A model generated the notes under the pieces. That model saw only the letters and a list, made by a program, of their open reading frames with translations. It was not told where the DNA came from and made no database searches. This document shows, in pieces, positions 1 through 64,000 of a DNA stretch of 64,000 bases. Positions within the stretch are counted from its first letter, which is position 1. Each line of letters starts with the position of its first letter. A program made the translations under genes and the position numbers. The stretch comes from a virus. The DNA lies in the IMG/VR virus record IMGVR_UViG_3300030419_007368, positions 1-64,000 of that record; one strand, 5' to 3'.

Positions 1-427
1 CATCAGCAACAGATTCGACACTCTGAGACAACTCCTTAATATTCTTCGTTATCTCTGCCACCGCCTTATCCATGCCCTTCTTCATCTCGACAGGTGATGC
101 GCCGGCAGCCAAGTACTTCTGACTATTGCGTAAAATCTCCCTAGCCAAGACAGTCGACGTCGTTGTACCGTCGCCAGCAACATTGTTGGTTTCAGATGCT
201 ACTTGTTTAATCAAGCTTGCCGCGGCATGCTCGAAAGGGTCATCCAGCTCCACAAAGTTAGCGACCGTCACACCGTCTTTTGTTATAACCGGGCGCCCTT
301 CTCCAGTAGACAAAATAACATTTCTGCCTTTTGGACCCAGCGTAGCTGCAACATTGTCAGCTAGCTTGTTAACGCCGTTTAGGATTTTTTGTTGCAGTTC
401 CGCTCTTTCAGCGTACAGCTTTGTCAT
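1..427 (-). CDS. groEL: GroEL-type chaperonin, N-terminal part (cut by window edge)
   Basis: Group I chaperonin, which folds proteins in an ATP-driven cage. The 142 residues visible contain the ATP-site signatures ATLGPKGRNVIL (about residues 29-40), KDGVTVA and GDGTTTSTVLAREI, with the catalytic-type Asp in GDGTT. The ATG at 427 is preceded by GAGG. The gene continues beyond position 1, so its length and whether the apical and C-terminal parts are intact cannot be judged. A GroES-like gene lies at 16601-16876, suggesting a phage-encoded pair that folds virion or replication proteins. Identity is seen directly. The phage role is inference, by analogy with chaperonins in other large phages. 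Confidence 0.95.
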   Translation of the reverse strand, partial: MTKLYAERAELQQKILNGVNKLADNVAATLGPKGRNVILSTGEGRPVITKDGVTVANFVELDDPFEHAAASLIKQVASETNNVAGDGTTTSTVLAREILRNSQKYLAAGASPVEMKKGMDKAVAEITKNIKELSQSVESVAD

Positions 428-457
428 ATAAACCTCGCTCAAATATAAAGTAATAAC

Positions 458-463
458 ATTATA
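458..463 (-). promoter_or_regulatory. possible -10 element ahead of groEL
   Basis: The 55-base gap upstream of groEL contains TATAAT on the minus strand, about 30 bases before the start codon, within AT-rich DNA. No good -35 box lies 16-18 bases upstream (the best is TTAAAC), so this is only a weak candidate sigma70-type promoter. Confidence 0.25.
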
Positions 464-482
464 GAATAAAACAAGTTAAAGT

Positions 483-2027
483 TTAATCTTTTTCTGCTTT
501 TCTTACATATGTTCTTTGACGTTTTTCAATTTGACCGGCTGTCCTTGCAGCTTCAAGGCCCATGTCACGATCACCGCCGATAAAATAACCGTTGATTTCG
601 TTGGTTAATTTCTCAACTCTAGAAAACAGTTCAAAGATCTGCTCATTTAAGATGTCGACATACTGCTCGGCCAGGTCGCGCACGGCTTGCTGGCCGATCT
701 TGATCTGTCCAATGAAGCCGAAGCCGTCTTGGTCATAGCGCTTCGGTTTGTAATACCGAGCACTTACAATAAACTGTGTTTCGCCGGCAGAACCCTCGTA
801 ACCAGAAGTTCTAGCTATTAAAGACCAAAAATACTCCGGGCCTTTGGCCAGCGCGGCTCGAAGCATAGCAACCGACTCTCTATAGCTACGGTACCCCTCA
901 TAAGTTTTCGCACCTACGTTTCTCCATCGAGAGTCTCCGGGTGGTAATTTCTCAAAGGTGACTGGCTCGTTATCTTTGTACAACCTGAAGGTCTTACCGC
1001 GCGGCGGTCGACCTTCGAATTCATCTTCATCTCGCAGTTCTGCCCCTGCAAAGAACTCTTTCGCATAATCAGAGTCATAAGAAGCTAATATCTTTTTGTA
1101 TTGGTTTAAGCCGCCTGGACCGCCCTTGGCCCAGCGTCTTGCTTCGTCAGTGTCCATGGAGATAGGACTGTAAGCTTCGTCTTCTGTCGCAGAAGGTTCT
1201 CTTGATGGGTCGGAAGACAAGTCTTTTGGAAGCAACAGCAGCTTATAATTCTTCTGATAAGAAAGCAAAGATTCCAAAAATGTCTTCGCTGTGAAATCAA
1301 ACTGAAAAAATCTAATCGCCTGTGGGACGTCGCCGGTCAGCGCTTTGGCTGAGCCGGCCTCTTTAAATGTCTTCAAGCCAACAATGTAACTCATGCGGCC
1401 TTCGGCTCCAGCTTGGCCAACATAATGACCGCTCTCTGGGTCTTGTTTTAGTCCACCTGGATCGATGAAGTGGTCGACCAAATCTCTGTAACTTCCGTGC
1501 ACGTCTCCAGGCTTCTCGCCCAACAACTTCAAGCTGACCGGGTTCTGGTCATTGTCAAGCAAGTCTTGGATACCAGAGGTACCAGCAGGCACCTGATGGC
1601 CACTAAGCAATGCTGCAAGGAAACCTTCAAAAGCAAACCCAGCCGCAGAAGCGTTAAAGTGCAGCAAAATGTTCGTTAATGTGTCCAAAAGCACAATGTG
1701 CGAGAGGATCTCCGATACGTCGTCTGTCTCGGGTGGATTCTCAATAAATTCATTAATATATTGTATTTTTTCAGTTAAGTTGTTTCCTTTAGCGACAATC
1801 TTGGACAAAAGATTCTGAATAATCTCTCTGTCTTTTGTACCTTCCTTGCCCCACATCTTCTCTGAGATTCGGATGATCGGAAGTTTGAGGGTTACATCGC
1901 GGCGAGAAGGTTCTCCCCGCTCATTGATGTTCTGTCGAACTCGATCAATCATCTCGAAAATAAGTTTTAAATCAGCCCTATTCTCGAAATAGTTCTCTTT
2001 AATATACTGCAATTCTTTCTTATTCAT
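483..2027 (-). CDS. conserved-looking phage protein of unknown function, 514 aa
   Basis: Not recognised with confidence. The N-terminal 120 residues are helical and charged. Residues 131-167 carry a pattern (E134 in FAFEGFLAALL, D155 in GIQDLL, K167 in PVSLKLL) that resembles a degenerate PD-(D/E)xK nuclease core with Ser in place of the second acid. The C-terminal third ends in a helical segment (QAVRDLAEQYVDIL). It has no signal peptide or membrane segment. The start has a good AGAGGT site, and the gene sits between groEL and clpP-like genes in one transcription direction. It could be a nuclease-fold enzyme or a virion protein; the nuclease idea is inference only. Confidence 0.8.
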   Translation of the reverse strand: MNKKELQYIKENYFENRADLKLIFEMIDRVRQNINERGEPSRRDVTLKLPIIRISEKMWGKEGTKDREIIQNLLSKIVAKGNNLTEKIQYINEFIENPPETDDVSEILSHIVLLDTLTNILLHFNASAAGFAFEGFLAALLSGHQVPAGTSGIQDLLDNDQNPVSLKLLGEKPGDVHGSYRDLVDHFIDPGGLKQDPESGHYVGQAGAEGRMSYIVGLKTFKEAGSAKALTGDVPQAIRFFQFDFTAKTFLESLLSYQKNYKLLLLPKDLSSDPSREPSATEDEAYSPISMDTDEARRWAKGGPGGLNQYKKILASYDSDYAKEFFAGAELRDEDEFEGRPPRGKTFRLYKDNEPVTFEKLPPGDSRWRNVGAKTYEGYRSYRESVAMLRAALAKGPEYFWSLIARTSGYEGSAGETQFIVSARYYKPKRYDQDGFGFIGQIKIGQQAVRDLAEQYVDILNEQIFELFSRVEKLTNEINGYFIGGDRDMGLEAARTAGQIEKRQRTYVRKAEKD

Positions 2028-2046
2028 AAAAGTACCTCTGTATTAA

Positions 2047-2688
2047 TTAGAAAATTATATCTGCAATACCCAACTTTACAGCTTCGTGTGCATCGAAATA
2101 GACATTTGTCCTCTTGTCTATCAACTTTTTAATATACTTTTCTTCCATGTTCGTCTCTGAAGCTAAAGATTGAATGTACATCTTCTGTGTTAATTTTGTT
2201 TCAGCGAACTCGTTTTCCATATCCGCTATGTGCCCTGACTGTCCGGCTGCAACACCATGAATCATCACCCGACAGTTAGCGCCGATGCGACGTTCTCCCG
2301 TTGTGCCAGCAGCCAACAGCAGGACTCCAGCGGACATAACCTTTCCCACACCATATGTGTGTATGGGAGTGTCTTCTCTGATCATCCTCATAGTGTCGTA
2401 CACTCCAAACATCTCAGCCGCGTGTCCGCCGTGAGAGGATACATAAAAACTTATTGGTTGTATGACCTCTTCATACTCTGGCTCCTCCTCGGTACCGCCA
2501 GTTACAATCAGGTTTTTGCTGGTACTGTGAAGGGCCAGCAGGCCGTACATAGCATCACAACAACGATCTTCGTTAATATCTCCATAAATGCCAGTAACTC
2601 TCAGTTCTGACTGGCTTGATATGGAACTCAGTATGGAGGCGTTAGGGTTAGCGCCTTCTTTTGTCTTCTCATTGAATTTCCTAAACAA
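2047..2688 (-). CDS. clpP: ClpP-like serine protease
   Basis: Member of the ClpP/crotonase-fold serine peptidases. The family pattern is clear over the whole length: GDINED near the N-terminus, oxyanion strand SSHGG (84-88, NSPGG in ClpP), nucleophile Ser119 in GKVMSAG, catalytic His144 in VMIHG, and the C-terminal AHEAVKLGIAD helix. The third triad residue, Asp in bacterial ClpP (RDRF before the SAxEA helix), aligns with Asn195 in KRTNVYF. It starts at TTG with AAGGAG seven bases upstream, inside the end of the preceding gene (8-base overlap). It may degrade host proteins with a host Clp ATPase, or act in virion maturation. No ClpX-like partner is visible here. Confidence 0.9.
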   Translation of the reverse strand: MFRKFNEKTKEGANPNASILSSISSQSELRVTGIYGDINEDRCCDAMYGLLALHSTSKNLIVTGGTEEEPEYEEVIQPISFYVSSHGGHAAEMFGVYDTMRMIREDTPIHTYGVGKVMSAGVLLLAAGTTGERRIGANCRVMIHGVAAGQSGHIADMENEFAETKLTQKMYIQSLASETNMEEKYIKKLIDKRTNVYFDAHEAVKLGIADIIF

Positions 2689-3037
2689 TTTTGTTCTCCT
2701 TTTCGATTTTCTCTACCTCTGTTAGTATCCTCATAGCCAGCTGCCAATCTGTTATGGACATCTTCCTCCACATTTGATCGTTAACAGAGTTTTTAAGTGA
2801 AAACAGCGCTAAGCGCCGCCAGTGCTCAAACGCAGCTTCGACGTCAGCGCGAGAAGAAGGATCAACAGACTTTAATAAGTCCTGCGCCATTCCGTCTATA
2901 AATTTTAAAAGCGCGATGCAATTTATAAAAGTAATTCGGTAAGAACTACTTTTTGAATAGGCTCCAAACACTTTAATTGCAAATATGTGGGAAATTACTC
3001 CTCCAAAAAACATCATAAAAGCTAAACTAAGATCCAT
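2681..3037 (-). CDS. small membrane-anchored protein, unknown
   Basis: Unrecognised 118-residue protein. The first ~25 residues (MDLSLAFMMFFGGVISHIFA) form one hydrophobic segment suitable as an N-terminal membrane anchor. The remainder is helical and charged, with aromatic residues (AFEHWRRLALF, MWRKMSITDWQLAM). It has an AGGTGG ribosome site. A terminator hairpin lies immediately upstream, so it depends on read-through. It overlaps the clpP-like gene by 8 bases, implying coupled translation and a possible membrane role alongside the protease (inference). Confidence 0.7.
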   Translation of the reverse strand: MDLSLAFMMFFGGVISHIFAIKVFGAYSKSSSYRITFINCIALLKFIDGMAQDLLKSVDPSSRADVEAAFEHWRRLALFSLKNSVNDQMWRKMSITDWQLAMRILTEVEKIEKENKIV

Positions 3038-3052
3038 CTAACACCACCTTTT

Positions 3053-3085
3053 TAAAAAAAAAGGCAGGGAATAAATCCCTGCCTT
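3053..3085 (-). terminator. rho-independent terminator after the acidic protein gene
   Basis: Perfect 10-bp stem AAGGCAGGGA/TCCCTGCCTT with a 5-base loop, followed on the minus strand by a run of about nine T. It lies 27 bases after the stop of the 3112-3723 gene. The next ribosome site begins almost at the end of the T run. Confidence 0.9.
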
Positions 3086-3111
3086 CTAAAACAGCTTAAT
3101 AATTTAATACG

Positions 3112-3723
3112 TTACCTTCTTCGTCGGGCTCGTTTTTTCGAGCCACTCCTTTTTGCAGACATGAGTCTACGAGCCACTCGGCGAGCAACCTCATTAACGA
3201 GATCGCTGTCATCCTCAAGGAATACATCTTCCTCAAGTTCTTCACCTTCGCCTTCTTCTGGAGGAACGCCTTCTTCGCCGGCTGCGGCCACTGGCTCTTC
3301 GACTGGTGCCTCATCTCCTACGGGCTCGTCGAGCGCTGCTCCTTCGGGCTCCCCTCCGGAGACATCCATATCGATGCCAAGCTCTTGTGCCTTGTCAGCA
3401 GCTGCGCCTAAGATCGCCGCAAGCTTGTCCTCGGCGCTCATATCAGCGCCTTCTGCGCCGGCATCCGCCATCGGATCCTCGGCTGGCTCTTCGACTGGTG
3501 CATCATCTCCTACGGGTTCTTCTGCTGGAAGTTCTTCTCCACCACCCATTGCCATCTCACCGCCCATATCGGCGCCGCCGGCCTCAAGACCCTCTTCTTC
3601 GTCGTCCTTGTACATCATCCCGCCTTCGTCAAGTCTATCGACGAAGCCGTCTGCAAGACTGCCAATCTCAGCGAATTTCATGAACTTTCGGATTTCTTGT
3701 TCGTTTAAAAGCTGCTTTTTCAT
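3112..3723 (-). CDS. acidic low-complexity protein, possible internal head or core protein
   Basis: A 203-residue protein with a helical N-terminus (LLNEQEIRKFMKFAE), a long Glu/Asp/Gly/Ala/Pro-rich middle (repeated PVEEP and PVGD(D/E)AP blocks) and a strongly basic C-terminal tail ending KKRARRRR. Such composition fits prohead core or internal head proteins of T4-like phages. The early L-N-E could serve as a prohead-protease site. The acid-rich body and basic tail are seen; the virion role is inferred, also from a late-promoter-like motif just upstream and a strong terminator downstream. Confidence 0.75.
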   Translation of the reverse strand: MKKQLLNEQEIRKFMKFAEIGSLADGFVDRLDEGGMMYKDDEEEGLEAGGADMGGEMAMGGGEELPAEEPVGDDAPVEEPAEDPMADAGAEGADMSAEDKLAAILGAAADKAQELGIDMDVSGGEPEGAALDEPVGDEAPVEEPVAAAGEEGVPPEEGEGEELEEDVFLEDDSDLVNEVARRVARRLMSAKRSGSKKRARRRR

Positions 3724-3758
3724 TTAAAAATCTCCTTGAAATGTATTTTAGCAATACA

Positions 3759-3768
3759 ATTTAAATAG
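3759..3768 (-). promoter_or_regulatory. candidate late promoter element
   Basis: Coding-strand CTATTTAAAT, 36 bases before the start of the acidic protein gene. It is a variant of the ACTATTTATA element found ahead of several virion genes in this window (for example at 35752). Confidence 0.45.
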
Positions 3769-3769
3769 C

Positions 3770-4000
3770 TTAGTCTTTTAATAAATGACCTATTTTTTTT
3801 AAAGCAGAATCCTGTATTTGTTTGACCCTGACGAAACTCACGCCGAGACGGTCTGCAGCTTCTCTTAAAGTGAGTGCTCCGTGCCTCTCAACAGTTTCGA
3901 AAGTACAGTTATGTTCTTGCTCGTAAGATATCCAGTACCTACACTCTTCGATTGGGCATGCAACGTTTAATTTCTTGCAAGTCTGCAAACAGCTTTTCAT
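3770..4000 (-). CDS. small sigma-70 region-4-like DNA-binding protein
   Basis: 76 residues. The C-terminal half, TLREAADRLGVSFVRVKQIQ followed by ALKKI, matches the helix-turn-helix of sigma-70 region 4, which contacts the -35 box. The N-terminal half holds five cysteines (positions 4, 8, 15, 20, 32), possibly a metal site. It lacks sigma region 2, so it cannot act as a full sigma factor. It may be an anti-sigma, a co-factor or a reduced late sigma (inference). It is translated by an ATGA overlap from the ribbon-helix-helix gene, with GGAG upstream. Confidence 0.8.
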   Translation of the reverse strand: MKSCLQTCKKLNVACPIEECRYWISYEQEHNCTFETVERHGALTLREAADRLGVSFVRVKQIQDSALKKIGHLLKD

Positions 4001-4332
4001 AGATCATTCTCCACTTCTAATATGTCAAATATTGTTTTAATTTCTTCTTCTTTTAACGAAAATTTATCTTTATTTTCGCTAGCTAATCTGTGCATCTGCT
4101 TTATCTTTTTGCGCTTATTTTTGCCTTGTATCGCATTCTTTTCCTTACAAGAATCCAAAAAATTCAACACGCGCTCATCGCTCTCGATGTAACCGGTTAA
4201 CATAAAGCGAAAAAACTGTGATTGACTCAAGCCATCGTACTGACACCTTATCCTCAGCTTGGCTTGTCTTTCTGCGGTATCATAAAACATTATTTTCTTT
4301 CTTTCTTCAGTTTTAGAACCTTTGTCGCTCAT
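3997..4332 (-). CDS. ribbon-helix-helix-like regulator candidate
   Basis: 111 residues. Residues ~12-50 show the pattern of a ribbon-helix-helix DNA-binding domain: a short strand (KKIMFYDTAE), a helix (RQAKLRIRCQYDG) and a second helix opened by LSQSQFFRFML. The C-terminal part is Lys/Glu-rich and helical. It is coupled at both ends by 4-base ATGA overlaps (IMPDH/GMPR-like gene upstream, sigma-region-4-like gene downstream), which suggests a small regulatory cassette. The fold assignment is inference from the pattern, and the target is unknown. Confidence 0.75.
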   Translation of the reverse strand: MSDKGSKTEERKKIMFYDTAERQAKLRIRCQYDGLSQSQFFRFMLTGYIESDERVLNFLDSCKEKNAIQGKNKRKKIKQMHRLASENKDKFSLKEEEIKTIFDILEVENDL

Positions 4333-5351
4333 TTATCTCTCCAAAGGATGTGAGTTCCGGATTCGCTTTGGCCCGCTGAAGTCTGAGTCGTGAATTCACA
4401 GTTTAATTGCAGGTCTCTAATGCTAGTGCATCCTGAATAGGATAAGCCACTTCGAATGCCTCCGGCAATATCTCTCAACACTTCAGCGACCGGGCCGCGA
4501 TATGCAACAGTAGAGGACACGCCCTCTGGTGTAGAGGATTTCCCCCTCCAATCCTTTTGTGCGTTGCTCGAAGCCATCCCTCTATAAACCTTATATCTAG
4601 ACCCATCGGCGGAAGTAAACACTTGCCCCGGAGTCTCTTTTGTTCCAGCTAACATCGACCCCAACATCACAAAGTCAGCGCCGGCGGCTAGGGCCTTGAT
4701 TATATCGCCGCTAGTTTTGAAGCCGCCGTCAGCTACAATGGGTATTTCATGAGCAGTTCTTGCGCAATCGATGACGCTCTGCAACGTTGGTACACCATGC
4801 CCACTAACCAGCCGGGTGGAGCAAATAGAGCCACCGCCAATTCCGACACGAACTGAGTCGGCGCCCCATGAAGCAAGATCGTCAAACGCTTCTAGCGTTG
4901 CAACATTTCCCGCCATAAGGTGCACATCACGCCCAAATTTGTTCTTCAAACTGGACAGAGCATCTCTCATCATCACGTGATGGCCATGAGCTACGTCGAT
5001 ACAAAGTATGTTGGCGCCGGAGTCGACAACATTTTGCGCCCTCTCTAAGAAGTCGCCAGTCATACCGATTGCTGCAGCCACATGCTTGACGCCGGAAGTA
5101 TAAACATCAAAAACGATCTTAGCCTGTTCTTCGACAGAGTTATACCTGTGAATAATTCCCAACCCGCCGGCGGAAGACATAGACTTTGCCATGTTAAGCT
5201 CGGTAACCGTGTCCATGGGACTAGATATCACAGGTAGAGTAAGCTCAATGGATTCGGACAAGAACGCACTGGTATCGACATCAGACCTGCTGCGTATTTC
5301 ACTATATTTTGGCACTAGGAGTGTATCATCAAATGACAGCGATTTCTTCAT
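4329..5351 (-). CDS. guaB-like: IMP dehydrogenase / GMP reductase family enzyme
   Basis: A (beta/alpha)8 NAD(P)-dependent purine enzyme of 340 residues. It shows the substrate loop GGGSICSTR with catalytic Cys177, the phosphate site [24 protein letters not shown], the flap YRGMASS and the [12 protein letters not shown] segment. The CBS domain pair of typical IMPDH (about 490 residues) is absent, as in GMP reductase (about 350), so the direction (IMP to XMP, or GMP to IMP) cannot be fixed from sequence. The ATG at 5351 was chosen because AGAGG precedes it and it gives an ATGA overlap with the DUF3310 gene. It would adjust guanine nucleotide pools during infection. Confidence 0.9.
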
Positions 5352-5680
5352 TGTTGACCGCCTCTTAGGTTGTTCAGTCTTCGCTGCAAATACCAAATTG
5401 CCTTCTCGATATCTCTCACTGCAGTGCCTTTGTGCATATGTCGGGATATATACTTGATGGCGTTACCGCAATTAAAGTCCAAATTCCAATCTTCTATAAC
5501 ATCAATGGTTTCATAAGCGCCATGATTGTAGTGCGAAGGGTGATCGACTAGGTTTAGCTTTACGTTCACTAAAGTACTGTTAGTTCCATCTGGATCGCAA
5601 GTCGAACCACCCTTAGGATGGCGATCTCGCATGTCCAGTTGCGCTGTGTTGTCGTGCCTGTTCTTTCTCTTATCTTTCAT
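5348..5680 (-). CDS. DUF3310 family protein
   Basis: 110 residues. The C-terminal ~60 match DUF3310: DHPSHYNHGAYETIDVIEDW, NCGNAIKYISRH and KAIWYLQRR. The domain is found in phage genes of nucleotide metabolism, such as the T7 gp1.7 nucleotide kinase, but alone it has no proven activity. Start ATG 5680 has AAGGAG at the ideal distance; an in-frame extension to 5713 has no such site. It lies between dUTPase (10-base gap) and the IMPDH/GMPR-like gene (ATGA overlap), in line with a nucleotide role. Confidence 0.88.
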   Translation of the reverse strand: MKDKRKNRHDNTAQLDMRDRHPKGGSTCDPDGTNSTLVNVKLNLVDHPSHYNHGAYETIDVIEDWNLDFNCGNAIKYISRHMHKGTAVRDIEKAIWYLQRRLNNLRGGQQ

Positions 5681-5690
5681 GGTTTTCTCC

Positions 5691-6185
5691 TTAAAACCCA
5701 GACGGCATGCCATTTAGTGGGTTGTCGATTTTCTCATCTGTGCTGCCCAGGGCGCCGGTGCCGCGGCCTGATATAGTTATGTTATCACTGTATAACTGAC
5801 CCTCTACAAGTCTTGGTCGAAAGTGCACAACTGGGACTAAAATAAGTTGGGCGATCTTCGCGCCTCTCTCGACATACTGGGTCTCTCCCCCAATATTATG
5901 AAGGTCTACAAACACCTCCCCTTCGTAGCCACTGTCGACAATATGCGCGCCGACGACTAGGGACCGCTTTGCGCCCATACTTGACCGATTGCAAACCTGC
6001 AACATGTATCCATGCGGGATTCCAAAGCTAAGCCCAGTCGGGAGCAGCTTGTTTTCTCCCGGCTTTACACCTACCACCGAAGCCTTCGGGTCTTTAGGAC
6101 AGTAAAAAACATCCAAACCAGCGTCACTGGGGTTGGCTCGTGTCGGCGCTATCGCTCCGTGTCTCATCTTGTATTCCAAAATCAT
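5691..6185 (-). CDS. dut: dUTP diphosphatase
   Basis: Trimeric-type dUTPase, converting dUTP to dUMP to keep uracil out of DNA and feed dTMP synthesis. All five motifs are visible: DAGLDV, NRSSMGAKRSL, the VDSGYEGEVFVDL block with the uracil-binding hairpin, GAKIAQLILVPV, and the C-terminal P-loop-like GRGTGALGST. Length (164 aa) is normal. The start at 6185 has AGAGG upstream and retains the first beta strand. It overlaps the preceding zinc-ribbon gene by 62 bases, longer than usual here. Confidence 0.95.
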   Translation of the reverse strand: MILEYKMRHGAIAPTRANPSDAGLDVFYCPKDPKASVVGVKPGENKLLPTGLSFGIPHGYMLQVCNRSSMGAKRSLVVGAHIVDSGYEGEVFVDLHNIGGETQYVERGAKIAQLILVPVVHFRPRLVEGQLYSDNITISGRGTGALGSTDEKIDNPLNGMPSGF

Positions 6186-6432
6186 TTTGTACCTCTTCAA
6201 TAATTTTCATTGCTGATCCCCAGCAATCTGGACAGTAAATCCTTACAACTTCTTCTTTCTCTCTCACAACAACATTCCAAGTCGTTGCATGTTCCTTTGA
6301 CTTTTTGTCAAAAGGCTTCTGACACATGTTGCACTCGTCACCGAGCATCCCGAACATCGTCATCTTTCTTTTAATTTCTTTTTTGGCTTTTTTGGCCTTG
6401 TTTCGGGCCATCTTTCTCTTCAAACTTCCCAT
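6124..6432 (-). CDS. small basic zinc-ribbon protein
   Basis: 102 residues. A strongly basic N-terminus (KRKMARNKAKKAKKEIKRK) precedes two CxxC knuckles (ECNMC and CPDC, about 33 residues apart), which should bind one zinc. The C-terminus is acidic and polar. It is unrecognised as a named family. The composition suggests nucleic-acid binding. It begins three bases after the stop of the DnaE gene, and its 3' end overlaps the dUTPase gene. Confidence 0.75.
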   Translation of the reverse strand: MGSLKRKMARNKAKKAKKEIKRKMTMFGMLGDECNMCQKPFDKKSKEHATTWNVVVREKEEVVRIYCPDCWGSAMKIIEEVQNDFGIQDETRSDSADTSQPQ

Positions 6433-6434
6433 TA

Positions 6435-9400
6435 TTACCCCAATAATTTAAAAGTGTGGCGCACCGACCTGGTGCTGAATCCCCATTCTTCGCTAAAATC
6501 CAATTTAGCTGCATAGGGGCGATTAATATGTATAGTGTCAGTTTCTTTTACACCCCAGCACTTAATTGATGTCGTGGCTGAAGTCTCGTCGGTCACCTTA
6601 ACAATCCAATACGGCTTACCATTCTTAGTTTTCTTAACCAAGACTTCGCGGGGCACAAACCACGCGATACCGAGCTGTCGATCCCACTTACCAATTGGAG
6701 GCACCATGTGCTTGTCAATTGAGTCTCTAACCTGCTTGGACATAACCAGATCAAATGGGAAGATCCCGGTGAGGGAGGACACAAAATCAATTTTCTCTTC
6801 CTTAGAGAACTCTCCCTCCGGGGAATATAGATCTATATTCTCAAGCAACCGCTTCGTGGACTTTGGCTTATCTTGAATGCAAGCCATCCAAAAATGTTTT
6901 GATCCTGTGAAGCGATCATCGATTACGGACTTCAAAGCTTCCGAGCGACACAATACGTCGAGAGCCTTCTTGTTCAACTTTGAATACACAATATCTTCAT
7001 TAAACAACAATTCTTCCACATTGTTAAATGGTCGATTGTTGATAATCTGCTCAATCGCTTTGTCACCCAAGCCCTTGATAGAACTAAGAGGTTGAATTAG
7101 AGTTTTTCCATCCTCAGCGATCTCCCACTGCGCGGTTGATGTGTTAATGTCGAGAGCTTTAATCTTAAACCCGCTCTTCTGTGCTAAAGAAATAGCAGCC
7201 TCTTTGCGAGATTCGGGCTCCTTGTCAAGAAACGCAGCAATCCAACATTCAGGGTAATAGTTCAATAGCCATGCGCATTGAAAACTGAGTATAGAATAAG
7301 AAACAGCGTGAGACTTATTAAACCCATAACCGCTAAAGTACTCGAACGTTTGCCATAGGTCGCTTGCTGTGCTCTCCGCAATCTTCTTCTCCTTGCAGCC
7401 CTCGATAAATTTCTCTCTAATTTTATTCTTCTCTTGTGCACCTTTTCCAGTTCCTTTCTTTGTTAAAAGCTTGCGAAGTTTATTCCCCTCGTCAAGGGAA
7501 ATATCCTTTCCAAGTTTATGTGCAAGCAAGGCAATCTGCTCCTGAAATATAAGGAATCCAGCAGTTTCACTAGTGACCTCCTCAAAGACGTCATTAAAAT
7601 AGTAGACGTCATCCAAATTGTTCTTTGCCTTGACATATTTTTTATCGACGCCGGCGGAAAGTGGTCCTGGCCGGTAGATGGAAGTAATCGCAGAAATATC
7701 AATGATATTCTCTGGCTTTGCTCTTCGGGCTAGCCTTTGAGCGCCGGCATTAGTAAACTGGAAAACTCCAACAAATTTTCCTTTGTGGAAGATATTCTTG
7801 TACACTTTGCTGTCATTCAAATCGATCTTATCAGGGTGCAGGAACTTATCATAATAACCTTTGATGTCCTTAAAGGTTGGATTCTCGACATCATAATATC
7901 TCCTTAGCACGTGTGCCACTGCGGACTCGATCATCTCCAACGTAGAAAGCCCAAGTAAGTCAAATTTAATGAAGCCAAGGGGCTCAAGATGCCTCACATT
8001 CATTCCTTCTGACCACGGGGTCTGCATCACACCACCAGAACAAATCAAAGGCATGTGCTTGTCAAGGTCCTCTCCGATCACAACGCCGCCGGCATGACGG
8101 CTAGTTGACCTAACCTGGCCGACAAGAGACTCAACATGAGTCTTGATGTGGGGGTATTTGACAAGGAACATGTGTAGTGATTCAGAGTATTCCATAACCT
8201 CTTCAAAAGTTGGAACATACACACCAGCACGAATACCATGCTTTGCCTTCGCCTTCGGCGTAGCTTCTTTAACCATCCGACTTGTGACAGCGTTCACCTC
8301 TGGATATGGAACATCATAGAACTTTCCGATATCTTTGATGAGAGAACGAAGCTGCAAAGTGTTAAAGTTTGAGATGGGAACAACAGTGGTTTCTCCCCAC
8401 TCCTCGGCCAAGATCTCCTTAAGCCCGAATGCATCGCTGACGTCATAATCAATATCTGGATAATCTTTAGCATCAGATCGTAAAAACCTGCTGAAAAGTA
8501 GACCATGCTTAATTGGATCAACTTGTGTAATGCCAAGCACATAAGACACCAGAGAGCCAGCTGCGGATCCACGGCCCGGGCCAGCTAACATATGGTCCCC
8601 CGCCTTGTCTGATACTGCTTTCATGGTAAGAAAGTATTTACTGAAGCCTCTATTGTTGATGACAGTAAGCTCGTTTTTAAGTCGATCAACGTACTCTTGG
8701 TTGTCTTCCAGACCTAGTTTTCTCAGCCCAGCAATTGATTCTTTAACCAGCGTTTGTTCACCAGATTCGCCATCAGGGACAACAAACCCAGGGAGACGGA
8801 CAGTGTCATCCGGCATAAAGTCTTCAATTCTCTCATTAGCGATCCAATGAGTTTTTACAAGGGAATCATACACGATATCGTCGTTGTACGACACGCCGCA
8901 CTCTTCTGAATACTTCTTGTATGAGTCCCACATTTGATCGCCGTTCTTCGGATAAAGTTCCATGCCCATCTCATCGATATCGATTGGTAGCTCAGACTTC
9001 ATGTACTCTGGTACCTTTGATTTACCGAGCCAACCTAGGCGCTTATAAAGCTCGCGATCCTTCCAGGCCTCTGCGCTTGGATAGTGTGAATCAGCAGTAG
9101 AAATTAATTCAATTCCGAACTCTTCGTGCATTTTGATAACATACTTGTTTAATTCATGCTGCTCAGGCACGTTGTTCCATTGTAGCTCTCCGTACCAGCG
9201 ATCGCCCAGGCAGTCAATCATGCGTCGTGTGGTTGTGCGCATGGCCTCCAAGACGGCCTCTTCTCCCTCTTCTCGATTGTTCCAGTAATCCTTAGCATAT
9301 ACTCCACCTAAACATGCAGAGGAGGCGATTACTCCCTCTCCATATTCTTTAAGCAGAGCGTAATCCAAGCGCGGTTTGCGATAGAAATTATCGCCTTGGT

Positions 9401-9866
9401 GCGAATCAGATACAATCTTGAAGATGTTGTTAAGCCCAGTTTGATTCATTGCCAACAGAACAAGGTGGCCGCTGGAGTTGATTATACTCTTCGACTTACC
9501 TTTCGAAGCAGCTTCATCCTCGGTTTCGACCTTATCTGTGTCGTTAATGACTTTCCTAGCTTGCTTCTTATCTTCTTTAATGCGATCGTACTCTCGCTTC
9601 CATTCTTCAACGGAAGGCACGAAGTATGCTTCTACACCAAAGATGGGCTTAAAGTCTTTGCCGGCTTCCTTCATCTTTTTAGCGTGCAATACTTGATAAG
9701 ACATGCCATTCATATTTCCATGGTCAGTCAACGCTAGTGCGCTCATGCCGTTCTCATATGCAAAATCCATATGCTCTTGGGGGTATCCGAACCCGTCAAA
9801 GACCGAGCCGGCCACGCTGTGTGCATGCAAGCCTACGAAAGGAATGCTAGGTGTAGTTCTAGTCAT
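6435..9866 (-). CDS. dnaE: DNA polymerase III alpha subunit (family C, DnaE type)
   Basis: Replicative polymerase, 1143 aa, near the length of bacterial DnaE (about 1160). Order: PHP domain (HAHS near the N-terminus, ALTDHGN), palm with GPGRGSAAG and the two catalytic Asp in PDIDYD, fingers, tandem HhH (IKGLGDKAIEQI), and a C-terminal OB fold (KTKNGKPYWIVKVTDE). No internal 3'-5' exonuclease domain was seen. Start ATG 9866 has GGAG; an upstream extension does not. It stands apart from the replication block at 19-26 kb, where a family-A polymerase-like gene is found. A possible own promoter is at 9895-9922. Confidence 0.95.
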   Translation of the reverse strand: MTRTTPSIPFVGLHAHSVAGSVFDGFGYPQEHMDFAYENGMSALALTDHGNMNGMSYQVLHAKKMKEAGKDFKPIFGVEAYFVPSVEEWKREYDRIKEDKKQARKVINDTDKVETEDEAASKGKSKSIINSSGHLVLLAMNQTGLNNIFKIVSDSHQGDNFYRKPRLDYALLKEYGEGVIASSACLGGVYAKDYWNNREEGEEAVLEAMRTTTRRMIDCLGDRWYGELQWNNVPEQHELNKYVIKMHEEFGIELISTADSHYPSAEAWKDRELYKRLGWLGKSKVPEYMKSELPIDIDEMGMELYPKNGDQMWDSYKKYSEECGVSYNDDIVYDSLVKTHWIANERIEDFMPDDTVRLPGFVVPDGESGEQTLVKESIAGLRKLGLEDNQEYVDRLKNELTVINNRGFSKYFLTMKAVSDKAGDHMLAGPGRGSAAGSLVSYVLGITQVDPIKHGLLFSRFLRSDAKDYPDIDYDVSDAFGLKEILAEEWGETTVVPISNFNTLQLRSLIKDIGKFYDVPYPEVNAVTSRMVKEATPKAKAKHGIRAGVYVPTFEEVMEYSESLHMFLVKYPHIKTHVESLVGQVRSTSRHAGGVVIGEDLDKHMPLICSGGVMQTPWSEGMNVRHLEPLGFIKFDLLGLSTLEMIESAVAHVLRRYYDVENPTFKDIKGYYDKFLHPDKIDLNDSKVYKNIFHKGKFVGVFQFTNAGAQRLARRAKPENIIDISAITSIYRPGPLSAGVDKKYVKAKNNLDDVYYFNDVFEEVTSETAGFLIFQEQIALLAHKLGKDISLDEGNKLRKLLTKKGTGKGAQEKNKIREKFIEGCKEKKIAESTASDLWQTFEYFSGYGFNKSHAVSYSILSFQCAWLLNYYPECWIAAFLDKEPESRKEAAISLAQKSGFKIKALDINTSTAQWEIAEDGKTLIQPLSSIKGLGDKAIEQIINNRPFNNVEELLFNEDIVYSKLNKKALDVLCRSEALKSVIDDRFTGSKHFWMACIQDKPKSTKRLLENIDLYSPEGEFSKEEKIDFVSSLTGIFPFDLVMSKQVRDSIDKHMVPPIGKWDRQLGIAWFVPREVLVKKTKNGKPYWIVKVTDETSATTSIKCWGVKETDTIHINRPYAAKLDFSEEWGFSTRSVRHTFKLLG

Positions 9867-9894
9867 CAATACTTCTCCATGTTTACTACAAAAC

Positions 9895-9922
9895 AATATA
9901 AAAATATGTTATCGAAAGTAAA
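9895..9922 (-). promoter_or_regulatory. candidate sigma70-type promoter ahead of dnaE
   Basis: Minus-strand TTTACT (9917-9922), 16-base spacer, TATATT (9895-9900), ending 28 bases before the dnaE start and just after the stop of the muramidase gene. The -10 is 5/6 and the -35 is 4/6 to consensus. Confidence 0.4.
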
Positions 9923-9929
9923 CAGGAGT

Positions 9930-11525
9930 TTAATTATTTAAGATTTCAGACTGTATAGACAATATCAACCTTTTAATTTCTTCCAGATTTCTGCGCTGGG
10001 CTGCGTCTTTATATACCTTTCGCTTGTGGTAGTGAGTATTGCCCTTGACTTTGCCGTAGACGCCGGATCCCATTGCGTCATAATACTTTTTTCCGACCCT
10101 ACTCAAGACCCACTTGTAGGTCTTGTTAACTACTTGCCTGTACTTTTGATAGTTATACTCTTTTCCGTGACAATTAATGGTCGCGGCCGGCCCGACAGGT
10201 GGAGGACCTCCCCACTCATCTACCTTATTTGCTAATTTTATAACGTACCTGGATACGTAATCCGAAAAAACCTCCGGGTCGAGCGCTCGACAGACGTCAT
10301 TACCACCAAGAGTAACAATTCTTATTGATGTGGGATTGTAAGCTGCAATAGTCTCTGCCATACTCTTCTGCTCTTGCAGTTTCTTTTTGTCCTTTTTCGA
10401 CTTGCCCTGTAGGTCGGCCTGCTTTGCCATAAACAAAGTTTCATACCACCATCTTGATGAAGCTCCGTTCCTGTACAGAACTCTAACCGCTCTGTCCGAC
10501 GTCTCAAATTTCTTAATTAAAGTTGCCTCCTGGTAGGCGGTCGACGAGTCTCCAATAAAAAGAATTCTTTCTTTATACTTCTCGAAGCTTTTTGGTACAA
10601 ATACGTACGTATAGGAAAAAGTAACGGCTATTGGAACGCCATTTTTCTTGGCCGGTGCAAACTCAGACCTCCGTAAAGCGTCCATAACGACCTGGACAAA
10701 TTCCTTTGTAACGCGCTTTGAATTGGGGCGGTCTGGGTCAAGCTTGGTGCCTATTACTTTCCCTTCAGCATCGAGGGTCACCAGCACAGACACACCTAGC
10801 CGAGCCTTTACGGTCGGCTCAGGGACCGGGCGAGCGAGCTTTAGTAACTTAGGGTTCTCAATACCGGCTGGGGCGGGGGGATCAGCATGCACCACTCCAT
10901 GATTTGGATAAAGCTGCTTAAACGCCTCTGCCCCCGTTTTTACTTTTGTGGCATAGCTTCTGACAGGTCGACCGTAGTATATGTCAGTAGTCTTAAGATA
11001 ATACTTCATATCTCCAGTTTTCACCGCTTTATTCGCTGGTATCACTAGTCTTTTTCCTACGGCTTTCACAAACCTGGTTAAAAGCTCCATGCTAACACGC
11101 GCCGGGTCGCTTTGATAAGCCTCCCAAGCTTGTTGAGGGTCGGGATAAATCTTCAAAAGATGACGACCCATGACTTGAAAAGTACCCCACGCGGTTGATG
11201 CAATTGCAGCTTTCGGAGCAATTTTAAAAGCCTTTTCGAAATTTCTATATTTTGCCCGGTGATCAGAGTAAGTTTTTTTTCCGGATTGGTGAGGGCCGAT
11301 ATGTAATTTTTGCTTTTTAAGCTCCGGTATTTTATCCTCTTCGCCGAACTCTTTTGCGCGAGCAAGTAAATGATTATTGTTGAATGCTCGGGCGCCTGGA
11401 GAAAACGAGGTTTCAACCAAAGCCATACCGGCTATCCAAGCCGGATGCACTCCTGTATTGCTCGCCGCTTCGATAAGCAAATCATAATTGCTTTTTATCT
11501 TTTTTTTAGCTTTTTCTATATTCAT
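9930..11525 (-). CDS. muramidase / TonB_C-like / SGNH hydrolase fusion
   Basis: 531 residues, three parts. Residues ~1-210 resemble the phage N-acetylmuramidase family DUF3380 (ALVETSFSPGA with candidate acid Glu38; STAWGTFQVMG at 110-120). Residues ~240-310 match a TonB C-terminal-like fold (VLVTLDAEGKVIGT, ALRRSEFAPAKKNG). Residues ~318-530 form an SGNH/GDSL hydrolase: FIGDSS with nucleophile Ser327, a glycine in RNGASS, GGND (407-410), and a late His in GNTHYH. It likely cuts glycan and removes acyl groups from the wall or surface polysaccharide, in the tail or at lysis. There is no signal peptide. The leader is AT-rich with no clear Shine-Dalgarno. Confidence 0.8.
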   Translation of the reverse strand: MNIEKAKKKIKSNYDLLIEAASNTGVHPAWIAGMALVETSFSPGARAFNNNHLLARAKEFGEEDKIPELKKQKLHIGPHQSGKKTYSDHRAKYRNFEKAFKIAPKAAIASTAWGTFQVMGRHLLKIYPDPQQAWEAYQSDPARVSMELLTRFVKAVGKRLVIPANKAVKTGDMKYYLKTTDIYYGRPVRSYATKVKTGAEAFKQLYPNHGVVHADPPAPAGIENPKLLKLARPVPEPTVKARLGVSVLVTLDAEGKVIGTKLDPDRPNSKRVTKEFVQVVMDALRRSEFAPAKKNGVPIAVTFSYTYVFVPKSFEKYKERILFIGDSSTAYQEATLIKKFETSDRAVRVLYRNGASSRWWYETLFMAKQADLQGKSKKDKKKLQEQKSMAETIAAYNPTSIRIVTLGGNDVCRALDPEVFSDYVSRYVIKLANKVDEWGGPPPVGPAATINCHGKEYNYQKYRQVVNKTYKWVLSRVGKKYYDAMGSGVYGKVKGNTHYHKRKVYKDAAQRRNLEEIKRLILSIQSEILNN

Positions 11526-11542
11526 TAATAATAATTAGTTTT

Positions 11543-12397
11543 TTAATCATCAAATCCGATTTCATTCCACTCTGCGTAGGAAAGCGTCGCCGGCTTCTTA
11601 ATATATTTAGTTTCTCCTAGAAACTCACAGTATTTTTCCCAGCAATCAATTGAGAAATATTCTTCGACTGAGATAGTATGGTGGTTCTCAAAATCAAGGT
11701 TTTCAAATACTTTCTCCAAATCAAAATGTTTATATGAGTAGCGCTCTTCGACGGAAAGTCGTTCTTGGCGCTGGACTGGATCTCTCCACAACCCACTGGA
11801 TGAAGTGTGGGACTCCTTTTTCAACTGTTCGATATCATCCATGTCAAATGTGACCCCTAAATAAAGATTATCCTTCACAGTTCTCCCCTCATAACTAATT
11901 GCAACTTTTGAATCTAAGAGTTGTCGTCGAACATCGCGCACAACAGAAGGAATATAGTAACCATATGGCCATGCGACATAGAATCTGTCAGGCGCCAGCC
12001 AGCGACTTATGCCACTCGACACCTTATGGGCGGTAAGGGCGCCGTGAATCGCAGACCACGCTAAATTATCCCTCTTGTTGATATCCCTAATCGCCAGTGG
12101 AATGTAATATATTTTTATAGGTCTTTTGAAGTCGTTCTTGTTGTGTTCAAAATGTCTATAACTGTAAATTGGGTCCTGTATTTTCTCGCCGACATGATGC
12201 TTTATGAGGCTGGAGACGTCATCACCGCAAACAACCCATATAGTGTTGCAGCCGGCATATGCACACTCCAGCACAGCCCTCTCAACGGCTAGATAGTTTG
12301 GTGCTAGCGGCATCATACTAGCATGCCATGGCATGTTAAAATCAGATCTTATACCAGAGACAGGTACGATGCCGGCAATGTGTCTTTTTAAACTCAT
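11543..12397 (-). CDS. possible nucleotidyltransferase-like protein
   Basis: 284 residues, family not named with certainty. The N-terminus (IAGIVPVSG, then MPWHASMMPL, VERAVLECAYAGCNTIWVV) resembles the first half of a GT-A type sugar nucleotidyltransferase: a Rossmann-like strand-loop, a Val-Glu-Arg-Ala helix and a second strand. A later APDRFYVAWPYG segment could be the acidic metal-binding strand. The classical G-x-G-T-R loop is absent, so activity is doubtful. It lies among cell-wall and virion genes, so surface-sugar modification is conceivable. This is inference only. Confidence 0.7.
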   Translation of the reverse strand: MSLKRHIAGIVPVSGIRSDFNMPWHASMMPLAPNYLAVERAVLECAYAGCNTIWVVCGDDVSSLIKHHVGEKIQDPIYSYRHFEHNKNDFKRPIKIYYIPLAIRDINKRDNLAWSAIHGALTAHKVSSGISRWLAPDRFYVAWPYGYYIPSVVRDVRRQLLDSKVAISYEGRTVKDNLYLGVTFDMDDIEQLKKESHTSSSGLWRDPVQRQERLSVEERYSYKHFDLEKVFENLDFENHHTISVEEYFSIDCWEKYCEFLGETKYIKKPATLSYAEWNEIGFDD

Positions 12398-12420
12398 AAC
12401 CAGCTCAATAGCAGTTCAAC

Positions 12421-12837
12421 TCAATAATCTTTTTGATACTTTAACATCATCTCGTCGATGTATTCCGCCACGTGATCGTTCTGCGGAATGTCCGGCAGCA
12501 TTTTTCCAATTTCTCGAATTACATCGACGCATTGTGCTTCCGGGCCAAACTCGCGCTCGTCGTAGTCGTCATAGTATTCCTCATACAAGTCACCTTCTCC
12601 CATCAAGAAATCTTCCTCGTTGACCGGACCTACGTCCAGGCCGGTGGGTCCGTAATAATCATCGTCTTCTTCCTGGTAAAGGTAGTCGCTGGGGCCGAGC
12701 GCCCATGCGTCTTCCTCGTAAATGAGATCCTCGTCGAGTTCTTCCTCAAGCTCTTCTTCGAATTCTTCAAAAATGGGCGACAAAGCATCATACTCTTCTT
12801 TAATAATTTCTTGTAGTCTTTTTTTGGTAATCTTCAT
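12421..12837 (-). CDS. acidic protein with N-terminal IIKEE tag, candidate internal virion protein
   Basis: 138 residues, very rich in Glu, Asp and Tyr. The N-terminus MKITKKRLQEIIKEE closely matches the start of the 14836-15090 product (MKITRSRLKQIIREE), although the rest differs. The tag ends in I-K-E, which fits the (I/L)-x-E site of the T4-type prohead protease, so it may direct packaging into the prohead (inference). The C-terminus carries a short helical segment (HVAEYIDEMMLKY). It is preceded by AGGAGA and follows the large basic protein gene by 21 bases. Confidence 0.75.
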   Translation of the reverse strand: MKITKKRLQEIIKEEYDALSPIFEEFEEELEEELDEDLIYEEDAWALGPSDYLYQEEDDDYYGPTGLDVGPVNEEDFLMGEGDLYEEYYDDYDEREFGPEAQCVDVIREIGKMLPDIPQNDHVAEYIDEMMLKYQKDY

Positions 12838-12858
12838 GCTGACTCTCCTGTATATTAA

Positions 12859-14820
12859 TTAGTCCCAACCACCCCAATCTTCACGATTTTCCGCTGGGGA
12901 CTTGGGAGTCATGGGTGGCATAGGCTTTTCCTTTCTCGTTACAGCTGCCACACGAGACTGCTTCGGTTTCGAAACTGTGCGCTTTCTTGGCGTCACAGCT
13001 TTTGCCACGGCGCGCTTCTTATCTGCAGGGACGTAGCAATCTGGATTAAGCCGGCACATTTTTTTCTTCCAGGCGGCAGAAGTTTCTCCTTTTAGCCTAG
13101 TATATATTGAGTACCTCTTACCAGGAACTTGGACTTTCAAATACCCCTTTCTCCTGGCTGCCCAATAAGCTTTTGAAAAGGACATTCCGGGATCTGGAAT
13201 GTAGACTGCAGCCTTCTCACCTTTTTGCTTCTTCGGTGCTTTGCTAACCTTTGCCGCTTGGCCTTTTGGTTTCTTTGGTGCTTTAGCTACGAGTTGTGCA
13301 CGTGAAGGCTTCTTTGGCTTCTTCGGGGTAGTTTTCTTCTCTCTTTTTTTCCAGAGTTCCCAATCATCACATACGCCGGCCGGCATTTCTCCGGGTCTGT
13401 TTTTGCAAAGAGAGTCCACCGTCGGCCGAAAGAGCTTGAGACAGCCATAGGTGTGTCGGCCGGTACAGTACTGCTTTGAGGCTTGATACTCTTGTTGTGT
13501 TGGTATGTCGTGAGGACTAGCCCGAGTCATCCACCTAAATTTTTCCGGAATCTTGAGGCCTCCTATACGCCTCCCACGAGAATCTCGTTTTGTCTTCTCC
13601 ATCGGCGTCTCTTTTCGATATTTTTTTAACTTCGCGGCTGTGGCCCAACTAAAACGCTCCCAAAGGTCCTTGTAAGCCTGGTTGGAGTGATTTGCCCAGG
13701 ATGGCTGTGGCAAGTATTTCATATCCTGTGGGCGGATCCGTGCATCCAGATAGTTCATACGGTAATGAATCCACAGCCTTGTCTTTTCCGCGCCTTGCTC
13801 CATGTCCGATGTGGCCCGGTAAGCCCAATTTTCCGCATTTTGAACAATTCGAATCACTCTGCGCTCTCCAGAAGAATAATCTGAAATTATCTTACGTATG
13901 TACTTGTATGATCTCATACCCCAAATGCCGTCTTCTTCGATCTTTTCCCACCCCTTGTATCTCTTCTCAATAACCTTATTGGCTGCAGCCTGTAGCTTCT
14001 TTACTTGCTCTCGGGTGCCCGGGGACAGATTGACACCCCGGTATCGACCTGTTCGATCACCATACTTTGGATGGCTTGGGTCTGGTCTGAAGTTTAGTAT
14101 ATATCTCAGAGCCTCGGAGTACTTAGGCCGTCGAGCTTTAGTTTTTTTTGTTTTAGGAGTGGGTACGCCGGCGAGGGCTCCGAGGGCAGAACCAGCACTT
14201 GCAATAGCGCCAAGGCCAGAACGGAATGGATCAATGATAGGCGCCAGGGTTGATTTGATATTTTTACTTCTCGGAGAAAAATGTTTCTTGCCATATGCAG
14301 GTTGGCGACGGACGATCCGTTTGCCGTCGCGGGTCATGTTAAAATAGAAAAAAGAATTTTTTCTTCTCTTGCCACTCTTTAAGATCCCTAGAACGCGCTT
14401 ATCAAGTTTCCGAGTACCATCCACCACCGCGTTGTGTGTCAAAGCCCACTCCACCCACCTTTGGGCTGTTAAGATCTTTGTCCTGTCTTGTTGCTTATCT
14501 AGCCTCGACCATGCTATTTTCCCAGCGCTGCTCTTTCTACGTCCTTTGTATCTAGGGTATCCACCGAGGGCGTAATATTCGTCTAAAATTCTTCGAACAT
14601 AGTTAATCTCTTTGGCTTTTATCTTGTACTTCTTTTCTGGGAAGCGACTCCGATCCCGGGCTGAGGGGCCGACAAGGGGGTGTCCGGGCCTAAAGATATC
14701 CGGGAGCACCCCTCTCGGATCTCTCACCTTCTTCTTGCCCTTCTTGCCCTTGGCTTCAAGAACACCCTCGCTTGGGTCATCTCCTGTTTGTGATTCTAAC
14801 TCGTCCAAAGTTAACTCCAA
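12859..14820 (-). CDS. large basic protein with peptidoglycan-binding-like segment
   Basis: 653 residues, very Lys/Arg-rich. A segment QVKKLQAAANKVI ... EDGIWGMRSYKYI (about residues 275-320) has the pattern of a PG_binding_1 helical domain. The Lys/Pro-rich C-terminal third contains FSKAYWAARRKGY followed by PGKRYSIYTR, a short motif common near the ends of phage structural proteins. It starts at TTG, with GAGG eight bases upstream. It is flanked by two acidic genes with shared N-terminal tags. It is probably a virion protein that holds wall or DNA contacts; the exact role is unknown. Confidence 0.75.
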   Translation of the reverse strand: MELTLDELESQTGDDPSEGVLEAKGKKGKKKVRDPRGVLPDIFRPGHPLVGPSARDRSRFPEKKYKIKAKEINYVRRILDEYYALGGYPRYKGRRKSSAGKIAWSRLDKQQDRTKILTAQRWVEWALTHNAVVDGTRKLDKRVLGILKSGKRRKNSFFYFNMTRDGKRIVRRQPAYGKKHFSPRSKNIKSTLAPIIDPFRSGLGAIASAGSALGALAGVPTPKTKKTKARRPKYSEALRYILNFRPDPSHPKYGDRTGRYRGVNLSPGTREQVKKLQAAANKVIEKRYKGWEKIEEDGIWGMRSYKYIRKIISDYSSGERRVIRIVQNAENWAYRATSDMEQGAEKTRLWIHYRMNYLDARIRPQDMKYLPQPSWANHSNQAYKDLWERFSWATAAKLKKYRKETPMEKTKRDSRGRRIGGLKIPEKFRWMTRASPHDIPTQQEYQASKQYCTGRHTYGCLKLFRPTVDSLCKNRPGEMPAGVCDDWELWKKREKKTTPKKPKKPSRAQLVAKAPKKPKGQAAKVSKAPKKQKGEKAAVYIPDPGMSFSKAYWAARRKGYLKVQVPGKRYSIYTRLKGETSAAWKKKMCRLNPDCYVPADKKRAVAKAVTPRKRTVSKPKQSRVAAVTRKEKPMPPMTPKSPAENREDWGGWD

Positions 14821-14835
14821 ATCTACTGCCTCGCA

Positions 14836-15090
14836 CTATCCAACTTCGCATTCATTCTCCAACATAGAGGCATATGCTTCCGTAACAGCGTCTTCGACGC
14901 CGGCACAGATTGGGTCAGGGTCAGGCGACTCCGACAAAGCCTGAAGATAACCGTGTATGGCTGCGGCTTTATTAGCTAAAGCAACCAACTCCTCAACAGG
15001 TCTTTGTGGGCTGTCATCCATAACTGCTGAAGCCATGGCGTCCATTTCCTCTCTAATGATTTGCTTAAGTCGCGATCTAGTAATCTTCAT
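14836..15090 (-). CDS. small protein with N-terminal IIREE tag
   Basis: 84 residues beginning MKITRSRLKQIIREE, the same tag as the 12421-12837 product, then a moderately acidic helical body (VEELVALANKAAAI). The start at 15090 gives an ATGA overlap with the preceding gene and has GAGAGG upstream. The tag ends with I-R-E, a candidate prohead-protease site. Its body is unlike its tagged partner. A late-promoter-like element lies 32 bases upstream. Confidence 0.75.
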   Translation of the reverse strand: MKITRSRLKQIIREEMDAMASAVMDDSPQRPVEELVALANKAAAIHGYLQALSESPDPDPICAGVEDAVTEAYASMLENECEVG

Positions 15091-15839
15091 GTCCCTCTCC
15101 AAAAAATAGAATCAACCTCTTTATAAATAGTCTGATAAATTGGATAAACATCTCTTTTCCAAAAAGCCAAACTAATCGCCGGCGAACCAAGTTTGCTGAG
15201 TATGTCAGCAGCCTTGATCCTCGCCATCGTATCAGAAAATCGATGGTCGTTTAGTTGTTCCGGAGACAGTAGTGATTCACAAACAATATCCTTATGATTG
15301 TTATTACCATCCACTCGACAACTATTAAAAAAACGTATCTCCCTAATAAAGCCGTCATCAAGGTGGATATCGCTAGAATGACTGCCAAGAGAGCGAGCGT
15401 CAAACCAATCCAAAACTCGATATCTTATAACTTTCCGAGAAAAGTACTCTTCCAGGCCGAAGACGTTCTCCAGATCAAACAAGTATAATTTATCATACCT
15501 TATTTGATGGAGGTTGTTATTCTTCGTGTGCACCGTTATTAGCTTGGCTTCTGGATCGATCCTCAGAGACTCTACCAAGTTTGTAAACGGGTTTAAACAC
15601 TTCTCGAACAGCTCATAACTACGTCGAGCCCAGTCTTCTTCTAGTGTACCAGCGTCGGAGTTGAGAAGTGGCTCATAAGAATGAAGATCAGGAAAACGAT
15701 TGAAAAGTATAGGAATCTCGTTCTCAAGGGCAAATCGTACTGCATCTAAGCCTCCTCCCAGAACAACTCTAGGCCAGTCTTTTTCAACACCCGCACCCAT
15801 CGTAACCCGAAATCTTGACCCTTTTTCTATATTTCTCAA
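15087..15839 (-). CDS. unknown protein with Rossmann-like N-terminus
   Basis: 250 residues, not recognised. An early RVVLGGGLDAVRFAL segment looks like a glycine-rich nucleotide-binding turn, and YDKLYLFDLENV resembles a later strand of such folds, so a dinucleotide-binding protein is possible but unproven. The longest reading starts at TTG 15839 and overlaps the transglycosylase gene by 56 bases without a clear ribosome site. An internal ATG at 15800 is an alternative that would keep the glycine-rich turn. Confidence 0.7.
   Translation of the reverse strand: MRNIEKGSRFRVTMGAGVEKDWPRVVLGGGLDAVRFALENEIPILFNRFPDLHSYEPLLNSDAGTLEEDWARRSYELFEKCLNPFTNLVESLRIDPEAKLITVHTKNNNLHQIRYDKLYLFDLENVFGLEEYFSRKVIRYRVLDWFDARSLGSHSSDIHLDDGFIREIRFFNSCRVDGNNNHKDIVCESLLSPEQLNDHRFSDTMARIKAADILSKLGSPAISLAFWKRDVYPIYQTIYKEVDSIFWRGT
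15122..15131 (-). promoter_or_regulatory. candidate late promoter element
   Basis: Coding-strand ACTATTTATA, 32 bases before the tagged small gene at 15090 and within the 3' end of the upstream gene. It matches the elements at 34054, 44260 and 58454 exactly. Confidence 0.4.
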
Positions 15840-16497
15840 TGGACTTGTGCCACTTTTTCAACAGACGGTAGTGCTTAACCTTCTCGTAGCACCGACCCCC
15901 TTTTTTTGGAGCCCTGACGGCTGTAACCCAAGCGGCCAACCACTTGCGCTTTTCACTTTTAAAACTGCAATTTTTCTTGACGGATTTTTTTAGCTGTCTC
16001 TTGATTCGCTTCATCCAAAAATCTGCAGATTCTGTAGGATTTTCTCTGTCGATATACTTCTCAGCCCAAGGCCAAAACTGCAATATCCCTACAGCCTTTG
16101 GCTTTCTCTTTTTACTGAATTTTCTATCGCCCCTGGCTTGAGGATTGTAGCCACTCTCCATGCAGGCTGCTGCCAACAACATGCCTCTTAGACTTGGAGG
16201 AGGATTATATTTTTTTTCTATCGCTACAAGCTTCCAAAGCAACGCCTCGTTGACCTTCGTGACATTCCTCACATTAGGGCAATTGAAGACAGCCTCGTCG
16301 ATTAGTTCATCATACGTAACTGGGCTGTTCTTTCCAGTCTTTACGAAGTTCTTATCCGACCCATCACTCAACCTTATTGGTTTTACGAAGGAGCCAATAT
16401 CTGGAGTGCCCTTGTGTGATAGATTTTTGTAGTCTGGCTTCGCATCGCTGCCTGCGCCAGTTGGCAGTATCAAAAACAAAGCAAAAATAAAATTCAT
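15784..16497 (-). CDS. secreted lytic transglycosylase-like protein
   Basis: 237 residues. The N-terminus MNFIFALFLILPTGAGSDAK is a probable signal peptide. The enzyme core follows SLT/goose-lysozyme logic: AAACMESGYNPQARGD with candidate catalytic Glu114, then AVGILQFWPWAEKY. The C-terminus is very basic with a final CGC. It would cleave peptidoglycan in the periplasm of a Gram-negative host, acting in lysis or as an exported wall enzyme. No holin is evident beside it. The GGGAG ribosome site sits in an AT-rich leader (16498-16600). Confidence 0.85.
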   Translation of the reverse strand: MNFIFALFLILPTGAGSDAKPDYKNLSHKGTPDIGSFVKPIRLSDGSDKNFVKTGKNSPVTYDELIDEAVFNCPNVRNVTKVNEALLWKLVAIEKKYNPPPSLRGMLLAAACMESGYNPQARGDRKFSKKRKPKAVGILQFWPWAEKYIDRENPTESADFWMKRIKRQLKKSVKKNCSFKSEKRKWLAAWVTAVRAPKKGGRCYEKVKHYRLLKKWHKSIEKYRKRVKISGYDGCGC

Positions 16498-16600
16498 GTG
16501 TTTCTCCCGGGTTAATGCCGGTTTTTAGTAAAAGATGTGTTAAGATACTTAATAATATATTTAGTTTTTAAAAAGTACTTTCGCTGATAAATCTTTCTTT

Positions 16601-16876
16601 CTAAAACTCGGCTTCTCCCACAAACCCTGTCACGTGGTTTTCCAAAACTACATGGTATTCCTCTCCCAGGACATTAATGCTTTCAAGTGCGTGCTTGGGC
16701 ACCACCAGTACCATTCCAGTTCTCAACTTAGATTCCACATGTGGTTCTAACAAAGTCACTAAGCAGTAGTTTGAAGTGTCCACTTCGACATCATCTGGCA
16801 ACAAGATAGAAGAACTCTCTTCCTTCTCCTCTTCTTTCGGTTTAACAACCAAATGTCTGTTAACTGGATAAATCAT
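16601..16876 (-). CDS. groES-like: GroES-like co-chaperonin
   Basis: 91 residues with the GroES layout: first strand PVNRHLVVKP, a charged mobile-loop region (EEEKEESSSILLPDD, ending in the hydrophobic ILLP that would contact GroEL), a strand near GMVLVVPKHA, and the final strands EYHVVLENHVTGFV. The canonical roof-loop sequence is not obvious and overall identity is low, as in T4 gp31-type co-chaperonins. With a phage GroEL at 1-427 it may form a dedicated folding chamber. It follows the 16880-17128 gene by three bases and may share the TTGACA promoter at 17155-17182. Confidence 0.8.
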   Translation of the reverse strand: MIYPVNRHLVVKPKEEEKEESSSILLPDDVEVDTSNYCLVTLLEPHVESKLRTGMVLVVPKHALESINVLGEEYHVVLENHVTGFVGEAEF

Positions 16877-16879
16877 CTT

Positions 16880-17128
16880 TCACGCTCCCGTAATTTTACG
16901 ATTTAGTTTATCAAAATAATCAGTGAATTGACTAATGTCATCACCCTTTTTCAGCATGCGATAAGCCCTCACCGCTTGCCTCATCTCTTCCTTAGATAGC
17001 CAGCCATTTTGAACATAGTTTTTTCGTAAGTCTCGCTTGTGTTCCTTATATGGTTCCATTTCATCTTCGATGGCCTGCAGGGCCTTGATGTATTCTACAA
17101 CGTACTCTTCAGTGGTAAGGTCACTCAT
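16880..17128 (-). CDS. small helical protein, unknown
   Basis: 82 residues, mostly charged helix (VEYIKALQAIEDEMEPYKEHKRD), then KEEMRQAVRAYRMLKKG. A GapR/DUF2312-like coiled coil was considered but does not match well. It has an excellent AAAGGAGGA ribosome site. It is first in a two-gene unit with the GroES-like gene, right after a candidate sigma70 promoter. Confidence 0.8.
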   Translation of the reverse strand: MSDLTTEEYVVEYIKALQAIEDEMEPYKEHKRDLRKNYVQNGWLSKEEMRQAVRAYRMLKKGDDISQFTDYFDKLNRKITGA

Positions 17129-17154
17129 TTCATCCTCCTTTTGCGGATATTGTT

Positions 17155-17182
17155 AATGTAATAACATACAAAGATGTGTCAA
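17155..17182 (-). promoter_or_regulatory. candidate sigma70 promoter for the GroES-like unit
   Basis: Perfect -35 TTGACA (17177-17182) directly after the nrdJ stop codon, 16-base spacer, -10 TACATT (17155-17160, 4/6), 27 bases before the start codon at 17128. Confidence 0.45.
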
Positions 17183-17183
17183 C

Positions 17184-19040
17184 TTAAACTATTTCGCAAG
17201 CGCCGCCTGAGCAAGCTAGCTCTCCCGACAGATTCGTGTTGTCCTCTATCTCCACGACTTTCTTGATGTCAAAATCTGTCAGTGAATCAACAAGGACTTG
17301 ATATTTTTCTTTCGAGCAGTCCTCGAATGGCGCTTGCTTGTAGGTGTGGTCTTCAAATGGTAGAACAGACAGCCCATTGTAGCAATCTCTATTTTCCCAC
17401 ATCCAATCACCAACATCAGTCCACTCGGCCGGCCTGATAGAAATAGTAGCAGACACATTGTGGGTGTTCTGACCACGATGGTGGCCCGGGCGGATCCAGT
17501 TCTCTGTAACGCTCTTTACTCTCTTTAGAAGCTGGAGCGCGGACTCCTGGCGCGTGATAGCTCCCTCTGGGGCACACTGCGGCACTGAGATGACCGCAGT
17601 ATCGTGCGGTCTGAAGTACTCATCTTCAATCAGCTCAGGGTTGTTGACAAGCAAGTGTGTGTAAATTGCCTCGTTCTTTCCGACTCTCATCCTACGGACA
17701 TAGTAATCGTTATGCCAAGCGTGTATACCACTTGATGTACCTAAAGCTAGTGACGTCGTGCCGGCGGGCTTTACGCAGGTGGTTCGAGCGGCTGGCTTAA
17801 TACCTATTAGATCTGCGACGCGGCGATTCTCCTGTCTGACGGCCGTAGCCGCGGCCTTCATGTCTAAATCTAAAACCTTCCCAGATGCGATACCAGTCAT
17901 TGAAACGCCGATGAGGGCATCTTTTTCTGTCGTTCGTCGCCAGACTTCACGCAAATAATGAAAATCAGTATAACCAGCCTGCAAGGTAGCAATTAATGTT
18001 GCGGCGCGGACCCTGGATTCGTACTCTTCCTGTGACTCAAGATCAGAAGCGTTAACCTCCACCAAATTACAAAACTGGTAAGGGCGTAGAGCAATTTCGC
18101 AACAAGGATTTGTACCCCAGTCTTTATCATTGGTAAAATAGAAGCCGGGCTCTCCAGATCCAGAAGCTCGCACTCTCTCCCACAGGTTATCAAAAAATTC
18201 TTTAGTAATCCGGTGACGCATCAGGGCTATCGAGTTGTTTGCTCTACCTCTTTGGGGGTGCTTCTCCCACCAGTTTCCTGCCTTAGCTGCGAGAAGCTCT
18301 TCATCATCTGCTGAAAACAATGATATGAGAGCAGCGCGACGGATGCCCCCGGCAAGCACAGCATCAGCAATATGACAAACAATGTCGTGTACTTCGATTG
18401 TCTCAAGTTTATCTCCACTCTCCTTTTCCTCTAAAATGCCCTGAATTTTTACTAGACATTCTTTAAGAGGTTGCGGGCCAGGTGCGCGGCCCCCAGAAGT
18501 AACTAGCTTGGCGCCCTTCGCACGGATGTCACTAAAATCAAAACGTATTCTGGAGCCACCTTTAAAGTATGAGCCCATGAGGACTTTTATAGAGTCCGCC
18601 CACCCTTCAATAGAATCAGAAATTAGATATCTTCTAGTTCTTTTGGAGCTTGGCTTTTGGATTTCAGGTAATTTTTCAACGTGATGCTTTTGTACAGAAA
18701 ATCCAACACCAGTTCCCCCAAGTAGGAGAAACATTGTCTCACTAAAAGCCAAAGCATGATCAATAGGAAGGTAGGCACAATTGTAAATCCTGTTAGGAGC
18801 CACTTCAATCGGCTTTCCTCCGAACTGTAGTGACCGCATCGACGGAAGTACTTTCTTCTTGTATACATACTTATAGGCCCCCTCTATTTCTTCTTTGAGA
18901 TCTGGATATTTTTTAATATGCATCCTCTTATTACGAGTAACTATCTCCCGCCAGCTTTCCCGCCTTTCTTTTTTCGGAAGGTAACGGGCATATTTCATGT
19001 AAATTGTGATATCTGATAAAATCTCACTCGTTGGTTGCAT
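17184..19040 (-). CDS. nrdJ: adenosylcobalamin-dependent (class II) ribonucleotide reductase
   Basis: Reduces ribonucleotides to deoxyribonucleotides with a B12 cofactor and no oxygen requirement. 618 residues, shorter than the 739-residue Lactobacillus monomeric enzyme. Its catalytic set is complete by alignment spacing: thiyl-type Cys313 and Glu315 in NPCCEI, the redox pair Cys88 (IYNCAY) and Cys324 (QFCNLVEV), and the C-terminal shuttle CxxxxC (Cys610, Cys615) in ACSGGACEIV. LLLGGTGVGFSVQ and VRASGSGEPGFYF are typical of the family. It overlaps the helicase gene by 17 bases. It needs cobalamin from the host or environment. Confidence 0.95.
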   Translation of the reverse strand: MQPTSEILSDITIYMKYARYLPKKERRESWREIVTRNKRMHIKKYPDLKEEIEGAYKYVYKKKVLPSMRSLQFGGKPIEVAPNRIYNCAYLPIDHALAFSETMFLLLGGTGVGFSVQKHHVEKLPEIQKPSSKRTRRYLISDSIEGWADSIKVLMGSYFKGGSRIRFDFSDIRAKGAKLVTSGGRAPGPQPLKECLVKIQGILEEKESGDKLETIEVHDIVCHIADAVLAGGIRRAALISLFSADDEELLAAKAGNWWEKHPQRGRANNSIALMRHRITKEFFDNLWERVRASGSGEPGFYFTNDKDWGTNPCCEIALRPYQFCNLVEVNASDLESQEEYESRVRAATLIATLQAGYTDFHYLREVWRRTTEKDALIGVSMTGIASGKVLDLDMKAAATAVRQENRRVADLIGIKPAARTTCVKPAGTTSLALGTSSGIHAWHNDYYVRRMRVGKNEAIYTHLLVNNPELIEDEYFRPHDTAVISVPQCAPEGAITRQESALQLLKRVKSVTENWIRPGHHRGQNTHNVSATISIRPAEWTDVGDWMWENRDCYNGLSVLPFEDHTYKQAPFEDCSKEKYQVLVDSLTDFDIKKVVEIEDNTNLSGELACSGGACEIV

Positions 19041-20418
19041 TTTTATTCCTCTCTTCTGATGATCTTTTGTGTTTTCTAAATAATTTGTACTTGTCTTTCA
19101 GGGCATCCGCTAGTTGACCTGGGTTCATGTTTGGTGTAACCACCGGGGTTTCAACCTGAGCCAAGACCTTAAGCTGAACACTCGTAGTGTCCATAAACAT
19201 TGGAAAAACCAAGCCATCAGGTCCATTTCTATTTTTAGCCACAAAGAGCCTAGCCGTGTTAGCATTTTTATCTTTGATCGTTCGAGAGATAGAGCAAACA
19301 AAATCAGCAACGAAGCATTTGTTAAATGCTTCAGATATCGACTCCATTGTTACCACCTCTGCGTTCAAACCAGTCCTATTTGTCTGCGAAGCCGTCCAAA
19401 CTGGACACTGAAACTCCTGTGCGAGGCCTCGCAGGTTTTCATAAATAGACTCCAATTCGTTTCTTTTCTCTTTGAAATGTGTGGCGGGACGTAGCAAATC
19501 AGCGTAATCCACTATAATCATATCGATTTTTTTATTTCTTTTTTTTAATTTTTCTAGATGACTCCTCAATGTATTGGGAGATGCTGTCTTTGTTGGGTAC
19601 TCCTTAACGATCAATGAGCCTTCGAGATCGCTGATCGCTTCTAAAACATCGTCCTTGCGATTAAAGAGCATACTTAGAGGCACCTCGCTGATGCAACTAT
19701 CATATCTTTGGCCTGTCACCGACTCCGACAATTCCAGCGTATAGTGCACAACATTCTTCCCAGACTTGATAGCCGCTGAGCCTAGGTGAGCAAGCGCCAT
19801 GGATTTTCCGGCGCCGGTCGGAGCAACAACTACACCCAGCTCACCTTTCCCCAGGCCCTTTCTCATCAGGCTATCAATCTTTGGCCAGCCTGTCGTTACA
19901 GGATTCCTGGCCTTAATCTGATAACGCATCTCAAAATCTTTAAAAAAATCATGACCAAAATCATTATCCGTTCCAAGCTCTAGAGCGTTGTTGATAACCT
20001 TCCTAACCTCATCATATGATGAGTTTTGGATTAGATCCACAGATTGCATCAAAGCTTCTTTTAATTTTTGCTTCTTGCAGAAGTCTAAAGATGTGTCCTT
20101 AATATATGCAGCATCAGTGACTTGCTTGATGCAGGCCCGGGCAAAATAATCCCTTACTTGTTTTTTTGCTGAATCGTTATGATTATCCAACTCCGTTCTC
20201 AAAATCGAGGCAAGGATCTTATCGGTAGGATGCACTCCATATTTTTGTCGATAATCGTATATTTTTGATATGAAAACACGTAAATACTTCAATTCAAAAA
20301 AGCTAATATCTAACACCTCCTCAATCTGATCCGCAAACGGACGGTCTTCCAAGATTAATTGTGCTAGCGACTCTTGAAACTGCTTCCCATATTTAGAAAA
20401 GCTGGTATCTTCCTTCAT
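19024..20418 (-). CDS. dnaB: DnaB-like replicative helicase
   Basis: Hexameric RecA-fold helicase that unwinds the fork. 464 residues from ATG 20418 (GGAG upstream; a TTG four codons earlier lacks a site). A helical N-terminal domain precedes NPVTTGWPKIDSLMRKGL, Walker A APTGAGKS (199-206), Walker B IIVDYADLL, CPVWTASQTNR (motif H3), and an arginine-finger-type stretch VAKNRNGPDG. It resembles T4 gp41/DnaB. No primase gene is seen in this window. It is the last gene before nrdJ. Confidence 0.93.
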   Translation of the reverse strand: MKEDTSFSKYGKQFQESLAQLILEDRPFADQIEEVLDISFFELKYLRVFISKIYDYRQKYGVHPTDKILASILRTELDNHNDSAKKQVRDYFARACIKQVTDAAYIKDTSLDFCKKQKLKEALMQSVDLIQNSSYDEVRKVINNALELGTDNDFGHDFFKDFEMRYQIKARNPVTTGWPKIDSLMRKGLGKGELGVVVAPTGAGKSMALAHLGSAAIKSGKNVVHYTLELSESVTGQRYDSCISEVPLSMLFNRKDDVLEAISDLEGSLIVKEYPTKTASPNTLRSHLEKLKKRNKKIDMIIVDYADLLRPATHFKEKRNELESIYENLRGLAQEFQCPVWTASQTNRTGLNAEVVTMESISEAFNKCFVADFVCSISRTIKDKNANTARLFVAKNRNGPDGLVFPMFMDTTSVQLKVLAQVETPVVTPNMNPGQLADALKDKYKLFRKHKRSSEERNKNATNE

Positions 20419-20459
20419 GTTGTTCTCCAAATTCTTTCTAATACTTTAAGTACGCGTGA

Positions 20460-21428
20460 TTAATTGTCCACGCAAATTTTATTGAAATGTTGGAATAACT
20501 CAATAAAGTTTATTTCTCCAAAACCGTCCTTTATCATCATTTTTATGAGACCGGTTTTATTAAAAGAGAAGTCCGGGTTTTCCAAAGTTTCTTTAATATT
20601 TTTTTTCGCAGCGATGTTTAGGATAGGAGCATACAGCTGCATCATGTGATAGTTTCTCCTCAAGACGTCTTCTTTTTCTAACACTGTTTGGTAAACCTTG
20701 ACATTTGTTTCTGACGACATCTTCTTGCAGTATTCCAAAATAGAATCGAATGTTGCGGATTCGGTCTCTCTAAGAAAAGGGAAGCGTCGGGCAGCTGTTT
20801 TAAGACCTACACCACCGACACCATCAATATTGTCTGATTTGTCACCAACCAGGGCCCGTGCAATGGCAAAATTTGCAGGATGTATGTCAAACTTCTCAAG
20901 GATTAATTTTTCATTCAAGACTTCTTTTTGGATTGGTCGATACAACACTGTCTTACCTGACAGTAGTTGAAAGAAGTCTTTGTCACTAGACAAAATTAAC
21001 TTCTCATGATCCTCCAAGCTCTTTAGCTGGGAAATATAGGCGATGACATCGTCCGCCTCAATTCCATCAAACATAAACTGGACCACAGGCGTGTGATTGA
21101 AATATTCTATCAACCTTGACTGCTGCCAGATCTTGTTTTCAACTTCCTCTGTGTTGGAAAGATTTCTCACGGCCCGGTTTAGTCTAATAGGTTTTCTGCC
21201 GGCCTTGTAATCCTTCTTGAGGAGTTTCCTCTTCTTCGAACCCCCAGGACCATCCCAGCAGACCACTATCAAGTCTGGCTTTGACTCCCTGACAATTTTT
21301 TGCAAACTTTGCAAACATCCTTTAAGTGCGCCAATTGGTGCACCGTCAACAGACAGACTAGGATTGACAATGTAGTTTCGAAAAAAGAGATTTAATTGAT
21401 CAATAATTAAAATTCTTTTCTTATGCAA
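20460..21428 (-). CDS. 5'-3' exonuclease / flap endonuclease (PIN-FEN fold)
   Basis: Removes RNA primers and flaps. 322 residues with metal-binding acids in LIIDQLNLFFR, VCWDGPGG, GIEADDVIAY, LSSDKDFFQL and GDKSDNI, followed by a helix-hairpin-helix (GVGGVGLKTAARRF). It matches the T4 RNase H and T5 exonuclease group. The start codon is TTG at 21428, with AGGA seven bases upstream. It lies 42 bases before the helicase gene. With a family-A-like polymerase lacking its own nuclease nearby, it could supply that activity. Confidence 0.92.
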   Translation of the reverse strand: MHKKRILIIDQLNLFFRNYIVNPSLSVDGAPIGALKGCLQSLQKIVRESKPDLIVVCWDGPGGSKKRKLLKKDYKAGRKPIRLNRAVRNLSNTEEVENKIWQQSRLIEYFNHTPVVQFMFDGIEADDVIAYISQLKSLEDHEKLILSSDKDFFQLLSGKTVLYRPIQKEVLNEKLILEKFDIHPANFAIARALVGDKSDNIDGVGGVGLKTAARRFPFLRETESATFDSILEYCKKMSSETNVKVYQTVLEKEDVLRRNYHMMQLYAPILNIAAKKNIKETLENPDFSFNKTGLIKMMIKDGFGEINFIELFQHFNKICVDN

Positions 21429-21437
21429 TTTATTTTC

Positions 21438-21773
21438 CTAATTTCTATAAATTCTATTTCGAACTTTGTTTACTCTATAAGCAATAAAAGAGTGTACGCC
21501 ATCAATCTTCCTTGCGTCAATTGACATTCTTTGTAAATGCTCTTGTAAAGTTGGTTCTAGCTGAAAAAACTTAACCTTCAAGTAAGTTTTTTCGACTCGT
21601 GGTGAGACAGCCTTAGCTGGGCCGGCGACCGTGCAAACAGTTATCCCGCAAACCCCGCGTAAATTATCCGTTATTTTTGTAATGTTCTTGTCCCTGTCGG
21701 ACCTCATAACGACTTCCGCTTCATATAAAGTGTCGTAAAAATATTCTAAAATGAGTGACTTAATAGATTGCAT
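21438..21773 (-). CDS. unknown small protein
   Basis: 111 residues from ATG 21773 (GGAAGGA upstream). The middle (ITDNLRGVCGITVCTV ... RVEKTYLKVKFF) alternates strand and helix like a ferredoxin-like fold. LQEHLQRMSIDARKIDGV follows. Family not recognised. It lies within the replication block between the deaminase-like and FEN genes. Confidence 0.75.
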   Translation of the reverse strand: MQSIKSLILEYFYDTLYEAEVVMRSDRDKNITKITDNLRGVCGITVCTVAGPAKAVSPRVEKTYLKVKFFQLEPTLQEHLQRMSIDARKIDGVHSFIAYRVNKVRNRIYRN

Positions 21774-21799
21774 AAATCCTTCCTCCACATATAAGTAGT

Positions 21800-22258
21800 C
21801 TATAATTTATACATTTCAACAGTACCATTATTGGTTGTGTAGTACACTCTCTTAATGCCAACATGTTTCATGGCGTCATGACACATGCTGCAAGGCTTGC
21901 TATACCGGAAGTCCCCGCCTAGGTTGATACGACAAACATATAAATCTGCTCCGGATGTAGAAGCGCGAGAGATGCCCAGGATGCACCCCAATTCGGCATG
22001 TACAGTTGCATGTCCTCGATGTGGGGAGCGAAATCGACTACCAAAAGAACTGAAGTTGTCCTTGTTGAAGGAAGCATTTATCACAGAGCCACCTTTCACA
22101 AGGACGGCACCGTGGCGAAGTTTACCGTATGGACTGTTGTGCGCCATGTTGCGCGCCAGTTCAAGATATCGACTAGTCTTTTTCGAAACCTCGACCGGTT
22201 CGCCGCTTACCTCTGTTCTCTGCTTGAAGCCGTGCATTTTTGGATCACTTTGAAACAT
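21800..22258 (-). CDS. dCMP/cytidine deaminase-like protein
   Basis: Zinc deaminase of the cytidine/deoxycytidylate family. It has HAE in ATVHAELGC, PCSMC (zinc ligands, PCxxC), and SRYLELARNMAHNSPYGKLRHGAVLV at the N-terminus. Length from ATG 22258 is 152 residues, near T4 dCMP deaminase (about 190). No strong ribosome site is seen: an earlier in-frame start at 22360 overlaps uvsX, and a later ATG at 22237 is possible. It would supply dUMP for dTMP synthesis together with dUTPase. Confidence 0.85.
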   Translation of the reverse strand: MFQSDPKMHGFKQRTEVSGEPVEVSKKTSRYLELARNMAHNSPYGKLRHGAVLVKGGSVINASFNKDNFSSFGSRFRSPHRGHATVHAELGCILGISRASTSGADLYVCRINLGGDFRYSKPCSMCHDAMKHVGIKRVYYTTNNGTVEMYKL

Positions 22259-22304
22259 CTTTACGTTAAAAAAAATATAAAAACGAAGATCGCCTAGTAA
22301 ATGC

Positions 22305-23441
22305 CTACTCTTCTGAGTCGATGTCGTAAAAGTCCTCGGCTTTGCCTTCCTTCTTATCAAATCGCATTATAATCTCTTCGTCCATTATCTGCAAGACCCG
22401 GGTGCGAAATTTCTCATTCTGAAGCTTTTCCATCCACCTGGATGCTTGAAACTTCTCAGACGTCCCATCTTCGAACTCTAAGTTGTACCAAGCGCCAGAC
22501 TGGTTTAAAGATCTTGAACTTTTTATAGCTTCGAACCAACTCTCTTCATCTTGAATGCCGACAGCAGAGCCCCAAAGAATTTTAAAAGTGCACTGTCGAC
22601 CCTCAGTACCAAAACGACTCTTCTTAAGAGTTACCTTGACTTCTGAGCCTACTCGAAAGCCGTTTTCGTCAAGTATATATGCTGCTTTTGCCTTTCTCTT
22701 GGTTAGCCAAATACGCAAAGAATAAGCGTAATGCATTGCTTTGCCACCCGGGGTGACATAAGGCGTGGTCATTGCCTCCGCGACGTTGTTGGTTATGTTA
22801 GTTTTAAGCTGGTTCAGTACCAAAAAAGCAGACTGCGAATTCGCAATTGGAACAGTCAACTTTGACATGCCTTTCGCAAGAATTCTTGCCTTCACTGCCA
22901 TAGACGATTGAGGATTGAAGTCCCCCTCGACGTCACTGATAGCCGGAGTCAAAGCGAGGCTGTCCCAAATAAACAACATTCTGTTGTCGTTTGAACCAAG
23001 TAGCTCCTCTAGCGTCTCTAAAACGAACTCGACACTCTCAGCTTGAACATACATAAACGAGCCGACGCCCGGAGGAGGTTCTTCGTCAAGGACACAGCCG
23101 GCCAACTTTAAAAAGGTCGGATCAATGGCTGACTCAGAATCAAAATATACAACATCTATATTCTTCTGTTGTGCATTCGCTGCAATCTGAGCAGCCATGT
23201 ATGACTTGCCTGATCCCTCTAAGCCTGCAATCTCTGTGATTTTTCCCATGGGGACACCGGCAAGGGAGCCGCGACATATCATGCTGTCCAGCCAACGTGA
23301 GCCAGTTGAGACCCACTCCTTTACTTCCGTAGGGTTGTCGCCAGATAGACTATGTGCAAGATTTGTTCCCGCCTTCTTGTTGATAAGATTGCGCATTTCC
23401 TTTAGATTTAATCTGCCTAATTTCTTAGCTTTTTTTGCCAT
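22305..23441 (-). CDS. uvsX: UvsX/RecA-like recombinase
   Basis: Strand-exchange ATPase for recombination-dependent replication and repair. 378 residues. Walker A GLEGSGKS (73-80), YFDSESAID, Walker B MLFIWDSLAL, AFLVLNQLKTNI, and a loop TTPYVTPGGKAM typical of L2/DNA-binding regions. It is closer in layout to T4 UvsX and cyanophage homologues than to bacterial RecA. The C-terminal tail is acidic (KAEDFYDIDSEE). It lies directly downstream of ssb, with an attenuator-like hairpin between. Confidence 0.93.
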   Translation of the reverse strand: MAKKAKKLGRLNLKEMRNLINKKAGTNLAHSLSGDNPTEVKEWVSTGSRWLDSMICRGSLAGVPMGKITEIAGLEGSGKSYMAAQIAANAQQKNIDVVYFDSESAIDPTFLKLAGCVLDEEPPPGVGSFMYVQAESVEFVLETLEELLGSNDNRMLFIWDSLALTPAISDVEGDFNPQSSMAVKARILAKGMSKLTVPIANSQSAFLVLNQLKTNITNNVAEAMTTPYVTPGGKAMHYAYSLRIWLTKRKAKAAYILDENGFRVGSEVKVTLKKSRFGTEGRQCTFKILWGSAVGIQDEESWFEAIKSSRSLNQSGAWYNLEFEDGTSEKFQASRWMEKLQNEKFRTRVLQIMDEEIIMRFDKKEGKAEDFYDIDSEE

Positions 23442-23463
23442 TCTTATTCCTTCTGGGCGTTTA

Positions 23464-23493
23464 AAAATTGAGGCACCTATAAACCCGTGCCTC
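23464..23493 (-). terminator. terminator or attenuator after ssb
   Basis: Stem GAGGCAC/GTGCCTC (23470-23476 with 23487-23493), a ten-base loop, then ATTTTT on the minus strand. The loop is large and the T run short, so partial termination between ssb and uvsX is likely. This would give more SSB than UvsX. Confidence 0.65.
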
Positions 23494-23512
23494 CCTGCGG
23501 TTGGCCAAGGGC

Positions 23513-24259
23513 CTAGGAAGCGAGAAGCTCCTCAAAAGCTTTATCAACTGCGCTAACAGGCGCGTCATTCTCGTAACGAGAGCTTTCTGATGAGACTTCT
23601 TCAGCGTCGGACTCGTCTAGAAGAAACTCGTCCAGCATCGCTTGGACCTCCTCCGCAGTCTTTCGCTCAAAAACAGAATCAAACTCCGGAATAGTTTCCA
23701 GGAGCTTGCTAATCTCCTCATCTGTCTCTGCCAACCTTGATGGTCGGCGCCTAGGCGTGATGGTTGTCTGTGGGAACTGTGCTCCCGCAGGTTTTCCATA
23801 GTTGATAACCAAGTCAGTCCCCTCTGTCACATCAGTGATGTCACCGTATTCAGGATTCAGAACTAAGTTCAGCAACTCCTTGTAAGCCATCTTTCCAAAG
23901 CCCCATAATCGCACTCCCTCGCTCTCTTCTCCGCGGACCAAGACCGGGGAAAAGAAGCGCTGGCGAGCAGACAGGCTCTTGGCCATCTTAACGCTTTCAT
24001 CGCTACCGTCCTTGTACAGGTTACGGATAAAATCATCAAGAGGGTCAGCTTCTCCGAAGTTCTTCTTAGGGCTCAAGAATCCAGGATTCTTGCCTAAGTT
24101 GTAGTGAAACCAGAACTCCTTAAAGGGGTCTCCATCGGAAGGAGGAAGAATTCTGATTACTGTTTCTCCATCTTCCGGGCGCCAAAAGGCACTTTTTCCG
24201 TTGCCGCGATTCTCCAAGGCGTCGCGCTTCGCCTTCATTTTTGCAAAATCAATTCCCAT
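23513..24259 (-). CDS. ssb: single-stranded DNA-binding protein (gp32-like)
   Basis: 248 residues. The N-terminal segment GETVIRILPPSDGDPFKEFW and the FHYNLGK stretch match the gp32-type SSB core of T4-like phages. The C-terminal ~60 residues are strongly acidic (LLDESDAEEV...), as expected of the tail that recruits partners. It coats ssDNA at forks and recombination sites. Well-formed AAGGAGA site. Its own promoter and a leader hairpin are proposed upstream; a hairpin follows. Confidence 0.9.
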   Translation of the reverse strand: MGIDFAKMKAKRDALENRGNGKSAFWRPEDGETVIRILPPSDGDPFKEFWFHYNLGKNPGFLSPKKNFGEADPLDDFIRNLYKDGSDESVKMAKSLSARQRFFSPVLVRGEESEGVRLWGFGKMAYKELLNLVLNPEYGDITDVTEGTDLVINYGKPAGAQFPQTTITPRRRPSRLAETDEEISKLLETIPEFDSVFERKTAEEVQAMLDEFLLDESDAEEVSSESSRYENDAPVSAVDKAFEELLAS

Positions 24260-24292
24260 TGTTTTTCTCCTTTTTGCATTTAGCTATAGTAC

Positions 24293-24316
24293 AGCCAGTG
24301 AATATCCTGACTGGCT
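24293..24316 (-). other. hairpin in ssb leader
   Basis: Inverted repeat AGCCAGT/ACTGGCT (7 bp, 10-base loop) in the 5' leader of ssb, about 34 bases before its start. There is no T run on the minus strand, so it is not an ordinary terminator. It may be an operator or an mRNA-stabilising or autoregulatory element. Confidence 0.45.
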
Positions 24317-24323
24317 CTTCTAT

Positions 24324-24351
24324 AGAATAAGAACGACAAATCAAAAGTTAA
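24324..24351 (-). promoter_or_regulatory. weak candidate promoter ahead of ssb
   Basis: TTAACT (24346-24351), 16-base spacer, TATTCT (24324-24329); both boxes match 4/6 of the sigma70 consensus. It overlaps the stop of the tubulin-like gene. Confidence 0.3.
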
Positions 24352-25184
24352 GAAATTATTTCTTCTTCTTGAATTAAAGTCGCGTATTCTACACAGTAAG
24401 CGTAGTTATGGTCATAATTTGTCTGGTATATAGCAAAGCCAGAATCGACCTTCTCTTCTTTGTTCTCTTCCGTAAAGCTTCTTATTTTAGTCAATAGTCC
24501 GCTTCCTTCTTTCAGAGTTTCTTCGTTTACTCCAAAAAAGTATCTTCTTGTTCTAGGCTTGTTCAGCGAGTAAAATCTTCTTTGGTTAAAATTATCAAAG
24601 CTCATAACACCGAACGTCCCGATCTTCGAGGTTGCCGGTATAGGAGACAGGTTCGTCAAAATAGGTTCCGTGTTTTCGAACACAGAAAGCATGTGATATG
24701 TACTTGATATTACGTTGTTGATGTCTTTCCAATAACTAGCTATGGAAACGTTCTCTATTACTGATTCAACCATCTTATTGTCCACCACGTACAAGCGCTT
24801 AAGCAGTCCGGATCTGGCATATTGTTGCAAAACTCCAAAAGTTATCCTATCGCGGAGACGAGCTGCTTCGCCCAGGTCGCCCGGGTTAGGTTTAACATAC
24901 AAGACGGTAATCTCACTTGCTTTGATCTGCTCTAAAATTCTTAAGGCGGCGCCGCTGATGTTTCCTGCGCCGGACAATACCAGTGTGGTTGGGCCCTTGC
25001 ATTTCGATAAATTTAGTTTCTTGTAGTTCTTTTCGTAGTCTTCGTGAGTGTCTTGTTTCGCAATTTTTAAAAATCTAGAGTAATTATTATCTTCGCAATC
25101 AATATAAAAAACATTATATTGAGGGTATTTTTCAAACTCTCGGGCGACGGAACACCCTGGTCTTCCCAATCCAACTATATTCAC
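24348..25184 (-). CDS. divergent FtsZ/tubulin-like protein
   Basis: 278 residues. The order of motifs follows the tubulin/FtsZ GTPase core: IVGLGRPGCSVAREF (T1 loop, residues 3-17), a strand VFYIDCEDNN (T2-like), TTLVLSGAGNISGAA (66-80, at the place of the GGGTGSG T4 loop but altered), VLYVKPNPGDLGEAARLRD (T5/T6 region; compare FtsZ TKPFxFEG), LYVVDN, and SYWKDINNVISS (149-160, T7-loop-like). The phosphate-binding glycines are reduced, so GTP hydrolysis is uncertain. A filament positioning phage DNA, as with PhuZ or TubZ, is inference. ATGA-coupled to the polymerase-like gene. Confidence 0.55.
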   Translation of the reverse strand: MNIVGLGRPGCSVAREFEKYPQYNVFYIDCEDNNYSRFLKIAKQDTHEDYEKNYKKLNLSKCKGPTTLVLSGAGNISGAALRILEQIKASEITVLYVKPNPGDLGEAARLRDRITFGVLQQYARSGLLKRLYVVDNKMVESVIENVSIASYWKDINNVISSTYHMLSVFENTEPILTNLSPIPATSKIGTFGVMSFDNFNQRRFYSLNKPRTRRYFFGVNEETLKEGSGLLTKIRSFTEENKEEKVDSGFAIYQTNYDHNYAYCVEYATLIQEEEIIS

Positions 25185-26359
25185 AGAATTTTCCTCATAT
25201 CGCCGAAACTCTTGCCGGCGCTTAAATTAGATTTAAAGTTGCCAAATTTAGTATCTGAAAAAACAGCCATAATTTCCTCTAACATGTGCTTGTCCTCCTT
25301 GCACAAATCAATGACCAGGCTATCATGGATGCAAAAAGAAATGAATGATTTCCTGTTACGCAACATCTTATCAATTTTTGTCGCAGACGTTAAGAACAAA
25401 TCGCTCGCAGTGCTCTGTACGAGGTAGTTTACAGCTTTTTCTTCTGGTGCCTCTATCTTTCTCCCAAAAGGAGTATAAATTCGGTCCCCATCATAGTATT
25501 TTTTAAGTACGTCTTCGCGGCGGAGATGTGAGTTTAGTTTCTTATTCTGGGCTTTTGGATTATACAACCAAGAGAAGACTCTCTTTTTAACTTCTTCCCT
25601 GTCGTACTTGCTGTTGAACACGTTTTCTCCAATCCACGTGTGAATATCACTTTCTGGCTGCTCCTCGCCCAAAAGGCCGAGTAGAGTGCGCAATTCAGAC
25701 GAATTATAATCTAATTCCACAAACATATCGTTATTGGGTACTAAAACGTTTCGCAATTCTCGGTTTAGCGTCAGTATTGGAAAGCTACCAGGGGACGTCG
25801 TAAGGCGGCCTGTGAGTGTGCCCCACGGATTATATTCTATATATGGATTAGAATGTTTTATTTTCCTAAAAGTATTTCGGACCGAGGGATTTATAAAATC
25901 TAAATTATCAGACCTTATGTGTAGTTTTCTATTTTTTATACCACTCAACATACCGTAAACTTCAACAATAAAATCATGATTTTCCGGCTTTTTGAAATGG
26001 TTGAACACCCACTCGCATATATCGTTTTTGATTCCAAAGTATTCTAAAAGAAACTTTCTTGGAACAAGGTCATAAAAACATACGTCATTCAAGTCCACCT
26101 TAGCTTCCTTGAAAGACTGCAGAAAAGCAGCTCCACGAGAAGAAGCTTCAAGCCAGCGACCACTAAGCTCATCTGGGCACACGTCTTGCAAACTGGATCC
26201 ATTAGCCCAAATTTTTGCGTACTCGATATCAAGCCCCCGAAGGTGAATGCTCGGAGCCCAAGTATGAGTCAGTTGCAGGGAGTTTGGATAGTGATATAGA
26301 TCACCATCGCAAAACAATGCATAGCACTCTTTTTTAGAATCTAAAGCTTGAAAAAGCAC
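25181..26359 (-). CDS. family-A DNA polymerase-like protein (polymerase core only)
   Basis: 392 residues from GTG 26359 (GAGG nine bases upstream; a GTG at 26386 would overlap the previous gene). Motifs of PolA palm and fingers: GTLTGRLTTSPG, motif A VELDYNSSELR with Asp217, motif B-like EVKKRVFSWLYNP, NYLVQSTASDL, and motif C CIHDSL with Asp346. Both catalytic Asp are kept, but the HDE triad reads HDS and the usual NFG..YG of the O-helix is changed. No 3'-5' exonuclease or 5'-nuclease domain. It may be a repair or lagging-strand polymerase, or a structural relic. Confidence 0.8.
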   Translation of the reverse strand: MLFQALDSKKECYALFCDGDLYHYPNSLQLTHTWAPSIHLRGLDIEYAKIWANGSSLQDVCPDELSGRWLEASSRGAAFLQSFKEAKVDLNDVCFYDLVPRKFLLEYFGIKNDICEWVFNHFKKPENHDFIVEVYGMLSGIKNRKLHIRSDNLDFINPSVRNTFRKIKHSNPYIEYNPWGTLTGRLTTSPGSFPILTLNRELRNVLVPNNDMFVELDYNSSELRTLLGLLGEEQPESDIHTWIGENVFNSKYDREEVKKRVFSWLYNPKAQNKKLNSHLRREDVLKKYYDGDRIYTPFGRKIEAPEEKAVNYLVQSTASDLFLTSATKIDKMLRNRKSFISFCIHDSLVIDLCKEDKHMLEEIMAVFSDTKFGNFKSNLSAGKSFGDMRKIL

Positions 26360-26366
26360 GAATACC

Positions 26367-27749
26367 TCACGAGGGGCCAAGAACACCAGTTAAGGCAAGG
26401 TCGACTCTAGACGGATTAAGAGAATTTTCTTTTGCTTCGCGCAATCTTTTCTCGTAATTAACGTTAGTCTCGCCATGCCAATATTTTCCTTTCGTAATAA
26501 ACTTAGTAGCGTGGATACCCCTAGTCAAGTTATTAATGTATTCTAGTGAAGATTCTGATCCATAAATTCGATAATTCCTGATTGTACGTTTCACAAAAAA
26601 TTGAAAATCGTGCACATCGTGCATAAAACCTGTCTCAATAAATCGCAACTTCAACAACATTTTCAGCCAAAACTCATCTGATGGGAACTCATTGGTAAAA
26701 CTTATATTATCTGTCTCGGGGTCGCGGGAGAGAGGGGGAGGCTCGCGGTCTTTTCTCTCAAAAATCATCCTACCCAGCACTTGGTCATTAATAGAAAAAT
26801 GAGGTTTCACAATCGCACTTCCTTTTTCGCAAACAACGTATTTGGTCTCTTGGAAAGTGTTGAATTGTAAATAAAATGCTTCATACATCGATGCTAGTTG
26901 TTTTTTTAAATTCGTCAACTCAGTTTCATATGCCCTTTCATAGTAGAATTTAAAAATGTTTTCGTAAGAAACTCCGTACTCGCTCATATATTTTTGTGCG
27001 GCGACGGGGCCATCGTCCCCTGAGTTCGCGGCGCCGGAAGCAATGTTGAAAACCAATCTCCACGGAGCGTTTTTATCAACCATGAAGCCGAATTTTTGTG
27101 CGGCCTTCACAAAAAATGTAAAATTTGCATCTTGAACATAATTTAAAATAGCAGCGTTGTTACTTGTGCCGTGTGGAACATTCGCTATTTCTATCATCAG
27201 CCCGCTAACAAACGGAGAACAGTGAGCAGACAAAATATATCCTGTCCTTGTTATCGGGAAGTTCCTGGCTATCTGGATTGCATAAAGTAAAAATTCTTTA
27301 ACAAAATCAGTAAAGTTTTTTATTTTCTCTTGGCGGCGGTCGATGCGTAAATATTCTTGTACAAAATTAGTGTATATTTTGTTTATATGGTTGTTGTATT
27401 TAAACTTTAAATCTCCTTGAGATCGCCAGGCTTTTTTTGCTACGATATTAGAATATGGACTATTCCTGTCTATAGAGTCGCTGTTAGCCATTTTCTGCAC
27501 ATACCTTCTCAAATCATCGAAAGCATCAGAAACGAAATCAACAGCGAACTCTGTGGCACTGGACATCCCGGTAAAGATTTGTTCTAAATTAGCTTCGTCG
27601 GTATAAACAGCATCGCCATTTTTGTCTATCCTGCCATAGAACAAATGCTTTCTCTCAAGATCGAACGCCGGAGTGTTGACAAACTGAGGGTAGAAATCAT
27701 TGACATTGTTTTTGGAATTGAAAATCGCTTCAGTTAGTTGTCTTGGCAT
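26367..27749 (-). CDS. unknown, probable virion protein
   Basis: 460 residues without recognised domains. It contains aromatic-rich mixed structure (TRTGYILSAHCSPFVSGLMIEI, APWRLVFNIASG) and no signal peptide or membrane segment. It follows the 949-residue structural protein by 17 bases and precedes replication genes, so it marks the boundary between virion and replication modules. A virion role is inferred from position. Confidence 0.8.
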   Translation of the reverse strand: MPRQLTEAIFNSKNNVNDFYPQFVNTPAFDLERKHLFYGRIDKNGDAVYTDEANLEQIFTGMSSATEFAVDFVSDAFDDLRRYVQKMANSDSIDRNSPYSNIVAKKAWRSQGDLKFKYNNHINKIYTNFVQEYLRIDRRQEKIKNFTDFVKEFLLYAIQIARNFPITRTGYILSAHCSPFVSGLMIEIANVPHGTSNNAAILNYVQDANFTFFVKAAQKFGFMVDKNAPWRLVFNIASGAANSGDDGPVAAQKYMSEYGVSYENIFKFYYERAYETELTNLKKQLASMYEAFYLQFNTFQETKYVVCEKGSAIVKPHFSINDQVLGRMIFERKDREPPPLSRDPETDNISFTNEFPSDEFWLKMLLKLRFIETGFMHDVHDFQFFVKRTIRNYRIYGSESSLEYINNLTRGIHATKFITKGKYWHGETNVNYEKRLREAKENSLNPSRVDLALTGVLGPS

Positions 27750-27766
27750 AAACCTCCCCCCTATAA

Positions 27767-30616
27767 CTATCTAGCCGCCTGCGCCGTTTGTTTGCCGTTG
27801 ATTTCTGTTTTATATCCGCCATCTCTAGAAATAGTCATCGTTGTTTTTAAAACGATGTGATATCCGCCCAGATTCATTTGATATGCTAAAGATGATGGAC
27901 TCTCCACTCTACCAAGGCCGGCCAGACTAGGGTTGACATAATAATACATACCAGGTGTAAACAAAGAGGTGCCTATTAAGTTTAAATCAGTGTTATACGG
28001 AAACTTCAACTGCTCTAGCTGGTCGACGCCTTGTTCAGCCGCTTGCTCTGCTCGAAGTTCAGCGAGATGCGGAATTTGCACACGAGAAAACTTCATAGAT
28101 TTTAATAAGCCTTTGTCTGAACCAATATTAAAATGATATATTCCGTCTGCTAGATCTTCAACAACATCTGCCTTTCTTTTCGTCACGTCCTTCGCACTGG
28201 TTACATACACTAGCCAATAATCATATGACGTTTTAACCATCGTTTCGGATGACATCGGCTGACTTACCTTATCATAATAATCAAACTTATAATCAGCACT
28301 AGTAACGTCCACTACTCTCTTCATCGGTAGAAGCTCGGCTATTTTTCCCGCATCACGTCCGCAGACCTTGAAGTCTGATCCGGGGAGTTGTTTTCCTGGC
28401 AGACTCAGAGCAATCGCGCTTGACCTCGCTTTAGGTGGCTTAAGGGACTTAGGGAAGCCAACACCAAGGGAAGGTATAACTAGATCGTTCACTAGTGATA
28501 AAACAAAAGAGCCAAGAGGCATTTGAGTCCTCCTTCTTCGAACGATCTTGTTCAAGAACCACGCTCGAAAAAGATTAAACGAAACTGGAAACTGTGCCAA
28601 ATTTATTTTCTGTATTTTCCCGTTTCGATCATAATACTCTATCGGGCCAAGAAGCATCCTCACATTAGTCAGGGGATAATCTATACCCGTATCTGGGCCC
28701 TTTAAGTATGTCCCCACAGGGAAGATTGTTTTAGGCGAAGACTCCTGGTTCGTCGTTGGATCAAAAATAGGCTCATCGCCAAAATCGAGCATCTTCATAC
28801 CCGCATTTCGGCTTGCTAATTCAATAATATCTCCCAAAAACAGAAAATAAAATGGATACGCCTCTTTGTCGTAATTTAATATAGATTTCTTTGCTTTGTC
28901 CTGCTTCTTCTTTGTGGACTCTTTATCTTTTGACTCTGCTTCACCGTCAAGAGACGACACAAGTTGTTGTGCTGTCTCTTCTTTCAAATCTAGCTTGTCT
29001 TTGTCAAGTATATTGCACCTTCCAACGTCTATTTCTGACTTTGCCTTGCCTATTGCCAGCGAAGTTGACTTTATGACTTCCTCATCCGACAATGCGTCTA
29101 AATTTTGTTCCTCGACTCCTTTGTGCTTCGCTACATCTTTCGCAAGAACAACGCCCATGGATTTTTCTACATATTTTTTCGAAGCGCGCGTGCAAAAAAG
29201 ACGCGTTCCGTAACCGCCCTGTTTTGGTGGATTGCCGTCAATCAGTGCGTTTATAAAGGTCCCATACAGATCTTTTTTAAATCGGTTGACTGTCTTCTTT
29301 AGGAACGCTAGGACTGCAGTGGCGTTTTTCTCCACCTTAAACCATTTGTAAACTTCCTCACCATCACCCTTAATTTTAGTTTGATTCTTTTTTGTGACCG
29401 TTCCAGGGCCTCCTGCTTTTTTATAAACATCTGCGAAAAAAGCATCTTTTTCAATTAATTCTCGCAAAGTTTTTCGAGCAGGGCAGTTGGCGTCACTGGT
29501 GCAAGTCTCTTTCGCAAGTCCCGCTTGAATTCCTTTTATCGATGCGGCTAATTTATATATGTGTGCCGTGTTGGTCTTCATAGTAGAAACGCCGCTAGTT
29601 ACATCTAAGTTGCCACCTTTCTGAATTCGAAATGAATCCTGAAAGACATTGACCTGGTTGCTGCCTATAGTGGTCTCAATAGCCCCCCTGTACTTTGCTT
29701 TTAAAATAACCTGCCCATTCTCTTTAATATCAAAATCATAACTTATTAAAGCCAGCGACAATATTGTATTCATTTTTTCGATATTGGAAATGGCTGTGAT
29801 GTCTTCTTGACTTAAATTAACTCCGTTTAGGGACGCAATATCGGGAGCAGTATAGCCCATCAAAACTTTTATCTGATAATGCTTGGGGTTCCAAGCATCA
29901 GAGCCTTTAACAAATTTTGCTGGTGGCCACAATATCATGTCAACATATCTGAGGCCTCCTGAGCTTGGAGATGGCTCTCCGGGAGGTTGTGCGTTTAGAT
30001 CTTTTAAACTCTTGAAAGACAGCTCCAAGGTACATTCAATGTTGTTCTCTATCACACCGTGAGTTTCTCCGTTTTGATGTACGGAAAAAGATTTTAAACC
30101 AACATTTCGAAAAGTAGGTTTCGTACTCTCGTACGCAAGATAATCTTCTACGCTGGATGCTAGCTCATACCCAAAATTATCTGAAAATTTAAACTCTCTA
30201 TAACAAGGCACAGGCAAGGCGGTTAAGGTCGAGCCGTCAGGTGTGCCGTCAGGGCCCATCTTCAACTCCTCATAATTAACTTTATAAATCCTTATTTTCG
30301 GTTGCATTAAAGACAAGACAGATTGCTTAATCTTGTAAAAAACATCGAGGGCAGGAATCCCCTTCAGTTTATTAACAAGTTCTGGTCCGGGGCCGTTCAC
30401 CTGCCTAAACATACTATATTGAAAAAATTTTGGATTGGCTTTGGTGAAACGCTTAATAGCATCGATATTCTGACTTAGAACATATTGTTCTATGTTAGAT
30501 ACGTTCTTGTCATTGTTGGTGACCGCCTTTTTGTCTCTAAGGTTCTTGGAATCCTCTGCAGACGCGGTTTTGACGCTACCCTTGCCTTTTGGCGATGTAA
30601 TATCTGGCGTTGCCAT
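27767..30616 (-). CDS. large probable baseplate/tail structural protein
   Basis: 949 residues, not matched to a named family. The N-terminus is polar and low complexity (Lys/Asp/Ser). Residues ~120-260 look like a beta-rich domain (PCYREFKFSDNFGYELAS, NIECTLELSFKSL). A Lys-rich linker with EESTKK-like runs is present in the middle, and the C-terminus (TMTISRDGGYKTEI) is again beta-like. It lies next to a LysM/gp53-like and a gp48/gp54-like baseplate protein, suggesting a baseplate component. GAGGGG ribosome site. Confidence 0.85.
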   Translation of the reverse strand: MATPDITSPKGKGSVKTASAEDSKNLRDKKAVTNNDKNVSNIEQYVLSQNIDAIKRFTKANPKFFQYSMFRQVNGPGPELVNKLKGIPALDVFYKIKQSVLSLMQPKIRIYKVNYEELKMGPDGTPDGSTLTALPVPCYREFKFSDNFGYELASSVEDYLAYESTKPTFRNVGLKSFSVHQNGETHGVIENNIECTLELSFKSLKDLNAQPPGEPSPSSGGLRYVDMILWPPAKFVKGSDAWNPKHYQIKVLMGYTAPDIASLNGVNLSQEDITAISNIEKMNTILSLALISYDFDIKENGQVILKAKYRGAIETTIGSNQVNVFQDSFRIQKGGNLDVTSGVSTMKTNTAHIYKLAASIKGIQAGLAKETCTSDANCPARKTLRELIEKDAFFADVYKKAGGPGTVTKKNQTKIKGDGEEVYKWFKVEKNATAVLAFLKKTVNRFKKDLYGTFINALIDGNPPKQGGYGTRLFCTRASKKYVEKSMGVVLAKDVAKHKGVEEQNLDALSDEEVIKSTSLAIGKAKSEIDVGRCNILDKDKLDLKEETAQQLVSSLDGEAESKDKESTKKKQDKAKKSILNYDKEAYPFYFLFLGDIIELASRNAGMKMLDFGDEPIFDPTTNQESSPKTIFPVGTYLKGPDTGIDYPLTNVRMLLGPIEYYDRNGKIQKINLAQFPVSFNLFRAWFLNKIVRRRRTQMPLGSFVLSLVNDLVIPSLGVGFPKSLKPPKARSSAIALSLPGKQLPGSDFKVCGRDAGKIAELLPMKRVVDVTSADYKFDYYDKVSQPMSSETMVKTSYDYWLVYVTSAKDVTKRKADVVEDLADGIYHFNIGSDKGLLKSMKFSRVQIPHLAELRAEQAAEQGVDQLEQLKFPYNTDLNLIGTSLFTPGMYYYVNPSLAGLGRVESPSSLAYQMNLGGYHIVLKTTMTISRDGGYKTEINGKQTAQAAR

Positions 30617-30628
30617 CGAAGACCCCTC

Positions 30629-30964
30629 TTAATACCCCATGTAATACAATGCGGCGTCTAGCGGAACTGGAATAAGAATAGTTTCACCTTGTTTGACATG
30701 AAATTCTGTTGGCTTCTGGTTAAAAAGAGCAATAACCCACCACTTCGTTGAATCTGCATAATATTGATAAGCCAATCTGTAATATCGATCTGCGCTCGTC
30801 CACACGTGAGGAATTCTTTCAAAGTTTTGCATGTCGGACGCTGACGGATGCTTAAGCTTTGGAGTGTTGAACTGACGTATACTATTCATACCCCTAGTCT
30901 TTTTTAAATATCGCCTATAGGCATCGTTATCGTTTGTATATACTGACTGGTTGTAATATCTCAT
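30629..30964 (-). CDS. LysM-like baseplate wedge protein (gp53-type)
   Basis: 111 residues. The core DRYYRLAYQYYADSTKWWVIA and GETILIPVP follows the LysM-like fold seen in T4 gp53 and related baseplate wedge proteins, where a strand-helix-helix-strand unit ends in IPxP. Start and stop abut the flanking genes (TAATGA junction with the gene at 30964). Role: baseplate wedge assembly (family knowledge). Confidence 0.8.
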   Translation of the reverse strand: MRYYNQSVYTNDNDAYRRYLKKTRGMNSIRQFNTPKLKHPSASDMQNFERIPHVWTSADRYYRLAYQYYADSTKWWVIALFNQKPTEFHVKQGETILIPVPLDAALYYMGY

Positions 30965-31881
30965 TAGGGGCAGTCTCCTCTCTCTTCAACGCCAATATGG
31001 CCACCGCTCGATCTACCGATGTCGGCGCCGATTACACAATCATTCTTTGCCTTAGGACTGCCTGGGATAGGCGGCGCAGCGGGTGCAGCGGCAGCAGGAC
31101 GGGCAGGCGCCTCTCTTAGTACCCCAAAATTATACGGGAAGCCTGGGGCAACTGATCCCCCTCTCCATCGACCAGTGGCCGCATCCCAGCCCAGCGGATG
31201 ATCATGTACAACATTCAACGTACATGATACTTTAATTAATTTAGGCACCAACATCTTGTTCCCTTCCTTGACACGCCGCTGGAAGCCGGCTTCTTCGAGC
31301 AAGCGCGCATCTATATTGGCATTTGGTGATCCAGAGTTCTTAGGAGATATAGAAATAAAACCTACTTTTCCGTCATGGTTAATTTTAACACCTGTTATGG
31401 TACAAAGTATGCCCTGACCTCCGGATGTAGTAGAAGCTATTAAGTTTGCGTGACGGACGCGGAACAAAGGAGAAGCAGCTATCGAAGTGGCCACGTTAGA
31501 CTCTTTATATGCAGGATACAAAGAAGCTAGAAACCAACTTAAATTATTCATGTTCTCCAGAGCCATGGATCTAGAGCTTGAAGGTATCGACCACCCAACA
31601 CTGATTGTCCTCTTAGAACCTTTCCAGATATAATATGGGTCAGTTCTGCCAAACGGCTGTTCAGAGGTGTATTCAGGGCTGAAGCTATCCGACAATTGAT
31701 CAATATATGCGATAAACTGTATCAAAGGTGGGTTTTTAATATGCACAGGAATAACCTCCAGCAACGTACCGGCTACTGCTGAATCGGAATTTTCAAAATC
31801 ACCTTTTTTAAACTTCACGTTAGTGAACTTAGTTTTAGTGCCGTTGTATGCGGCGATTTCTGATTGAAAAAACTTTGGCAT
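30964..31881 (-). CDS. baseplate/tail-tube-cap-like protein (gp48/gp54-type)
   Basis: 305 residues. The segment IQFIAYIDQLSDSFSPEYTS ... FGRTDPYYIWKGSKRTISV resembles the region in T4 gp48/gp54 that contacts the tube (GR-D-P then a Tyr, K-R and a strand). The C-terminal ~60 residues are Ala/Pro-rich then GRSSGGHIGVEER. It forms part of the tail tube initiation complex at the baseplate by homology (moderate). Confidence 0.75.
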   Translation of the reverse strand: MPKFFQSEIAAYNGTKTKFTNVKFKKGDFENSDSAVAGTLLEVIPVHIKNPPLIQFIAYIDQLSDSFSPEYTSEQPFGRTDPYYIWKGSKRTISVGWSIPSSSRSMALENMNNLSWFLASLYPAYKESNVATSIAASPLFRVRHANLIASTTSGGQGILCTITGVKINHDGKVGFISISPKNSGSPNANIDARLLEEAGFQRRVKEGNKMLVPKLIKVSCTLNVVHDHPLGWDAATGRWRGGSVAPGFPYNFGVLREAPARPAAAAPAAPPIPGSPKAKNDCVIGADIGRSSGGHIGVEERGDCP

Positions 31882-31898
31882 ATCTACCTGCTCCTATA

Positions 31899-34028
31899 TT
31901 AAGCGTTTGCGCTCCAAACTGCTGTCCTTATCTTATCGTCAACTACAGCTACAGCTATTTTGCCCATCTTTTGCGCAAATTCCGTGCCATCTACGTTAAG
32001 ATTTATTGTTGTCGCAACATCACTGACAACTGGCGCTCCGGGAGAGCCCGCACCTCTTGCACCGCGTTCGGCTTCGCCTCTGCCCGCATCTGCTGTTCGA
32101 ACCTCAGGAAGGCCGGTCCGGCCGGCGAGTTCAAGTTTTCGCATGACAGCAGGAGACTCCAACCTCTTCAAAAGCTTTTTCTGGTCAGCAGAGGTTAAAT
32201 CGATGCCCATGCTCTTAAGTTGGTCGATGACTATATCACCAAAAGCTTTTATTCGAGATGCTGCTGATACAATAGGGATGTCGAAAGCCCTAAATATTCC
32301 AAGCATTTGAAGCGCGGCAGCTTGAGAATCTTTTGTATTCTTTACTAAGCTGCCGAAGCTATTCGTCACTGCGTTAGCTGCCTGCACAGCAGCGCCGCGG
32401 ACTTTACCCATGATCTTAAACATACCGCCGGCCATATTCGACAAGCTGGCTTTCATTCGTTCCATCGTATTCATTGAATCATGAATCCTCTTTTTGAGCT
32501 TGTCTTGAGACATAGCACTCGTATCCATATTCTTTTTCGCCAGTTCAAAATCTTCTTTACTACCAAAAATCCTTGCTGCTCCTGCGACATCTGTGCCCAG
32601 CATGGTAGCGATTATTTTCTTAACACGCCTGTTGGCGGTTTCAAAACTTATTCCGGAGCGATCCATGGCATCACGCAACATATCAATTTTTTCTGACGGT
32701 GTTGCCATGGCGAGATCAGCAGCTGATAAAACCGTATCCCCAATAACAGCATTAAAAGTCTGGGCCGCTTCGGCGGCGCCTTTAAACGTGTCTAAACGGT
32801 CAGTTATCTTAACAAGGTCGCCTACTTTAGAACCAGTAGCCACAGCTTGCGCCTGGAGATTAGCAAAAACTTCTACTGCTTTGTCACCCCACTGGGCAAG
32901 ATTCCCCATGTTAGCGTTAAAATCTGAAATGGACTGATTCACGTTAATTCCGAGGCTGTCTGCAACGTTAACCAATTGTTTAACTGATTTAGCTGCAATC
33001 TTCGGGGTTTGGCCAAAAACCTTCACAAAGCCATCTAAAGATTTAGTGGATGTCGGCAAGGCAACCCCTATCTTTTTAAGGCCAGCGACAAGATTGCCAG
33101 TAAAAGCTGCAACCTCAGGGTTCATCTTCACCCAAGATTGTCGAAAATAACTTACATTGTTAGTCAATGCCTGCATCGCAGCGCTGGCTTCGGGAGCGGT
33201 TATGCCAATACCTGCCATGGGGTCTAAACCCTCTTTCTTAAAGTCCATCAACTGGTCACGAACAGCGTCTAAAGGATCTATAATTGATATGTAAGTCTTT
33301 TTAAGCTCCTCAGTCGACAACCCAGTGGCCTTAACATAATTAAACCAGCCAGACTCCAGAGACTTGAACATAGCTTGCATTTCCAGCCGAAGAGTACCCA
33401 TTGTAAATTTCGTACCCATCAAGAGGGTCAAGCCGGCTAGCGAACCTTCGATGTTGTTGAACATCTTCAGCGCCTCTTCGCCAGTAGATGTGATTCCGGT
33501 CAGGGCGCCATCGCCAAGCTCTCGCCAGGTTTTCATATCTTTGAAATCTCTTCGGAAGTTGTTACTTCTATCTTCCGATATCTCTTTTAATCTTTTCGCC
33601 GCGGCATCATCACCACCGAGCTGCCTGTCGATTTCTTTGTTAAGTTCTTTACGCCACTTAACTATGTTCTTTAATTGCTGTTCCTGATCCTTGAAATGTT
33701 TTTTACGAGCTTTCGCCATCTTTTCAAGACGTTCAATTTGCTCGACATATTCGCTCGTTACTTTTTTTTGTTCATCCGATTCCAAGGCCTTGTATTGAGC
33801 GGATTCCTTCAGTTTTTTAAGCTGGTCTTCAACCAATTTTTTCTGCTTCTCATAGATGTTTCCTCCACGCTCCAACATCGACAAATAGATTTTCAACTGT
33901 GAGATCTGATTTTGTTGCGCAAGGGTAAGATCAGTTACGGACTTGTTCTGAGCTTCAATCAGCTCCTTGAGCTTCTCATAAGCTTCAGCCATTTCTTTAA
34001 TTTGCTCTGGTGTTTGCGGCGCCGCCAT
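31899..34028 (-). CDS. probable tape-measure protein
   Basis: 709 residues with a ~150-residue charged coiled-coil N-terminus (EKLKELIEAQNKSV, QQNQISQLKIYLSMLERG, EKQKKLVEDQLKKLK) followed by Ala/Gly/Met-rich helical segments. This matches tape-measure proteins that set tail length. T4's gp29 has a similar size (590 aa). It has a clear late-promoter-like element 26 bases ahead and follows a terminator. Confidence 0.75.
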   Translation of the reverse strand: MAAPQTPEQIKEMAEAYEKLKELIEAQNKSVTDLTLAQQNQISQLKIYLSMLERGGNIYEKQKKLVEDQLKKLKESAQYKALESDEQKKVTSEYVEQIERLEKMAKARKKHFKDQEQQLKNIVKWRKELNKEIDRQLGGDDAAAKRLKEISEDRSNNFRRDFKDMKTWRELGDGALTGITSTGEEALKMFNNIEGSLAGLTLLMGTKFTMGTLRLEMQAMFKSLESGWFNYVKATGLSTEELKKTYISIIDPLDAVRDQLMDFKKEGLDPMAGIGITAPEASAAMQALTNNVSYFRQSWVKMNPEVAAFTGNLVAGLKKIGVALPTSTKSLDGFVKVFGQTPKIAAKSVKQLVNVADSLGINVNQSISDFNANMGNLAQWGDKAVEVFANLQAQAVATGSKVGDLVKITDRLDTFKGAAEAAQTFNAVIGDTVLSAADLAMATPSEKIDMLRDAMDRSGISFETANRRVKKIIATMLGTDVAGAARIFGSKEDFELAKKNMDTSAMSQDKLKKRIHDSMNTMERMKASLSNMAGGMFKIMGKVRGAAVQAANAVTNSFGSLVKNTKDSQAAALQMLGIFRAFDIPIVSAASRIKAFGDIVIDQLKSMGIDLTSADQKKLLKRLESPAVMRKLELAGRTGLPEVRTADAGRGEAERGARGAGSPGAPVVSDVATTINLNVDGTEFAQKMGKIAVAVVDDKIRTAVWSANA

Positions 34029-34053
34029 GTTGCGTGGTCTCCCTAGTGTGTAC

Positions 34054-34063
34054 TATAAATAGT
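34054..34063 (-). promoter_or_regulatory. candidate late promoter element
   Basis: Coding-strand ACTATTTATA, 26 bases upstream of the tape-measure gene start and just downstream of the terminator at 34073-34102. Confidence 0.55.
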
Positions 34064-34072
34064 TAGCTGACC

Positions 34073-34102
34073 AAAAATAAAAACCCTGCGTTAGCAGGGT
34101 TT
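34073..34102 (-). terminator. rho-independent terminator after baseplate hub genes
   Basis: 9-bp stem AAACCCTGC/GCAGGGTTT with loop GTTA, followed by a T-rich run on the minus strand. It lies immediately after the stop of the 34104-34262 gene. Confidence 0.9.
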
Positions 34103-34103
34103 A

Positions 34104-34262
34104 TTAAGTTGCGTTTTCGATGGCTTCCCGTTCTGTATTGAATTGCTCGATTAGCTTATCCAAAAACCACTTCCGAAGACCAACAGGCAAGTTGTAAGCT
34201 TCTATAAAGCTCCAACCACCGTGATATTTTAAGGCAAAAAATTGCTCATAGACGGACTCCAT
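34104..34262 (-). CDS. small baseplate-assembly protein candidate
   Basis: 52 residues from ATG 34262, which has GGGTGA upstream and starts just after the hub gene's stop; a longer in-frame reading to 34352 would run back 83 bases into that gene. The sequence YEQFFALKYHGGWSFIEAYNLPV and WFLDKLIEQ is typical of small partners of T4-type baseplate hub genes (gp51/gp26 region). Role in hub assembly is inferred. Confidence 0.75.
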   Translation of the reverse strand: MESVYEQFFALKYHGGWSFIEAYNLPVGLRKWFLDKLIEQFNTEREAIENAT

Positions 34263-34269
34263 GTATTCA

Positions 34270-35094
34270 TCACCCAGGCCAAAAAAACTCCGCATTAAGC
34301 GGAACCCCCATTTCTTCGCTATGGAAGCAGGCAGCACATCTAAAAACATCACTTAGATCAATGTTCGGCGCTAGTTCTTTATAAATCTTTCTTAAGTGTC
34401 GAGCATCAGCAGCAGGCATAGTATGTACGAATTGCCGGATAGAGACAGGATTCGAGTCGCCGTTAACAGATACAATGAACGCGGAAAGAGCACTAGTTAT
34501 GGGAGCTTCGCTGTCCCCTTCATCAGGTACCTGATTTGTCGACAATATACCAACTTCAACAGTCATCTGACAAACTGGAAGTTTCAACGAAAACGTCTTC
34601 GTGTCATCGTTCAAATGAAGGTCATTTTCTTTTAAAAAGTCTTCATCAAAACATGCACCCTTAACCTGATCCGTTCTCAAATTAAAAGTAAAAGGCAGGG
34701 AGGTGCTACACACTGGACAAGTAATCCTTGTTTCATATTTTTCGCCATAAGCAGAGATTCTTGCTGCGACCATAATAGCATTTCGATCGCCAACAACAAG
34801 AGTTCGCGGATCAATCGCGTTATCAACAAGGAGGTTCTGTAATAACCTATCCAGCACAATACCTTTCTTGATGAGAGCTGTCGAAGATAATATATCTTCT
34901 TCTTTTGCTGTCATGTATTTAATTTCCACCGTTTCTTGGTTGTGCAGCGGGTGCCCTTCTGGATAGAACAGGCCTCTTGACGGTAGTTCGACAAACTCAG
35001 TCGGTACCGTGTACGACAGAGTGTTGTGACTCTGTGGCGGTGGATCAGTTGGCGCTGGGGATTGACCCCCTAAGCGTTTCTGATTATTTCTCAT
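34270..35094 (-). CDS. baseplate hub subunit (gp26-like)
   Basis: 274 residues. FVELPSRGLFYPEGHPL and VEIKYMTAKEEDIL are hallmarks of the T4-like baseplate hub family (gp26). CPVC at ~126 and CAAC at ~258 may bind a metal. The proline-rich N-terminus is flexible. It lies between the tail-tube gene and its small partner, the typical neighbourhood. Confidence 0.85.
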   Translation of the reverse strand: MRNNQKRLGGQSPAPTDPPPQSHNTLSYTVPTEFVELPSRGLFYPEGHPLHNQETVEIKYMTAKEEDILSSTALIKKGIVLDRLLQNLLVDNAIDPRTLVVGDRNAIMVAARISAYGEKYETRITCPVCSTSLPFTFNLRTDQVKGACFDEDFLKENDLHLNDDTKTFSLKLPVCQMTVEVGILSTNQVPDEGDSEAPITSALSAFIVSVNGDSNPVSIRQFVHTMPAADARHLRKIYKELAPNIDLSDVFRCAACFHSEEMGVPLNAEFFWPG

Positions 35095-35113
35095 TTATAC
35101 CTCTCTAAACTTC

Positions 35114-35731
35114 TTAAACCTGGTAACTAGGGGCTGCGCCCGGGTCGAATGATGTTAGTTTAGCATAGTCATACTTAATTGTTAAATCAATACTAACCAA
35201 ATCATCAGTATTGTAGTCCAAGTCTCCAAATTTTGCACTAGTGATAAATGCGTTGTGGAGGATCCACTCTTCAATGTATTTTGTGGGACCAAGACCGGGA
35301 GGCGTTTCACCAGGATTCAGGATCAAATCTAGATTTCTGCCGCCGCCGTCAAGCTGTTTAATACTAACCTGTCCCAGCGCTGCATGTGCACCGGCTTTTG
35401 TAACCCCTGCCAGCAAATCACTTTGTGAACTTGGTGGCTCGTATCCGGAGCTTAAAAGAGAATTGTAGAAATTGCGGCCCACGTCAGGATTAACAGCATC
35501 AATAAAAGAAATGGTTACATCTTGCCACTTAACAATGTTGGGAAACTTAAACTCGTGATTCAAAACTCTATGTTGCGTAGAGTCCAAATTATAAGATGGC
35601 TTTGAGCACTTGGTCGCCATAAAAGAAAGACTATTCCCGCCAGGGGCTGTAGAGCCACCTATCTTAGAGAAGCTAACAATCCATCGAAATTTTCTTTTAG
35701 GCTGGAAATTGGGGTTGTTAAAAAACGACAT
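35114..35731 (-). CDS. tail tube protein (gp19-like)
   Basis: 205 residues; forms the stacked rings of the inner tail tube. MSFFNNPNFQPKRKFRWIV at the N-terminus and VKWQDVTISFIDAVNP, EEWILHNAFITSAKFG are the pattern of T4-type tubes. It follows the sheath gene by 43 bases, as usual. A late-promoter-like motif lies 21 bases upstream. High expected expression. Confidence 0.9.
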   Translation of the reverse strand: MSFFNNPNFQPKRKFRWIVSFSKIGGSTAPGGNSLSFMATKCSKPSYNLDSTQHRVLNHEFKFPNIVKWQDVTISFIDAVNPDVGRNFYNSLLSSGYEPPSSQSDLLAGVTKAGAHAALGQVSIKQLDGGGRNLDLILNPGETPPGLGPTKYIEEWILHNAFITSAKFGDLDYNTDDLVSIDLTIKYDYAKLTSFDPGAAPSYQV

Positions 35732-35751
35732 CTACTACGGTCTCCTATCAT

Positions 35752-35761
35752 ATTTAAATAG
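35752..35761 (-). promoter_or_regulatory. candidate late promoter element
   Basis: Coding-strand CTATTTAAAT, 21 bases before the tail-tube start; same form as at 3759-3768. Confidence 0.5.
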
Positions 35762-35774
35762 TGGTAAAAATAAT

Positions 35775-38700
35775 TTAGTCATCAAAAGATGCCCCACTTC
35801 TGGCAATAATGAAATCTAAAGCGATAAATTCAATAGCTCTTGCCGGCTTCAAGAAGATCTTGGCATACAAAATATTCCTGTCGATCAAATCCGGGGTTGT
35901 AGTGGAGTCATCCAACACAACTCTGAAGTCGGTCAAGCCTAGCCCAGACTTAACACCGTCAAGGAAAGGAACAACTTCTCCCTTGAAACGGTCCCAAGTT
36001 TGTTGCACATTTTGCTCGAAAAGCATTCGTGACGCAATTCTGGAAATCTCTTTCTTAACAAATATTAGCAATCTTCGCACGTTAATCCTATCCAGAGCGG
36101 AAGGAGTGACCTGCAAGGTTTTTTGACCAAAGATCACGACGCCTTCTGCAGGAAAGCTGGCGATGGGGTTGATATTGGCGTCATATAGCTTGTCACGCTC
36201 CGCAGACGTAAGTCTCTGTCTCACACCGAGAACTGGCAAACCGGCCGAACCTTCACTCAACCCACCACGAGTAAACCCTGCCGGGGCGAACCAGACAGCA
36301 GATTTTCGCTGAGAACTTGAGAAAGTACCAAGTGCGACAACAGACGGCGGCACGTATAGCGACGCGTCATTTAAATTATCGCGAACTTTAACAAACGGAT
36401 AGAACATGCATCCATAACTTGAGTTGACAGCAAAAGTCTTAAGGTTGGTCACTGCTGTGTCAACGCTTCCAACTCTTGCTGACTCAAGAGTGTTTGTTTC
36501 GTGTGCGGGTGTGTAGCCGCCGGCAATATCAAGAATCGCTAAGGCATCGCCACGATCTTCACATACGTTGAGAATTTGATTATTTAACGTATTTCTGGTC
36601 AATCCAGGCACAGTAAGAACATCGAACTCTGCAAATTCAGCGTCGGAAACCAAATCAACTGCTTTCTTGATACTGTAGTATGCATAGTTAGTGGTTTCAT
36701 TTTCACTACCCTTAGAAATAAAGTTATTTCGGAGTGGGTCTTTTTCTGTGATATCAAACCCGTCAGTTCCACCGAACATCGGAACAGTAAATTGGTCATA
36801 GCCTCTGCTGAGTACGTAATGGTCGTTTGTCGCACCACTCACAGCAGTGAAGGAAAGGTCGCTGGCTCTTGAGCCGGAGACCCAAACTGCATGCTTAGCG
36901 TCTTCAGGAGACTCTTTCACGTCATCTAGTGTAAATACCCAAGAATACTGACTTGAACCAGCCACTCGTGCTGTTGGGTCGTGCCCAGCAACTCTGAGCC
37001 TGTGCAAATCCAAGTTGGTTGGGTCAAACCTTCTCGTGCCCTTGAGCACCGACTGATACCCAAAGTAAGCTTGCGAACCTAACACCATGTTTCCTTCTGA
37101 CGAAGAAACCCGTAGACGAGCAGTTGGAAATTCAAATGAAGAAGTCAACGCAAAACGGTTGTTCATCAAGTCTGTCTTGCCCAGCTGCCGAAAGGCGCTC
37201 GGGATGCTGGCGCTTGGCAGGCAGTTCGCGCTTCCGCTACCAACAACCCACGAAGAAATACCGGCGCCGCCGTTATCCGTCACGGTCGTGGCTGTTGAGC
37301 CGCTAAGTACCCTGAAAGTTACCGGGACAGTCGGCCCATATCCTCCATAGGGAAGGAGCGTTTTTTGTCCTGCAAGGCCATCTTTAATCTTTGGGGCAAC
37401 CTCGACACGAAGAATCTTCGAAACGTTGTCGTAGTTTCCGTGCTCCACAATTGTTTTATTATCGGAGTTATATTCGTAGTATCTATCTCCAATGGCTTTA
37501 GCAATGTAGTTCGTCGAAGTTGGGTCTAGATTAAGGCCACTGTATCTTTCCACAATTTGTGGCTTGTTGTCAGAATCCGAGTTTCTTCGCACCACAATAG
37601 AAAATGTGCCATATTTGTTGAATTTATCAGTCGGAGCTTTAATGTCCTGAATAGAAACTTTGTAATCTCTATTCGCGGAGGCGCCGCTATCCAAAGCATG
37701 GAACTTAAAGAGCAGCTCTGTGTGCTGAGTCGGATTGAAATTGGACGTTGTTGTCCCTCTCGTGTCTTGAGAAATAATCCAGCCAGTTTGTGCTGCTGTG
37801 GCTTGCTGCCTTTTATCCTGCCAGTCAATTGCTGAGCCATCGGCTGTGCCTTCTAGTCCAAGAATCACACCCAACATCTCACTGCCATCCGCAACTGCAG
37901 AACCAGTGACGGTAAGCTGACTGTTTTCAGACAGTTTCAGGTTGGAATCAAAAGTTTCTCCAAGCCAGTAATACTCCAAAGTCGTTGTGTCAGTGTTTAC
38001 CAAGTCCGCATTCGTTTTTGTTGGATCGGTATTGAACACTTTTCTGATATATAAGTCAGATGTTTCGTCGAAGTTAAAAGTGGCTGACTTAAGAACATTA
38101 GTGTTTGTCACTCCGTCCTTAACAACTTTAGCAGTAAATTTGGCTCCGCTATCGCCTTTAATAGGTACGCCGGCGGCGAAAGTCCTGGAGATGCCTTCAC
38201 GGTCATTGCCTTCCAGCACGACAGCGCCATCTTGAACATACCAAACAGCAGCTAGCGTTCCAGTTACTGGCCAGTTGTCTCCTTCATTGAAGAGTTGAGT
38301 AACCGTAGCGTTGCTCAAGCCCTCGACTATAGCAGTGTTCCCGAGTGGACCGGGAGACGACTGTGTTAGCTGCAATATAGGGCCGTCTGCAACGGCGGTG
38401 ATTTTTCCATTATGGCCGCTAGCATGATTGATGGATTGTGTAAGTGACTGCGCCACCACAGTAGCGCTGCTGGTGACGGCAAACTGCTGATTCTCATTAT
38501 CTTGTGTGTCCGCATGACCGGTGTATGTCACAGAAGTTCCGTCATATGAAATAAGTGTAAGAGTCTCTCCGTTCGAAGGATTGCCAGTAAAAGTTATTTC
38601 GGCAGTAGCGACCGTATTCCCGTAAGAATCCGGATTGGGAAACACAAACAGTCCATATGCGCCGCCCGCTTCGCCGATATCAACGTTCAAAGTATTGTCA

Positions 38701-39068
38701 GTAGTCCAGCCGGCCAGCGCAGTACTAACAGAAGAGTCTGCGTTTGAAGCGTTTTCACCCAACACCCTATAGACGGTGCATGGGGAGTTGTTGCGCAGCC
38801 AAGCTTGAGCCGCGTATGCAGCGTAAGTGGGCGCGGTTAACTCACCGTTGCGCCAAATATCGCCTTTGGCGTTCCCGGGTGATGGGTATCCGAAGACCTC
38901 TACAAATTCTTTAAATGAATTTACTCGCACCGGTCTGTTCGAAGGGCCTTTTTGGAAACGGCCAATAATCATAGGTCCCATCCGCGCAGGAAGCGCGGGC
39001 AGTCCTGATTCATCAATCTCTTCTAGGAAAACACCCGGTGAAACAAATTTAAACTTATCAACTGCCAT
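35775..39068 (-). CDS. contractile tail sheath protein, very long
   Basis: 1097 residues; T4 gp18 has 659. The N-terminus (SPGVFLEEIDESGLPALPARMGPMIIG) and the C-terminal sheath domain (RLTSAERDKLYDANINPIA, TWDRFKGEVVPFLDGVKS) are clear. The extra length lies in the middle (about residues 130-700): beta-rich, Ser/Thr/Asn-rich insertions that would face outward on the sheath. Late-promoter-like motif 51 bases upstream. Confidence 0.93.
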   Translation of the reverse strand: MAVDKFKFVSPGVFLEEIDESGLPALPARMGPMIIGRFQKGPSNRPVRVNSFKEFVEVFGYPSPGNAKGDIWRNGELTAPTYAAYAAQAWLRNNSPCTVYRVLGENASNADSSVSTALAGWTTDNTLNVDIGEAGGAYGLFVFPNPDSYGNTVATAEITFTGNPSNGETLTLISYDGTSVTYTGHADTQDNENQQFAVTSSATVVAQSLTQSINHASGHNGKITAVADGPILQLTQSSPGPLGNTAIVEGLSNATVTQLFNEGDNWPVTGTLAAVWYVQDGAVVLEGNDREGISRTFAAGVPIKGDSGAKFTAKVVKDGVTNTNVLKSATFNFDETSDLYIRKVFNTDPTKTNADLVNTDTTTLEYYWLGETFDSNLKLSENSQLTVTGSAVADGSEMLGVILGLEGTADGSAIDWQDKRQQATAAQTGWIISQDTRGTTTSNFNPTQHTELLFKFHALDSGASANRDYKVSIQDIKAPTDKFNKYGTFSIVVRRNSDSDNKPQIVERYSGLNLDPTSTNYIAKAIGDRYYEYNSDNKTIVEHGNYDNVSKILRVEVAPKIKDGLAGQKTLLPYGGYGPTVPVTFRVLSGSTATTVTDNGGAGISSWVVGSGSANCLPSASIPSAFRQLGKTDLMNNRFALTSSFEFPTARLRVSSSEGNMVLGSQAYFGYQSVLKGTRRFDPTNLDLHRLRVAGHDPTARVAGSSQYSWVFTLDDVKESPEDAKHAVWVSGSRASDLSFTAVSGATNDHYVLSRGYDQFTVPMFGGTDGFDITEKDPLRNNFISKGSENETTNYAYYSIKKAVDLVSDAEFAEFDVLTVPGLTRNTLNNQILNVCEDRGDALAILDIAGGYTPAHETNTLESARVGSVDTAVTNLKTFAVNSSYGCMFYPFVKVRDNLNDASLYVPPSVVALGTFSSSQRKSAVWFAPAGFTRGGLSEGSAGLPVLGVRQRLTSAERDKLYDANINPIASFPAEGVVIFGQKTLQVTPSALDRINVRRLLIFVKKEISRIASRMLFEQNVQQTWDRFKGEVVPFLDGVKSGLGLTDFRVVLDDSTTTPDLIDRNILYAKIFLKPARAIEFIALDFIIARSGASFDD

Positions 39069-39118
39069 ATCTTTTTCGCTCCTTAATCAAAAGCCAGCTA
39101 CAAACAAACTTTTTCTTT

Positions 39119-39128
39119 AATAAATAGT
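39119..39128 (-). promoter_or_regulatory. candidate late promoter element
   Basis: Coding-strand ACTATTTATT, 51 bases ahead of the sheath gene in an 81-base gap. Confidence 0.5.
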
Positions 39129-39149
39129 CTCGCTACTCTACAAAGTCCT

Positions 39150-40004
39150 TTAAAATCTAAATTCCCCATCTTCATCTTGCACCACGATTCTTTCTCTAGC
39201 GAATCGTATTTGTACTGCGTTTTCATTTCTTACAACTCTTGGCTGTTTTTGGTTCTTTCCATCGCCGATAAGATAACCATAAACGTTCAGACCAATACTA
39301 GTTTCATACTTCCTCTCGTTGGATTCATAATTTGATATATTATTTTCAATAGTATAGTCTTCATCGAAGAATGCCTCATATTCGTTCATATTGTGACTTA
39401 TAATAATTCTTTTATGCGCGTTCGAAGAGCGTATAAATGGAGTCAACATGTCGTTCATTTGTTCCTGGTATTCACTCCTTAAGTATATTTTATAAACCAC
39501 CTCAACGTATATTGGTATTGGAATTGTGTGCGTTTCATATACGATCTTCTTATTACCTTTTTTTCGATGCATAGGAAAATTTTTCTGACCGTATAGCCGT
39601 TTAGCATCTGCATTGGCGAAATTACTCGTTTTATCTTGGTTAATCACTCTATTTATCACCAATGCTCCGCCTTTAAGGTCACCGACAGGATCAATCATAG
39701 CATATGGAATAACCCGGCTTTTATTAGTCTTTTTTACTGCAGTTCTCTCAACTGTAATCGCTGGAAGTGTCAAGTATCCAATTTTATCGCGATCCAGCGT
39801 ATCATCTTTGACGTTGTAAGCCCTCTCGGCGCCTGACCAAATTACAGGGACCTTTTCGAACCCCTTGTTAGTGCTAGTGCTAACATTCATCTGCTCATCA
39901 ACAAATTTAAACAGAGCAAAATCAATATCTTCCAAATCTGACTTATATCTTATAGCGTCGCTCATGGTCTCTTCATTGATCGACCCTTCTTTCTTAGGTG
40001 CCAT
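39150..40004 (-). CDS. probable tail/neck connector protein
   Basis: 284 residues from ATG 40004 (GGGAGGG ten bases upstream; an earlier in-frame start at 40070 would overlap the neighbour more). Contains a strand-rich body (TLPAITVERTAVKK, IPIPIYVEVVYKIYL). Location between neck proteins and sheath suits a tail terminator or sheath stabiliser (T4 gp3/gp15 position). The role is inferred from order only. Confidence 0.75.
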   Translation of the reverse strand: MAPKKEGSINEETMSDAIRYKSDLEDIDFALFKFVDEQMNVSTSTNKGFEKVPVIWSGAERAYNVKDDTLDRDKIGYLTLPAITVERTAVKKTNKSRVIPYAMIDPVGDLKGGALVINRVINQDKTSNFANADAKRLYGQKNFPMHRKKGNKKIVYETHTIPIPIYVEVVYKIYLRSEYQEQMNDMLTPFIRSSNAHKRIIISHNMNEYEAFFDEDYTIENNISNYESNERKYETSIGLNVYGYLIGDGKNQKQPRVVRNENAVQIRFARERIVVQDEDGEFRF

Positions 40005-40491
40005 CGAACAAACCCTCCCGTGCAGCAATACATTCAGCAGATATTTCGATTCTTCGATCGACTTGTCCAAAAAGCTCTTTTGGCTCTTTAAGCATTACAA
40101 TTTCAAAAAAACTTTCCCCATACAAAAGAAAATCACCTTCTCTCACAAATAAATTCTGATCTTCCGTGAGGCGCCTCTTGTGAAAGTGAACAGTTATTTT
40201 AGACATCTTGTCAATGCCCCATTTTTCAGTTTTTGTTTCTTGACCTTGATATTCGACGAGAGCATGCACACGAACAGGAGGCAAAAACGTCTTCACCAGC
40301 GCTTCTTTATAAAGTGGGTGGAAATTAGTTCGCTTCAAGTCTATGGGGTAATAAGCAACAACCTGGCCGATGACCCTTTCAATAAGCTCATCGTTAACTT
40401 GCTTAACCAGATCACGTTCTTTTTCTCCAAGAAAAAGCGGTGGTGGTGGGCTATTGGGCTGCGACCATTTTTTTTCTTCACTAGCCATCAA
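39994..40491 (-). CDS. neck/head-completion protein candidate
   Basis: 165 residues. After a Pro-rich N-terminus it has strands such as VRVHALVEYQGQE and KITVHFHKRRL, then GDFLLYGESFFEIVML, a pattern seen in small T4-like neck or connector proteins. It overlaps the downstream gene by 11 bases and follows the gp13-like gene by three bases. gp14-like assignment is by position. Confidence 0.75.
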   Translation of the reverse strand: MMASEEKKWSQPNSPPPPLFLGEKERDLVKQVNDELIERVIGQVVAYYPIDLKRTNFHPLYKEALVKTFLPPVRVHALVEYQGQETKTEKWGIDKMSKITVHFHKRRLTEDQNLFVREGDFLLYGESFFEIVMLKEPKELFGQVDRRIEISAECIAAREGLFDGT

Positions 40492-40494
40492 AAA

Positions 40495-41811
40495 TTACCC
40501 CGTGTATATGAAATATGGATAAGTCTGAACAACCTCTTGGCTGTTCTTGGTTATATTCTTTTGTATCTCAGTTATTTTCTCGTAAGTCAACTCGTCCAAG
40601 ACTTTCTGAAGTTCCTCCCTTAAGGTTTTTTGCTCTTCTCTTGCCTCTGATATCAACTTATCTCCATTTAGCTGCACGTTGTTCCCTGGGATGGGAATTT
40701 GGCCAAATTTAGACCTGATTTGACCTAAAGTCTCTTTGACAAGAGCTAAGGCGAATCTTCTTATCCACTGCTTGCCAATTGAGTTTATGTTTTTGTATGG
40801 AACATTCGCCAACGGCAGCGTATTCAAGTTGTTCACGCCTTTTAGGCCATCTAGTCTGTCAGACTGGTCTTCCCAGGGATCCTCCTCAACCGTAAATTGA
40901 AACCACATCTTTTTTGGTGACTGTCGCACCGGCCAGGGGAATATTCTTAATTTATTATTTTTTATTTCGTAAGAATAGTGTGAATTCCTGGTATAGATAG
41001 CGTCTTCATAGGCCATGGCTTGAAGTTTGTTGTGCCATGGCGGTATAACCTCGTATGTTGAATCATCAGCATACATGCCGTATGTCGACATATTACCTAC
41101 CGTGTTCATACCGCCGTAATAGCCGTAAAATCTCCACATCGCATGCGGCGTCCTGTAGAACATCTTTCTAATTATAATCCTCTTATTGTTGACCTTGTTA
41201 TAAAAGTCTACGTCCGACATAGAAGAACTAGCTTGCACAATTGCCTGCAAATCATAATCTTGCTGTGTGTTAACCGTGTCAAAAGAGGCAGAGTATATCG
41301 GCGTACCTCCACCTAGACCGACTTCCGTTATGGTGTTGTCCATAACTCGTTTAGAATACCCAAACTCGAATTTTGGATATTTTAGCTCAACCTGGCTTCC
41401 AGAGCTGACATCGGTTCTCTGGCCATCTTGATCAAAAGTCCCCGTTGTTGCTCCCAAGGCACTGTGTAAGACGTTTTTAGCCTGGTGTACATTGACAATG
41501 TATGAGTATTCCAGAACTGCTTCTTCATAAGCTGCATATACGTTTTTCTGGTCTAGCTCGATGTCTAGTATATCACCTCCGAGCTTTCGAAAAGTATAAG
41601 AAACTTGTTCGACGGCGCCCGTTATGAAGTTTGCATCGTATAATTCATTAGTGGACGTGACATCTAAGCCATCGATGTCAACAAGCTTTGTCGACGCGAC
41701 GTAAAGACCATACGGATAATTTGCCGATCCGCTGGCTACAGCATAACTCCCTGTAGAGGGCAGCGCTACAGCAGACGTTTGTGAACTCGGTGTTAGTGTG
41801 GGTATCGCCAT
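40495..41811 (-). CDS. neck protein (gp13-like)
   Basis: 438 residues. The C-terminal region IGKQWIRRFALALVKETLGQI ... LREELQKVLDELTYEKI is like the conserved part of the T4 gp13 neck family. The Ser/Thr-rich N-terminal ~60 residues are low complexity. Precedes the other connector genes; no promoter of its own was seen in the 65-base gap. Confidence 0.8.
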   Translation of the reverse strand: MAIPTLTPSSQTSAVALPSTGSYAVASGSANYPYGLYVASTKLVDIDGLDVTSTNELYDANFITGAVEQVSYTFRKLGGDILDIELDQKNVYAAYEEAVLEYSYIVNVHQAKNVLHSALGATTGTFDQDGQRTDVSSGSQVELKYPKFEFGYSKRVMDNTITEVGLGGGTPIYSASFDTVNTQQDYDLQAIVQASSSMSDVDFYNKVNNKRIIIRKMFYRTPHAMWRFYGYYGGMNTVGNMSTYGMYADDSTYEVIPPWHNKLQAMAYEDAIYTRNSHYSYEIKNNKLRIFPWPVRQSPKKMWFQFTVEEDPWEDQSDRLDGLKGVNNLNTLPLANVPYKNINSIGKQWIRRFALALVKETLGQIRSKFGQIPIPGNNVQLNGDKLISEAREEQKTLREELQKVLDELTYEKITEIQKNITKNSQEVVQTYPYFIYTG

Positions 41812-41876
41812 TCATCAGGTCTCCTTATACACTACTAATTAGTTGGAAGAGGGTGAATAACCTCCACGTTTATGTG

Positions 41877-42173
41877 TTAGGAGCGCTTAGCACTTTTTCT
41901 AGCAGCTTTTGCTAGCTCTTCTGCTTCTTTTGCAACACTTTTAGCATAATCGCAAATTGGGTCAAAAACCTCATTCAACTCTTCTACTGATATTTGTTGT
42001 GACGCGTGGAGAATCTTCTTTTTCATTTCTTCTAGTTGTTTCTCTTGATCGCTGTTCAGAGAATCAGGATTCATGCCGGAGTCTTTTATGTCAGAATCTA
42101 TTTTTGACAAAGTCTCTCGTAAATTGCCATACTTCTCTTTAAGCGCTGCGTACTTGTAAATCTTTTTCTTCAT
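41877..42173 (-). CDS. small coiled-coil protein, unknown
   Basis: 98 residues, Lys/Glu-rich and helical throughout (QEKQLEEMKKKILHASQQISVEE, AKEAEELAKAARKSAK). It lies alone between a strong terminator (42230-42259) and the neck gene. No domain recognised. Confidence 0.7.
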   Translation of the reverse strand: MKKKIYKYAALKEKYGNLRETLSKIDSDIKDSGMNPDSLNSDQEKQLEEMKKKILHASQQISVEELNEVFDPICDYAKSVAKEAEELAKAARKSAKRS

Positions 42174-42229
42174 AAAGTCAAAATCTCAAAAATTATCCTC
42201 GAAAAAAATTTGGCATATGCCGTTTTTCG

Positions 42230-42259
42230 AAAAAACCCGCTATAGGCTTCTATAGCGGG
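42230..42259 (-). terminator. terminator, probably bidirectional
   Basis: 10-bp stem CCCGCTATAG/CTATAGCGGG with loop GCTT; T runs on both sides allow function on either strand. It follows the 42282-42479 gene. Confidence 0.9.
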
Positions 42260-42281
42260 TTTTTAGTATAATAATAAATTA

Positions 42282-42479
42282 TTACTTTTTGCTTTTCGCT
42301 AGCGCATCAAGATAAGTGCGTCTTTTCTCTTTGCGCAGGCGGGCTCTTCTTTCTTTAAGCCAGTCATTTTGAAGAGCAGCGAGATCAATAACCACCTTCT
42401 TAGGCTTGGGGGCTGCCGCCTTTTTCTTGCTTGTGGTTGCTTTTTTTAACAACCCTTGTTTTTCTTTTGAATCAGCCAT
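42282..42479 (-). CDS. small basic protein, unknown
   Basis: 65 residues, Lys/Ala/Arg-rich: KKATTSKKKAAAPKPKK then LAALQNDWLKERRARLRKEKRR. Likely nucleic-acid or capsid-lumen binding by composition. It is last in the unit begun by the two paralogous virion genes, followed by a terminator. Confidence 0.7.
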   Translation of the reverse strand: MADSKEKQGLLKKATTSKKKAAAPKPKKVVIDLAALQNDWLKERRARLRKEKRRTYLDALAKSKK

Positions 42480-42507
42480 TTATAAGTCCCTCCTTATGCC
42501 AGGTTTA

Positions 42508-43332
42508 TTATTTCTCTACAAGACCCCATTTAACTTTACGCAGGATGACTTCACCAGCCACATGCGCCGCGTTAATATAATAGAAAAACGGTGTCACAAC
42601 TTCGCCATCGTCAAAAGTAAATGTATCGGCGCCGTCGGCACTATCGGTCGACGAGAGTGTGGGCGCGCTTCCATCAATTTTATAGGTAACGACGCCAGCT
42701 GAAGAGACATCAACTCTAAGAGTATGCACCTCGCCATCAGCCCAGTCTTTCAAAGTATCGTGGTCCAACGTGTCGCCATCATTTAAGATGTTTTGAATAT
42801 AAATATTACCGCTGACGGCATTCAACACAGCCATCTCGTCATAATCATCAAGATTTGCCTGCTCGGCTTCAACCTTACGGAAGCCAAAGGCGCAATCGTC
42901 AGTGCCGCTTACGTCTTCAATTGAAAATTCCAACTCAGCATAAAAAGCTCCATGAGTACCAACTGTAAAACGATCAACACCAGGGTAGCCTTTGTGCGTG
43001 TTCAGACTAGCAACCCACTGTACTCCTTCGTTGTTTGTTCCGTCATATCCATAATCCATACCAGTGGTAGCGGCGGCTGGAATTAGAACTGTTTGTGTAC
43101 CAATATTCTGTACGTGCAAGCGCAATCCATCAGCATATTGATGAACCATTATTGCTTCATCAGTGCCGGCGGCGACCGTGCTATCGTCGTCGATAACAAG
43201 CGGTGGCGCGCCGAAGTTTCCCTGACATGCACCCAATTGCGCACACATTGTTGAACCCGAAAGATTAATCTCTCTTTTTAAATTTTCTAATAAAGCCTCC
43301 ACTCTTGCGAGGCCTATTCTTTTAGTACCCAT
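42508..43332 (-). CDS. virion surface protein, paralogue B
   Basis: 274 residues, about 60% similar by eye to its tandem neighbour at 43348-44166: both begin MGTKR(I/V)GLAR(V/L)EALLENLKRE and share WVAS(L/M)NTHKG, PGVDRFTVGTHGAFY and DWADGEVHTLRVDVSSAGVV. The beta-rich body with paired aromatic strands resembles a jelly-roll/lectin-like fold. A decoration or fibre protein of the head is likely (inference). TATGGG start with AGAGGAAA. Confidence 0.85.
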   Translation of the reverse strand: MGTKRIGLARVEALLENLKREINLSGSTMCAQLGACQGNFGAPPLVIDDDSTVAAGTDEAIMVHQYADGLRLHVQNIGTQTVLIPAAATTGMDYGYDGTNNEGVQWVASLNTHKGYPGVDRFTVGTHGAFYAELEFSIEDVSGTDDCAFGFRKVEAEQANLDDYDEMAVLNAVSGNIYIQNILNDGDTLDHDTLKDWADGEVHTLRVDVSSAGVVTYKIDGSAPTLSSTDSADGADTFTFDDGEVVTPFFYYINAAHVAGEVILRKVKWGLVEK

Positions 43333-43347
43333 AGTATTAGTTTCCTC

Positions 43348-44166
43348 TTATTTGGGAAGAAGGCCCCACTGAACCTTCCTGTATACGATGCCGGCAGAAC
43401 TTCCTGCGGCGTGCGCGTGATACCCAAATGGTGTCACAACCTCGCCGTCGTCAAAAGTAAATGCTTGTGTAGTCGTCGGTGCGGATCCGTCGATCTTAAA
43501 AGTCACAACTCCAGCAGACGAGACATCAACTCTAAGAGTATGCACCTCGCCATCAGCCCAGTCTTGACCCGTGTCTGTAGCTGTGGTAGCAGCGTTATTC
43601 AAGATCGTTGCAGTAAAGATATTTCCCGCGTTGCAATTAAGGAACGCGGCCTCGTCATAAGCGTCAACATCTTCTGGCTGGAAAGCCTCAACTTTACGGA
43701 AACCAAATGCAACCGTATCTGCATCTGAAACGTCAGCTATACTAAGTTCCATCTCCATGTAAAAAGCGCCATGCGTTCCGACCGTAAATCTATCGACGCC
43801 AGGAGTGCCCTTGTGGGTATTCATGCTGGCCACCCACTGCACACCCTCGTTATCAGCAGCGTCGTATGAATAATCCATTCCAGTAGTAGAGGCGGCAGGA
43901 ACCAAGATGGTCTGGCCGTCAGTGCCACCTTCATGAATGTTCTGTACGTGTAATCTAAGCCCGTCTGAATATTGGTGGATTACGACCGCATTGTCAGCTC
44001 CGTCTGCGACTGTGCTGTCATCGTCAAGTACAATTGGGGGTGCACCGAAAGTACCTACGCAAGCGCCCAAAGGAGCACAAAGCGTAGAACCCGAAAGGTT
44101 GACCTCTCTTTTTAAATTTTCTAATAAAGCCTCAAGTCGCGCGAGACCAACTCTCTTAGTACCCAT
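43348..44166 (-). CDS. virion surface protein, paralogue A
   Basis: 272 residues, the first of two tandem paralogues (see 42508-43332). The copies differ mostly in the first ~100 residues and in the loop before the C-terminus. The leader carries two hairpins and a late-promoter-like element at 44260. GGGAGGG ribosome site. Confidence 0.85.
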   Translation of the reverse strand: MGTKRVGLARLEALLENLKREVNLSGSTLCAPLGACVGTFGAPPIVLDDDSTVADGADNAVVIHQYSDGLRLHVQNIHEGGTDGQTILVPAASTTGMDYSYDAADNEGVQWVASMNTHKGTPGVDRFTVGTHGAFYMEMELSIADVSDADTVAFGFRKVEAFQPEDVDAYDEAAFLNCNAGNIFTATILNNAATTATDTGQDWADGEVHTLRVDVSSAGVVTFKIDGSAPTTTQAFTFDDGEVVTPFGYHAHAAGSSAGIVYRKVQWGLLPK

Positions 44167-44207
44167 AGTTCAGAACCCTCCCTTGGTAAAACCATTTGTA
44201 ATCATGT

Positions 44208-44239
44208 CCTGCTTGAGCAGGGGCAGATTTTGATCTGCC
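44208..44239 (-). other. two adjacent hairpins in a leader
   Basis: CCTGC-TTGA-GCAGG (44208-44221) and GGCAGAT-TTTG-ATCTGCC (44222-44239) lie back to back between the late-promoter-like element and the paralogue A gene. There is no T run on the minus strand, so they may protect or expose the mRNA 5' end. Confidence 0.5.
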
Positions 44240-44259
44240 TAAAAACTATGTTATGTGTT

Positions 44260-44269
44260 TATAAATAGT
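44260..44269 (-). promoter_or_regulatory. candidate late promoter element
   Basis: Coding-strand ACTATTTATA, 94 bases before the paralogue A start. It is the farthest of the set; the intervening leader holds two hairpins. Confidence 0.5.
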
Positions 44270-44302
44270 CAACTAAATTATCTTTTTACTCAAATTAACA
44301 AA

Positions 44303-44503
44303 CTATTCTTCTGTCTCAACTTCGGTTTCTTCTTCGGAAACTTCACCAGGAGGGACACTGAACATTTGAATTGCCTGCGCAACCAAAGAAGCCTCGTTCA
44401 AATCAAATGCGCCTCTCTTTTGAGCTACATGGGCGGCTTGAACTAACACACCAAGAGCCTGATTTGGGGTTTCTACGGTTTCTGCGTTTTCTTGTTGCGA
44501 CAT
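44303..44503 (-). CDS. small protein next to capsid gene, unknown
   Basis: 66 residues. ALGVLVQAAHVAQKRGAF and LVAQAIQMF suggest two helices; the C-terminus is acidic (EETEVETEE). Short proteins of this form often lie beside T4-like capsid genes, but no role is known to me. It is behind a good sigma70-type promoter and the capsid terminator. Confidence 0.75.
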   Translation of the reverse strand: MSQQENAETVETPNQALGVLVQAAHVAQKRGAFDLNEASLVAQAIQMFSVPPGEVSEEETEVETEE

Positions 44504-44535
44504 AATACTTTCTCCTTTAGTTATGTGCAGTACAG

Positions 44536-44564
44536 ATTATAATATGCCTTACTATCTGTGTTAA
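44536..44564 (-). promoter_or_regulatory. consensus-like sigma70 promoter after the capsid gene
   Basis: TTAACA (44559-44564), exactly 17 bases, TATAAT (44536-44541) on the minus strand, 33 bases before the 44503 start. It would drive the small gene, and perhaps the paralogous pair, separately from the capsid. Confidence 0.6.
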
Positions 44565-44576
44565 GCTTTTTTTAAT

Positions 44577-44612
44577 AAAAAAAACCCCGTTTGGTATCTC
44601 TACCAAACGGGG
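44577..44612 (-). terminator. strong rho-independent terminator after the major capsid gene
   Basis: 12-bp stem CCCCGTTTGGTA/TACCAAACGGGG with loop TCTC, followed by a T run on the minus strand. Confidence 0.95.
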
Positions 44613-44637
44613 CTTCTTCCTAAGAGGTTAGCTTAGA

Positions 44638-46497
44638 TTAGCTAGTTGCGCCAGCCTCACCAAGCAAGCCACGTACGATCACAAGACCATACATATCAGG
44701 ACGTACCATCTTCTTAGCGTAGCGGGTCATAACGCCCTTACGCGGCACGAAGTCTTCCGGTCCAAAAATGGTCGGAGTGACTTGTAGCGGCACGTACGGA
44801 GCATACACATATCCACTCTCTAAGAAGCTTCCGCCTCTGCGGCCAACAAGGATGACGTTTCTTGGGAAGTAGGGATCAACCCACACGTCCCATTTCTTGG
44901 ACATCGATCCAACGTTGACAGCACCAACGGTGCCCCGATCTGCATCGGCAGTGATATTAGCACGGAAGCCAGCAGTAAACTCAAGGATGTTAGCAACTTC
45001 AGGTGAGGTCACCAGGAAGTTAGCTCCACCGCGGAGAGTCTTTCTGTGGATCTGGGCCGACACATCGTTGATCGTCTCAACGAGAGTCTCATACCACTCG
45101 CTGACAGTACCAGTGAAGTCTGGAGCAGCCGAAGATGCACCAAGCTCAGCGCCAGTTACTCTGTTAACGAACAAGCCAGGCGCTCGCGACCAGTAGTACG
45201 TGCTAGCGGTTGCACCTTCAATAAGATCCAGAACAATCTCACGATCAATCTCCAGAGCAATATGCTCAGAGAGGATTTGAGTAAGTTCGACTTCTGCATC
45301 GAGATTGTGGTAGGCATTGAGATCTTGTCCCAACTCCGGAGTCCACTTAGCCTTGAGCTTCTTGGTAACTGCGGTTACTGCGATACTCTCGACTTGAATG
45401 TCGATCTCTGGAATCTGGTTCTTCGCGTCAGACGAAGCTCCACCAGTAGGTGAAGTAGCAGCGCTAACGCCAGCCTCTTCAAGAGCCCACTCGGAAGCAC
45501 CTCGGACAGAACCTAATGCATCACCAGTCTCGAACGTATCAGCCAGAGGGCCAACAAGCCGGATGTCCTGCGCGTCCATGTCGCCAGCCGTAATAGAGCC
45601 GGTGAAATAGAACGTCAAACCGATATCCCCAGTTGAGGTGTCCTTGTAGGAAATAGTGTTAGTATCCCCCTCTCGAATACCCAAATGAGTCAAGCGACGA
45701 AGCTGATGAATTGCACTAAAGTTGGTTCCTGCAACATCCTCAAGGTGGAATGCACCAAGAGCGTTGAAGTTAAACTTGTCAGCGTTAGCTTTGCTCAGCT
45801 TCACTACCAGAGCCTGAACTTCGTTCGTGTCCGAAGACGCAAGAACGTCAGGATCATAGTTGATAGCAGCCTTCTGGTTCTCAGTTAAGTTCTGGACTTG
45901 GACCTCAGAACCACCCGTCCAGGGGCTAAGAGAAGCACCAATGACGTTAAACTCGTCAGAGCCCAGGGTACCCCAGTTGGCAGTCGTATCTTTCACCAGG
46001 TGAACTGAACCGGTTGGTGAAGAGTAAGCGTTTGCTAACTCGTAGAATCCACCACCATCCTCAGTGATGTCAGTAACACCAGTTTGGATGCCAGATCCGG
46101 TAACTCCACCACCGTAAACCGAGGGGTTTCCACCCAGGCCAAAGCGATTAGTGGTTTGGTCACTCAACGTGAAATCCAAGAAGAAAATCAGCCCAGAGGG
46201 CAGACTCATCGGCTGGACCGACACAAGGTCGTTGGCCAGAAGACCACCGAAAACACGGCGGACGATTGGGAAAGCGACCGAAGCGAAACCTTCGACGTCC
46301 CCAGTAGACATTGCAGATGCCTCTTTAAGCAGCTGCGCAGCCTGGTTTTCTAAAAGACGGGACATGCCCTGTCTCTTTGCATCGCCTTCGATACCCTCAA
46401 GAAGTCCGGTACGCTCCCATTTTTCTACAACGGCAGCACCTTCTCTTCTAAGGTTACGTTCAGCAATGCCTTCAGTTAGTTTTTGTAAAACAGACAT
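44638..46497 (-). CDS. major capsid protein (gp23-like)
   Basis: 619 residues. The N-terminal signature KWERTGLLEGIEG, SRLLENQAAQLLKEAS and IVRRVFGGLLANDLVSVQPM, then LPSGLIFFLDF, is the T4-like gp23 hallmark. A predicted prohead-protease site lies at Leu57-Lys-Glu59/Ala60, the counterpart of the T4 gp23 cleavage after residue 65. The HK97-fold core follows. The gene ends at a strong terminator and is co-transcribed from the scaffold gene; no own promoter was seen. Confidence 0.96.
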   Translation of the reverse strand: MSVLQKLTEGIAERNLRREGAAVVEKWERTGLLEGIEGDAKRQGMSRLLENQAAQLLKEASAMSTGDVEGFASVAFPIVRRVFGGLLANDLVSVQPMSLPSGLIFFLDFTLSDQTTNRFGLGGNPSVYGGGVTGSGIQTGVTDITEDGGGFYELANAYSSPTGSVHLVKDTTANWGTLGSDEFNVIGASLSPWTGGSEVQVQNLTENQKAAINYDPDVLASSDTNEVQALVVKLSKANADKFNFNALGAFHLEDVAGTNFSAIHQLRRLTHLGIREGDTNTISYKDTSTGDIGLTFYFTGSITAGDMDAQDIRLVGPLADTFETGDALGSVRGASEWALEEAGVSAATSPTGGASSDAKNQIPEIDIQVESIAVTAVTKKLKAKWTPELGQDLNAYHNLDAEVELTQILSEHIALEIDREIVLDLIEGATASTYYWSRAPGLFVNRVTGAELGASSAAPDFTGTVSEWYETLVETINDVSAQIHRKTLRGGANFLVTSPEVANILEFTAGFRANITADADRGTVGAVNVGSMSKKWDVWVDPYFPRNVILVGRRGGSFLESGYVYAPYVPLQVTPTIFGPEDFVPRKGVMTRYAKKMVRPDMYGLVIVRGLLGEAGATS

Positions 46498-46522
46498 TTT
46501 TGAATCTCCTTATATATTAAAA

Positions 46523-47767
46523 TTAGTTATTGTCTATTCCAGCAAGGAATTTCCAGCGATCAAACACTGGAGCGTCTTTTTGTCTTCCTTTTTTCTCTCT
46601 TCTACTGGCGGACAAAATGACCGAAGAAGACTTCTCAACTGCCTCGCTCAGTGATTTTGGCTGCTTTTTGCGAGAGGTGCTGCCCACTGTGCTTTGAAGT
46701 GTTTCGAAAATAATTTTTGCTTCTTCAATTGTGTCGGCATGTGAAACAGCTTCGACAAGCTTGTGCTTTTGTCGCTCATTCAAGGAGTCGCTATTCAATG
46801 CCTTGTTTTGGTATAACAACTTTGCATTAGTCAGGCTAGACGTTTCCAGCCGTTCCTTCAAAGTCAATACCGCGTTTCTTAGTTCTACAATATGCTTCCC
46901 AGCTTGTGCAAGAGAGCCTTGTAGTTTTTCGTTTTGCCTAAATACAGTCTCATTGACCTTATCTAGTTCTTTAATTGCTTTGTTCTTGGCGGCGCGGTCT
47001 TCACGCACCTTGGAGTCTTGCTCTAAAGCAAGAAGCTCTTCTTCTGCGACCTCTAATACCGAGGTCGGGGTCCAAGTATACCCATCTTTAACAGACTCAA
47101 GGGCGACGTCGACGTTCAAAGCCTCTGCGATTTCATTAACCAAATCTTCGTCTAAATCGCTCTCTTCTTCAAGGCCAGCTTCTTCTTCAAGAGATTCAAA
47201 GTCCGACTCTTCTAGGTCTAGAAGCTCATCGATGAAGGGGACTTCTTCATCTTCTGGATCTGGAAGGGGCATCTCTTCATCTTCTGGATCTGGAAGGGGC
47301 ATCTCTTCATCTTCTGGAGTCTCTGGCTCATCTCCTGGAAGGGGCATCTCTTCATCTCCTGGATCCATTGGAATTCCAATATCGATGTCCGGATCGTCCA
47401 TAGCTAAGCCAAACTCTTCATTGATTGTTTTAATCTCTTTAAGCAGTTGGTCGAGAGGTATTTCAATTTGCTCATCACTTTCTTCCATAACAGCCAAGGG
47501 GATATGTTCCAGCACTGACGATGCGTCAAGAGACTGCTCTTGTTCACCGCCCATAGCAGGGTCGCCGGCGGGTGCATCTCCACCTCCTCCTTCGTCTGGG
47601 CCCCCTAATCCAAGCCCAGCAAGAGGGTCATCTTGCTCAAGTAATGTTTGAACTGCGTCTTTTATTTGCGCAGAGTATTTTTCCAACACCAAAGATTCAG
47701 CATTCTTAACAGCCGCGGTGCGGAGTGCCTCCGCGTCTACGATTGCTTGTTCTAACATATCTGACAT
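46523..47767 (-). CDS. prohead scaffold/core protein (gp22-like)
   Basis: 414 residues. Highly acidic and helical: Asp/Glu-rich middle with the repeat EDEEMPLPDP, then a coiled coil (VNETVFRQNEKLQGSLAQAGKHIVE in two parts). The N-terminus has an Ala/Glu helix. It resembles T4 gp22-type core proteins, which are degraded by the prohead protease; it lies directly ahead of the capsid gene, as in T4. No sequence identity to gp22 can be claimed. Late-promoter-like element 29 bases upstream. Confidence 0.8.
   Translation of the reverse strand: MSDMLEQAIVDAEALRTAAVKNAESLVLEKYSAQIKDAVQTLLEQDDPLAGLGLGGPDEGGGGDAPAGDPAMGGEQEQSLDASSVLEHIPLAVMEESDEQIEIPLDQLLKEIKTINEEFGLAMDDPDIDIGIPMDPGDEEMPLPGDEPETPEDEEMPLPDPEDEEMPLPDPEDEEVPFIDELLDLEESDFESLEEEAGLEEESDLDEDLVNEIAEALNVDVALESVKDGYTWTPTSVLEVAEEELLALEQDSKVREDRAAKNKAIKELDKVNETVFRQNEKLQGSLAQAGKHIVELRNAVLTLKERLETSSLTNAKLLYQNKALNSDSLNERQKHKLVEAVSHADTIEEAKIIFETLQSTVGSTSRKKQPKSLSEAVEKSSSVILSASRREKKGRQKDAPVFDRWKFLAGIDNN
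47244..47318 (-). repeat. tandem 30-bp direct repeat in the scaffold gene
   Basis: Two exact 30-base copies (47244-47273 and 47274-47303) and a partial third encode EDEEMPLPDP units of the scaffold. The length is a multiple of three, so copy number can change without frameshift. Confidence 0.9.
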
Positions 47768-47795
47768 TTAAATGCTCCTAGGAATATTTGTCAAA

Positions 47796-47805
47796 AATAA
47801 ATAGT
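47796..47805 (-). promoter_or_regulatory. candidate late promoter element
   Basis: Coding-strand ACTATTTATT, 29 bases before the scaffold start; would drive scaffold plus capsid. Confidence 0.55.
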
Positions 47806-47837
47806 ATCTCATACACATAAATGACCGATTTTTAAAA

Positions 47838-50800
47838 TTACGCATCATACGCTTCAATGGTTGGGTTGTTGCTCATAAAGCCTTGCACCATCCAGAAGCC
47901 GTTTACAGAGACAACATCTATATAATCACCCGGGTGGCCAGCTGACCAAGTGATCTTACCGTCTGAGCCTGCAGGACCGGTTAATTGATCGGTATCCATG
48001 GCTGCATCGGTGGTATCATTGTTCACGGATTTAATCCAGCCGATCATATTGTTGGACGTTGATTTTAGGACGTGCGCGCGGCCTCCAGCTGAGATGAATT
48101 TAAAATGTACGCCGTCAGTATCTGCTGGCAGCGTTATTGTTCGTGCTGTATTCGAGGGCAGGACGATAATCATACCACTCATCGCAGCAGTAAGTGTGCG
48201 ATCGGCTTGGACACCAAATACTGGCAGCTTGTGGCCCAGGCCAGCACAGAAGTGGTTGGTGAGAGGAGACTCGGGATTTGTTCTAGCAATCTCAGTCGCA
48301 GAACTACCGCTCATCGAGGTAATAATTAAATTACCGGTCTCGTTGTCGCTCGACACATCAACCGACTGTGCTTCGATCTTTACATATTCAGTGTCTGTCG
48401 GAGTGCCATTGTCCTCTCCGTAAAAAGACAAGGTTCCAAGATAGTCATCATCCGAACCGTCGGTGCCGGCTGAATTCTCAAATCTTAAAATTGGGCCGCG
48501 AGCGTCTGCATTAGAATTCTTAAGTCTTAACAGTGGGTTAGCTTCAGACGCGACAGTGGTTTCAATGAGCACTGTCTCGCCGGCAGTATCCGCCATGGCG
48601 TCATTTAAAACATAAAGTCCTCGGGCGCCGACTGCGGCCGTGTTGTCGTTGTGAATCTTGACCAAGTCTCTAGCAGAGACATTAGCAGAATCTGAGGCGA
48701 GGTTCAAAATACTGCCACCCTGCAGGGCATCTGCTGAGATGGTAATAGCGCTACCAGTCATAAGCGAATCAGCAGTAACACTTACGACGTGCTGAGTCTT
48801 GTTAAGCGCGGTGATGTCTAAAGCTAGTTGATTTGTAACATGGTTTTCAATTTTAACCGCGGTGTTGCCGAATTCAGCAGGACTTTCGACCTCGAACATT
48901 GCTTGTGGGTTAGCTGTACCGACAGCGACAGTTCCGGAAACGAAGAGGGCAGCATAATTACTGTCTCCACCTGTGACGTTGACGTCTAATCCAACATTAT
49001 TAATTTGACCCGTGGCGTTGGATGACACAATATCAATGTCAATACCGGCCATCATGACAGATGAAGCGCCGTTGTTCGTTGCCGTATCATTTAGATCTAA
49101 ATCAAGACCAGTAATTGCAACAGCTTGTGCTGCACCTACAGTGCCAGTCTTGTCAATGTCAATATGAGCAACAGTCGTTACTTGATTTGATGTAGCTGTG
49201 TTGTCAACGTCAATAAAAAGCGCCTTTCCAGTAGTTAAGGAGGTCGCAGAAACATCAATAACATTCGCAGTTGTATTTGATGCATCGATATCAAGCGCAA
49301 CTTCGTCTACATCGTTATTGTCGATAAGTAAAGCAGGGTACCCGTTTGTGGAAGGGTTTTGGATGCTCATGGATGACGTTAGTGCGCCATGTATTGGGCT
49401 GAATTTCATGACATCAGTGCCGCCGGCTTCCAACACTAGAACGTCGTCCGCGGAGGCTCTAATTGAAGTATCATCATCAGCGTCCAAGTCAATGCGACCA
49501 TCTCCGCCTATGCTAATTGATCCTTGACCATTTAAATCAATATCGTCAACATAAAGCGTACGCCATGCGGTGCTGGATGAGCCAAGATCATCTGCACTAT
49601 CCCCACCGGGCAAAACATTACTACCGGCCGGGTCGAGAATAATATCGCCGCCGGCGGCAAGAGTTGTGTTGCCTCCGTCAGCTACAGACAAAGAAGAATC
49701 ATCTGCTGCGTCGTCGCCTTGGTCGGCGCTCAAGTATAAAGCTGCCGCGGCGCCATCAGCAACAGTTGTTAGATATACGCTGCCAGTCAAGAATAGGCCA
49801 TTCGGAGCCAGCTTCATTAAATCAGTACCGCCAACCTCAAAATCAATTTCATCATCACTGGACGAACGGATAGAAGTATCGGCATCGACGTCGAGATCTA
49901 AGCGGCCTTGGCCGTTGAGGTCGACATCATCAACATATAGCTTACGCCAGGCGATGGTCGGAGAGCCGAGGTCGTCTGCACTGTCGCTTCCTGGTAGCAC
50001 ATTGCTACCGCCCGGATCAAGAATAATATCATCAGCCGCAGTAACCGTAAAATCGCCCGAAGGTACGTCGATCGTAAGAGAAGAGCCCATCGAAAATGTT
50101 GCTTTTGTGGTACCGCCATCTTTAAAAATAACGTCCGCTCCATTAGCGTCCAGCACCACGTCGGTTGACGACGAAAGAGCTAGAATACCAGTTGAACTAA
50201 CAGTAATTGGCGAGCCGGCAATTACTGCGCCAGTCGACCCATCATGAGTAATAGTGAAATCGTTACCTGCACCCATGTTGAAAACTGCAGAGTCGGACGT
50301 CAGGGAAAGGTCGTCTCCTACAGACAGATCAGTCGAAAACTCACCTGAACCTGTAACAACCAAACCAGTAGAGATGTCGACAGCAGACCCTCCAGAAATA
50401 GGACCAACAACTTGCAGGCCGCCGGCAACTGTAGCGTTTCCATTAGTGGTCAAGTTTCCGGTGATAGTAACATTGTTGGGCAATCCGACTGTAACTGTGT
50501 TGCCGGTTGCAGATGTGTCAATCTCATTCGCTGTCCCTGCAATTGTAAGTGTCTCGCTGTCTAAATCAATTGCAATTGTGCCGGAGTCTGTAGTGACATC
50601 TAAGTCTTCAGCAGATACTGCAGCGTTAATTCTATCATCAATGGCTGCAGAGGTCATTAAGCTTGTGTTGTTGTCTGCGAAAGACTCAGCAGATGTTTGT
50701 ATTGCTGTCACACCGACATTATCAATGGTAACAGTACTATTAAAAGTTGCGCTACCTGTTACTGCGAGGTTGTCGTTAATAGATGTCTCTGATGTTGTAT

Positions 50801-51899
50801 GTCCAATAGACACTGGAACGCTACTTATAGTGCCTACCTTGATGCCATTGCTGGTGCTCCCCGCAGATAATGTTATTCCGCCGGTGGAATTTGTCGCGGA
50901 TAATGTTATTCCGCCGACATCTGAAACGAGAGAGATTGAATCATCTCCAGTGCCTTGGTTAGAGTTCACGATGATAGTTTCATCACTGCCTCCGTTGGCT
51001 TCAATTCTTATTGCGTTATCGCCATTCTTTCCTGAATATAGCCCTATACCGCCTACATCACTGACTAAATTAATTGATGCGTCGGTTGAATTACCTGCTG
51101 TGTTCGTACCAGTGCCTTGATCAGAATGGATTGAGATAGTCTCGTTTGCCCCACCATCAGCCTCGATTTGAATACAACCTTCTAAGTTCGCTGTCGACCT
51201 AATTCCTACTCCGCCGGCGAGGGCTGTAAACTGGATAGCCGACCCAGTAGGGCCGACGGATACGCCAGAAGTATTGGTTACTGAGTAAAGCTCCAGAGAT
51301 GGGGTGCCATGCGGTGCTATAATTGTTTCAACGGCGCCATTCTTTCCTAATTTTAGCGTCTGGCCATCTGCCAGGGTGGCGCCAACTGTTATAGAAGCAA
51401 CAGTTGAGTCAATCGCCACTTCTTGATTCGCGTTTACATCAAGTGCACCGTCCAGGGTAAATGTTAGATCAGCTGCAGCGGCGTCATCGTCAACAGTCGT
51501 GAAGGTTGTGGCGCCGTGTGTGTCCGTTGTGATGCTAAAATAATCCCCAGTATCACTGTCGTCCATCATCTTGAAAACAACATTAGCAACATCAAAATCG
51601 AAGACAGTCGTCGTGCCATCGTCCATTGTAATATTATCGCCATCTGCAGAAAGAGCAATATCGCCGGCGCTGTCTATAGTCAGACCGTTTGGTGCTGTAA
51701 GTGTGTTCGCGGTAATGGTTACAGAATCGCCAGAAGCATCACCAAGCACCATAGTATTGGCTGACACTTTGAAGTCTTCTACGTTGACGTCCATAGTTCC
51801 GGTAACAAACAAGTTTCCGCGGAAATGAGTATCGTCAGCAAGAACTGTTACCCTAGAGCCAGTCGCTGCAGTTATATTGTTTACGTAAAGTGTTCCCAT
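47838..51899 (-). CDS. very long beta-repeat fibre-like protein
   Basis: 1353 residues, rich in Asp, Ser, Thr, Gly and Ile/Val with almost no Cys, the profile of a trimeric beta-helix fibre. Begins MGTLYVNNITAATGSRVTV. Contains two ~80-residue duplications (about residues 623-698 and 751-832) with GSNVLPG(S/G)DSADDLGS and the LYVDD(V/I)DLNGQG strand, and an earlier pair at about 246-336. The C-terminus (HPGDYIDVVSVNGFWMVQGF) looks like a compact trimerisation or tip domain. Likely a tail or head fibre that binds the host. Late-promoter-like motif 20 bases upstream. Confidence 0.9.
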   Translation of the reverse strand: MGTLYVNNITAATGSRVTVLADDTHFRGNLFVTGTMDVNVEDFKVSANTMVLGDASGDSVTITANTLTAPNGLTIDSAGDIALSADGDNITMDDGTTTVFDFDVANVVFKMMDDSDTGDYFSITTDTHGATTFTTVDDDAAAADLTFTLDGALDVNANQEVAIDSTVASITVGATLADGQTLKLGKNGAVETIIAPHGTPSLELYSVTNTSGVSVGPTGSAIQFTALAGGVGIRSTANLEGCIQIEADGGANETISIHSDQGTGTNTAGNSTDASINLVSDVGGIGLYSGKNGDNAIRIEANGGSDETIIVNSNQGTGDDSISLVSDVGGITLSATNSTGGITLSAGSTSNGIKVGTISSVPVSIGHTTSETSINDNLAVTGSATFNSTVTIDNVGVTAIQTSAESFADNNTSLMTSAAIDDRINAAVSAEDLDVTTDSGTIAIDLDSETLTIAGTANEIDTSATGNTVTVGLPNNVTITGNLTTNGNATVAGGLQVVGPISGGSAVDISTGLVVTGSGEFSTDLSVGDDLSLTSDSAVFNMGAGNDFTITHDGSTGAVIAGSPITVSSTGILALSSSTDVVLDANGADVIFKDGGTTKATFSMGSSLTIDVPSGDFTVTAADDIILDPGGSNVLPGSDSADDLGSPTIAWRKLYVDDVDLNGQGRLDLDVDADTSIRSSSDDEIDFEVGGTDLMKLAPNGLFLTGSVYLTTVADGAAAALYLSADQGDDAADDSSLSVADGGNTTLAAGGDIILDPAGSNVLPGGDSADDLGSSSTAWRTLYVDDIDLNGQGSISIGGDGRIDLDADDDTSIRASADDVLVLEAGGTDVMKFSPIHGALTSSMSIQNPSTNGYPALLIDNNDVDEVALDIDASNTTANVIDVSATSLTTGKALFIDVDNTATSNQVTTVAHIDIDKTGTVGAAQAVAITGLDLDLNDTATNNGASSVMMAGIDIDIVSSNATGQINNVGLDVNVTGGDSNYAALFVSGTVAVGTANPQAMFEVESPAEFGNTAVKIENHVTNQLALDITALNKTQHVVSVTADSLMTGSAITISADALQGGSILNLASDSANVSARDLVKIHNDNTAAVGARGLYVLNDAMADTAGETVLIETTVASEANPLLRLKNSNADARGPILRFENSAGTDGSDDDYLGTLSFYGEDNGTPTDTEYVKIEAQSVDVSSDNETGNLIITSMSGSSATEIARTNPESPLTNHFCAGLGHKLPVFGVQADRTLTAAMSGMIIVLPSNTARTITLPADTDGVHFKFISAGGRAHVLKSTSNNMIGWIKSVNNDTTDAAMDTDQLTGPAGSDGKITWSAGHPGDYIDVVSVNGFWMVQGFMSNNPTIEAYDA
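49404..50033 (-). repeat. internal duplication within a fibre gene
   Basis: Two diverged ~230-245-base segments (about 49806-50033 and 49404-49649), translated as closely similar beta modules of the fibre at 47838-51899. Confidence 0.7.
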
Positions 51900-51918
51900 T
51901 ATTGTGCTTCCTTAAGTC

Positions 51919-51932
51919 TATAAATAAATATG
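51919..51932 (-). promoter_or_regulatory. candidate late promoter element
   Basis: Coding-strand CATATTTATTTATA, 20 bases before the 1353-residue fibre gene; contains overlapping TATTTAT units. Confidence 0.45.
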
Positions 51933-51965
51933 TGTGAACATTAGAAATGACTTTTAATTTTTAAG

Positions 51966-52784
51966 TTAGAAATCTGAATCGAGATCCCTGATTTTTAATT
52001 TGCAATTTGCTCCCACTGTTAAACTAACTCCGGCTGCGACTGTTATTGGGCCCCATAAAACAAAATTATAATTTTCAGGCAGTACAGCGTTAGAACTTAT
52101 AGTCGAATGATTTCCGAAACCTGCTGCAGTGCCAAGGCCTGAAAGTGTAGTTAACGGAGACACAACATTTACCCTAGAACCAGACAAAGCCATGCCTTTA
52201 GATGAGCCGGACATGGTCATAAAATCACTTCCGTTCTCGTCGTATTCTATGTACGAGTCTTTCTGGGAACCGAAATAAAGTTTCTTGTCATCAGATATAT
52301 GAAAATTACCAGTCAACATTAAATTGTTGCCAGGAGAACCTCCATAATAATCAAAAGTAAAGTTGTCTGAACCGGAATGCATCGTTCCAGAGGCAAAAAG
52401 AACATGCTTATCGTTGCCAGAACCTAAATGAAAAGATCCGCTAGAAAGATCCCCCAGGACGATTGAAGCAATGGTATCCTCAAAGGGTAGCTTTATCCAC
52501 TGACTTCCGGAGTAAATAACCCAGTCATTGTTATTCCAGTCATTAATGCTATCAATAGTTGTATTCAAGGAAGGTGTGGACGATCGCCACACTTGCCAAT
52601 AATGACCGTCAGATGCTGTTAAATTTGTTGAAGAGTGATACCCGCCGTTAACCAACAGCGTGGAAAAACTACCGGATGCAGCGTGAGGAAGTTGAGAGCC
52701 TGTACCATCGTTTCCGATGGCGTCCCAGTTTCCTTGGTAGCGCGCTGCGCCGAGAAACGATATACTTCCTGTTGCTGCTGGCAT
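51966..52784 (-). CDS. fibre-like virion protein
   Basis: 272 residues: Ser/Gly/Asn-rich with repeated LGSGNDKHVLFASG-type strands and KKLYFGSQKDSYIEYDENG, a motif found in phage fibre shafts. It lies between two very long fibre genes and may be a linker or partner fibre. No chaperone domain seen. Confidence 0.8.
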   Translation of the reverse strand: MPAATGSISFLGAARYQGNWDAIGNDGTGSQLPHAASGSFSTLLVNGGYHSSTNLTASDGHYWQVWRSSTPSLNTTIDSINDWNNNDWVIYSGSQWIKLPFEDTIASIVLGDLSSGSFHLGSGNDKHVLFASGTMHSGSDNFTFDYYGGSPGNNLMLTGNFHISDDKKLYFGSQKDSYIEYDENGSDFMTMSGSSKGMALSGSRVNVVSPLTTLSGLGTAAGFGNHSTISSNAVLPENYNFVLWGPITVAAGVSLTVGANCKLKIRDLDSDF

Positions 52785-52796
52785 TCAATCGGTCTC

Positions 52797-55700
52797 CTAT
52801 GAATTTAAGTTATAGGCGGCGCTTAAGGGGACTATTTTTCCTGCTTCCGAACTACTACTTACATCTGAAAAGGAAAAGGCGAAAACACGACCTTGTTGAG
52901 CGCCAATTGAGAAACCCGAGGTTCCGCCGCCCATGTCAGTAAAACCACTTCCAGGCGCTAACGTTACAGCATTAGAGCTTACGTTAATATATCTAAATGT
53001 TATCAACGTGTCTGTGCTACAATTAGGAATAGCTGCTACGACTTGAGCGGCTGTAGCTGTTGTATCTGTCTGGCTTGAATTTCGATTCATAGCTGTAAAG
53101 AAGCCATCGATTAGCTGCGCGGCTGTAATGGTTTGGCCGGCCGTATTGTTGCTCATAGTGTTGTTAGCAGCGTGAATAGTCGATCCTTCAATCTGCAGCG
53201 CAGGTCCAGCGCCATCTTGTGTTAGGCGCAAACATGCAGCATGCGTAGCAGAAGCGTGATCCTGGTGTATATGAGCCAAACTGCGAACAGTGGTACTAGC
53301 ACAGTCAGAAACGATCTTTAATGCTGCTCCGGACGTAAGAGCGTCTGCTGTGATATCAATTACATTTGCAGTAGTTACAGCATCTGCTGTGATGTCAATG
53401 ACATCAGCATCGATATTTGCTGCCTCGACAACAAGAGCGATTTGATCAGTGTCGTCGTTATCAAGAACGAGAGCAGCGGCGCCTGTGGACGAGCCATTTG
53501 CGATCTCACATGGCGCGTTAATTGTAACAAGAGAACCGTCAGAAGAAACAGAATCTAGAGAGATATCTCCAACATTTGTAATGTTTCTGTCTCCAAGATC
53601 CAAAGTACCAGCAATTGTTGTTGTAGAACCAGTACCTGCTCCGATCGTTACATCAATCTCTCCATCCGTTGCATGCTCCCCCTCTAGAGTCAGGCCGGCG
53701 GTGAGGGCAGTAGTAGTGCTGTCGCTTTCAGCAACAAAGAACTCTAGTTTGCCAGCTTCATCACCTTCATCAGATTCACTGATTGACGCGACAATCTTAG
53801 CAAACGCTGTATTGTTGTTTCCTTCGTCTTCACCGTAGAACGTAATCTGACCCAGTACTTCTCCATCTTCTGTATCAGCGGCATCCTTTAAGAACTGCAA
53901 CTCCCCTGAAGAAGTCTTAGTCGTGTGAGTTGTCTTTATAGTTAATACCGGCTTGCCGTCAGCAGAGTCTGCAACTGTGACCGCAGGGCCGTCAATAGTC
54001 ACCGCGGTTGATGCATCAATATCGACAGTGGGCGCGGTGACGTTGATAATGGAGTCCGCATCAATTCCAAGCTCACCATCTGCTTGCTGTTGAATAAAGC
54101 AAGCGGAGTCACCAAACATAAGCTTAGTTGTTCCGATGCCGGATGCATCCGACAATAACAAGCCCGTATCGTGCACGTGGCTCAAAGTAACTTCACCATC
54201 AGCGCCGAAGAGCAACTTGGCCCCATCGGTGTTTTGCCAAATACTACCAGCAAAAGTTGCTAGTTTGTTGCTGTCCAGCTTAAGAACTTGAGACTGCGAA
54301 GCATCAGCATCTGTTGTGTAGAAAACTAATGATGCGCCGTTTTCTGTGCCTGACCAAGCAGCGTCGCAAAGAGACTCGATTCTAGCTCCAACAGTAATTG
54401 TGTCTGAGGCATCTTCTGCGCCGGCAAATTCGATCACACCAAGTCGGTGGCCATCGCCCATGGCGGCGCCATCATCTGTAAACAATCTAAACACTGCGCC
54501 GGTATCTGCGGCGCTGGCTTTGTCACTGAATATTCTTACATTCGAATCATCGCCAGCCTGCAAAGTTATTGGACCAGAAGCATGACTGTTAAAAATTGTC
54601 ATGCCTTGGTTAGCCGAAGCGGACCACTTATTGTATTCAAGCAAGTTCGCTCCGCTGGTGCCAAAGGCAAGATCGTCTGCAAAACTATCAAATGTTAGAT
54701 TATTAAGCGTTACATTGCCAGAAGTATCAATTTTCAACGCTGTTACATTACCGCCGCCGCCGCCGCTCCCCAGAGCGCCTGTGCCAACATTAATCTCAAA
54801 AGCGTCTGAAGCTCCATCATTAACGCCCATAGTGTACTTAACAGTACCACCAAGTGCAAACTGAATTGCAGCATCACCGTCTGTTGCACTGTTTGTGATC
54901 TGTAGGTTCGTTGCTGCTGTATCGCTATCTATCGTGACGTTGCCAGTAAAAGTTGCTAACTTATCAGCATCTAATGTTAATACCAGCGATTCAGTTGTTC
55001 CATTAGTAGTGTAAAACTCTAAGTCTGCATCGTTATTTGAGCCATCCCAAGCATCTCTACAAATTGCTTGAATGCGGGCTCCTACACTAATGGTGTTGCT
55101 GGTATCTTCTGCGCCAGCAAACTCAATCACACCTAATCTATGATTATCGGCCATGACTGCACCATCGTCGGAAACCAATCTTATTGAACCACCTTCAGTT
55201 GCAGAGCTTGTTGTGGTGTCAGTAATCGTAAGGCCAGTCGTGTTGAGGGTTGTTCCAGCAGTTACATCAATGTCTAAAATACCCGCGTCAATATCTACAA
55301 TGGAGCCGGCATTTGCGTCTGCATCAATGTGCACAGCAACACCTGCTGTGTGTGCAGAAACTAGCGAGATATGTCCGTCTGCCGAAGTTGTTGTAATCAC
55401 AATTTCATCAGCGGCGTCGACGGTGATCGCGTCAGCAGAGTCGATATCCACACTGCCTGCGCTAGCGTTTAAGTGAAGTGCGCTGGCTCCTGTACCCGCA
55501 GAGGCTAATCTTAATTCCTGCGTACTGCCGCCGGCCACTGCAATGTCTAGATCTTTACCAGAAGCAGTAACAGTGAGGTTCGAGTCATCGGTGCCGTCTA
55601 TAGAAACTGTAGTAGCATCAATCGCGATTCCAGTTGTGGCGTTTATATCAATATCTGCCGCAGAAGTAATATCAACTTGTCCAGAAGTAGTTGTCTTAAG

Positions 55701-56096
55701 TTGTGCCTGAGCAGCTGTGGCATTAAGGGTAATAGAGTGACCGCTGCCGCCGGCAATAGAAATATTACTATCTCCAACGTTAATATCGTCTGCTGCAACG
55801 GCGCCTCCGGATGCGGCGGCGATGGAATTACCATTAGTGATTCTTACGTCATCGCCGTCGTCATTAGTAAAATAAAGGTCGTTTGGACTATTTGATTTAA
55901 CCCACAACTGACCATATGCAGCGGTGTCACCATCAGCGTTCGCCTGCTCTTTAAGAGTAACCGCACCCTCAACAGTTAGTTTTGTTTTCGGATCAGTTAG
56001 ACCAATACCAATTCTATTATTCGCTGCATCAACTGATAAAGTTCCGCTATCGACTTCCAGATCTGTTAAATTTCCACTTCCACCCTTAAAACCCAT
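52797..56096 (-). CDS. very long beta-repeat fibre-like protein
   Basis: 1099 residues, composition as in the 47838 product. The N-terminus (GGSGNLTDLEVDSGTLSVD, NNRIGIGLTDPKTKLTV) is typical of phage fibres with short bead strands. A ~90-residue module occurs twice (about residues 301-387 and 531-618), with DGHRLGVIEFAGAED in one copy and DNHRLGVIEFAGAED in the other, and weaker relatives elsewhere. The C-terminus (GFTDMGGGTSGFSIGAQQGR) may be a tip domain. Virion fibre by inference. Confidence 0.88.
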   Translation of the reverse strand: MGFKGGSGNLTDLEVDSGTLSVDAANNRIGIGLTDPKTKLTVEGAVTLKEQANADGDTAAYGQLWVKSNSPNDLYFTNDDGDDVRITNGNSIAAASGGAVAADDINVGDSNISIAGGSGHSITLNATAAQAQLKTTTSGQVDITSAADIDINATTGIAIDATTVSIDGTDDSNLTVTASGKDLDIAVAGGSTQELRLASAGTGASALHLNASAGSVDIDSADAITVDAADEIVITTTSADGHISLVSAHTAGVAVHIDADANAGSIVDIDAGILDIDVTAGTTLNTTGLTITDTTTSSATEGGSIRLVSDDGAVMADNHRLGVIEFAGAEDTSNTISVGARIQAICRDAWDGSNNDADLEFYTTNGTTESLVLTLDADKLATFTGNVTIDSDTAATNLQITNSATDGDAAIQFALGGTVKYTMGVNDGASDAFEINVGTGALGSGGGGGNVTALKIDTSGNVTLNNLTFDSFADDLAFGTSGANLLEYNKWSASANQGMTIFNSHASGPITLQAGDDSNVRIFSDKASAADTGAVFRLFTDDGAAMGDGHRLGVIEFAGAEDASDTITVGARIESLCDAAWSGTENGASLVFYTTDADASQSQVLKLDSNKLATFAGSIWQNTDGAKLLFGADGEVTLSHVHDTGLLLSDASGIGTTKLMFGDSACFIQQQADGELGIDADSIINVTAPTVDIDASTAVTIDGPAVTVADSADGKPVLTIKTTHTTKTSSGELQFLKDAADTEDGEVLGQITFYGEDEGNNNTAFAKIVASISESDEGDEAGKLEFFVAESDSTTTALTAGLTLEGEHATDGEIDVTIGAGTGSTTTIAGTLDLGDRNITNVGDISLDSVSSDGSLVTINAPCEIANGSSTGAAALVLDNDDTDQIALVVEAANIDADVIDITADAVTTANVIDITADALTSGAALKIVSDCASTTVRSLAHIHQDHASATHAACLRLTQDGAGPALQIEGSTIHAANNTMSNNTAGQTITAAQLIDGFFTAMNRNSSQTDTTATAAQVVAAIPNCSTDTLITFRYINVSSNAVTLAPGSGFTDMGGGTSGFSIGAQQGRVFAFSFSDVSSSSEAGKIVPLSAAYNLNS
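54243..55196 (-). repeat. duplicated module within a fibre gene
   Basis: Two diverged ~260-base copies (about 54936-55196 and 54243-54506) encode the HRLGVIEFAGAED module of the 52797-56096 fibre. Confidence 0.7.
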
Positions 56097-56107
56097 AGTC
56101 TTTTTCC

Positions 56108-56545
56108 CTATCTCATTGCATCGATGCCAGATCCAGTAAGCTGGAACATGGCTGAGCTAGTAATAAAAGTAAGCGATGCATACAGTTGATATCCGGCGGC
56201 ATCTTTTGGCGCTTTGATATATATCTCTTTGCACTTTATGTCAAACTCCATGGAGTCTTCATGGCTATCTAGAGAAATATAGTGATGACTTCTTGCAACA
56301 TATCCAGCGGCTGTCTCCGGCACGAAGTATATCCTCAAGTCGTTGGTCGAAGAGCCCGATCCAATTACTGTGACCTTTTTTGTAACATTTGGAAACTGTA
56401 CTCTAACTTCTTCGCCGGCCTTGATGATGGCGCCCGTAACATAAGGATGCCCAGAAACCTGATATGAACCAACATTCCTTAAGCCTGCTCTAGGCGCGCC
56501 CTGAAACACAGGCGCTGATGTATTTTTGTCTGTCGGATGAGCCAT
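56108..56545 (-). CDS. small virion protein candidate
   Basis: 145 residues, beta-rich (GLRNVGSYQVSGHPYVTGA, EVRVQFPNVTKKVTVI, LYASLTFI). Short beta proteins of this type occur beside fibres in T4-like marine phages; a role in decorating the capsid or a fibre base is inferred. Separated from the fibre by 11 bases, GGAGA site. Confidence 0.8.
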   Translation of the reverse strand: MAHPTDKNTSAPVFQGAPRAGLRNVGSYQVSGHPYVTGAIIKAGEEVRVQFPNVTKKVTVIGSGSSTNDLRIYFVPETAAGYVARSHHYISLDSHEDSMEFDIKCKEIYIKAPKDAAGYQLYASLTFITSSAMFQLTGSGIDAMR

Positions 56546-56554
56546 TTTTTTCTC

Positions 56555-56788
56555 CTACCTTTTATCTAGTTTTTTATTTCTTTGTGTGTTAGCTTTTTGT
56601 GCATTTTGGAGCTTTCTTGCTTTCTCCATGCGCCTTTTTTTGGAAGGCTTTATATAGAATCGTCTATCTAAATAGTCTTCAACTATCCTTTCTTTTTTAC
56701 ACTTTTTAATAAATTTCTTTATTAATCGATGGGGGCAACCACCGACCTCTTTCAAAGAAACTTCAACATTGACGGTTTTGTTAGACAT
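56555..56788 (-). CDS. rpsU: phage ribosomal protein bS21
   Basis: 77 residues. The core HRLIKKFIKKCKKER followed by RRFYIKPSKKRRMEK aligns with bacterial S21 (LRRFKRSCEKAG, RRREFYEKPTTERKR). The C-terminal tail is basic (KANTQRNKKLDKR). S21 sits near the Shine-Dalgarno duplex on the 30S subunit, so a phage copy could shift translation to viral messages (inference from family role). Located inside the late head-assembly operon, not with early genes. Confidence 0.85.
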   Translation of the reverse strand: MSNKTVNVEVSLKEVGGCPHRLIKKFIKKCKKERIVEDYLDRRFYIKPSKKRRMEKARKLQNAQKANTQRNKKLDKR

Positions 56789-56798
56789 AATTTAACAC

Positions 56799-57209
56799 CT
56801 ATATTAGATCTCTCCATTTATTTCCTACCAAATTCTGTATGTCGCTGATGTCGACGCCCCGGTCGTCAGATGCAACATTTGCGAAAGTAGAAGGTCCTGA
56901 TTTTCCGGGGGCGTCAGGTATATTTGGCACTCCAGAGAACACATCGACACCCCCTACGTCGGCAGACTCATTAAGCCGGCGGATTCTCTCTTGTCTGTTG
57001 GCTTCATACCGGTCCCTCTTCTCTTTCAAATCTTGCGACGGTTCTGGTGCTCTTTCTTTCTTGCTCGGAGCTTCAGTTAATACAGAAGATTGCAAGCCGC
57101 GAGCGACTTCCATTACGACGCTGGATAAGACGCCCTCCTCTAACAAAATTTCTTTTACGGTTTGCTTTATTAAAGGCTTTAAAATCTTCTTAAGTTGATT
57201 TGTCTTCAT
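56799..57209 (-). CDS. unknown protein in head-assembly cluster
   Basis: 136 residues. N-terminus MKTNQLKKILKPLIKQ then VKEILLEEGVLS is a helix containing L-L-E, a candidate prohead-protease site; the rest is polar, with a DVSGVP-like loop region and a C-terminal VGNKWRDLI. It overlaps the prohead protease gene by 20 bases, so translation is coupled. Probably a head core or assembly protein (inference). Confidence 0.75.
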   Translation of the reverse strand: MKTNQLKKILKPLIKQTVKEILLEEGVLSSVVMEVARGLQSSVLTEAPSKKERAPEPSQDLKEKRDRYEANRQERIRRLNESADVGGVDVFSGVPNIPDAPGKSGPSTFANVASDDRGVDISDIQNLVGNKWRDLI

Positions 57210-57858
57210 TTTTCTCTCTTAAAATCATTTCAAACAAGTTGTCTAGTGTGCTATTTCTTGTCTTTCCGGATTCATTGATATAAGCAGATAGATTTCCGGT
57301 ACTAAGGCTTTTCGGAGGCGCTTTTATCTTGTCTGGAGACAGATAAGCCCCCGGAGTCGAAGGTTCTGACACAATATCAAAACATATTAGTTGAAAATCG
57401 TCTTCGACGATCGTCAAACCGTCCTTCTCCTTCACAGAACCCAAGCCTCTGGAAGAGATTCCAAGCTTTACATTTGCCGTAACTAACTGCTTCAAAGTCT
57501 TTCCGCTAGGAGTGTCAAGCACCTCGATTTTACCCATCACATTTCCTCCGTCCCACCACATTTTAGTAATAAGATGAGAAGCATTCTTCAAATTAATGAC
57601 AGAATCATCAGGATGGTCTAATTCGCCTAAAGAACGTCTCTCCTGGATGGCTTTTTGATAGTTCGACACCTCCCTTTGTAAGATATCTTTACTATACACC
57701 CTCCCGTTGCCGTTCTTTACACCTGATTTTTGACATATACCAACTAGATAAACGGCGCCTTCAGATATCTTCCTTCTTTCTGATTCAGTTAAGACATCTA
57801 TAGGACACCGGCCTTCAGGACATAGTTCAAAATACTCCTGTAATAGCACTTTCGACAT
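57190..57858 (-). CDS. prohead core protease (gp21-like)
   Basis: 222 residues from ATG 57858 (AGGTG upstream). Matches the T4 gp21 / prohead protease family: NGNGRVYSKDIL, GELDHPDD with the catalytic-type His, MWWDGGNVMGKIEVL, GISSRGLGSV with the nucleophile-type Ser, and DDFQLICFDIVSEPSTPG. An N-terminal L-Q-E (VLLQEYF) may be an autocleavage site. It matures scaffold, capsid and internal proteins. Confidence 0.93.
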   Translation of the reverse strand: MSKVLLQEYFELCPEGRCPIDVLTESERRKISEGAVYLVGICQKSGVKNGNGRVYSKDILQREVSNYQKAIQERRSLGELDHPDDSVINLKNASHLITKMWWDGGNVMGKIEVLDTPSGKTLKQLVTANVKLGISSRGLGSVKEKDGLTIVEDDFQLICFDIVSEPSTPGAYLSPDKIKAPPKSLSTGNLSAYINESGKTRNSTLDNLFEMILREKNEDKST

Positions 57859-57870
57859 GTTTTTCACACC

Positions 57871-58023
57871 TTAGTTGTTTGGGCTCTTTTTCTTTCCCTT
57901 CCCAATCCACCAAGATCTTGGAACTTGATTAGCAACGCTCTTCTTCGTTCCATGGTTTCCGCCGCCGGCGCCATGGCCCTTAGGTGCATTGGAATTTTCT
58001 TTTACTACTTTCTTGTCAGACAT
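57871..58023 (-). CDS. 50-residue small protein, unknown
   Basis: Encodes a 50-aa product starting MSDKKVVKEN with a Gly/His/Asn-rich middle (GHGAGGGNHGTKK) and a tail RSWWIGKGKKKSPNN. The ribosome site AAGGAG is well spaced and overlaps the stop of the previous tiny gene. Sits between the DUF1360-type and protease genes. Looks real by start signal and tight packing; function unknown. Confidence 0.7.
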   Translation of the reverse strand: MSDKKVVKENSNAPKGHGAGGGNHGTKKSVANQVPRSWWIGKGKKKSPNN

Positions 58024-58026
58024 TTT

Positions 58027-58128
58027 TTAACTCCTTTTTATAAAAAATTTAATATGCGAGGCTCTCCCTCGCTTGCGTATGCTGCCGTTGCAGCAACGCC
58101 TTACTTCTGGGATATTACGACGTCTCAT
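58027..58128 (-). CDS. 33-residue basic mini-gene (tentative)
   Basis: Codes for a 33-aa basic peptide (MRRRNIPEVRRCCNG..., ending FFIKRS). A near-perfect AGGAGG lies eight bases before its ATG, inside the end of the upstream gene. However, the same DNA holds two hairpins (TGCTG/CAGCA and GCGAGG/CCTCGC, the latter with a T-rich run after it), so it may instead be a terminator region. Confidence 0.4.
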   Translation of the reverse strand: MRRRNIPEVRRCCNGSIRKRGRASHIKFFIKRS

Positions 58129-58438
58129 TTTCATCACCTCCTTTTACGTTTCTGAATTTAAAACCAAAATCATCCAATATCATACTTAAGAAGTAACTTG
58201 TCCCGGATGACAAACTACCCAAAAGCAAAGCATTTACCAAATTGTAATCATAGGTAAATAGTTCTGTGAAGTGATTGATACTCCACAAAAAAACACCAAC
58301 CCAAAAGCCCATACAAAGTGGACATTTAAATAATTGCCCTAGTTGGCCCTTTTTGGGCCTTATTGGGTTAAAAATAGATCCATATATTAGAATATATGTC
58401 ATCCCATATGCACACAAGATAAAATAAATTAATTGCAC
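58115..58438 (-). CDS. DUF1360-type membrane protein
   Basis: 107 residues with three to four hydrophobic segments (LIYFILCAYGMTYILIYG, VGVFLWSINHF, LLLGSLSSGTSYFLS) and the CPLCMGFWVG motif of the DUF1360 family. Function unknown; an inner-membrane protein made late, possibly for lysis timing or assembly. A late-promoter-like motif lies 16 bases before its start. Confidence 0.8.
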   Translation of the reverse strand: MQLIYFILCAYGMTYILIYGSIFNPIRPKKGQLGQLFKCPLCMGFWVGVFLWSINHFTELFTYDYNLVNALLLGSLSSGTSYFLSMILDDFGFKFRNVKGGDENETS

Positions 58439-58445
58439 ATATCAC

Positions 58446-58967
58446 CTATATTCTATAAATAGTATTAATGCCGTAGCTTTGAATGCGCGGCGGTAAAGAT
58501 CCCTTCTTCTCATCATGATATTTCTCTGGATCAAATTCAGTGTATTCATCCGGCTCAGGTTGTAAAAGCCTTTGTTCCTCATCAGCCTCGAACTCTTTCT
58601 GATCTCGATAATACGGAAGCTCGGCCTCTATAAACTGCGCGAGGGCATACAGCAAGTACTGTATGCTGTCACCTTTATCTGCTTTTGAGATGCTCGCCTC
58701 CATAGACATGAATAAATTTCCAGCTTGTACAGAGTCGTAAGCTATAACGCCTTTCTTGCTCAAAAACTTATATAACCTTTTCTGTGTATCATATACTTCA
58801 TCGTCAAGCTCCTCTTTCGGAAGAGCCACAATTTTACTTTTTTTGGGAAAAATCATCAAATCAACTTCTGGGTGGTCGCCGACAATTATATTGCCATCGA
58901 TAGTTTTTTTCGCATTTAAAAGTATTTTTTCAACTTCTGGCGCGCCTTTGATTGTGATTCTAATCAT
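58446..58967 (-). CDS. unknown protein between portal and protease genes
   Basis: 173 residues. N-terminal strand-rich part (IRITIKGAPEVEKILLN, VDLMIFPKKSKIVALP), then a helical middle (SIQYLLYALAQFIEAEL) and an acidic Pro/Glu C-terminal part. Position between portal and gp21 suggests head morphogenesis; T4 has small core genes (gp67/gp68) here, but no similarity is claimed. Overlaps the next gene by 8 bases. Confidence 0.75.
   Translation of the reverse strand: MIRITIKGAPEVEKILLNAKKTIDGNIIVGDHPEVDLMIFPKKSKIVALPKEELDDEVYDTQKRLYKFLSKKGVIAYDSVQAGNLFMSMEASISKADKGDSIQYLLYALAQFIEAELPYYRDQKEFEADEEQRLLQPEPDEYTEFDPEKYHDEKKGSLPPRIQSYGINTIYRI
58454..58463 (-). promoter_or_regulatory. candidate late promoter element
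   Basis: Coding-strand ACTATTTATA, 16 bases before the DUF1360-type gene, inside the end of the 58446-58967 gene. Confidence 0.45.
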
Positions 58968-59775
58968 TGTTGTTCAACTCACTGACTAGGGACTGTATGC
59001 GAGTAACTTCAAGTACCAGCTCTCTACTTAGTGCTGTTTGGTTGTAGCCATCGACCCTCTCTAAGACCTTTCTAATTTTTGTAGAAACATTGGTGTCTCT
59101 CTGTTGCTTGAGATTTTCGTTTAGCTCTTTTTTAATGCGAGCTATCTCTTCATACAGATAAGCTTTGAACTCAAGGCTGTCATGACCACCCGTTACAATA
59201 TATTTATTCAAGAACTCTTTTTGTGCTTCGTTCAGGGCAGTAGAATACTCCTTGTTAAATTTTTCAAGAAAGTTCTTCATGGCCAGATTATTAATCTTGG
59301 GAAACATTTGCTTTTGTTTTTTCTCTGTCTCGAAAGAGCCAATTAGTTTATTCTCAATTATAACCTGTCTCTTTGGAGATAAATTTTGCTGTAATATTTG
59401 ATTTACCGTAGCCAAGCTTTTAAAGTTCGGGATAAAATTCGACCAAACTTGACGGCCAAATGCTTTATTAATTTTATCGATTGCCCTAGTCTGTACTTCA
59501 AAAACCCTTTGACGGTCTAAATTCATAAACTGCTTTTTTGCTTCTTTTATTATTTTTTCAACGACCGTACGACCTACCTCATCTAGATCTTCAAAAGATT
59601 TATATATTTCCAACTCTTTTCCCAGGATCCTACCTTTAGAGAAGTACTCTTTTAACAAAGATATTGCATGCTGTCTTTTATCTTGTTCCTCCTTCATAGA
59701 TGCCTTGGTCAATTCACACACCAAAGTCTCATAAATAAAAGCCGTGTTTCTTTTTTTGTTATGATTGAACTTCAT
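58960..59775 (-). CDS. unknown helical protein after portal
   Basis: 271 residues, almost entirely charged helix (ISLLKEYFSKGRILGKEL, KLIGSFETEKKQKQMFPKI). No motif recognised. It overlaps the portal gene by 17 bases, so translation is probably coupled, and it may assist portal or core assembly. Confidence 0.75.
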   Translation of the reverse strand: MKFNHNKKRNTAFIYETLVCELTKASMKEEQDKRQHAISLLKEYFSKGRILGKELEIYKSFEDLDEVGRTVVEKIIKEAKKQFMNLDRQRVFEVQTRAIDKINKAFGRQVWSNFIPNFKSLATVNQILQQNLSPKRQVIIENKLIGSFETEKKQKQMFPKINNLAMKNFLEKFNKEYSTALNEAQKEFLNKYIVTGGHDSLEFKAYLYEEIARIKKELNENLKQQRDTNVSTKIRKVLERVDGYNQTALSRELVLEVTRIQSLVSELNNND

Positions 59776-61801
59776 CCGTAGACTTCTCCAATGATTCTAT
59801 CAGTTTTTTAATCTCGTTACTCTCTCTAAAGATCTTATCTTCCTGTTCGTCATAATAATTAGGATCTAAGTTTTCAGAAAGTCTATATAGTGAGTCTAAA
59901 TCTCTTTTTCCGGGAAGATAAGACCTTGTGTCTCCACCACGCAGGAATGCCGACCACTCACCTTTTTGAGAACGACGTCGACCGCCTGATTCTCTCCCGT
60001 CATAAGGTTTCGGCTCGTACATCTTGCCCTTTGATTTTGGGGTTGCTGTGAAAGTCCGACCAAACTTGTCTTTTATGGTGATGGTGCCTCCCTCGCCGAT
60101 ACTAAAATCATCTCTTTTTCCTGGAGCGCCTTCCTCACCGCCCCCTCCTGGCTCAGGAGTGGGCTCAGGGCCTTCTGGGCCGGCTCCCGCCGGCGTTGCC
60201 AATAACGGTCCCTCTTCAGCTGCTTCTTCAGGCGCACCTTCATCGCCTTCGGGTCCGCCGACGTCCATATCCGGACCGGGTTCATCGCCGCCTAGGTCGC
60301 CTCCAAGGCCGCCGGCTGCGGCGCCGCCTGCTGCTGCCGCTGCTTCACCAACCTGTTCCAAGGCAAAGTCGTGCTTCCTATCATAATACATCTCTTCTTG
60401 CATTCTCAAGAACTCTTCCTCACTAATATTAAGAATGTTGTTCGCCACCCACCTTCGACTAAAGAAGCCTTCAGTAGCGCCTTCTGCAGCTTCGAAGCGC
60501 GCTTTCCAATGTTCTAGTTCTTGCAACTCAGCTAGTTTCGAAGGGTTATTTAGAGCTAGTTTGAAAGAAAGCAAGTCTTTCCCTCTATATCCCAAAGTAA
60601 ACAAGTGAATTACAACAATCTTCTCTAATTCAGAAACAACAGCTCTCTGCAATCTTTGAATTGTCCTTGCAAACCTTATATCTTTTTGTGCTAAAGTGGC
60701 CTTATCTTCATCAGCGCCGTCGCCGCGGGCGAGATATGACATTGGCACCTTAAGAGCGCTAAACAGCTTATCTCTAAGGTATTTTACGTCTTCAATGTCG
60801 CCAGTATATTGGCCTCCACCAACTGTCGATATTTCAGTTCCGGAGGCCGTCCCGCGGACGGGAATATAGTAGTCCTCTTCGATGCTCAAAGGATTGTATC
60901 TTAGATCTACGCGACCGGTATTGACATCAAGAATCTGATTCCTCTTCATCTGAGTCATAACTTTTTGCATGTACTGCTCTACGTCTTGAGGAGGAATATT
61001 CCCAACGTCAATCTTAAAAACGCGGCGCTCTGGGGATCTAACAATTCTATACGCCATCACCGCGTCTTCCAAAAGGGTGAGCTGCCTCCAAATCCTTCGA
61101 GCTGGCTCTAAAATTGAAGTTCCATACGGAGCAAATTTGTCGTTGCCCAGTATTCTAAAATGTGCGACTTGCCAGTTCTCCAAAGTGATACCGGCACTAT
61201 TCCATTGATAAGTGACATAATTTGGATTATTCTTGTCTTCGCCTTCGAGCCTTTCTATCTCATTTGCCGGCATGCCTATCGAATTTTTTATACCCTCGTC
61301 TTCTTCTATATCCAGATAAAGAAAGAAATCTCCATATTTGCACATAGACCTGCACCAACCATATAGATTAAACTGCACGTTTAAAACATTATAAAGCAGA
61401 GTCTCGATAACCCCTTTAATCTCCTGGTTTTTGCACGCAATATTTAATATCGGCCGATATACAGACGAGGTAGTCATCTCATCTGCATATATGTCCATGG
61501 AAGATGCGATTTCTGGAGTATATTCCATTTGATCGAAATCAGTGTACCTGTCCATGCGGTTCTGATTCGAATAATAATCTGCCTGCAGCGAGCCGTAGAT
61601 CTCACCATAAGACGAAACCTTAAATTCTTGGCCGCTGGCGGATTTAAATCGAGATCGATATTTGTCTAGTCTTCTTCTTTTTAACTGTCTTGTGTCCTGC
61701 CTTCTATAATTGGTTAGCGGTCCGGACAACAGCTTCGTAAGCTGCTTGAAAAGAGACGAATCTGGATTTCTTGGATTTTTCTTATTAATTGGGGATACCA
61801 T
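59759..61801 (-). CDS. portal protein (gp20-like)
   Basis: 680 residues; T4 gp20 has 524. The dodecameric gate for DNA. Family marks: YTPEIASSMDIYADE, LEPARRIWRQLTLLEDAVMA with RSPERRVFKIDVGN, QKDIRFARTIQRLQ. The extra length is mainly an acidic Gly/Ala/Pro/Glu-rich segment (about residues 480-565) before the C-terminus. Immediately after the terminase gene. Confidence 0.95.
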   Translation of the reverse strand: MVSPINKKNPRNPDSSLFKQLTKLLSGPLTNYRRQDTRQLKRRRLDKYRSRFKSASGQEFKVSSYGEIYGSLQADYYSNQNRMDRYTDFDQMEYTPEIASSMDIYADEMTTSSVYRPILNIACKNQEIKGVIETLLYNVLNVQFNLYGWCRSMCKYGDFFLYLDIEEDEGIKNSIGMPANEIERLEGEDKNNPNYVTYQWNSAGITLENWQVAHFRILGNDKFAPYGTSILEPARRIWRQLTLLEDAVMAYRIVRSPERRVFKIDVGNIPPQDVEQYMQKVMTQMKRNQILDVNTGRVDLRYNPLSIEEDYYIPVRGTASGTEISTVGGGQYTGDIEDVKYLRDKLFSALKVPMSYLARGDGADEDKATLAQKDIRFARTIQRLQRAVVSELEKIVVIHLFTLGYRGKDLLSFKLALNNPSKLAELQELEHWKARFEAAEGATEGFFSRRWVANNILNISEEEFLRMQEEMYYDRKHDFALEQVGEAAAAAGGAAAGGLGGDLGGDEPGPDMDVGGPEGDEGAPEEAAEEGPLLATPAGAGPEGPEPTPEPGGGGEEGAPGKRDDFSIGEGGTITIKDKFGRTFTATPKSKGKMYEPKPYDGRESGGRRRSQKGEWSAFLRGGDTRSYLPGKRDLDSLYRLSENLDPNYYDEQEDKIFRESNEIKKLIESLEKSTDEVQS

Positions 61802-61814
61802 ATTTTTTACACTC

Positions 61815-63398
61815 TCAACCTTTTAGAAGCCAGAGAAAATCTTTACTTTCTTTCATATCGTTTTCTAGCTTGTGTTCTCTTCTTACTTTTTCATATCCTA
61901 TCATACCTGGTATGGATGTGTTCAGAGATTTATTTGTTGTTGACATTGAAGATAAAAAGGCCTTTTGATATTCTACACTCCTCTGATTAACAGAGAACGC
62001 CATTTCTTTAACCCAACATCCAATGGCGCAAGCGATAATAAGGTCATCGTTGTGTTTTTTCATTGCCTGCGGCTTGCCATTATGCCATATAAACGTCTTC
62101 ATTTCATTAAAAAGCCTTTTTGATCTTATTGTAATTAGTTTATTTCTAACAAACTCTTCAAATTTAGCGACGACGAGGGGGCGCGTTTTTTGAGTCATAG
62201 AGAAACCGGGAACAACTCCAGTAGATTCTGCCATCAAAGAATCCACGTATTCATGTGTGGACTTCTTGGAGTAATAAATGTTAGGGTACCCAAGTTCCTC
62301 CATTTTAGTAACGACGGACCACCCAACTGAGTTGTTTTCAACAGCAGCAAGGCATTCGCCGAATTCACGCCCAGTGGTCGTAATCAAGTCCGCAAAAATA
62401 TCTGGTGTTGCTTTCCCTTGATATTCAGCTACAACTTCGTTAGTTTCCAGCTTAAAAATAAGAAAAGTAGAATAATCTTGTCCGTCGCCGCGCGCGACGT
62501 CAGCGGACAACATATAACTAAATTCAGGACTGTACTCTTCCCATATCCATAAATTTCGATCAAACCCCGTTCGGTACTTAGGCTCGCACAGGCATGCCTC
62601 TATCTCCTGCATGTCATCTGGATGAAACACTGTCTCTCCAGACATGTTGAAGTTACACTCCAGCTCTTGTGCAATCTGTCTGCGAGACATATTCTTTGTT
62701 TCTTTGTCGAACCACTCTTGATCACGGTCTGGATGTACAGACCATGGTAAATTAACTAGATGGAAATCGTTGTCGCCCATGTCTGCGTCGACGCAAGTCT
62801 GGTGGAACCAATTCCCAACACCATTTGGGGTCGAAAGAGCGATGCATCGACCACCGGTGGACAGTGTTGGGTACAGCCCTGTCCACAATTCTTCAAGACC
62901 CTCGACGTGCGCGGCCTCGTCAATCACCAACAAAGACAAAGCCTCGGAACGACCTGCGTCGGAAGACGTTGAAGAGGCTTTTATTTGTGAACCATTAGAC
63001 AATTCAAAAGATGTTCTATTGTCTATTGAGATCTCTGCTATTTTCATCCACGGCGGCAAGTGCTTGTGAATCGATTTAACTTTCTTCACTAGGTTAGCCG
63101 CTGTGCCAAACTTTGTAGCAATTACCAAAACGTTTTTATCGCGATGGAACATCATCATCCACGCGACATATGCTGCCGTTATAGTCGATATACCCAGCTG
63201 CCTAGCTTTAAGTATGACAGTGAATCTGTGATCGTTGTAATTGTTGACCAAATCAGTCTGAAAATCATAAGTCTTAAAAGGTATCAAGCCGCGCATTGGA
63301 TGAGATATCTTGGCATAATTGTTTATAAAATAAACGGGATCCTTACCAGACTTAATGATTTCTTTCAGAATTTGTTCTTTAGACAAATCAAAAGTCAT
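61815..63398 (-). CDS. large terminase subunit (gp17-like)
   Basis: 527 residues. Packages DNA into the prohead. Walker A-like LKARQLGIST (residues 62-71), Walker B LLVIDEAAH, motif-III-like ALSTPNG, then the RNase H-fold nuclease with SADVARGDGQDYS, and late acids in KHNDDLIIA. Length is close to T4 gp17 (610). No separate small-terminase candidate was identified with confidence. Confidence 0.95.
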   Translation of the reverse strand: MTFDLSKEQILKEIIKSGKDPVYFINNYAKISHPMRGLIPFKTYDFQTDLVNNYNDHRFTVILKARQLGISTITAAYVAWMMMFHRDKNVLVIATKFGTAANLVKKVKSIHKHLPPWMKIAEISIDNRTSFELSNGSQIKASSTSSDAGRSEALSLLVIDEAAHVEGLEELWTGLYPTLSTGGRCIALSTPNGVGNWFHQTCVDADMGDNDFHLVNLPWSVHPDRDQEWFDKETKNMSRRQIAQELECNFNMSGETVFHPDDMQEIEACLCEPKYRTGFDRNLWIWEEYSPEFSYMLSADVARGDGQDYSTFLIFKLETNEVVAEYQGKATPDIFADLITTTGREFGECLAAVENNSVGWSVVTKMEELGYPNIYYSKKSTHEYVDSLMAESTGVVPGFSMTQKTRPLVVAKFEEFVRNKLITIRSKRLFNEMKTFIWHNGKPQAMKKHNDDLIIACAIGCWVKEMAFSVNQRSVEYQKAFLSSMSTTNKSLNTSIPGMIGYEKVRREHKLENDMKESKDFLWLLKG

Positions 63399-63409
63399 CT
63401 TATCTTACG

Positions 63410-63925
63410 CTAGTCTTTTCCAGCAGACGGCTTCCACCCACCTTGATCTAAAAATGCTTTAAAATCTTTGGAAAGGTTGTCCTCGCTGGGCTCTCTCTTG
63501 TTAATAACGTCAGTAAGATTCTTAATCTCGTAAAGTTTCGTAGCGACGACGAAAACACGCACTCTACTGGTTTTTTGTACGTGAGCATCGACTTCGCCTT
63601 TCTCCTTTAAACTGAGAGTCTCGCCAGTGATCGATTTATATCTCTTTTTGAGCGCTTTGGTTATGTCACTCATTGTTTGTTCAAGGTCCGACTCAAAATT
63701 GCCAGAATAAACTTCTTTTAAGGTGCACTCAGAGTGATAAGAACATATCAATGTCGGGCCGCTTATACGAACCTTGAACCCATCTATACGACGAGAGTCC
63801 AAAATAGGATTACCATCCTCTCTCTTAAGACCGATCTCTTCGTCTTCGACGATGTGTGCACCGTCATAACCAAGATCAGCACACGCTTGTGAAATTCCGC
63901 GAATTATTTTAAGATTATCTGCCAT
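63410..63925 (-). CDS. unknown protein upstream of terminase
   Basis: 171 residues from ATG 63925 (GGAGG ten bases upstream; an earlier in-frame ATG at 63973 lacks a site). Begins MADNLKIIRGISQACADLG; middle strands GFKVRISGPTLIC and a Lys/Glu-rich helical part. Small terminase is a possibility by position, but the sequence does not resemble gp16. Left unassigned. Confidence 0.75.
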   Translation of the reverse strand: MADNLKIIRGISQACADLGYDGAHIVEDEEIGLKREDGNPILDSRRIDGFKVRISGPTLICSYHSECTLKEVYSGNFESDLEQTMSDITKALKKRYKSITGETLSLKEKGEVDAHVQKTSRVRVFVVATKLYEIKNLTDVINKREPSEDNLSKDFKAFLDQGGWKPSAGKD

Positions 63926-64000
63926 TGTCAGGCCTCCACCCCGTTGTCCACCGGCCTTCTCGACCTGAAACATATTTTATAAAACATCCCTCGCAACATT
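63926..64000 (-). other. window edge, probable end of an upstream gene
   Basis: Two open reading possibilities reach in from beyond the window: one ending TAA around 63985 (NVARDVL) and one ending TGA at 63927 (RRPVDNGVEA). It cannot be decided without the upstream sequence. Confidence 0.3.

Follow-up and report, generated by a model that had tools for sequence, protein, structure and literature searches.

Closest described systems

Muramidases of the family PF11860 (DUF3380) are known from phage endolysins, in which the domain stands alone or together with a PG_binding_1 domain (PMC5674055, PMC8972805). Mutation of Glu101 in the endolysin AP3gp15 (PDB 5nm7) abolishes 99.4% of the activity (PMC5674055), and both Glu29 and Glu46 are needed in Pae87 (7q4s and 7q4t), the latter being conserved throughout the examples studied there (PMC8972805). 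Lysozymes are inhibited when MurNAc is O-acetylated at C-6, and lytic transglycosylases, which need the free hydroxyl, are then precluded altogether (PMC6174289). The O-acetyl-peptidoglycan esterase Ape1 and PatB are SGNH proteins (PMC6174289) with Ser, Gly, Asn and His in the SGNH fold, and both are separate bacterial proteins without glycosidase fusion. An N-terminal wall-cutting part and a C-terminal GDSL part have been placed on one chain in the chimera ELP-E10, which was generated by laboratory domain shuffling and requires both parts to kill from outside (PMC12173070).

The gene described here lies on a viral contig of 147,474 bases, the first 64,000 nucleotides of which form the window, and encodes a 531-aa fusion of a muramidase, a TonB_C-like module and an SGNH domain (9930-11525, minus strand; open reading frame with translation, Pfam). 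The lysozyme-like fold and the first catalytic Glu are common to this protein, AP3gp15 and Pae87, whereas an Asn in place of the second Glu and the extra TonB_C-like and SGNH domains set it apart from both. Similarly, it possesses the Ser, Gly, Asn and His of Ape1 and PatB but lacks the Asp of the DxxH motif. The order of its two putative enzyme domains is that of ELP-E10, an engineered chimera from which it is clear that a pairing of this type can function (PMC12173070). Each of the domains is known; what is rare is their natural order, and two of the catalytic substitutions are informative. No natural muramidase-SGNH fusion was found by keyword in the open literature, which is weak evidence of novelty, and the combination seems to be rare.

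Domain architecture of the fusion protein

The reading frame opens with ATG and is located in a tight row of same-strand genes. The first-pass annotation had proposed one 531-residue protein with three domains, and both the frame and the domains were borne out by Pfam, fold alignments and a relative from Acidobacteria, the domains at differing strength because PF11860 scores above its cut-off while the SGNH and TonB_C matches fall below theirs and are independently backed.

The assignment of the N-terminal muramidase domain (residues 1-205; 10911-11525, minus strand) is firm, resting on Pfam, PDB profile matches, a fold match, alignments and the literature. The PF11860 match has an E-value of 2.3e-11 with the whole 531-aa protein and of 6.1e-12 with the isolated domain (44.7-46.6 bits against a gathering cut-off of 22.3), profile matches were obtained to PDB entries 7q4s and 5nm7, and residues 12-203 of the full-length model were aligned by VIA-align with Pae87 (7q4t) at a Z of 8.7.

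The C-terminal SGNH/GDSL domain (residues 319-531; 9933-10571, minus strand) was recognised from Lipase_GDSL, fold alignments and a syntenic homologue. Its Lipase_GDSL score of 22.1 bits is just below the cut-off of 23.6 (E 0.001 for the whole protein, 1.9e-4 for the isolated domain), and VIA-align placed residues 316-521 of the full-length model on SGNH hydrolases with Z of 8.7-10.4 in nearly all of the 50 rows listed. The full-length AlphaFold2 model is poor (pLDDT 49), and the other AlphaFold2 model is also of low confidence (pLDDT 54). Foldseek with the full-length model alone gave nothing significant (best E 0.24), and when PDB sequences were searched, the TonB_C stretch and an SGNH profile each gave chance matches only.

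Between the two enzyme domains lies the TonB_C-like module (Pfam match at residues 245-309; 10599-10793, minus strand), for which PF03544 reached an E-value of 0.013 with the whole protein and 0.001 with the isolated module, its 19.9 bits being below the cut-off of 24.6. Aligned over 86 columns, this stretch shows 40% identity to the C-terminal end of a TPR-TonB_C protein from Acidobacteria, with an E-value of 7e-9 in a single comparison and of 1.3e-5 by phmmer among 4,699 frames, and a beta-beta-alpha-beta order was predicted for it in the low-confidence model. It is situated mid-chain behind an N-terminal enzyme domain, rather than at the C-terminus behind an N-terminal membrane anchor as in TonB proteins. 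A profile search of 396 genomes from the phylum of the Acidobacteria relative yielded nothing useful, with one weak partial match containing an internal stop.

Catalytic residues

The putative catalytic Glu of the muramidase is E38 (11412-11414, in ALVETS), which aligns with the catalytic Glu101 of AP3gp15 and Glu29 of Pae87 at the end of helix 2. The position of the second catalytic Glu (Glu46 in Pae87, Glu118 in AP3gp15) is occupied by N49 (11379-11381), in an alignment that may shift here by one residue within a stretch holding no Glu anyway. An Asn (N57) also stands at this position in the 676-aa homologue described below, while the second Glu is kept in all 5 unfused relatives aligned (2 hub-type and 3 endolysin-like). 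With the second catalytic Glu missing, ordinary hydrolase activity of the muramidase cannot be assumed. As both fusions combine the first Glu with Asn for the second, the domain may work in the manner of a single-Glu lytic transglycosylase; a weak or dead glycosidase is an equally good reading of the Glu-to-Asn change.

In the SGNH domain, the first-pass annotation had pointed to a block I GDSS and a block III GGND, and both were found as described. By sequence, blocks I, II, III and V provide S327 (10545-10547), G354 (10464-10466), N409 (10299-10301) and a candidate catalytic His at H498 or H500. The Asp of the block V DxxH motif is absent from the 531-aa protein, which reads GNTHYH, versus GDGIH in the 676-aa homologue.

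Relatives and origin

A 676-aa muramidase-SGNH protein is encoded in two related phage contigs (G012 and G013), the two copies being 97% identical to each other. It has the same domain order without the TonB_C-like module, carries its own different C-terminal extension, and features the full GDS/GGND/DGIH set in its SGNH domain. The 531-aa and 676-aa proteins share about 21-28% identity, with the SGNH residues kept at 21%, and BLASTP between them matched both domains, with E-values of 2e-7 and 3e-6. Both genes occupy one slot, bounded by a conserved gene for a 284-aa protein with no assigned function (11543-12397, minus strand; syntenic in more than 20 related loci) and the gene for a DnaE-like DNA polymerase III alpha (6435-9896, minus strand; Pfam and PHROGs), and in a small tree the two fused muramidase domains separated from 5 unfused ones with a support of 83. 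Given this synteny, the BLASTP matches and the tree, a common origin of both fusions is likely, if not certain. The presence of the homologue in the same slot without TonB_C indicates that the fusion is heritable and the TonB_C-like module optional. Elsewhere among the relatives, this slot is either vacant or taken by different genes, for example a cysteine-synthase-like one (by eye).

Beyond these, the whole 531-aa protein found no relative among 50,697 phage records or in a single-sequence scan of viral contigs, and its SGNH domain, when scanned against viral and bacterial genome contigs, returned no useful relatives. PatB structures are among those matched in fold by the SGNH domain of the homologue. 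Phage tail-fibre and tail-spike SGNH domains also match the homologue (e.g. Moo19 gp82, 9d81; Z 9.1), but such proteins have no muramidase, unlike the fusion protein. Proteins of the Moo19 gp82 type are presumably tail proteins acting on surface polysaccharide.

Related or other phages also encode hub-like PF11860 proteins (L162:592-2997, minus strand; L177:1795-4176; L179:2320-3693), two of the three with a VanY-like peptidase region. The muramidase domains of those at L162 and L177 are up to 41% identical to that of the fusion protein over about 100 residues. In contrast to the fusion protein, these two retain the second Glu, and they feature a VanY peptidase as well as an N-terminal region that looks by eye like a gp5-type OB domain. 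The muramidase matches at L177 and L179 were considered as further SGNH fusions and rejected, the proteins having hub-like N-termini.

Gene neighbourhood and upstream motif

The contig carries T4-like structural genes (terminase, portal, major head protein, sheath and tape measure), encodes DnaE polymerase and ribonucleotide reductase, and has close relatives in many other viral contigs, from the character of which the phage and its relatives are very probably marine. The fusion gene is the last of a cassette encoding proteins of 88 aa, 653 aa, 138 aa and 284 aa before it; a peptidoglycan-binding role assigned to the 653-aa neighbour by eye was dropped, as no profile or PDB match backs it. Also in the window is an SLT-like protein with a signal-peptide-like N-terminus (15784-16497, minus strand; Pfam SLT 0.0043), the probable main lysin, whose pattern ES..NP.A..GD...A.G..Q is kept in 11 homologues. 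Because the clade has this conserved lysin candidate, the fusion protein is probably accessory.

Many relatives have a lipoprotein-like gene of 680-760 aa between the reductase and DnaE, where this phage has the cassette (L119:11209-13287, L114:13228-15483 and L124:13166-15430, for example). A gene similar to IMP dehydrogenase / GMP reductase (4329-5396 of the window) is syntenic in relatives, and positions 115526-137135 of the contig (L195-L196) hold a long run of sugar-nucleotide and glycosyltransferase-like genes (by eye).

The motif ACTA[AT]TTA, a DNA pattern found post hoc, has 22 copies on the contig's coding strand against 3 on the opposite one, 16 of the 22 lying 8-110 nt upstream of starts (expected 8.5%, p 3e-13). 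These 16 mostly precede genes for tape measure, tube, sheath, connector and baseplate, and the motif is read as a putative late promoter. A perfect copy, ACTATTTATA, is located at the head of the cassette (15122-15131, minus strand), and other copies of ACTA[AT]TTA(T) in the window include 34054-34063, 39120-39128, 44260-44269 and 47797-47805. The fusion gene itself has a variant form only, ACTAATTAT (11531-11539, minus strand), 14 nt before its ATG, with no clear ribosome-binding site in between, and the homologue (P0002) has ACTAATTATA upstream of its start. From this arrangement, the fusion gene is probably expressed late. On the coding strand, the 64-kb window contains no copy of TATAAATA, the canonical late promoter of T4.

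Proteins starting with MKIT..RL..II.EE or L(F)ENWR.F.NE, which resemble capsid-targeting propeptides of T4, are encoded behind the motif at 14836-15090 and 12421-12837 of the window, with more such propeptide-like starts at 144615-145049 and 145080-147014 of the contig (L197), and the same pairing of motif and propeptide-like start is seen in related loci (L084:9198, L085:13244). Judged by their N-termini, these may be head-packaged internal proteins.

Proposed function and alternative readings

With slightly less than even confidence, we propose that the protein is a late-made, signal-less accessory wall enzyme of a T4-like phage, which de-O-acylates glycan and cuts it. The N-terminal lysozyme-fold domain would cut the MurNAc-GlcNAc bond with one catalytic Glu, E38, and the C-terminal SGNH domain would strip O-acyl groups, most likely O-acetyl, from the same or nearby glycan via Ser327 and a His. 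Since O-acetylation at MurNAc C-6 blocks both lysozymes and lytic transglycosylases, an esterase and a cutter on one chain could breach a wall protected in this way. The TonB_C-like module would most likely serve as an optional spacer or an envelope- or peptidoglycan-binding module, and the time of action would most likely be lysis, beside the conserved SLT-like lysin of the clade. We infer the activities, the substrate, the timing and the role of TonB_C from these features. The absent block V Asp and the low confidence of both AlphaFold2 models weigh against the proposal. The interpretation given in the first-pass annotation is partly upheld: the fold, the residues and the syntenic homologue in two contigs support its combination of glycan cutting and deacylation, ordinary hydrolysis by the muramidase cannot be presumed with the second catalytic Glu gone, and the contact with an envelope partner would run through a TonB_C-like module that the homologue lacks. 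A tail component, for which it had proposed a check, is not indicated: a hub OB domain is missing and the gene adjoins DnaE, away from the tail and baseplate genes; a T4 gp5-type hub lysozyme, by comparison, has both the OB domain and a location in the baseplate block.

A somewhat unlikely alternative is that the protein is carried in the virion as an entry lysin, opening the wall locally at genome delivery instead of at lysis. The late-promoter-like motif before the fusion gene, the hub-like N-termini of PF11860 proteins in related phages and the separate lysin candidate of the clade would fit such a role, as would the products of two cassette genes, which start with MKIT..RL..II.EE like T4 capsid-targeting propeptides (PMC9026906). 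However, a capsid-targeting-like N-terminus and a hub OB domain are both missing from the fusion protein itself, the gene for which is next to DnaE and far from the baseplate genes.

Within the proposal of an accessory wall enzyme, the loss of the second Glu together with the SGNH partner would fit a single-Glu reaction resembling that of lytic transglycosylases, the type most in need of a free C-6 hydroxyl. The fullest version, in which a lysozyme-fold domain converted to a lytic transglycosylase is fused to a peptidoglycan O-acetylesterase, with a captured bacterial TonB_C as envelope anchor, and uncaps and then cuts O-acetylated walls, is doubtful.

SGNH enzymes act on many substrates, and the domain might attack acyl chains of lipid or lipopolysaccharide and break the outer membrane in a spanin-like manner rather than remove sugar O-acetyl groups. 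The fold matches include lipases and TesA, a thioesterase/lysophospholipase, and the engineered endolysin-GDSL lipase chimera needed its lipase active site to kill from outside (PMC12173070); carbohydrate O-acetyl esterases and PatB were matched too, however, and the fold alone cannot separate substrates. We regard a lipid target as improbable. It is just as improbable that the SGNH and TonB_C-like parts are non-catalytic and merely bind glycan or an envelope protein, leaving the N-terminal domain as the sole enzyme, for although the block V Asp is missing and both parts score under the Pfam cut-offs, the protein has retained the Ser, Gly, Asn and His of the SGNH set while sharing 21% identity with the homologue, in which the set is complete.

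Implications

The fusion of a muramidase with an SGNH domain suggests a testable two-step opening of the protected wall, and the loss of the second Glu allows a direct test of whether a muramidase becomes a lytic transglycosylase. If its activities are true, the protein would be a natural counterpart to the recent engineered endolysin-lipase chimera, and a natural esterase-glycosidase phage protein of this kind would show how phages get past the O-acetyl shield.

Follow-up and report, generated by a model that had tools for sequence, protein, structure and literature searches.

The GroES lid docks on the apical groove of GroEL after ATP binding and encloses the client protein. Marine et al. 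2017 (ISME J) are said, in citing papers such as PMC7185714, to have described virioplankton GroES/GroEL pairs, which resemble the pair reported here in that marine phages carry a divergent GroEL with a GroES of its own. PMC7185714 states that phages with both GroEL and GroES exist, citing Marine et al. 2017, and viral GroEL/GroES have been reported to be common in Southern Ocean viruses (PMC8407431). Two GenBank isolates, Vibrio phage Va1 (MK387337) and Flavobacterium phage immuto (MW353176), also encode both proteins. The original prediction for this locus held that most phages bring either a GroES or a GroEL and not both; given these isolates and the statements of the two papers, that rarity was overstated, as such double carriers had been described before. 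As in our locus, GroES of Va1 lies upstream of GroEL (about 7.4 kb), on the same strand and near T4-like structural genes, and it matches our profile A3 weakly (13.7 bits). Unlike the GroELs of our lineage, however, the Va1 GroEL keeps D83, R197 and Y203 and sits between the sheath and tube genes, while immuto differs in having adjacent, bacterial-style groES-groEL genes and a GroEL that retains R197, Y203 and 17 C-terminal tail residues. T4 gp31 shares with our protein the GroES fold (Z 8.4), a reduced roof (the loops are absent in gp31 and shortened here) and a genome that encodes a Gp23 capsid protein, but it partners the host GroEL (PMC6318259), unlike what we propose here. Phages EL (gp146), OBP and AR9 also encode GroEL relatives; no partner GroES has been identified for EL and OBP, and the EL protein is 22% identical to GroEL (PMC7185714), whereas the GroELs of our lineage are 40-46% identical to that of E. 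coli. In crass-like phage phi14:2, the neighbours of GroEL gave no match when tested as GroES with profile A3. One phi14:2 protein in the viral structure library is a weak fold match to our GroES model.

The locus lies in a 64,000-nucleotide stretch of DNA from a large uncultured phage, hereafter the window, in which GroES and GroEL share one strand without being adjacent; GroEL lies downstream at a distance of about 16.2 kb. The genes to which we refer are the following:

2..427, minus strand: GroEL (group I chaperonin), N-terminal 142 residues (PF00118; PHROG GroEL)
182..184, minus strand: Asn82 codon in the truncated GroEL, corresponding to E. coli D83 in an alignment that has no gaps nearby
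483..2027, minus strand: orf514, directly upstream of GroEL, no Pfam or PHROG match; fast-evolving but syntenic
2047..2688, minus strand: ClpP-type head maturation protease (Pfam CLP_protease, 101.6 bits; PHROG head maturation protease)
4329-5396, minus strand: IMP dehydrogenase/GMP reductase-type enzyme (Pfam IMPDH, 369 bits)
9930-11525, minus strand: one 531-aa chain that combines an N-acetylmuramidase domain and a weakly matching GDSL-lipase-like region
16601..16876, minus strand: GroES/Cpn10-type co-chaperonin, 91 aa, 10.3 kDa (Pfam Cpn10, PHROG 3188, AlphaFold2 model, VIA-align)
16880..17128, minus strand: orf82, 82 aa, no Pfam match over the cut-off; immediately precedes GroES in all GroES-side relatives that were compared
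17184..19040, minus strand: ribonucleotide reductase, B12-type by Pfam (phrog_367); upstream neighbour of orf82-GroES
35775..39068, minus strand: tail sheath protein, 1097 aa, 118.5 kDa (PHROG tail sheath, E 2.2e-68)
44638..46497, minus strand: major capsid protein, Gp23 family, 619 aa, 66.1 kDa (Pfam Gp23, 238 bits)
47838-51899, minus strand: 1353-aa protein, very acidic (pI 4.05), without a Pfam match

The GroES reading frame starts with ATG, is preceded by a ribosome-binding-like GGGAG and begins 3 bases past the stop codon of orf82. Its 91-aa product is matched over residues 2-84 by Pfam Cpn10 (PF00166; 27.4 bits, E 3.5e-6), above the curated cut-off of 21.1 bits, and by PHROG 3188, 'co-chaperonin GroES' (E 1.7e-4). 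Comparison of the sequence alone with solved GroES structures gave weak matches (E 0.014 to 0.7), while a profile of 41 phage relatives reached bacterial GroES chains at E 2e-5. Single-protein searches for relatives among viral contigs and annotated phages returned no matches because the family diverges fast, and a profile built from GroEL-linked records recovered relatives that such searches had missed; alignment A1, with its 14 rows, proved too diverse to scan the collection with. No relative was confirmed in the bacterial genomes searched, so these gave no lead to a host or a prophage. The weak single-sequence matches would fit some other small beta-barrel protein whose resemblance to GroES is due to chance. 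We consider this extremely improbable, as the Cpn10 score, the profile matches to GroES chains, the match in fold with a disordered mobile loop and the preserved docking tripeptide (below) all speak against it, and both fold and family already refute the idea. By sequence and by model, the 91-aa protein is a true, if divergent, GroES (Cpn10).

The AlphaFold2 model, for which a 41-sequence alignment served as input, has a mean pLDDT of 80.6 (at least 90 for 58 residues) and presents the GroES barrel at high confidence. When it was compared with the PDB using Foldseek, the best 35 matches were all Cpn10, GroES, gp31 or related co-chaperonin chains (prob 0.97-1.00), and among predicted viral structures the named best matches were GroES. 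VIA-align placed it closest to Thermus Cpn10 (1wnr; Z 10.5, rmsd 1.9 over 65 residues), with T4 gp31 (1g31) at Z 8.4-8.6 and the highest non-chaperonin chain at Z 6.7. Rows below Z 7, which are NADPH quinone oxidoreductases, were set aside, as all they have in common with GroES is the GroES-like barrel. The mobile-loop-like region read earlier from the letters was borne out, as was the expectation of a GroES barrel on structure prediction; of the two families proposed for a profile search, Cpn10 was recovered, but a sequence relation to gp31 was not detected with profile A3 (-0.8 bits, E 1.1). Three segments of the protein deserve attention:

16787..16828, minus strand: mobile loop, residues 17-30 (pLDDT below 50; alignment with the bacterial GroES mobile loop)
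16799..16807, minus strand: hydrophobic tripeptide I24-L25-L26, followed by P27 (column comparison of 29 bacterial GroES and 40 phage relatives)
16712..16744, minus strand: shortened roof segment, residues 45-55 (alignment; flanking strands 37-44 and 56-60 in the model)

Residues 17-30 form the sole run of three or more residues with pLDDT below 50. Within them, I24-L25-L26 is in register with I25-V26-L27 of E. coli GroES, which docks on GroEL; in the 41 phage members, all residues but one in these columns are hydrophobic, and the next proline is invariant. The roof comprises 12 aligned residues here, where E. coli GroES and the majority of bacterial ones have 18; it is about six residues short, resembling that of gp31.

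The second partner, GroEL, most likely starts at the ATG at 427, although a TTG at 442 is possible; the relatives start similarly (e.g., MTKVYA). Its identity is clear from PF00118, which matches the 147-residue fragment with 98.7 bits over positions 1-112 of 490, and from PHROG GroEL (E 9.1e-43), in agreement with the original prediction of a GroEL starting at 427, in the same orientation and some 16 kb away. The virus record (147,474 bases) ends at window base 1, and the protein is therefore cut after residue 142. The part that can be read keeps the ATP-site residues T30-P33, D52 and D87-T91. We sought the intact C-terminal part in related records and found a full-length GroEL in 28 of 30 (open frames of 520-546 aa), the two exceptions being one at a record end and one, in G016, that is in two pieces. 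D52, D87-T91, D398, G415 and D495 are invariant in the 28 aligned GroELs, while position 479 varies; the apical, intermediate and C-terminal parts, D398 included, are intact in all 28 and also in all 11 further GroELs. The groove positions 204, 237 and 263 are kept in 28/28, and positions 199, 234, 259 and 264 are nearly always hydrophobic, the one exception being an H at 259. A quick tree placed the phage lineage, the window GroEL and L214, a contig discussed below, in one group (support 0.47), which joined phi14:2 with a support of 1.0. This group lies apart from the sampled bacteria, with one Bacteroidetes MAG nearby, and its placement among bacteria is not firm.

We then examined how regularly the two genes occur together. 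With profile A1, GroES was found in 28 of 38 GroEL records. Among the 30 records in which GroEL could be placed, 26 carry one GroES, which always shares the strand of GroEL and lies upstream of it by 11.5-20.3 kb (median 14.5); the four without it contain only 6.2-12.6 kb of upstream sequence, so that the pair is present in all 26 with enough of it. Conversely, when the search was seeded with GroES, 11 of 15 records carried a GroEL 12-23 kb downstream, and three of the other four end within 11.7 kb downstream. The order common to the relatives is UvsX, exonuclease, DnaB, RNR, orf82, GroES, SLT-like, PolIII alpha, dUTPase, IMPDH, ClpP-type protease, orf514 and GroEL. The position of the IMPDH-type gene between dUTPase and the protease is conserved in them. 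The upstream gene, orf82, shows stronger conservation than GroES (32-85% vs. 28-52% identity) and is always adjacent to it, even in the most divergent relative. GroES and GroEL distances are also correlated in a mirror-tree comparison of 24 genomes (r 0.76, with 0 of 5000 permutations as high), a value that common descent of the genomes could produce, as the comparison was made without a control gene. Conservation of the pair across the lineage fits a dedicated folding chamber, and our main reading, to which we assign a probability of roughly 80%, is that the phage GroES acts as a heptameric lid on the phage's own GroEL, with the Gp23-type capsid protein most likely as its main client. Against it we have counted that the two genes are non-adjacent, that Tyr203 is replaced and that the window GroEL is cut at residue 142.

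The fourth GroES-seeded record, G050, carries GroES and lacks GroEL in its 76 kb. Such a genome would fit a different arrangement, in which GroES is a gp31-like lid for the host GroEL and the phage GroEL works without a lid, as reported for EL and OBP. There are precedents for both halves of this proposal, since gp31 is the model phage lid for host GroEL (PMC6318259) and the EL chaperonin does not interact with E. coli GroES (PMC7185714). Nevertheless, the missing GroEL of G050 says little, because PolIII, IMPDH and the protease were likewise not found in the next 36 kb, and for the same reason we rejected G050 as a true GroES-without-GroEL genome. More importantly, neither the 26/26 pairing nor the conserved groove residues would be expected if the phage GroES and GroEL did not cooperate, and we regard a lid for the host chaperonin as unlikely. 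In G050 (L275-L276), orf82-GroES-SLT-orf250 leads into other genes, one of them a 2095-aa ORF, and not into the PolIII-IMPDH-protease-GroEL block; this layout is either a rearrangement or an assembly join.

Under the preferred reading, a lid on the phage's own chaperonin, GroES would form a heptamer on the group I GroEL, with the Ile-Leu-Leu of its mobile loop docking on the hydrophobic groove of the apical domains, and an ATP-driven cycle would close the chamber so that phage proteins fold inside it during infection. The original prediction named both the sheath and the capsid protein as possible clients of a dedicated chamber. The capacity of the GroEL-GroES chamber is said to be up to about 60-70 kDa (PMC10723157), and gp23 (56 kDa) already needs gp31, which has no roof loops and has longer mobile loops, features thought to let a larger GroEL-gp31 chamber fold gp23 (PMC6318259). 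With 66.1 kDa, the capsid protein is near this limit, which together with the need of gp23 for gp31 makes it the best candidate, whereas the 118.5-kDa sheath protein exceeds what such a chamber can enclose; this half of the proposal was not upheld. A Gp23-type capsid gene is present in 21 of 22 records, and the open frames in related records span 568-691 aa. By analogy with gp23 and T4 gp31/GroEL, the Gp23-type capsid protein is most likely the main client. Frequent GroEL/GroES analogues in Southern Ocean viruses have been interpreted as cold adaptation (PMC8407431), and one could imagine in the same way that the lid serves both phage and host GroEL and that the pair mainly buffers general folding stress, such as cold, with no specific capsid client. 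We find this improbable, even more so than a lid for the host GroEL, as GroES and GroEL are tied here to a single phage lineage, whose Gp23-type capsid protein is large.

The GroELs of this lineage also differ from their bacterial counterparts at positions of known importance. We compared 28 phage GroELs with 36 bacterial GroELs obtained with the same query, which are nearest sequences and not a balanced sample. In all 28 phage proteins the acidic residue at 83 is gone (D/E in 35/36 bacterial), as are the basic residue at 197 (R/K in 36/36) and the acidic residue at 461 (D/E in 33/36), and Tyr203 has given way to A, Q, S or T (bacterial Y 35, H 1). The tail past E. coli position 523 has 0-5 residues in the phage GroELs vs. 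15-43 in most bacteria. A second set of 11 GroELs, reached via GroES, has all the same losses, which brings the count to 39 of 39 full-length GroELs examined. The only loss readable within the window is at position 83, where GroEL has Asn and the D83-K327 salt bridge is without its acidic partner. The engineered E. coli mutant D83A/R197A, whose taut state is destabilised, was made by removing this bridge and R197-E386 (PMC5941174, PMC10723157), and a stabilising role at the ring interface is attributed to R452-E461 (PMC5941174). GroEL of crass-like phi14:2 has T at 83 and S at 197, while Va1 keeps D83, R197 and Y203, so the losses are not general to phage GroELs. As Tyr203 is replaced in every related GroEL, docking of the lid would have to differ in detail. 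Judging from the alignments, both parts of the chamber appear to be without elements that occupy or tense the bacterial chamber, and the short roof and the missing GroEL tails may give more room. The D83-K327 and R197-E386 bridges, the E461 contact, the C-terminal tail and part of the GroES roof are lost; as to the consequence, we tentatively raise the possibility, on which we would not insist, of a naturally 'relaxed', roomier chaperonin that opens easily, is possibly single-ringed and has an enlarged chamber fitted to the 66-kDa capsid protein.

The combination of a short-roofed lid with a tail-less, salt-bridge-poor GroEL may be a distinct variant and may be new. Since lid, chamber and probable client (the Gp23-type capsid protein) are encoded in one genome, capsid folding could be rebuilt from phage parts alone. 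Moreover, if the losses of D83, R197, Y203, E461 and the tail act as expected, these proteins would provide natural evidence on which parts of GroEL allostery and of the double-ring design are dispensable.

Finally, some observations concern other proteins of the window and its relatives. The capsid protein matches the Gp23 profile in two stretches (2-62 and 61-354) with a gap of about 140 residues between them, suggesting an inserted domain. In the tail sheath protein, the Pfam sheath domains match the C-terminal end only (803-1086), and the approximately 800 N-terminal residues are additional or unrecognised. L214 (NZBZ01000006.1), filed as a bacterial MAG, encodes a GroEL that is 63% identical to the window GroEL and has the phage-type losses (S83, S197, A203 and no tail), with two phage genes adjoining it; this contig is probably viral and ended up in a bacterial bin.

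Follow-up and report, generated by a model that had tools for sequence, protein, structure and literature searches.

A 278-amino-acid protein, here called TUB, is encoded on the minus strand at positions 24348..25184 of the window (the whole 64,000-nucleotide stretch of viral DNA that was analyzed). On the evidence of structure prediction, a family of relatives, and gene order, TUB is most likely a tubulin/FtsZ superfamily protein, divergent and reduced, and its gene belongs to the core set of large contractile-tailed phages of a widespread group, in which it is fixed between a divPolA1-type polymerase gene and an SSB gene; we put the probability of this joint identification at about 0.95. The open reading frame starts with GTG and matches exactly the 278-residue frame of the original prediction, which gave no strand.

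Predicted fold and sequence relationships

AlphaFold2 modeled TUB with a pLDDT of 87.5 and a pTM of 0.87 from an input of 9 sequences and with a pLDDT of 90.5 and a pTM of 0.89 from an input of 27 sequences. As both models were built for the same query protein and their inputs overlap, they are not independent tests of the fold. In Foldseek comparisons with the PDB, the best 50 matches of each model were all FtsZ or TubZ (probability, 1.00), with best E values of 2.9e-12 and 4.9e-13 for the two models and, among the best 50 listed, TM-scores of ~0.6 to 0.7 and sequence identities of 9 to 13%. These matches extended along the entire protein, C-terminal domain included. Among viral structure models, the only good matches were four tubulin/FtsZ-like proteins. 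Structure prediction had been chosen beforehand as the test that could refute an FtsZ/tubulin-like identity; as the best 50 PDB matches were all FtsZ or TubZ, it yielded neither another fold nor another Rossmann family.

The models contain the two-domain tubulin/FtsZ fold, with an N-terminal GTPase domain, a central helix H7, and a C-terminal activation domain. Under our own assignment of element names, the N-terminal part comprises S1/H1 (residues 2 to 19), S2 (24 to 29), S4 (66 to 70), H4 (75 to 86), S5 (92 to 98), H5 (106 to 124), S6 (130 to 135), H6, and H7 (151 to 170), in the same order as in FtsZ. The C-terminal domain is modeled as strands at residues 188 to 194, 212 to 220, 247 to 255, and 261 to 268 and a helix at residues 230 to 240.

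Searches with phmmer and hmmsearch returned no meaningful match of TUB in Pfam, PHROGs, NCBIfam, or PDB sequences. PF00091 matched none of 11 TUB records at an E value of ≤1, compared with 13 of 14 control genomes, and TIGR00065 was matched by a single member out of 27 (E, 0.011). Weak matches to Pfam TrkA_N were obtained for eight of nine members (best E, 0.0009); that of the TUB encoded in the window covers residues 3 to 36 and lies under the curated cutoff. Such weak TrkA_N matches, together with the lack of a significant FtsZ sequence match, could indicate some other Rossmann-like nucleotide binder (e.g., one with a TrkA_N-like GxGxxG motif) that AlphaFold2 misfolded into a tubulin look-alike. 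We regard this as very improbable, in view of the best 50 fold matches being FtsZ or TubZ across the whole length, C-terminal domain included, and of the gapless alignment of the guanine-contact residues of T6 and H7.

A tubulin/FtsZ relationship is further suggested by profile comparison. Aligned to eight FtsZs with hhalign, the TUB family was collinear over 159 columns (P, 0.0094), spanning FtsZ residues 17 to 197, whereas six unrelated families of the same operon, used as controls, gave P values of 0.16 to 0.56. Homology of TUB to FtsZ would be unprovable by sequence alone; the predicted fold and the alignment register jointly make a strong case for it.

Predicted nucleotide-binding site

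Judged by alignment of 150 members, conservation in TUB centers on the putative nucleotide site. The T1 loop GLGRPGC (residues 5 to 11; 25152..25172, minus; family consensus, GLGxAGC) has G5, G7, and G10 in 149, 150, and 149 of the 150 members, respectively, and D29 is kept in 145. The T4 loop SGAGNISG occupies residues 71 to 78 (24951..24974, minus), the family form being GxGx[IV][ST]G. It was correctly recognized at the outset as a replacement for GGGTGSG; the canonical GGGTG[ST]G occurs in 0 of the 150 members. A family-specific HEDYE motif at residues 47 to 51 (25032..25046, minus), delineated from alignments, conservation, and model secondary structure, falls in the T3/H3 region of the model.

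In the hhalign register, Asn136 of T6 (24777..24779, minus; present in 148/150) corresponds to the guanine-contacting N165 of E. coli FtsZ, and W152 and N156 at the start of H7 (24717..24731, minus) correspond to F182 and N186, all without gaps. Position 152 is aromatic (Y/W/F) in 132 and N156 is present in 148 of the 150 members. The underlying segments, VVDN (T6) and YWKDINN (H7), lie where they had been placed originally. T1, T4, and T6 occur in the order then claimed for the loops and, with H7, are collinear with FtsZ, but the claim for T7 is only roughly right.

At 13 pocket-equivalent positions, mean conservation was above that of every random set (0 of 200,000 permutations). The test has some circularity, as conserved glycines were what identified T1 and T4, and its more specific part concerns T6 and H7. 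Overall, these features suggest that TUB binds a guanine nucleotide.

T7 loop and reduced bottom face

The T7-like loop ENTEP (residues 170 to 174; 24663..24677, minus), which follows H7, is less conserved. Position 173, E in this protein and the T7 position closest to that of the catalytic acid, is acidic in 101 of 150 members (67%) and Lys in 26, with a conservation rank of 180 among the 278 positions. The FtsZ T7 motif NxDxxD is absent, the second acid being missing, and the loop is ~6 residues shorter than that of FtsZ when the count starts at the Asn of H7. In neither model is there a helix at the H8 or H9 position. The chain ends after S10, with a median of 6 and a maximum of 13 residues following Q272 in the family, and H11 and a C-terminal tail are therefore absent. 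The original description of the protein as reduced is thus apt, given a median length of 280 amino acids, models without H8, H9, and H11, and a median of 6 residues past Q272. In beta-tubulin, a Lys occupies the position equivalent to 173, and the GTP of the alpha-subunit is left unhydrolyzed. T7, the base of H8, and S9 fill the same interface space in protofilaments of phiKZ TubZ, tubulin, and FtsZ (PMC3678025); with so short a T7, the bottom face of TUB must differ.

The two longitudinal faces of TUB are thus unequal, one looking intact and the other reduced, and its closest fold is that of bacterial FtsZ rather than tubulin. Both features would suit an antagonist of host division, in which an FtsZ mimic would dock on host FtsZ by its intact nucleotide face, with the reduced bottom face capping the filament and so blocking division during infection. 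Such a function seems improbable to us. TUB is locked inside the replication operon at every locus, in contrast to host-takeover genes, which are usually located at variable early-gene sites. Moreover, sequence similarity between TUB and FtsZ is very low, and at ~11% identity in structural alignments, copolymerization with the FtsZ of diverse hosts is unlikely.

Replication operon and the small polymerase

TUB is a real gene, as its relatives and low dN/dS demonstrate: in two diverged pairs (~81% DNA identity), dN/dS was ~0.08 (dN, 0.09; dS, 1.1 to 1.3), and the gene is under purifying selection. It is preceded by POL (25181..26386, minus), a 401-amino-acid family A DNA polymerase (PF00476, E of 6.4e-15; phrog_17), in agreement with the polymerase-like neighbor noted originally. 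The coupling of the two genes was also foreseen, but the 4-base overlap, in which the GTG of TUB shares bases with the TGA of POL, reads GTGA and not ATGA; among relatives, ATGA was found in 36 and GTGA in 2. A Shine-Dalgarno-like GAGGA (25192..25196, minus) lies within the 3' end of POL, 7 nucleotides before the GTG. The next gene downstream encodes, as predicted, an SSB of the gp32-like type (23513..24259, minus; phrog_1192, E of 1.6e-26; PF08804). It is followed by genes for a UvsX/RecA-like recombinase (22305..23441, minus; phrog_97, E of 1.2e-54), a 5'-3' exonuclease (20460..21428, minus; phrog_107), and a DnaB-like replicative helicase (19024..20430, minus; phrog_19, E of 5.4e-77).

This arrangement is fixed across the family. 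The nearest tested gene upstream of TUB was POL in all 178 loci with room for it (97/97 in the first set), and the nearest downstream was SSB in all 193 (103/103 in the first set), counts that come mostly from loci retrieved with TUB as the query. When POL served as the query, TUB was present in 12 of the 12 loci that extended far enough. Over a longer span, the genes run BIG949-UP460-POL-TUB-SSB-UvsX-(dCMP deaminase)-O116-exonuclease-helicase. With respect to gene order, the proposed tie of TUB to replication is therefore borne out at all loci open to checking. UP460 and BIG949 (26367-27749 and 27767-30616, both minus) are conserved ahead of POL at almost every locus and had no significant database matches; UP460 evolves very fast (median identity, 23%), and both are probably structural proteins.

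POL corresponds to divPolA1, a small PolA without an active exonuclease that accompanies a regular polymerase (PMC11348598). It likewise is a small PolA without exonuclease, its family A catalytic residues are invariant in 92 of 92 sequences, and its profile matches the divPolA1 of an immuto phage. A DnaE-type DNA polymerase III alpha of 1,153 amino acids with PHP, pol3 alpha, finger, and HHH domains is encoded at 6435-9896 (minus; PF07733, E of 1.8e-51), and this type of polymerase is present in 9 of 11 long records. The phage thus carries two DNA polymerases, and POL need not be the main replicase. The window also contains a dehydrogenase gene (4329-5396, minus; phrog_9582, E of 1.4e-99), possibly an auxiliary metabolic gene, and a gene for an endolysin-like protein (9930-11525, minus) that has an N-acetylmuramidase domain and, in the C-terminal half, weakly matches a GDSL lipase.

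A subset of loci have one or more additional ORFs inserted beside TUB. Between POL and TUB, the insert may be an ORF of ~100 amino acids (consensus, KLVRDKIPEII...EEAAD; loci L041, L049, L051, L055, L056, L058, L060, L075, L078, L081, L082, L085, L086, L088, L089, L090, L092, L095, L098, L100, and L104), which we take to resemble a MazG-type NTP pyrophosphatase; for the one such insert tested, no Pfam match was found at an E value of ≤0.01.

These neighborhoods would also fit a nonpolymerizing accessory role, in which the tubulin fold would have been kept as a GTP/GDP switch, one able to bind the small PolA, SSB, or both and to sense nucleotide state. The adjacency to POL is invariable and frequently includes the 4-base overlap, a MazG-like pyrophosphatase gene intervenes in some loci, T7 is unconserved, and H8, H9, H11, and the tail are missing. 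Furthermore, pairwise identities of TUB track those of POL most closely (r, 0.77). However, adjacency is no proof of contact, rate correlations with other operon genes are also high (0.59 to 0.71), and, to our knowledge, the characterized members of the tubulin superfamily polymerize. We consider such a role possible but doubtful. TUB would then stand outside the cytoskeleton, as a nonfilamentous or partner-activated GTP switch and a standing part of the small-PolA replication complex, within a large group of tubulin relatives in environmental viruses, a prospect we also entertain with reserve.

Family size and distribution

Peptide-pattern scans of IMG/VR recovered 13 relatives with a single TUB protein as the seed and 40 loci with an alignment of 9 members. 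Among the 600 stretches listed for each of two further scans, at least 595 contained relatives when a 27-member alignment was the seed and at least 570 when distant members were used. Length is nearly constant (275 to 290 amino acids, with a median of 280, in 104 members), and each of 11 long records contained exactly one copy. The IMG sample numbers may point to a marine origin. No relatives were detected by tblastn with six family members among ~50,000 phage records. A match in Bacillus phage Goe7 (E, 0.3) was discarded, as it was to a 175-amino-acid ORF in an unrelated region. Phage relatives of E. coli FtsZ were mostly host-like FtsZs in assembled records, outside the TUB family.

Only one match was obtained in ~85,000 cellular genomes, in the WOR-3 MAG CP070664.1. 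This candidate for a cellular TUB was rejected as contamination, being a phage fragment bounded by N-runs within bacterial genes. The phage replication block between the assembly gaps (locus L113, 5505-10864) probably represents contamination of the deposited MAG chromosome. A description of the TUB family was not found in the open-license literature searched.

The published divPolA1 neighborhood resembles that of TUB, with an exonuclease-less PolA followed by SSB, UvsX, 5'-3' exonuclease, and helicase and a regular polymerase elsewhere in the genome, but a tubulin is not mentioned in the text of that paper (PMC11348598). TUB was not found in the divPolA1 loci of Flavobacterium immuto phages, Microcystis phage Mel-JY01, or the 484-kb LR756508. 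As the block occurs without it, one branch either acquired TUB or retained it in a lineage-specific manner, and divPolA1 does not generally need it. In these divPolA1-type phages without TUB, another family of 129 to 152 amino acids lies between POL and SSB (L135, 7785-8174; L137, 1346-1801), possibly as a functional replacement. A split tubulin in immuto was considered and dismissed, since its 152- and 172-amino-acid genes are not tubulin by inspection.

Possible role in phage replication

The role that we tentatively favor, at somewhat less than even odds, is that of a GTP-dependent oligomeric or filamentous scaffold that organizes replicating phage DNA. A guanine nucleotide would be bound via T1, T4, T6, and H7, and TUB would self-associate head to tail, with the GTP-containing top face of one subunit against the bottom face of the next, to form short oligomers or filaments. 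Such assemblies could keep the phage replication complex together or in place, its polymerase and SSB being products of this gene block as well. Given the frequent loss of the T7 acid, turnover of the nucleotide is probably slow or partner driven, and TUB may be a GTP-switched scaffold more than a fast treadmilling motor. In favor of this reading we count the predicted fold, the conserved pocket residues, the collinear FtsZ alignment, the gene order, the single copy, the close tracking of POL by TUB identities, purifying selection, and the AlpC precedent described below; GTP binding, self-association, location, and the link to replication are what we infer.

Several observations weigh against this scaffold. 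H8 is nonhelical in the models and T7 is short, both being canonical parts of the protofilament interface (PMC3678025). The T7 acid is present in only 67% of members, the H11 and tail of TubZ and PhuZ filaments are absent, and no TubR-like gene was found to be conserved beside TUB. In addition, homology was not detected by sequence profiles, and the gene order derives mostly from TUB-seeded loci.

In the literature found, the phage tubulins described are for the most part the PhuZ proteins of nucleus-forming jumbo phages and the TubZ proteins of plasmid-like phages, and both types position DNA. The TUB family is seemingly large in environmental phages, has been missed by curated profiles, and has one fixed neighbor on each side. 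It keeps the nucleotide site and loses much of what makes tubulins dynamic polymers, and through it one can ask directly whether a replication complex can put the tubulin fold to new use. These findings suggest that isolates may underrepresent phage replication assisted by a cytoskeleton.

Comparison with known cytoskeletal systems

FtsZ provides the best fold match over the whole of TUB, and the guanine-contact residues of T1, T6, and H7 are in register. TUB differs from it in its 9 to 13% identity, its noncanonical T4, the absence of NxDxxD, of the H8 and H9 helices in the models, and of a C-terminal linker and tail, its length of 278 amino acids, and its place in a phage replication operon.

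With the PhuZ/TubZ proteins of phiKZ-like jumbo phages, TUB shares a phage-encoded tubulin/FtsZ fold, and the T4 of phiKZ PhuZ (GGASGSTIG) is also noncanonical. However, sequence similarity to phiKZ PhuZ is limited to the T1 region (27 hhalign columns; P, 0.12), and the PhuZ chain includes H11 and an acidic tail, which becomes ordered on the filament (PMC3678025). PhuZ positions phage DNA (PMC4244570). The phages also belong to different groups, T4-type replication genes accompanying TUB, and no PhuZ relatives were found in IMG/VR by peptide patterns. TubZ of Bacillus plasmids and phage c-st (TubZRC) has the same fold, with 4ei7 and 4ei8 among the best 50 matches listed, but TUB is shorter and lies in a lytic-type replication block, not a partition locus. 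A conserved TubR-like gene was not found beside TUB, the only conserved small neighbor being the MazG-like ORF in a subset of loci. TUB is neither PhuZ nor TubZ.

AlpC of prophage CGP3 differs from TUB in its actin fold, its prophage setting, and its adaptor AlpA. Nevertheless, this actin-like protein is required for efficient phage replication (PMC4446434) and provides a precedent for a phage cytoskeletal protein that serves replication.
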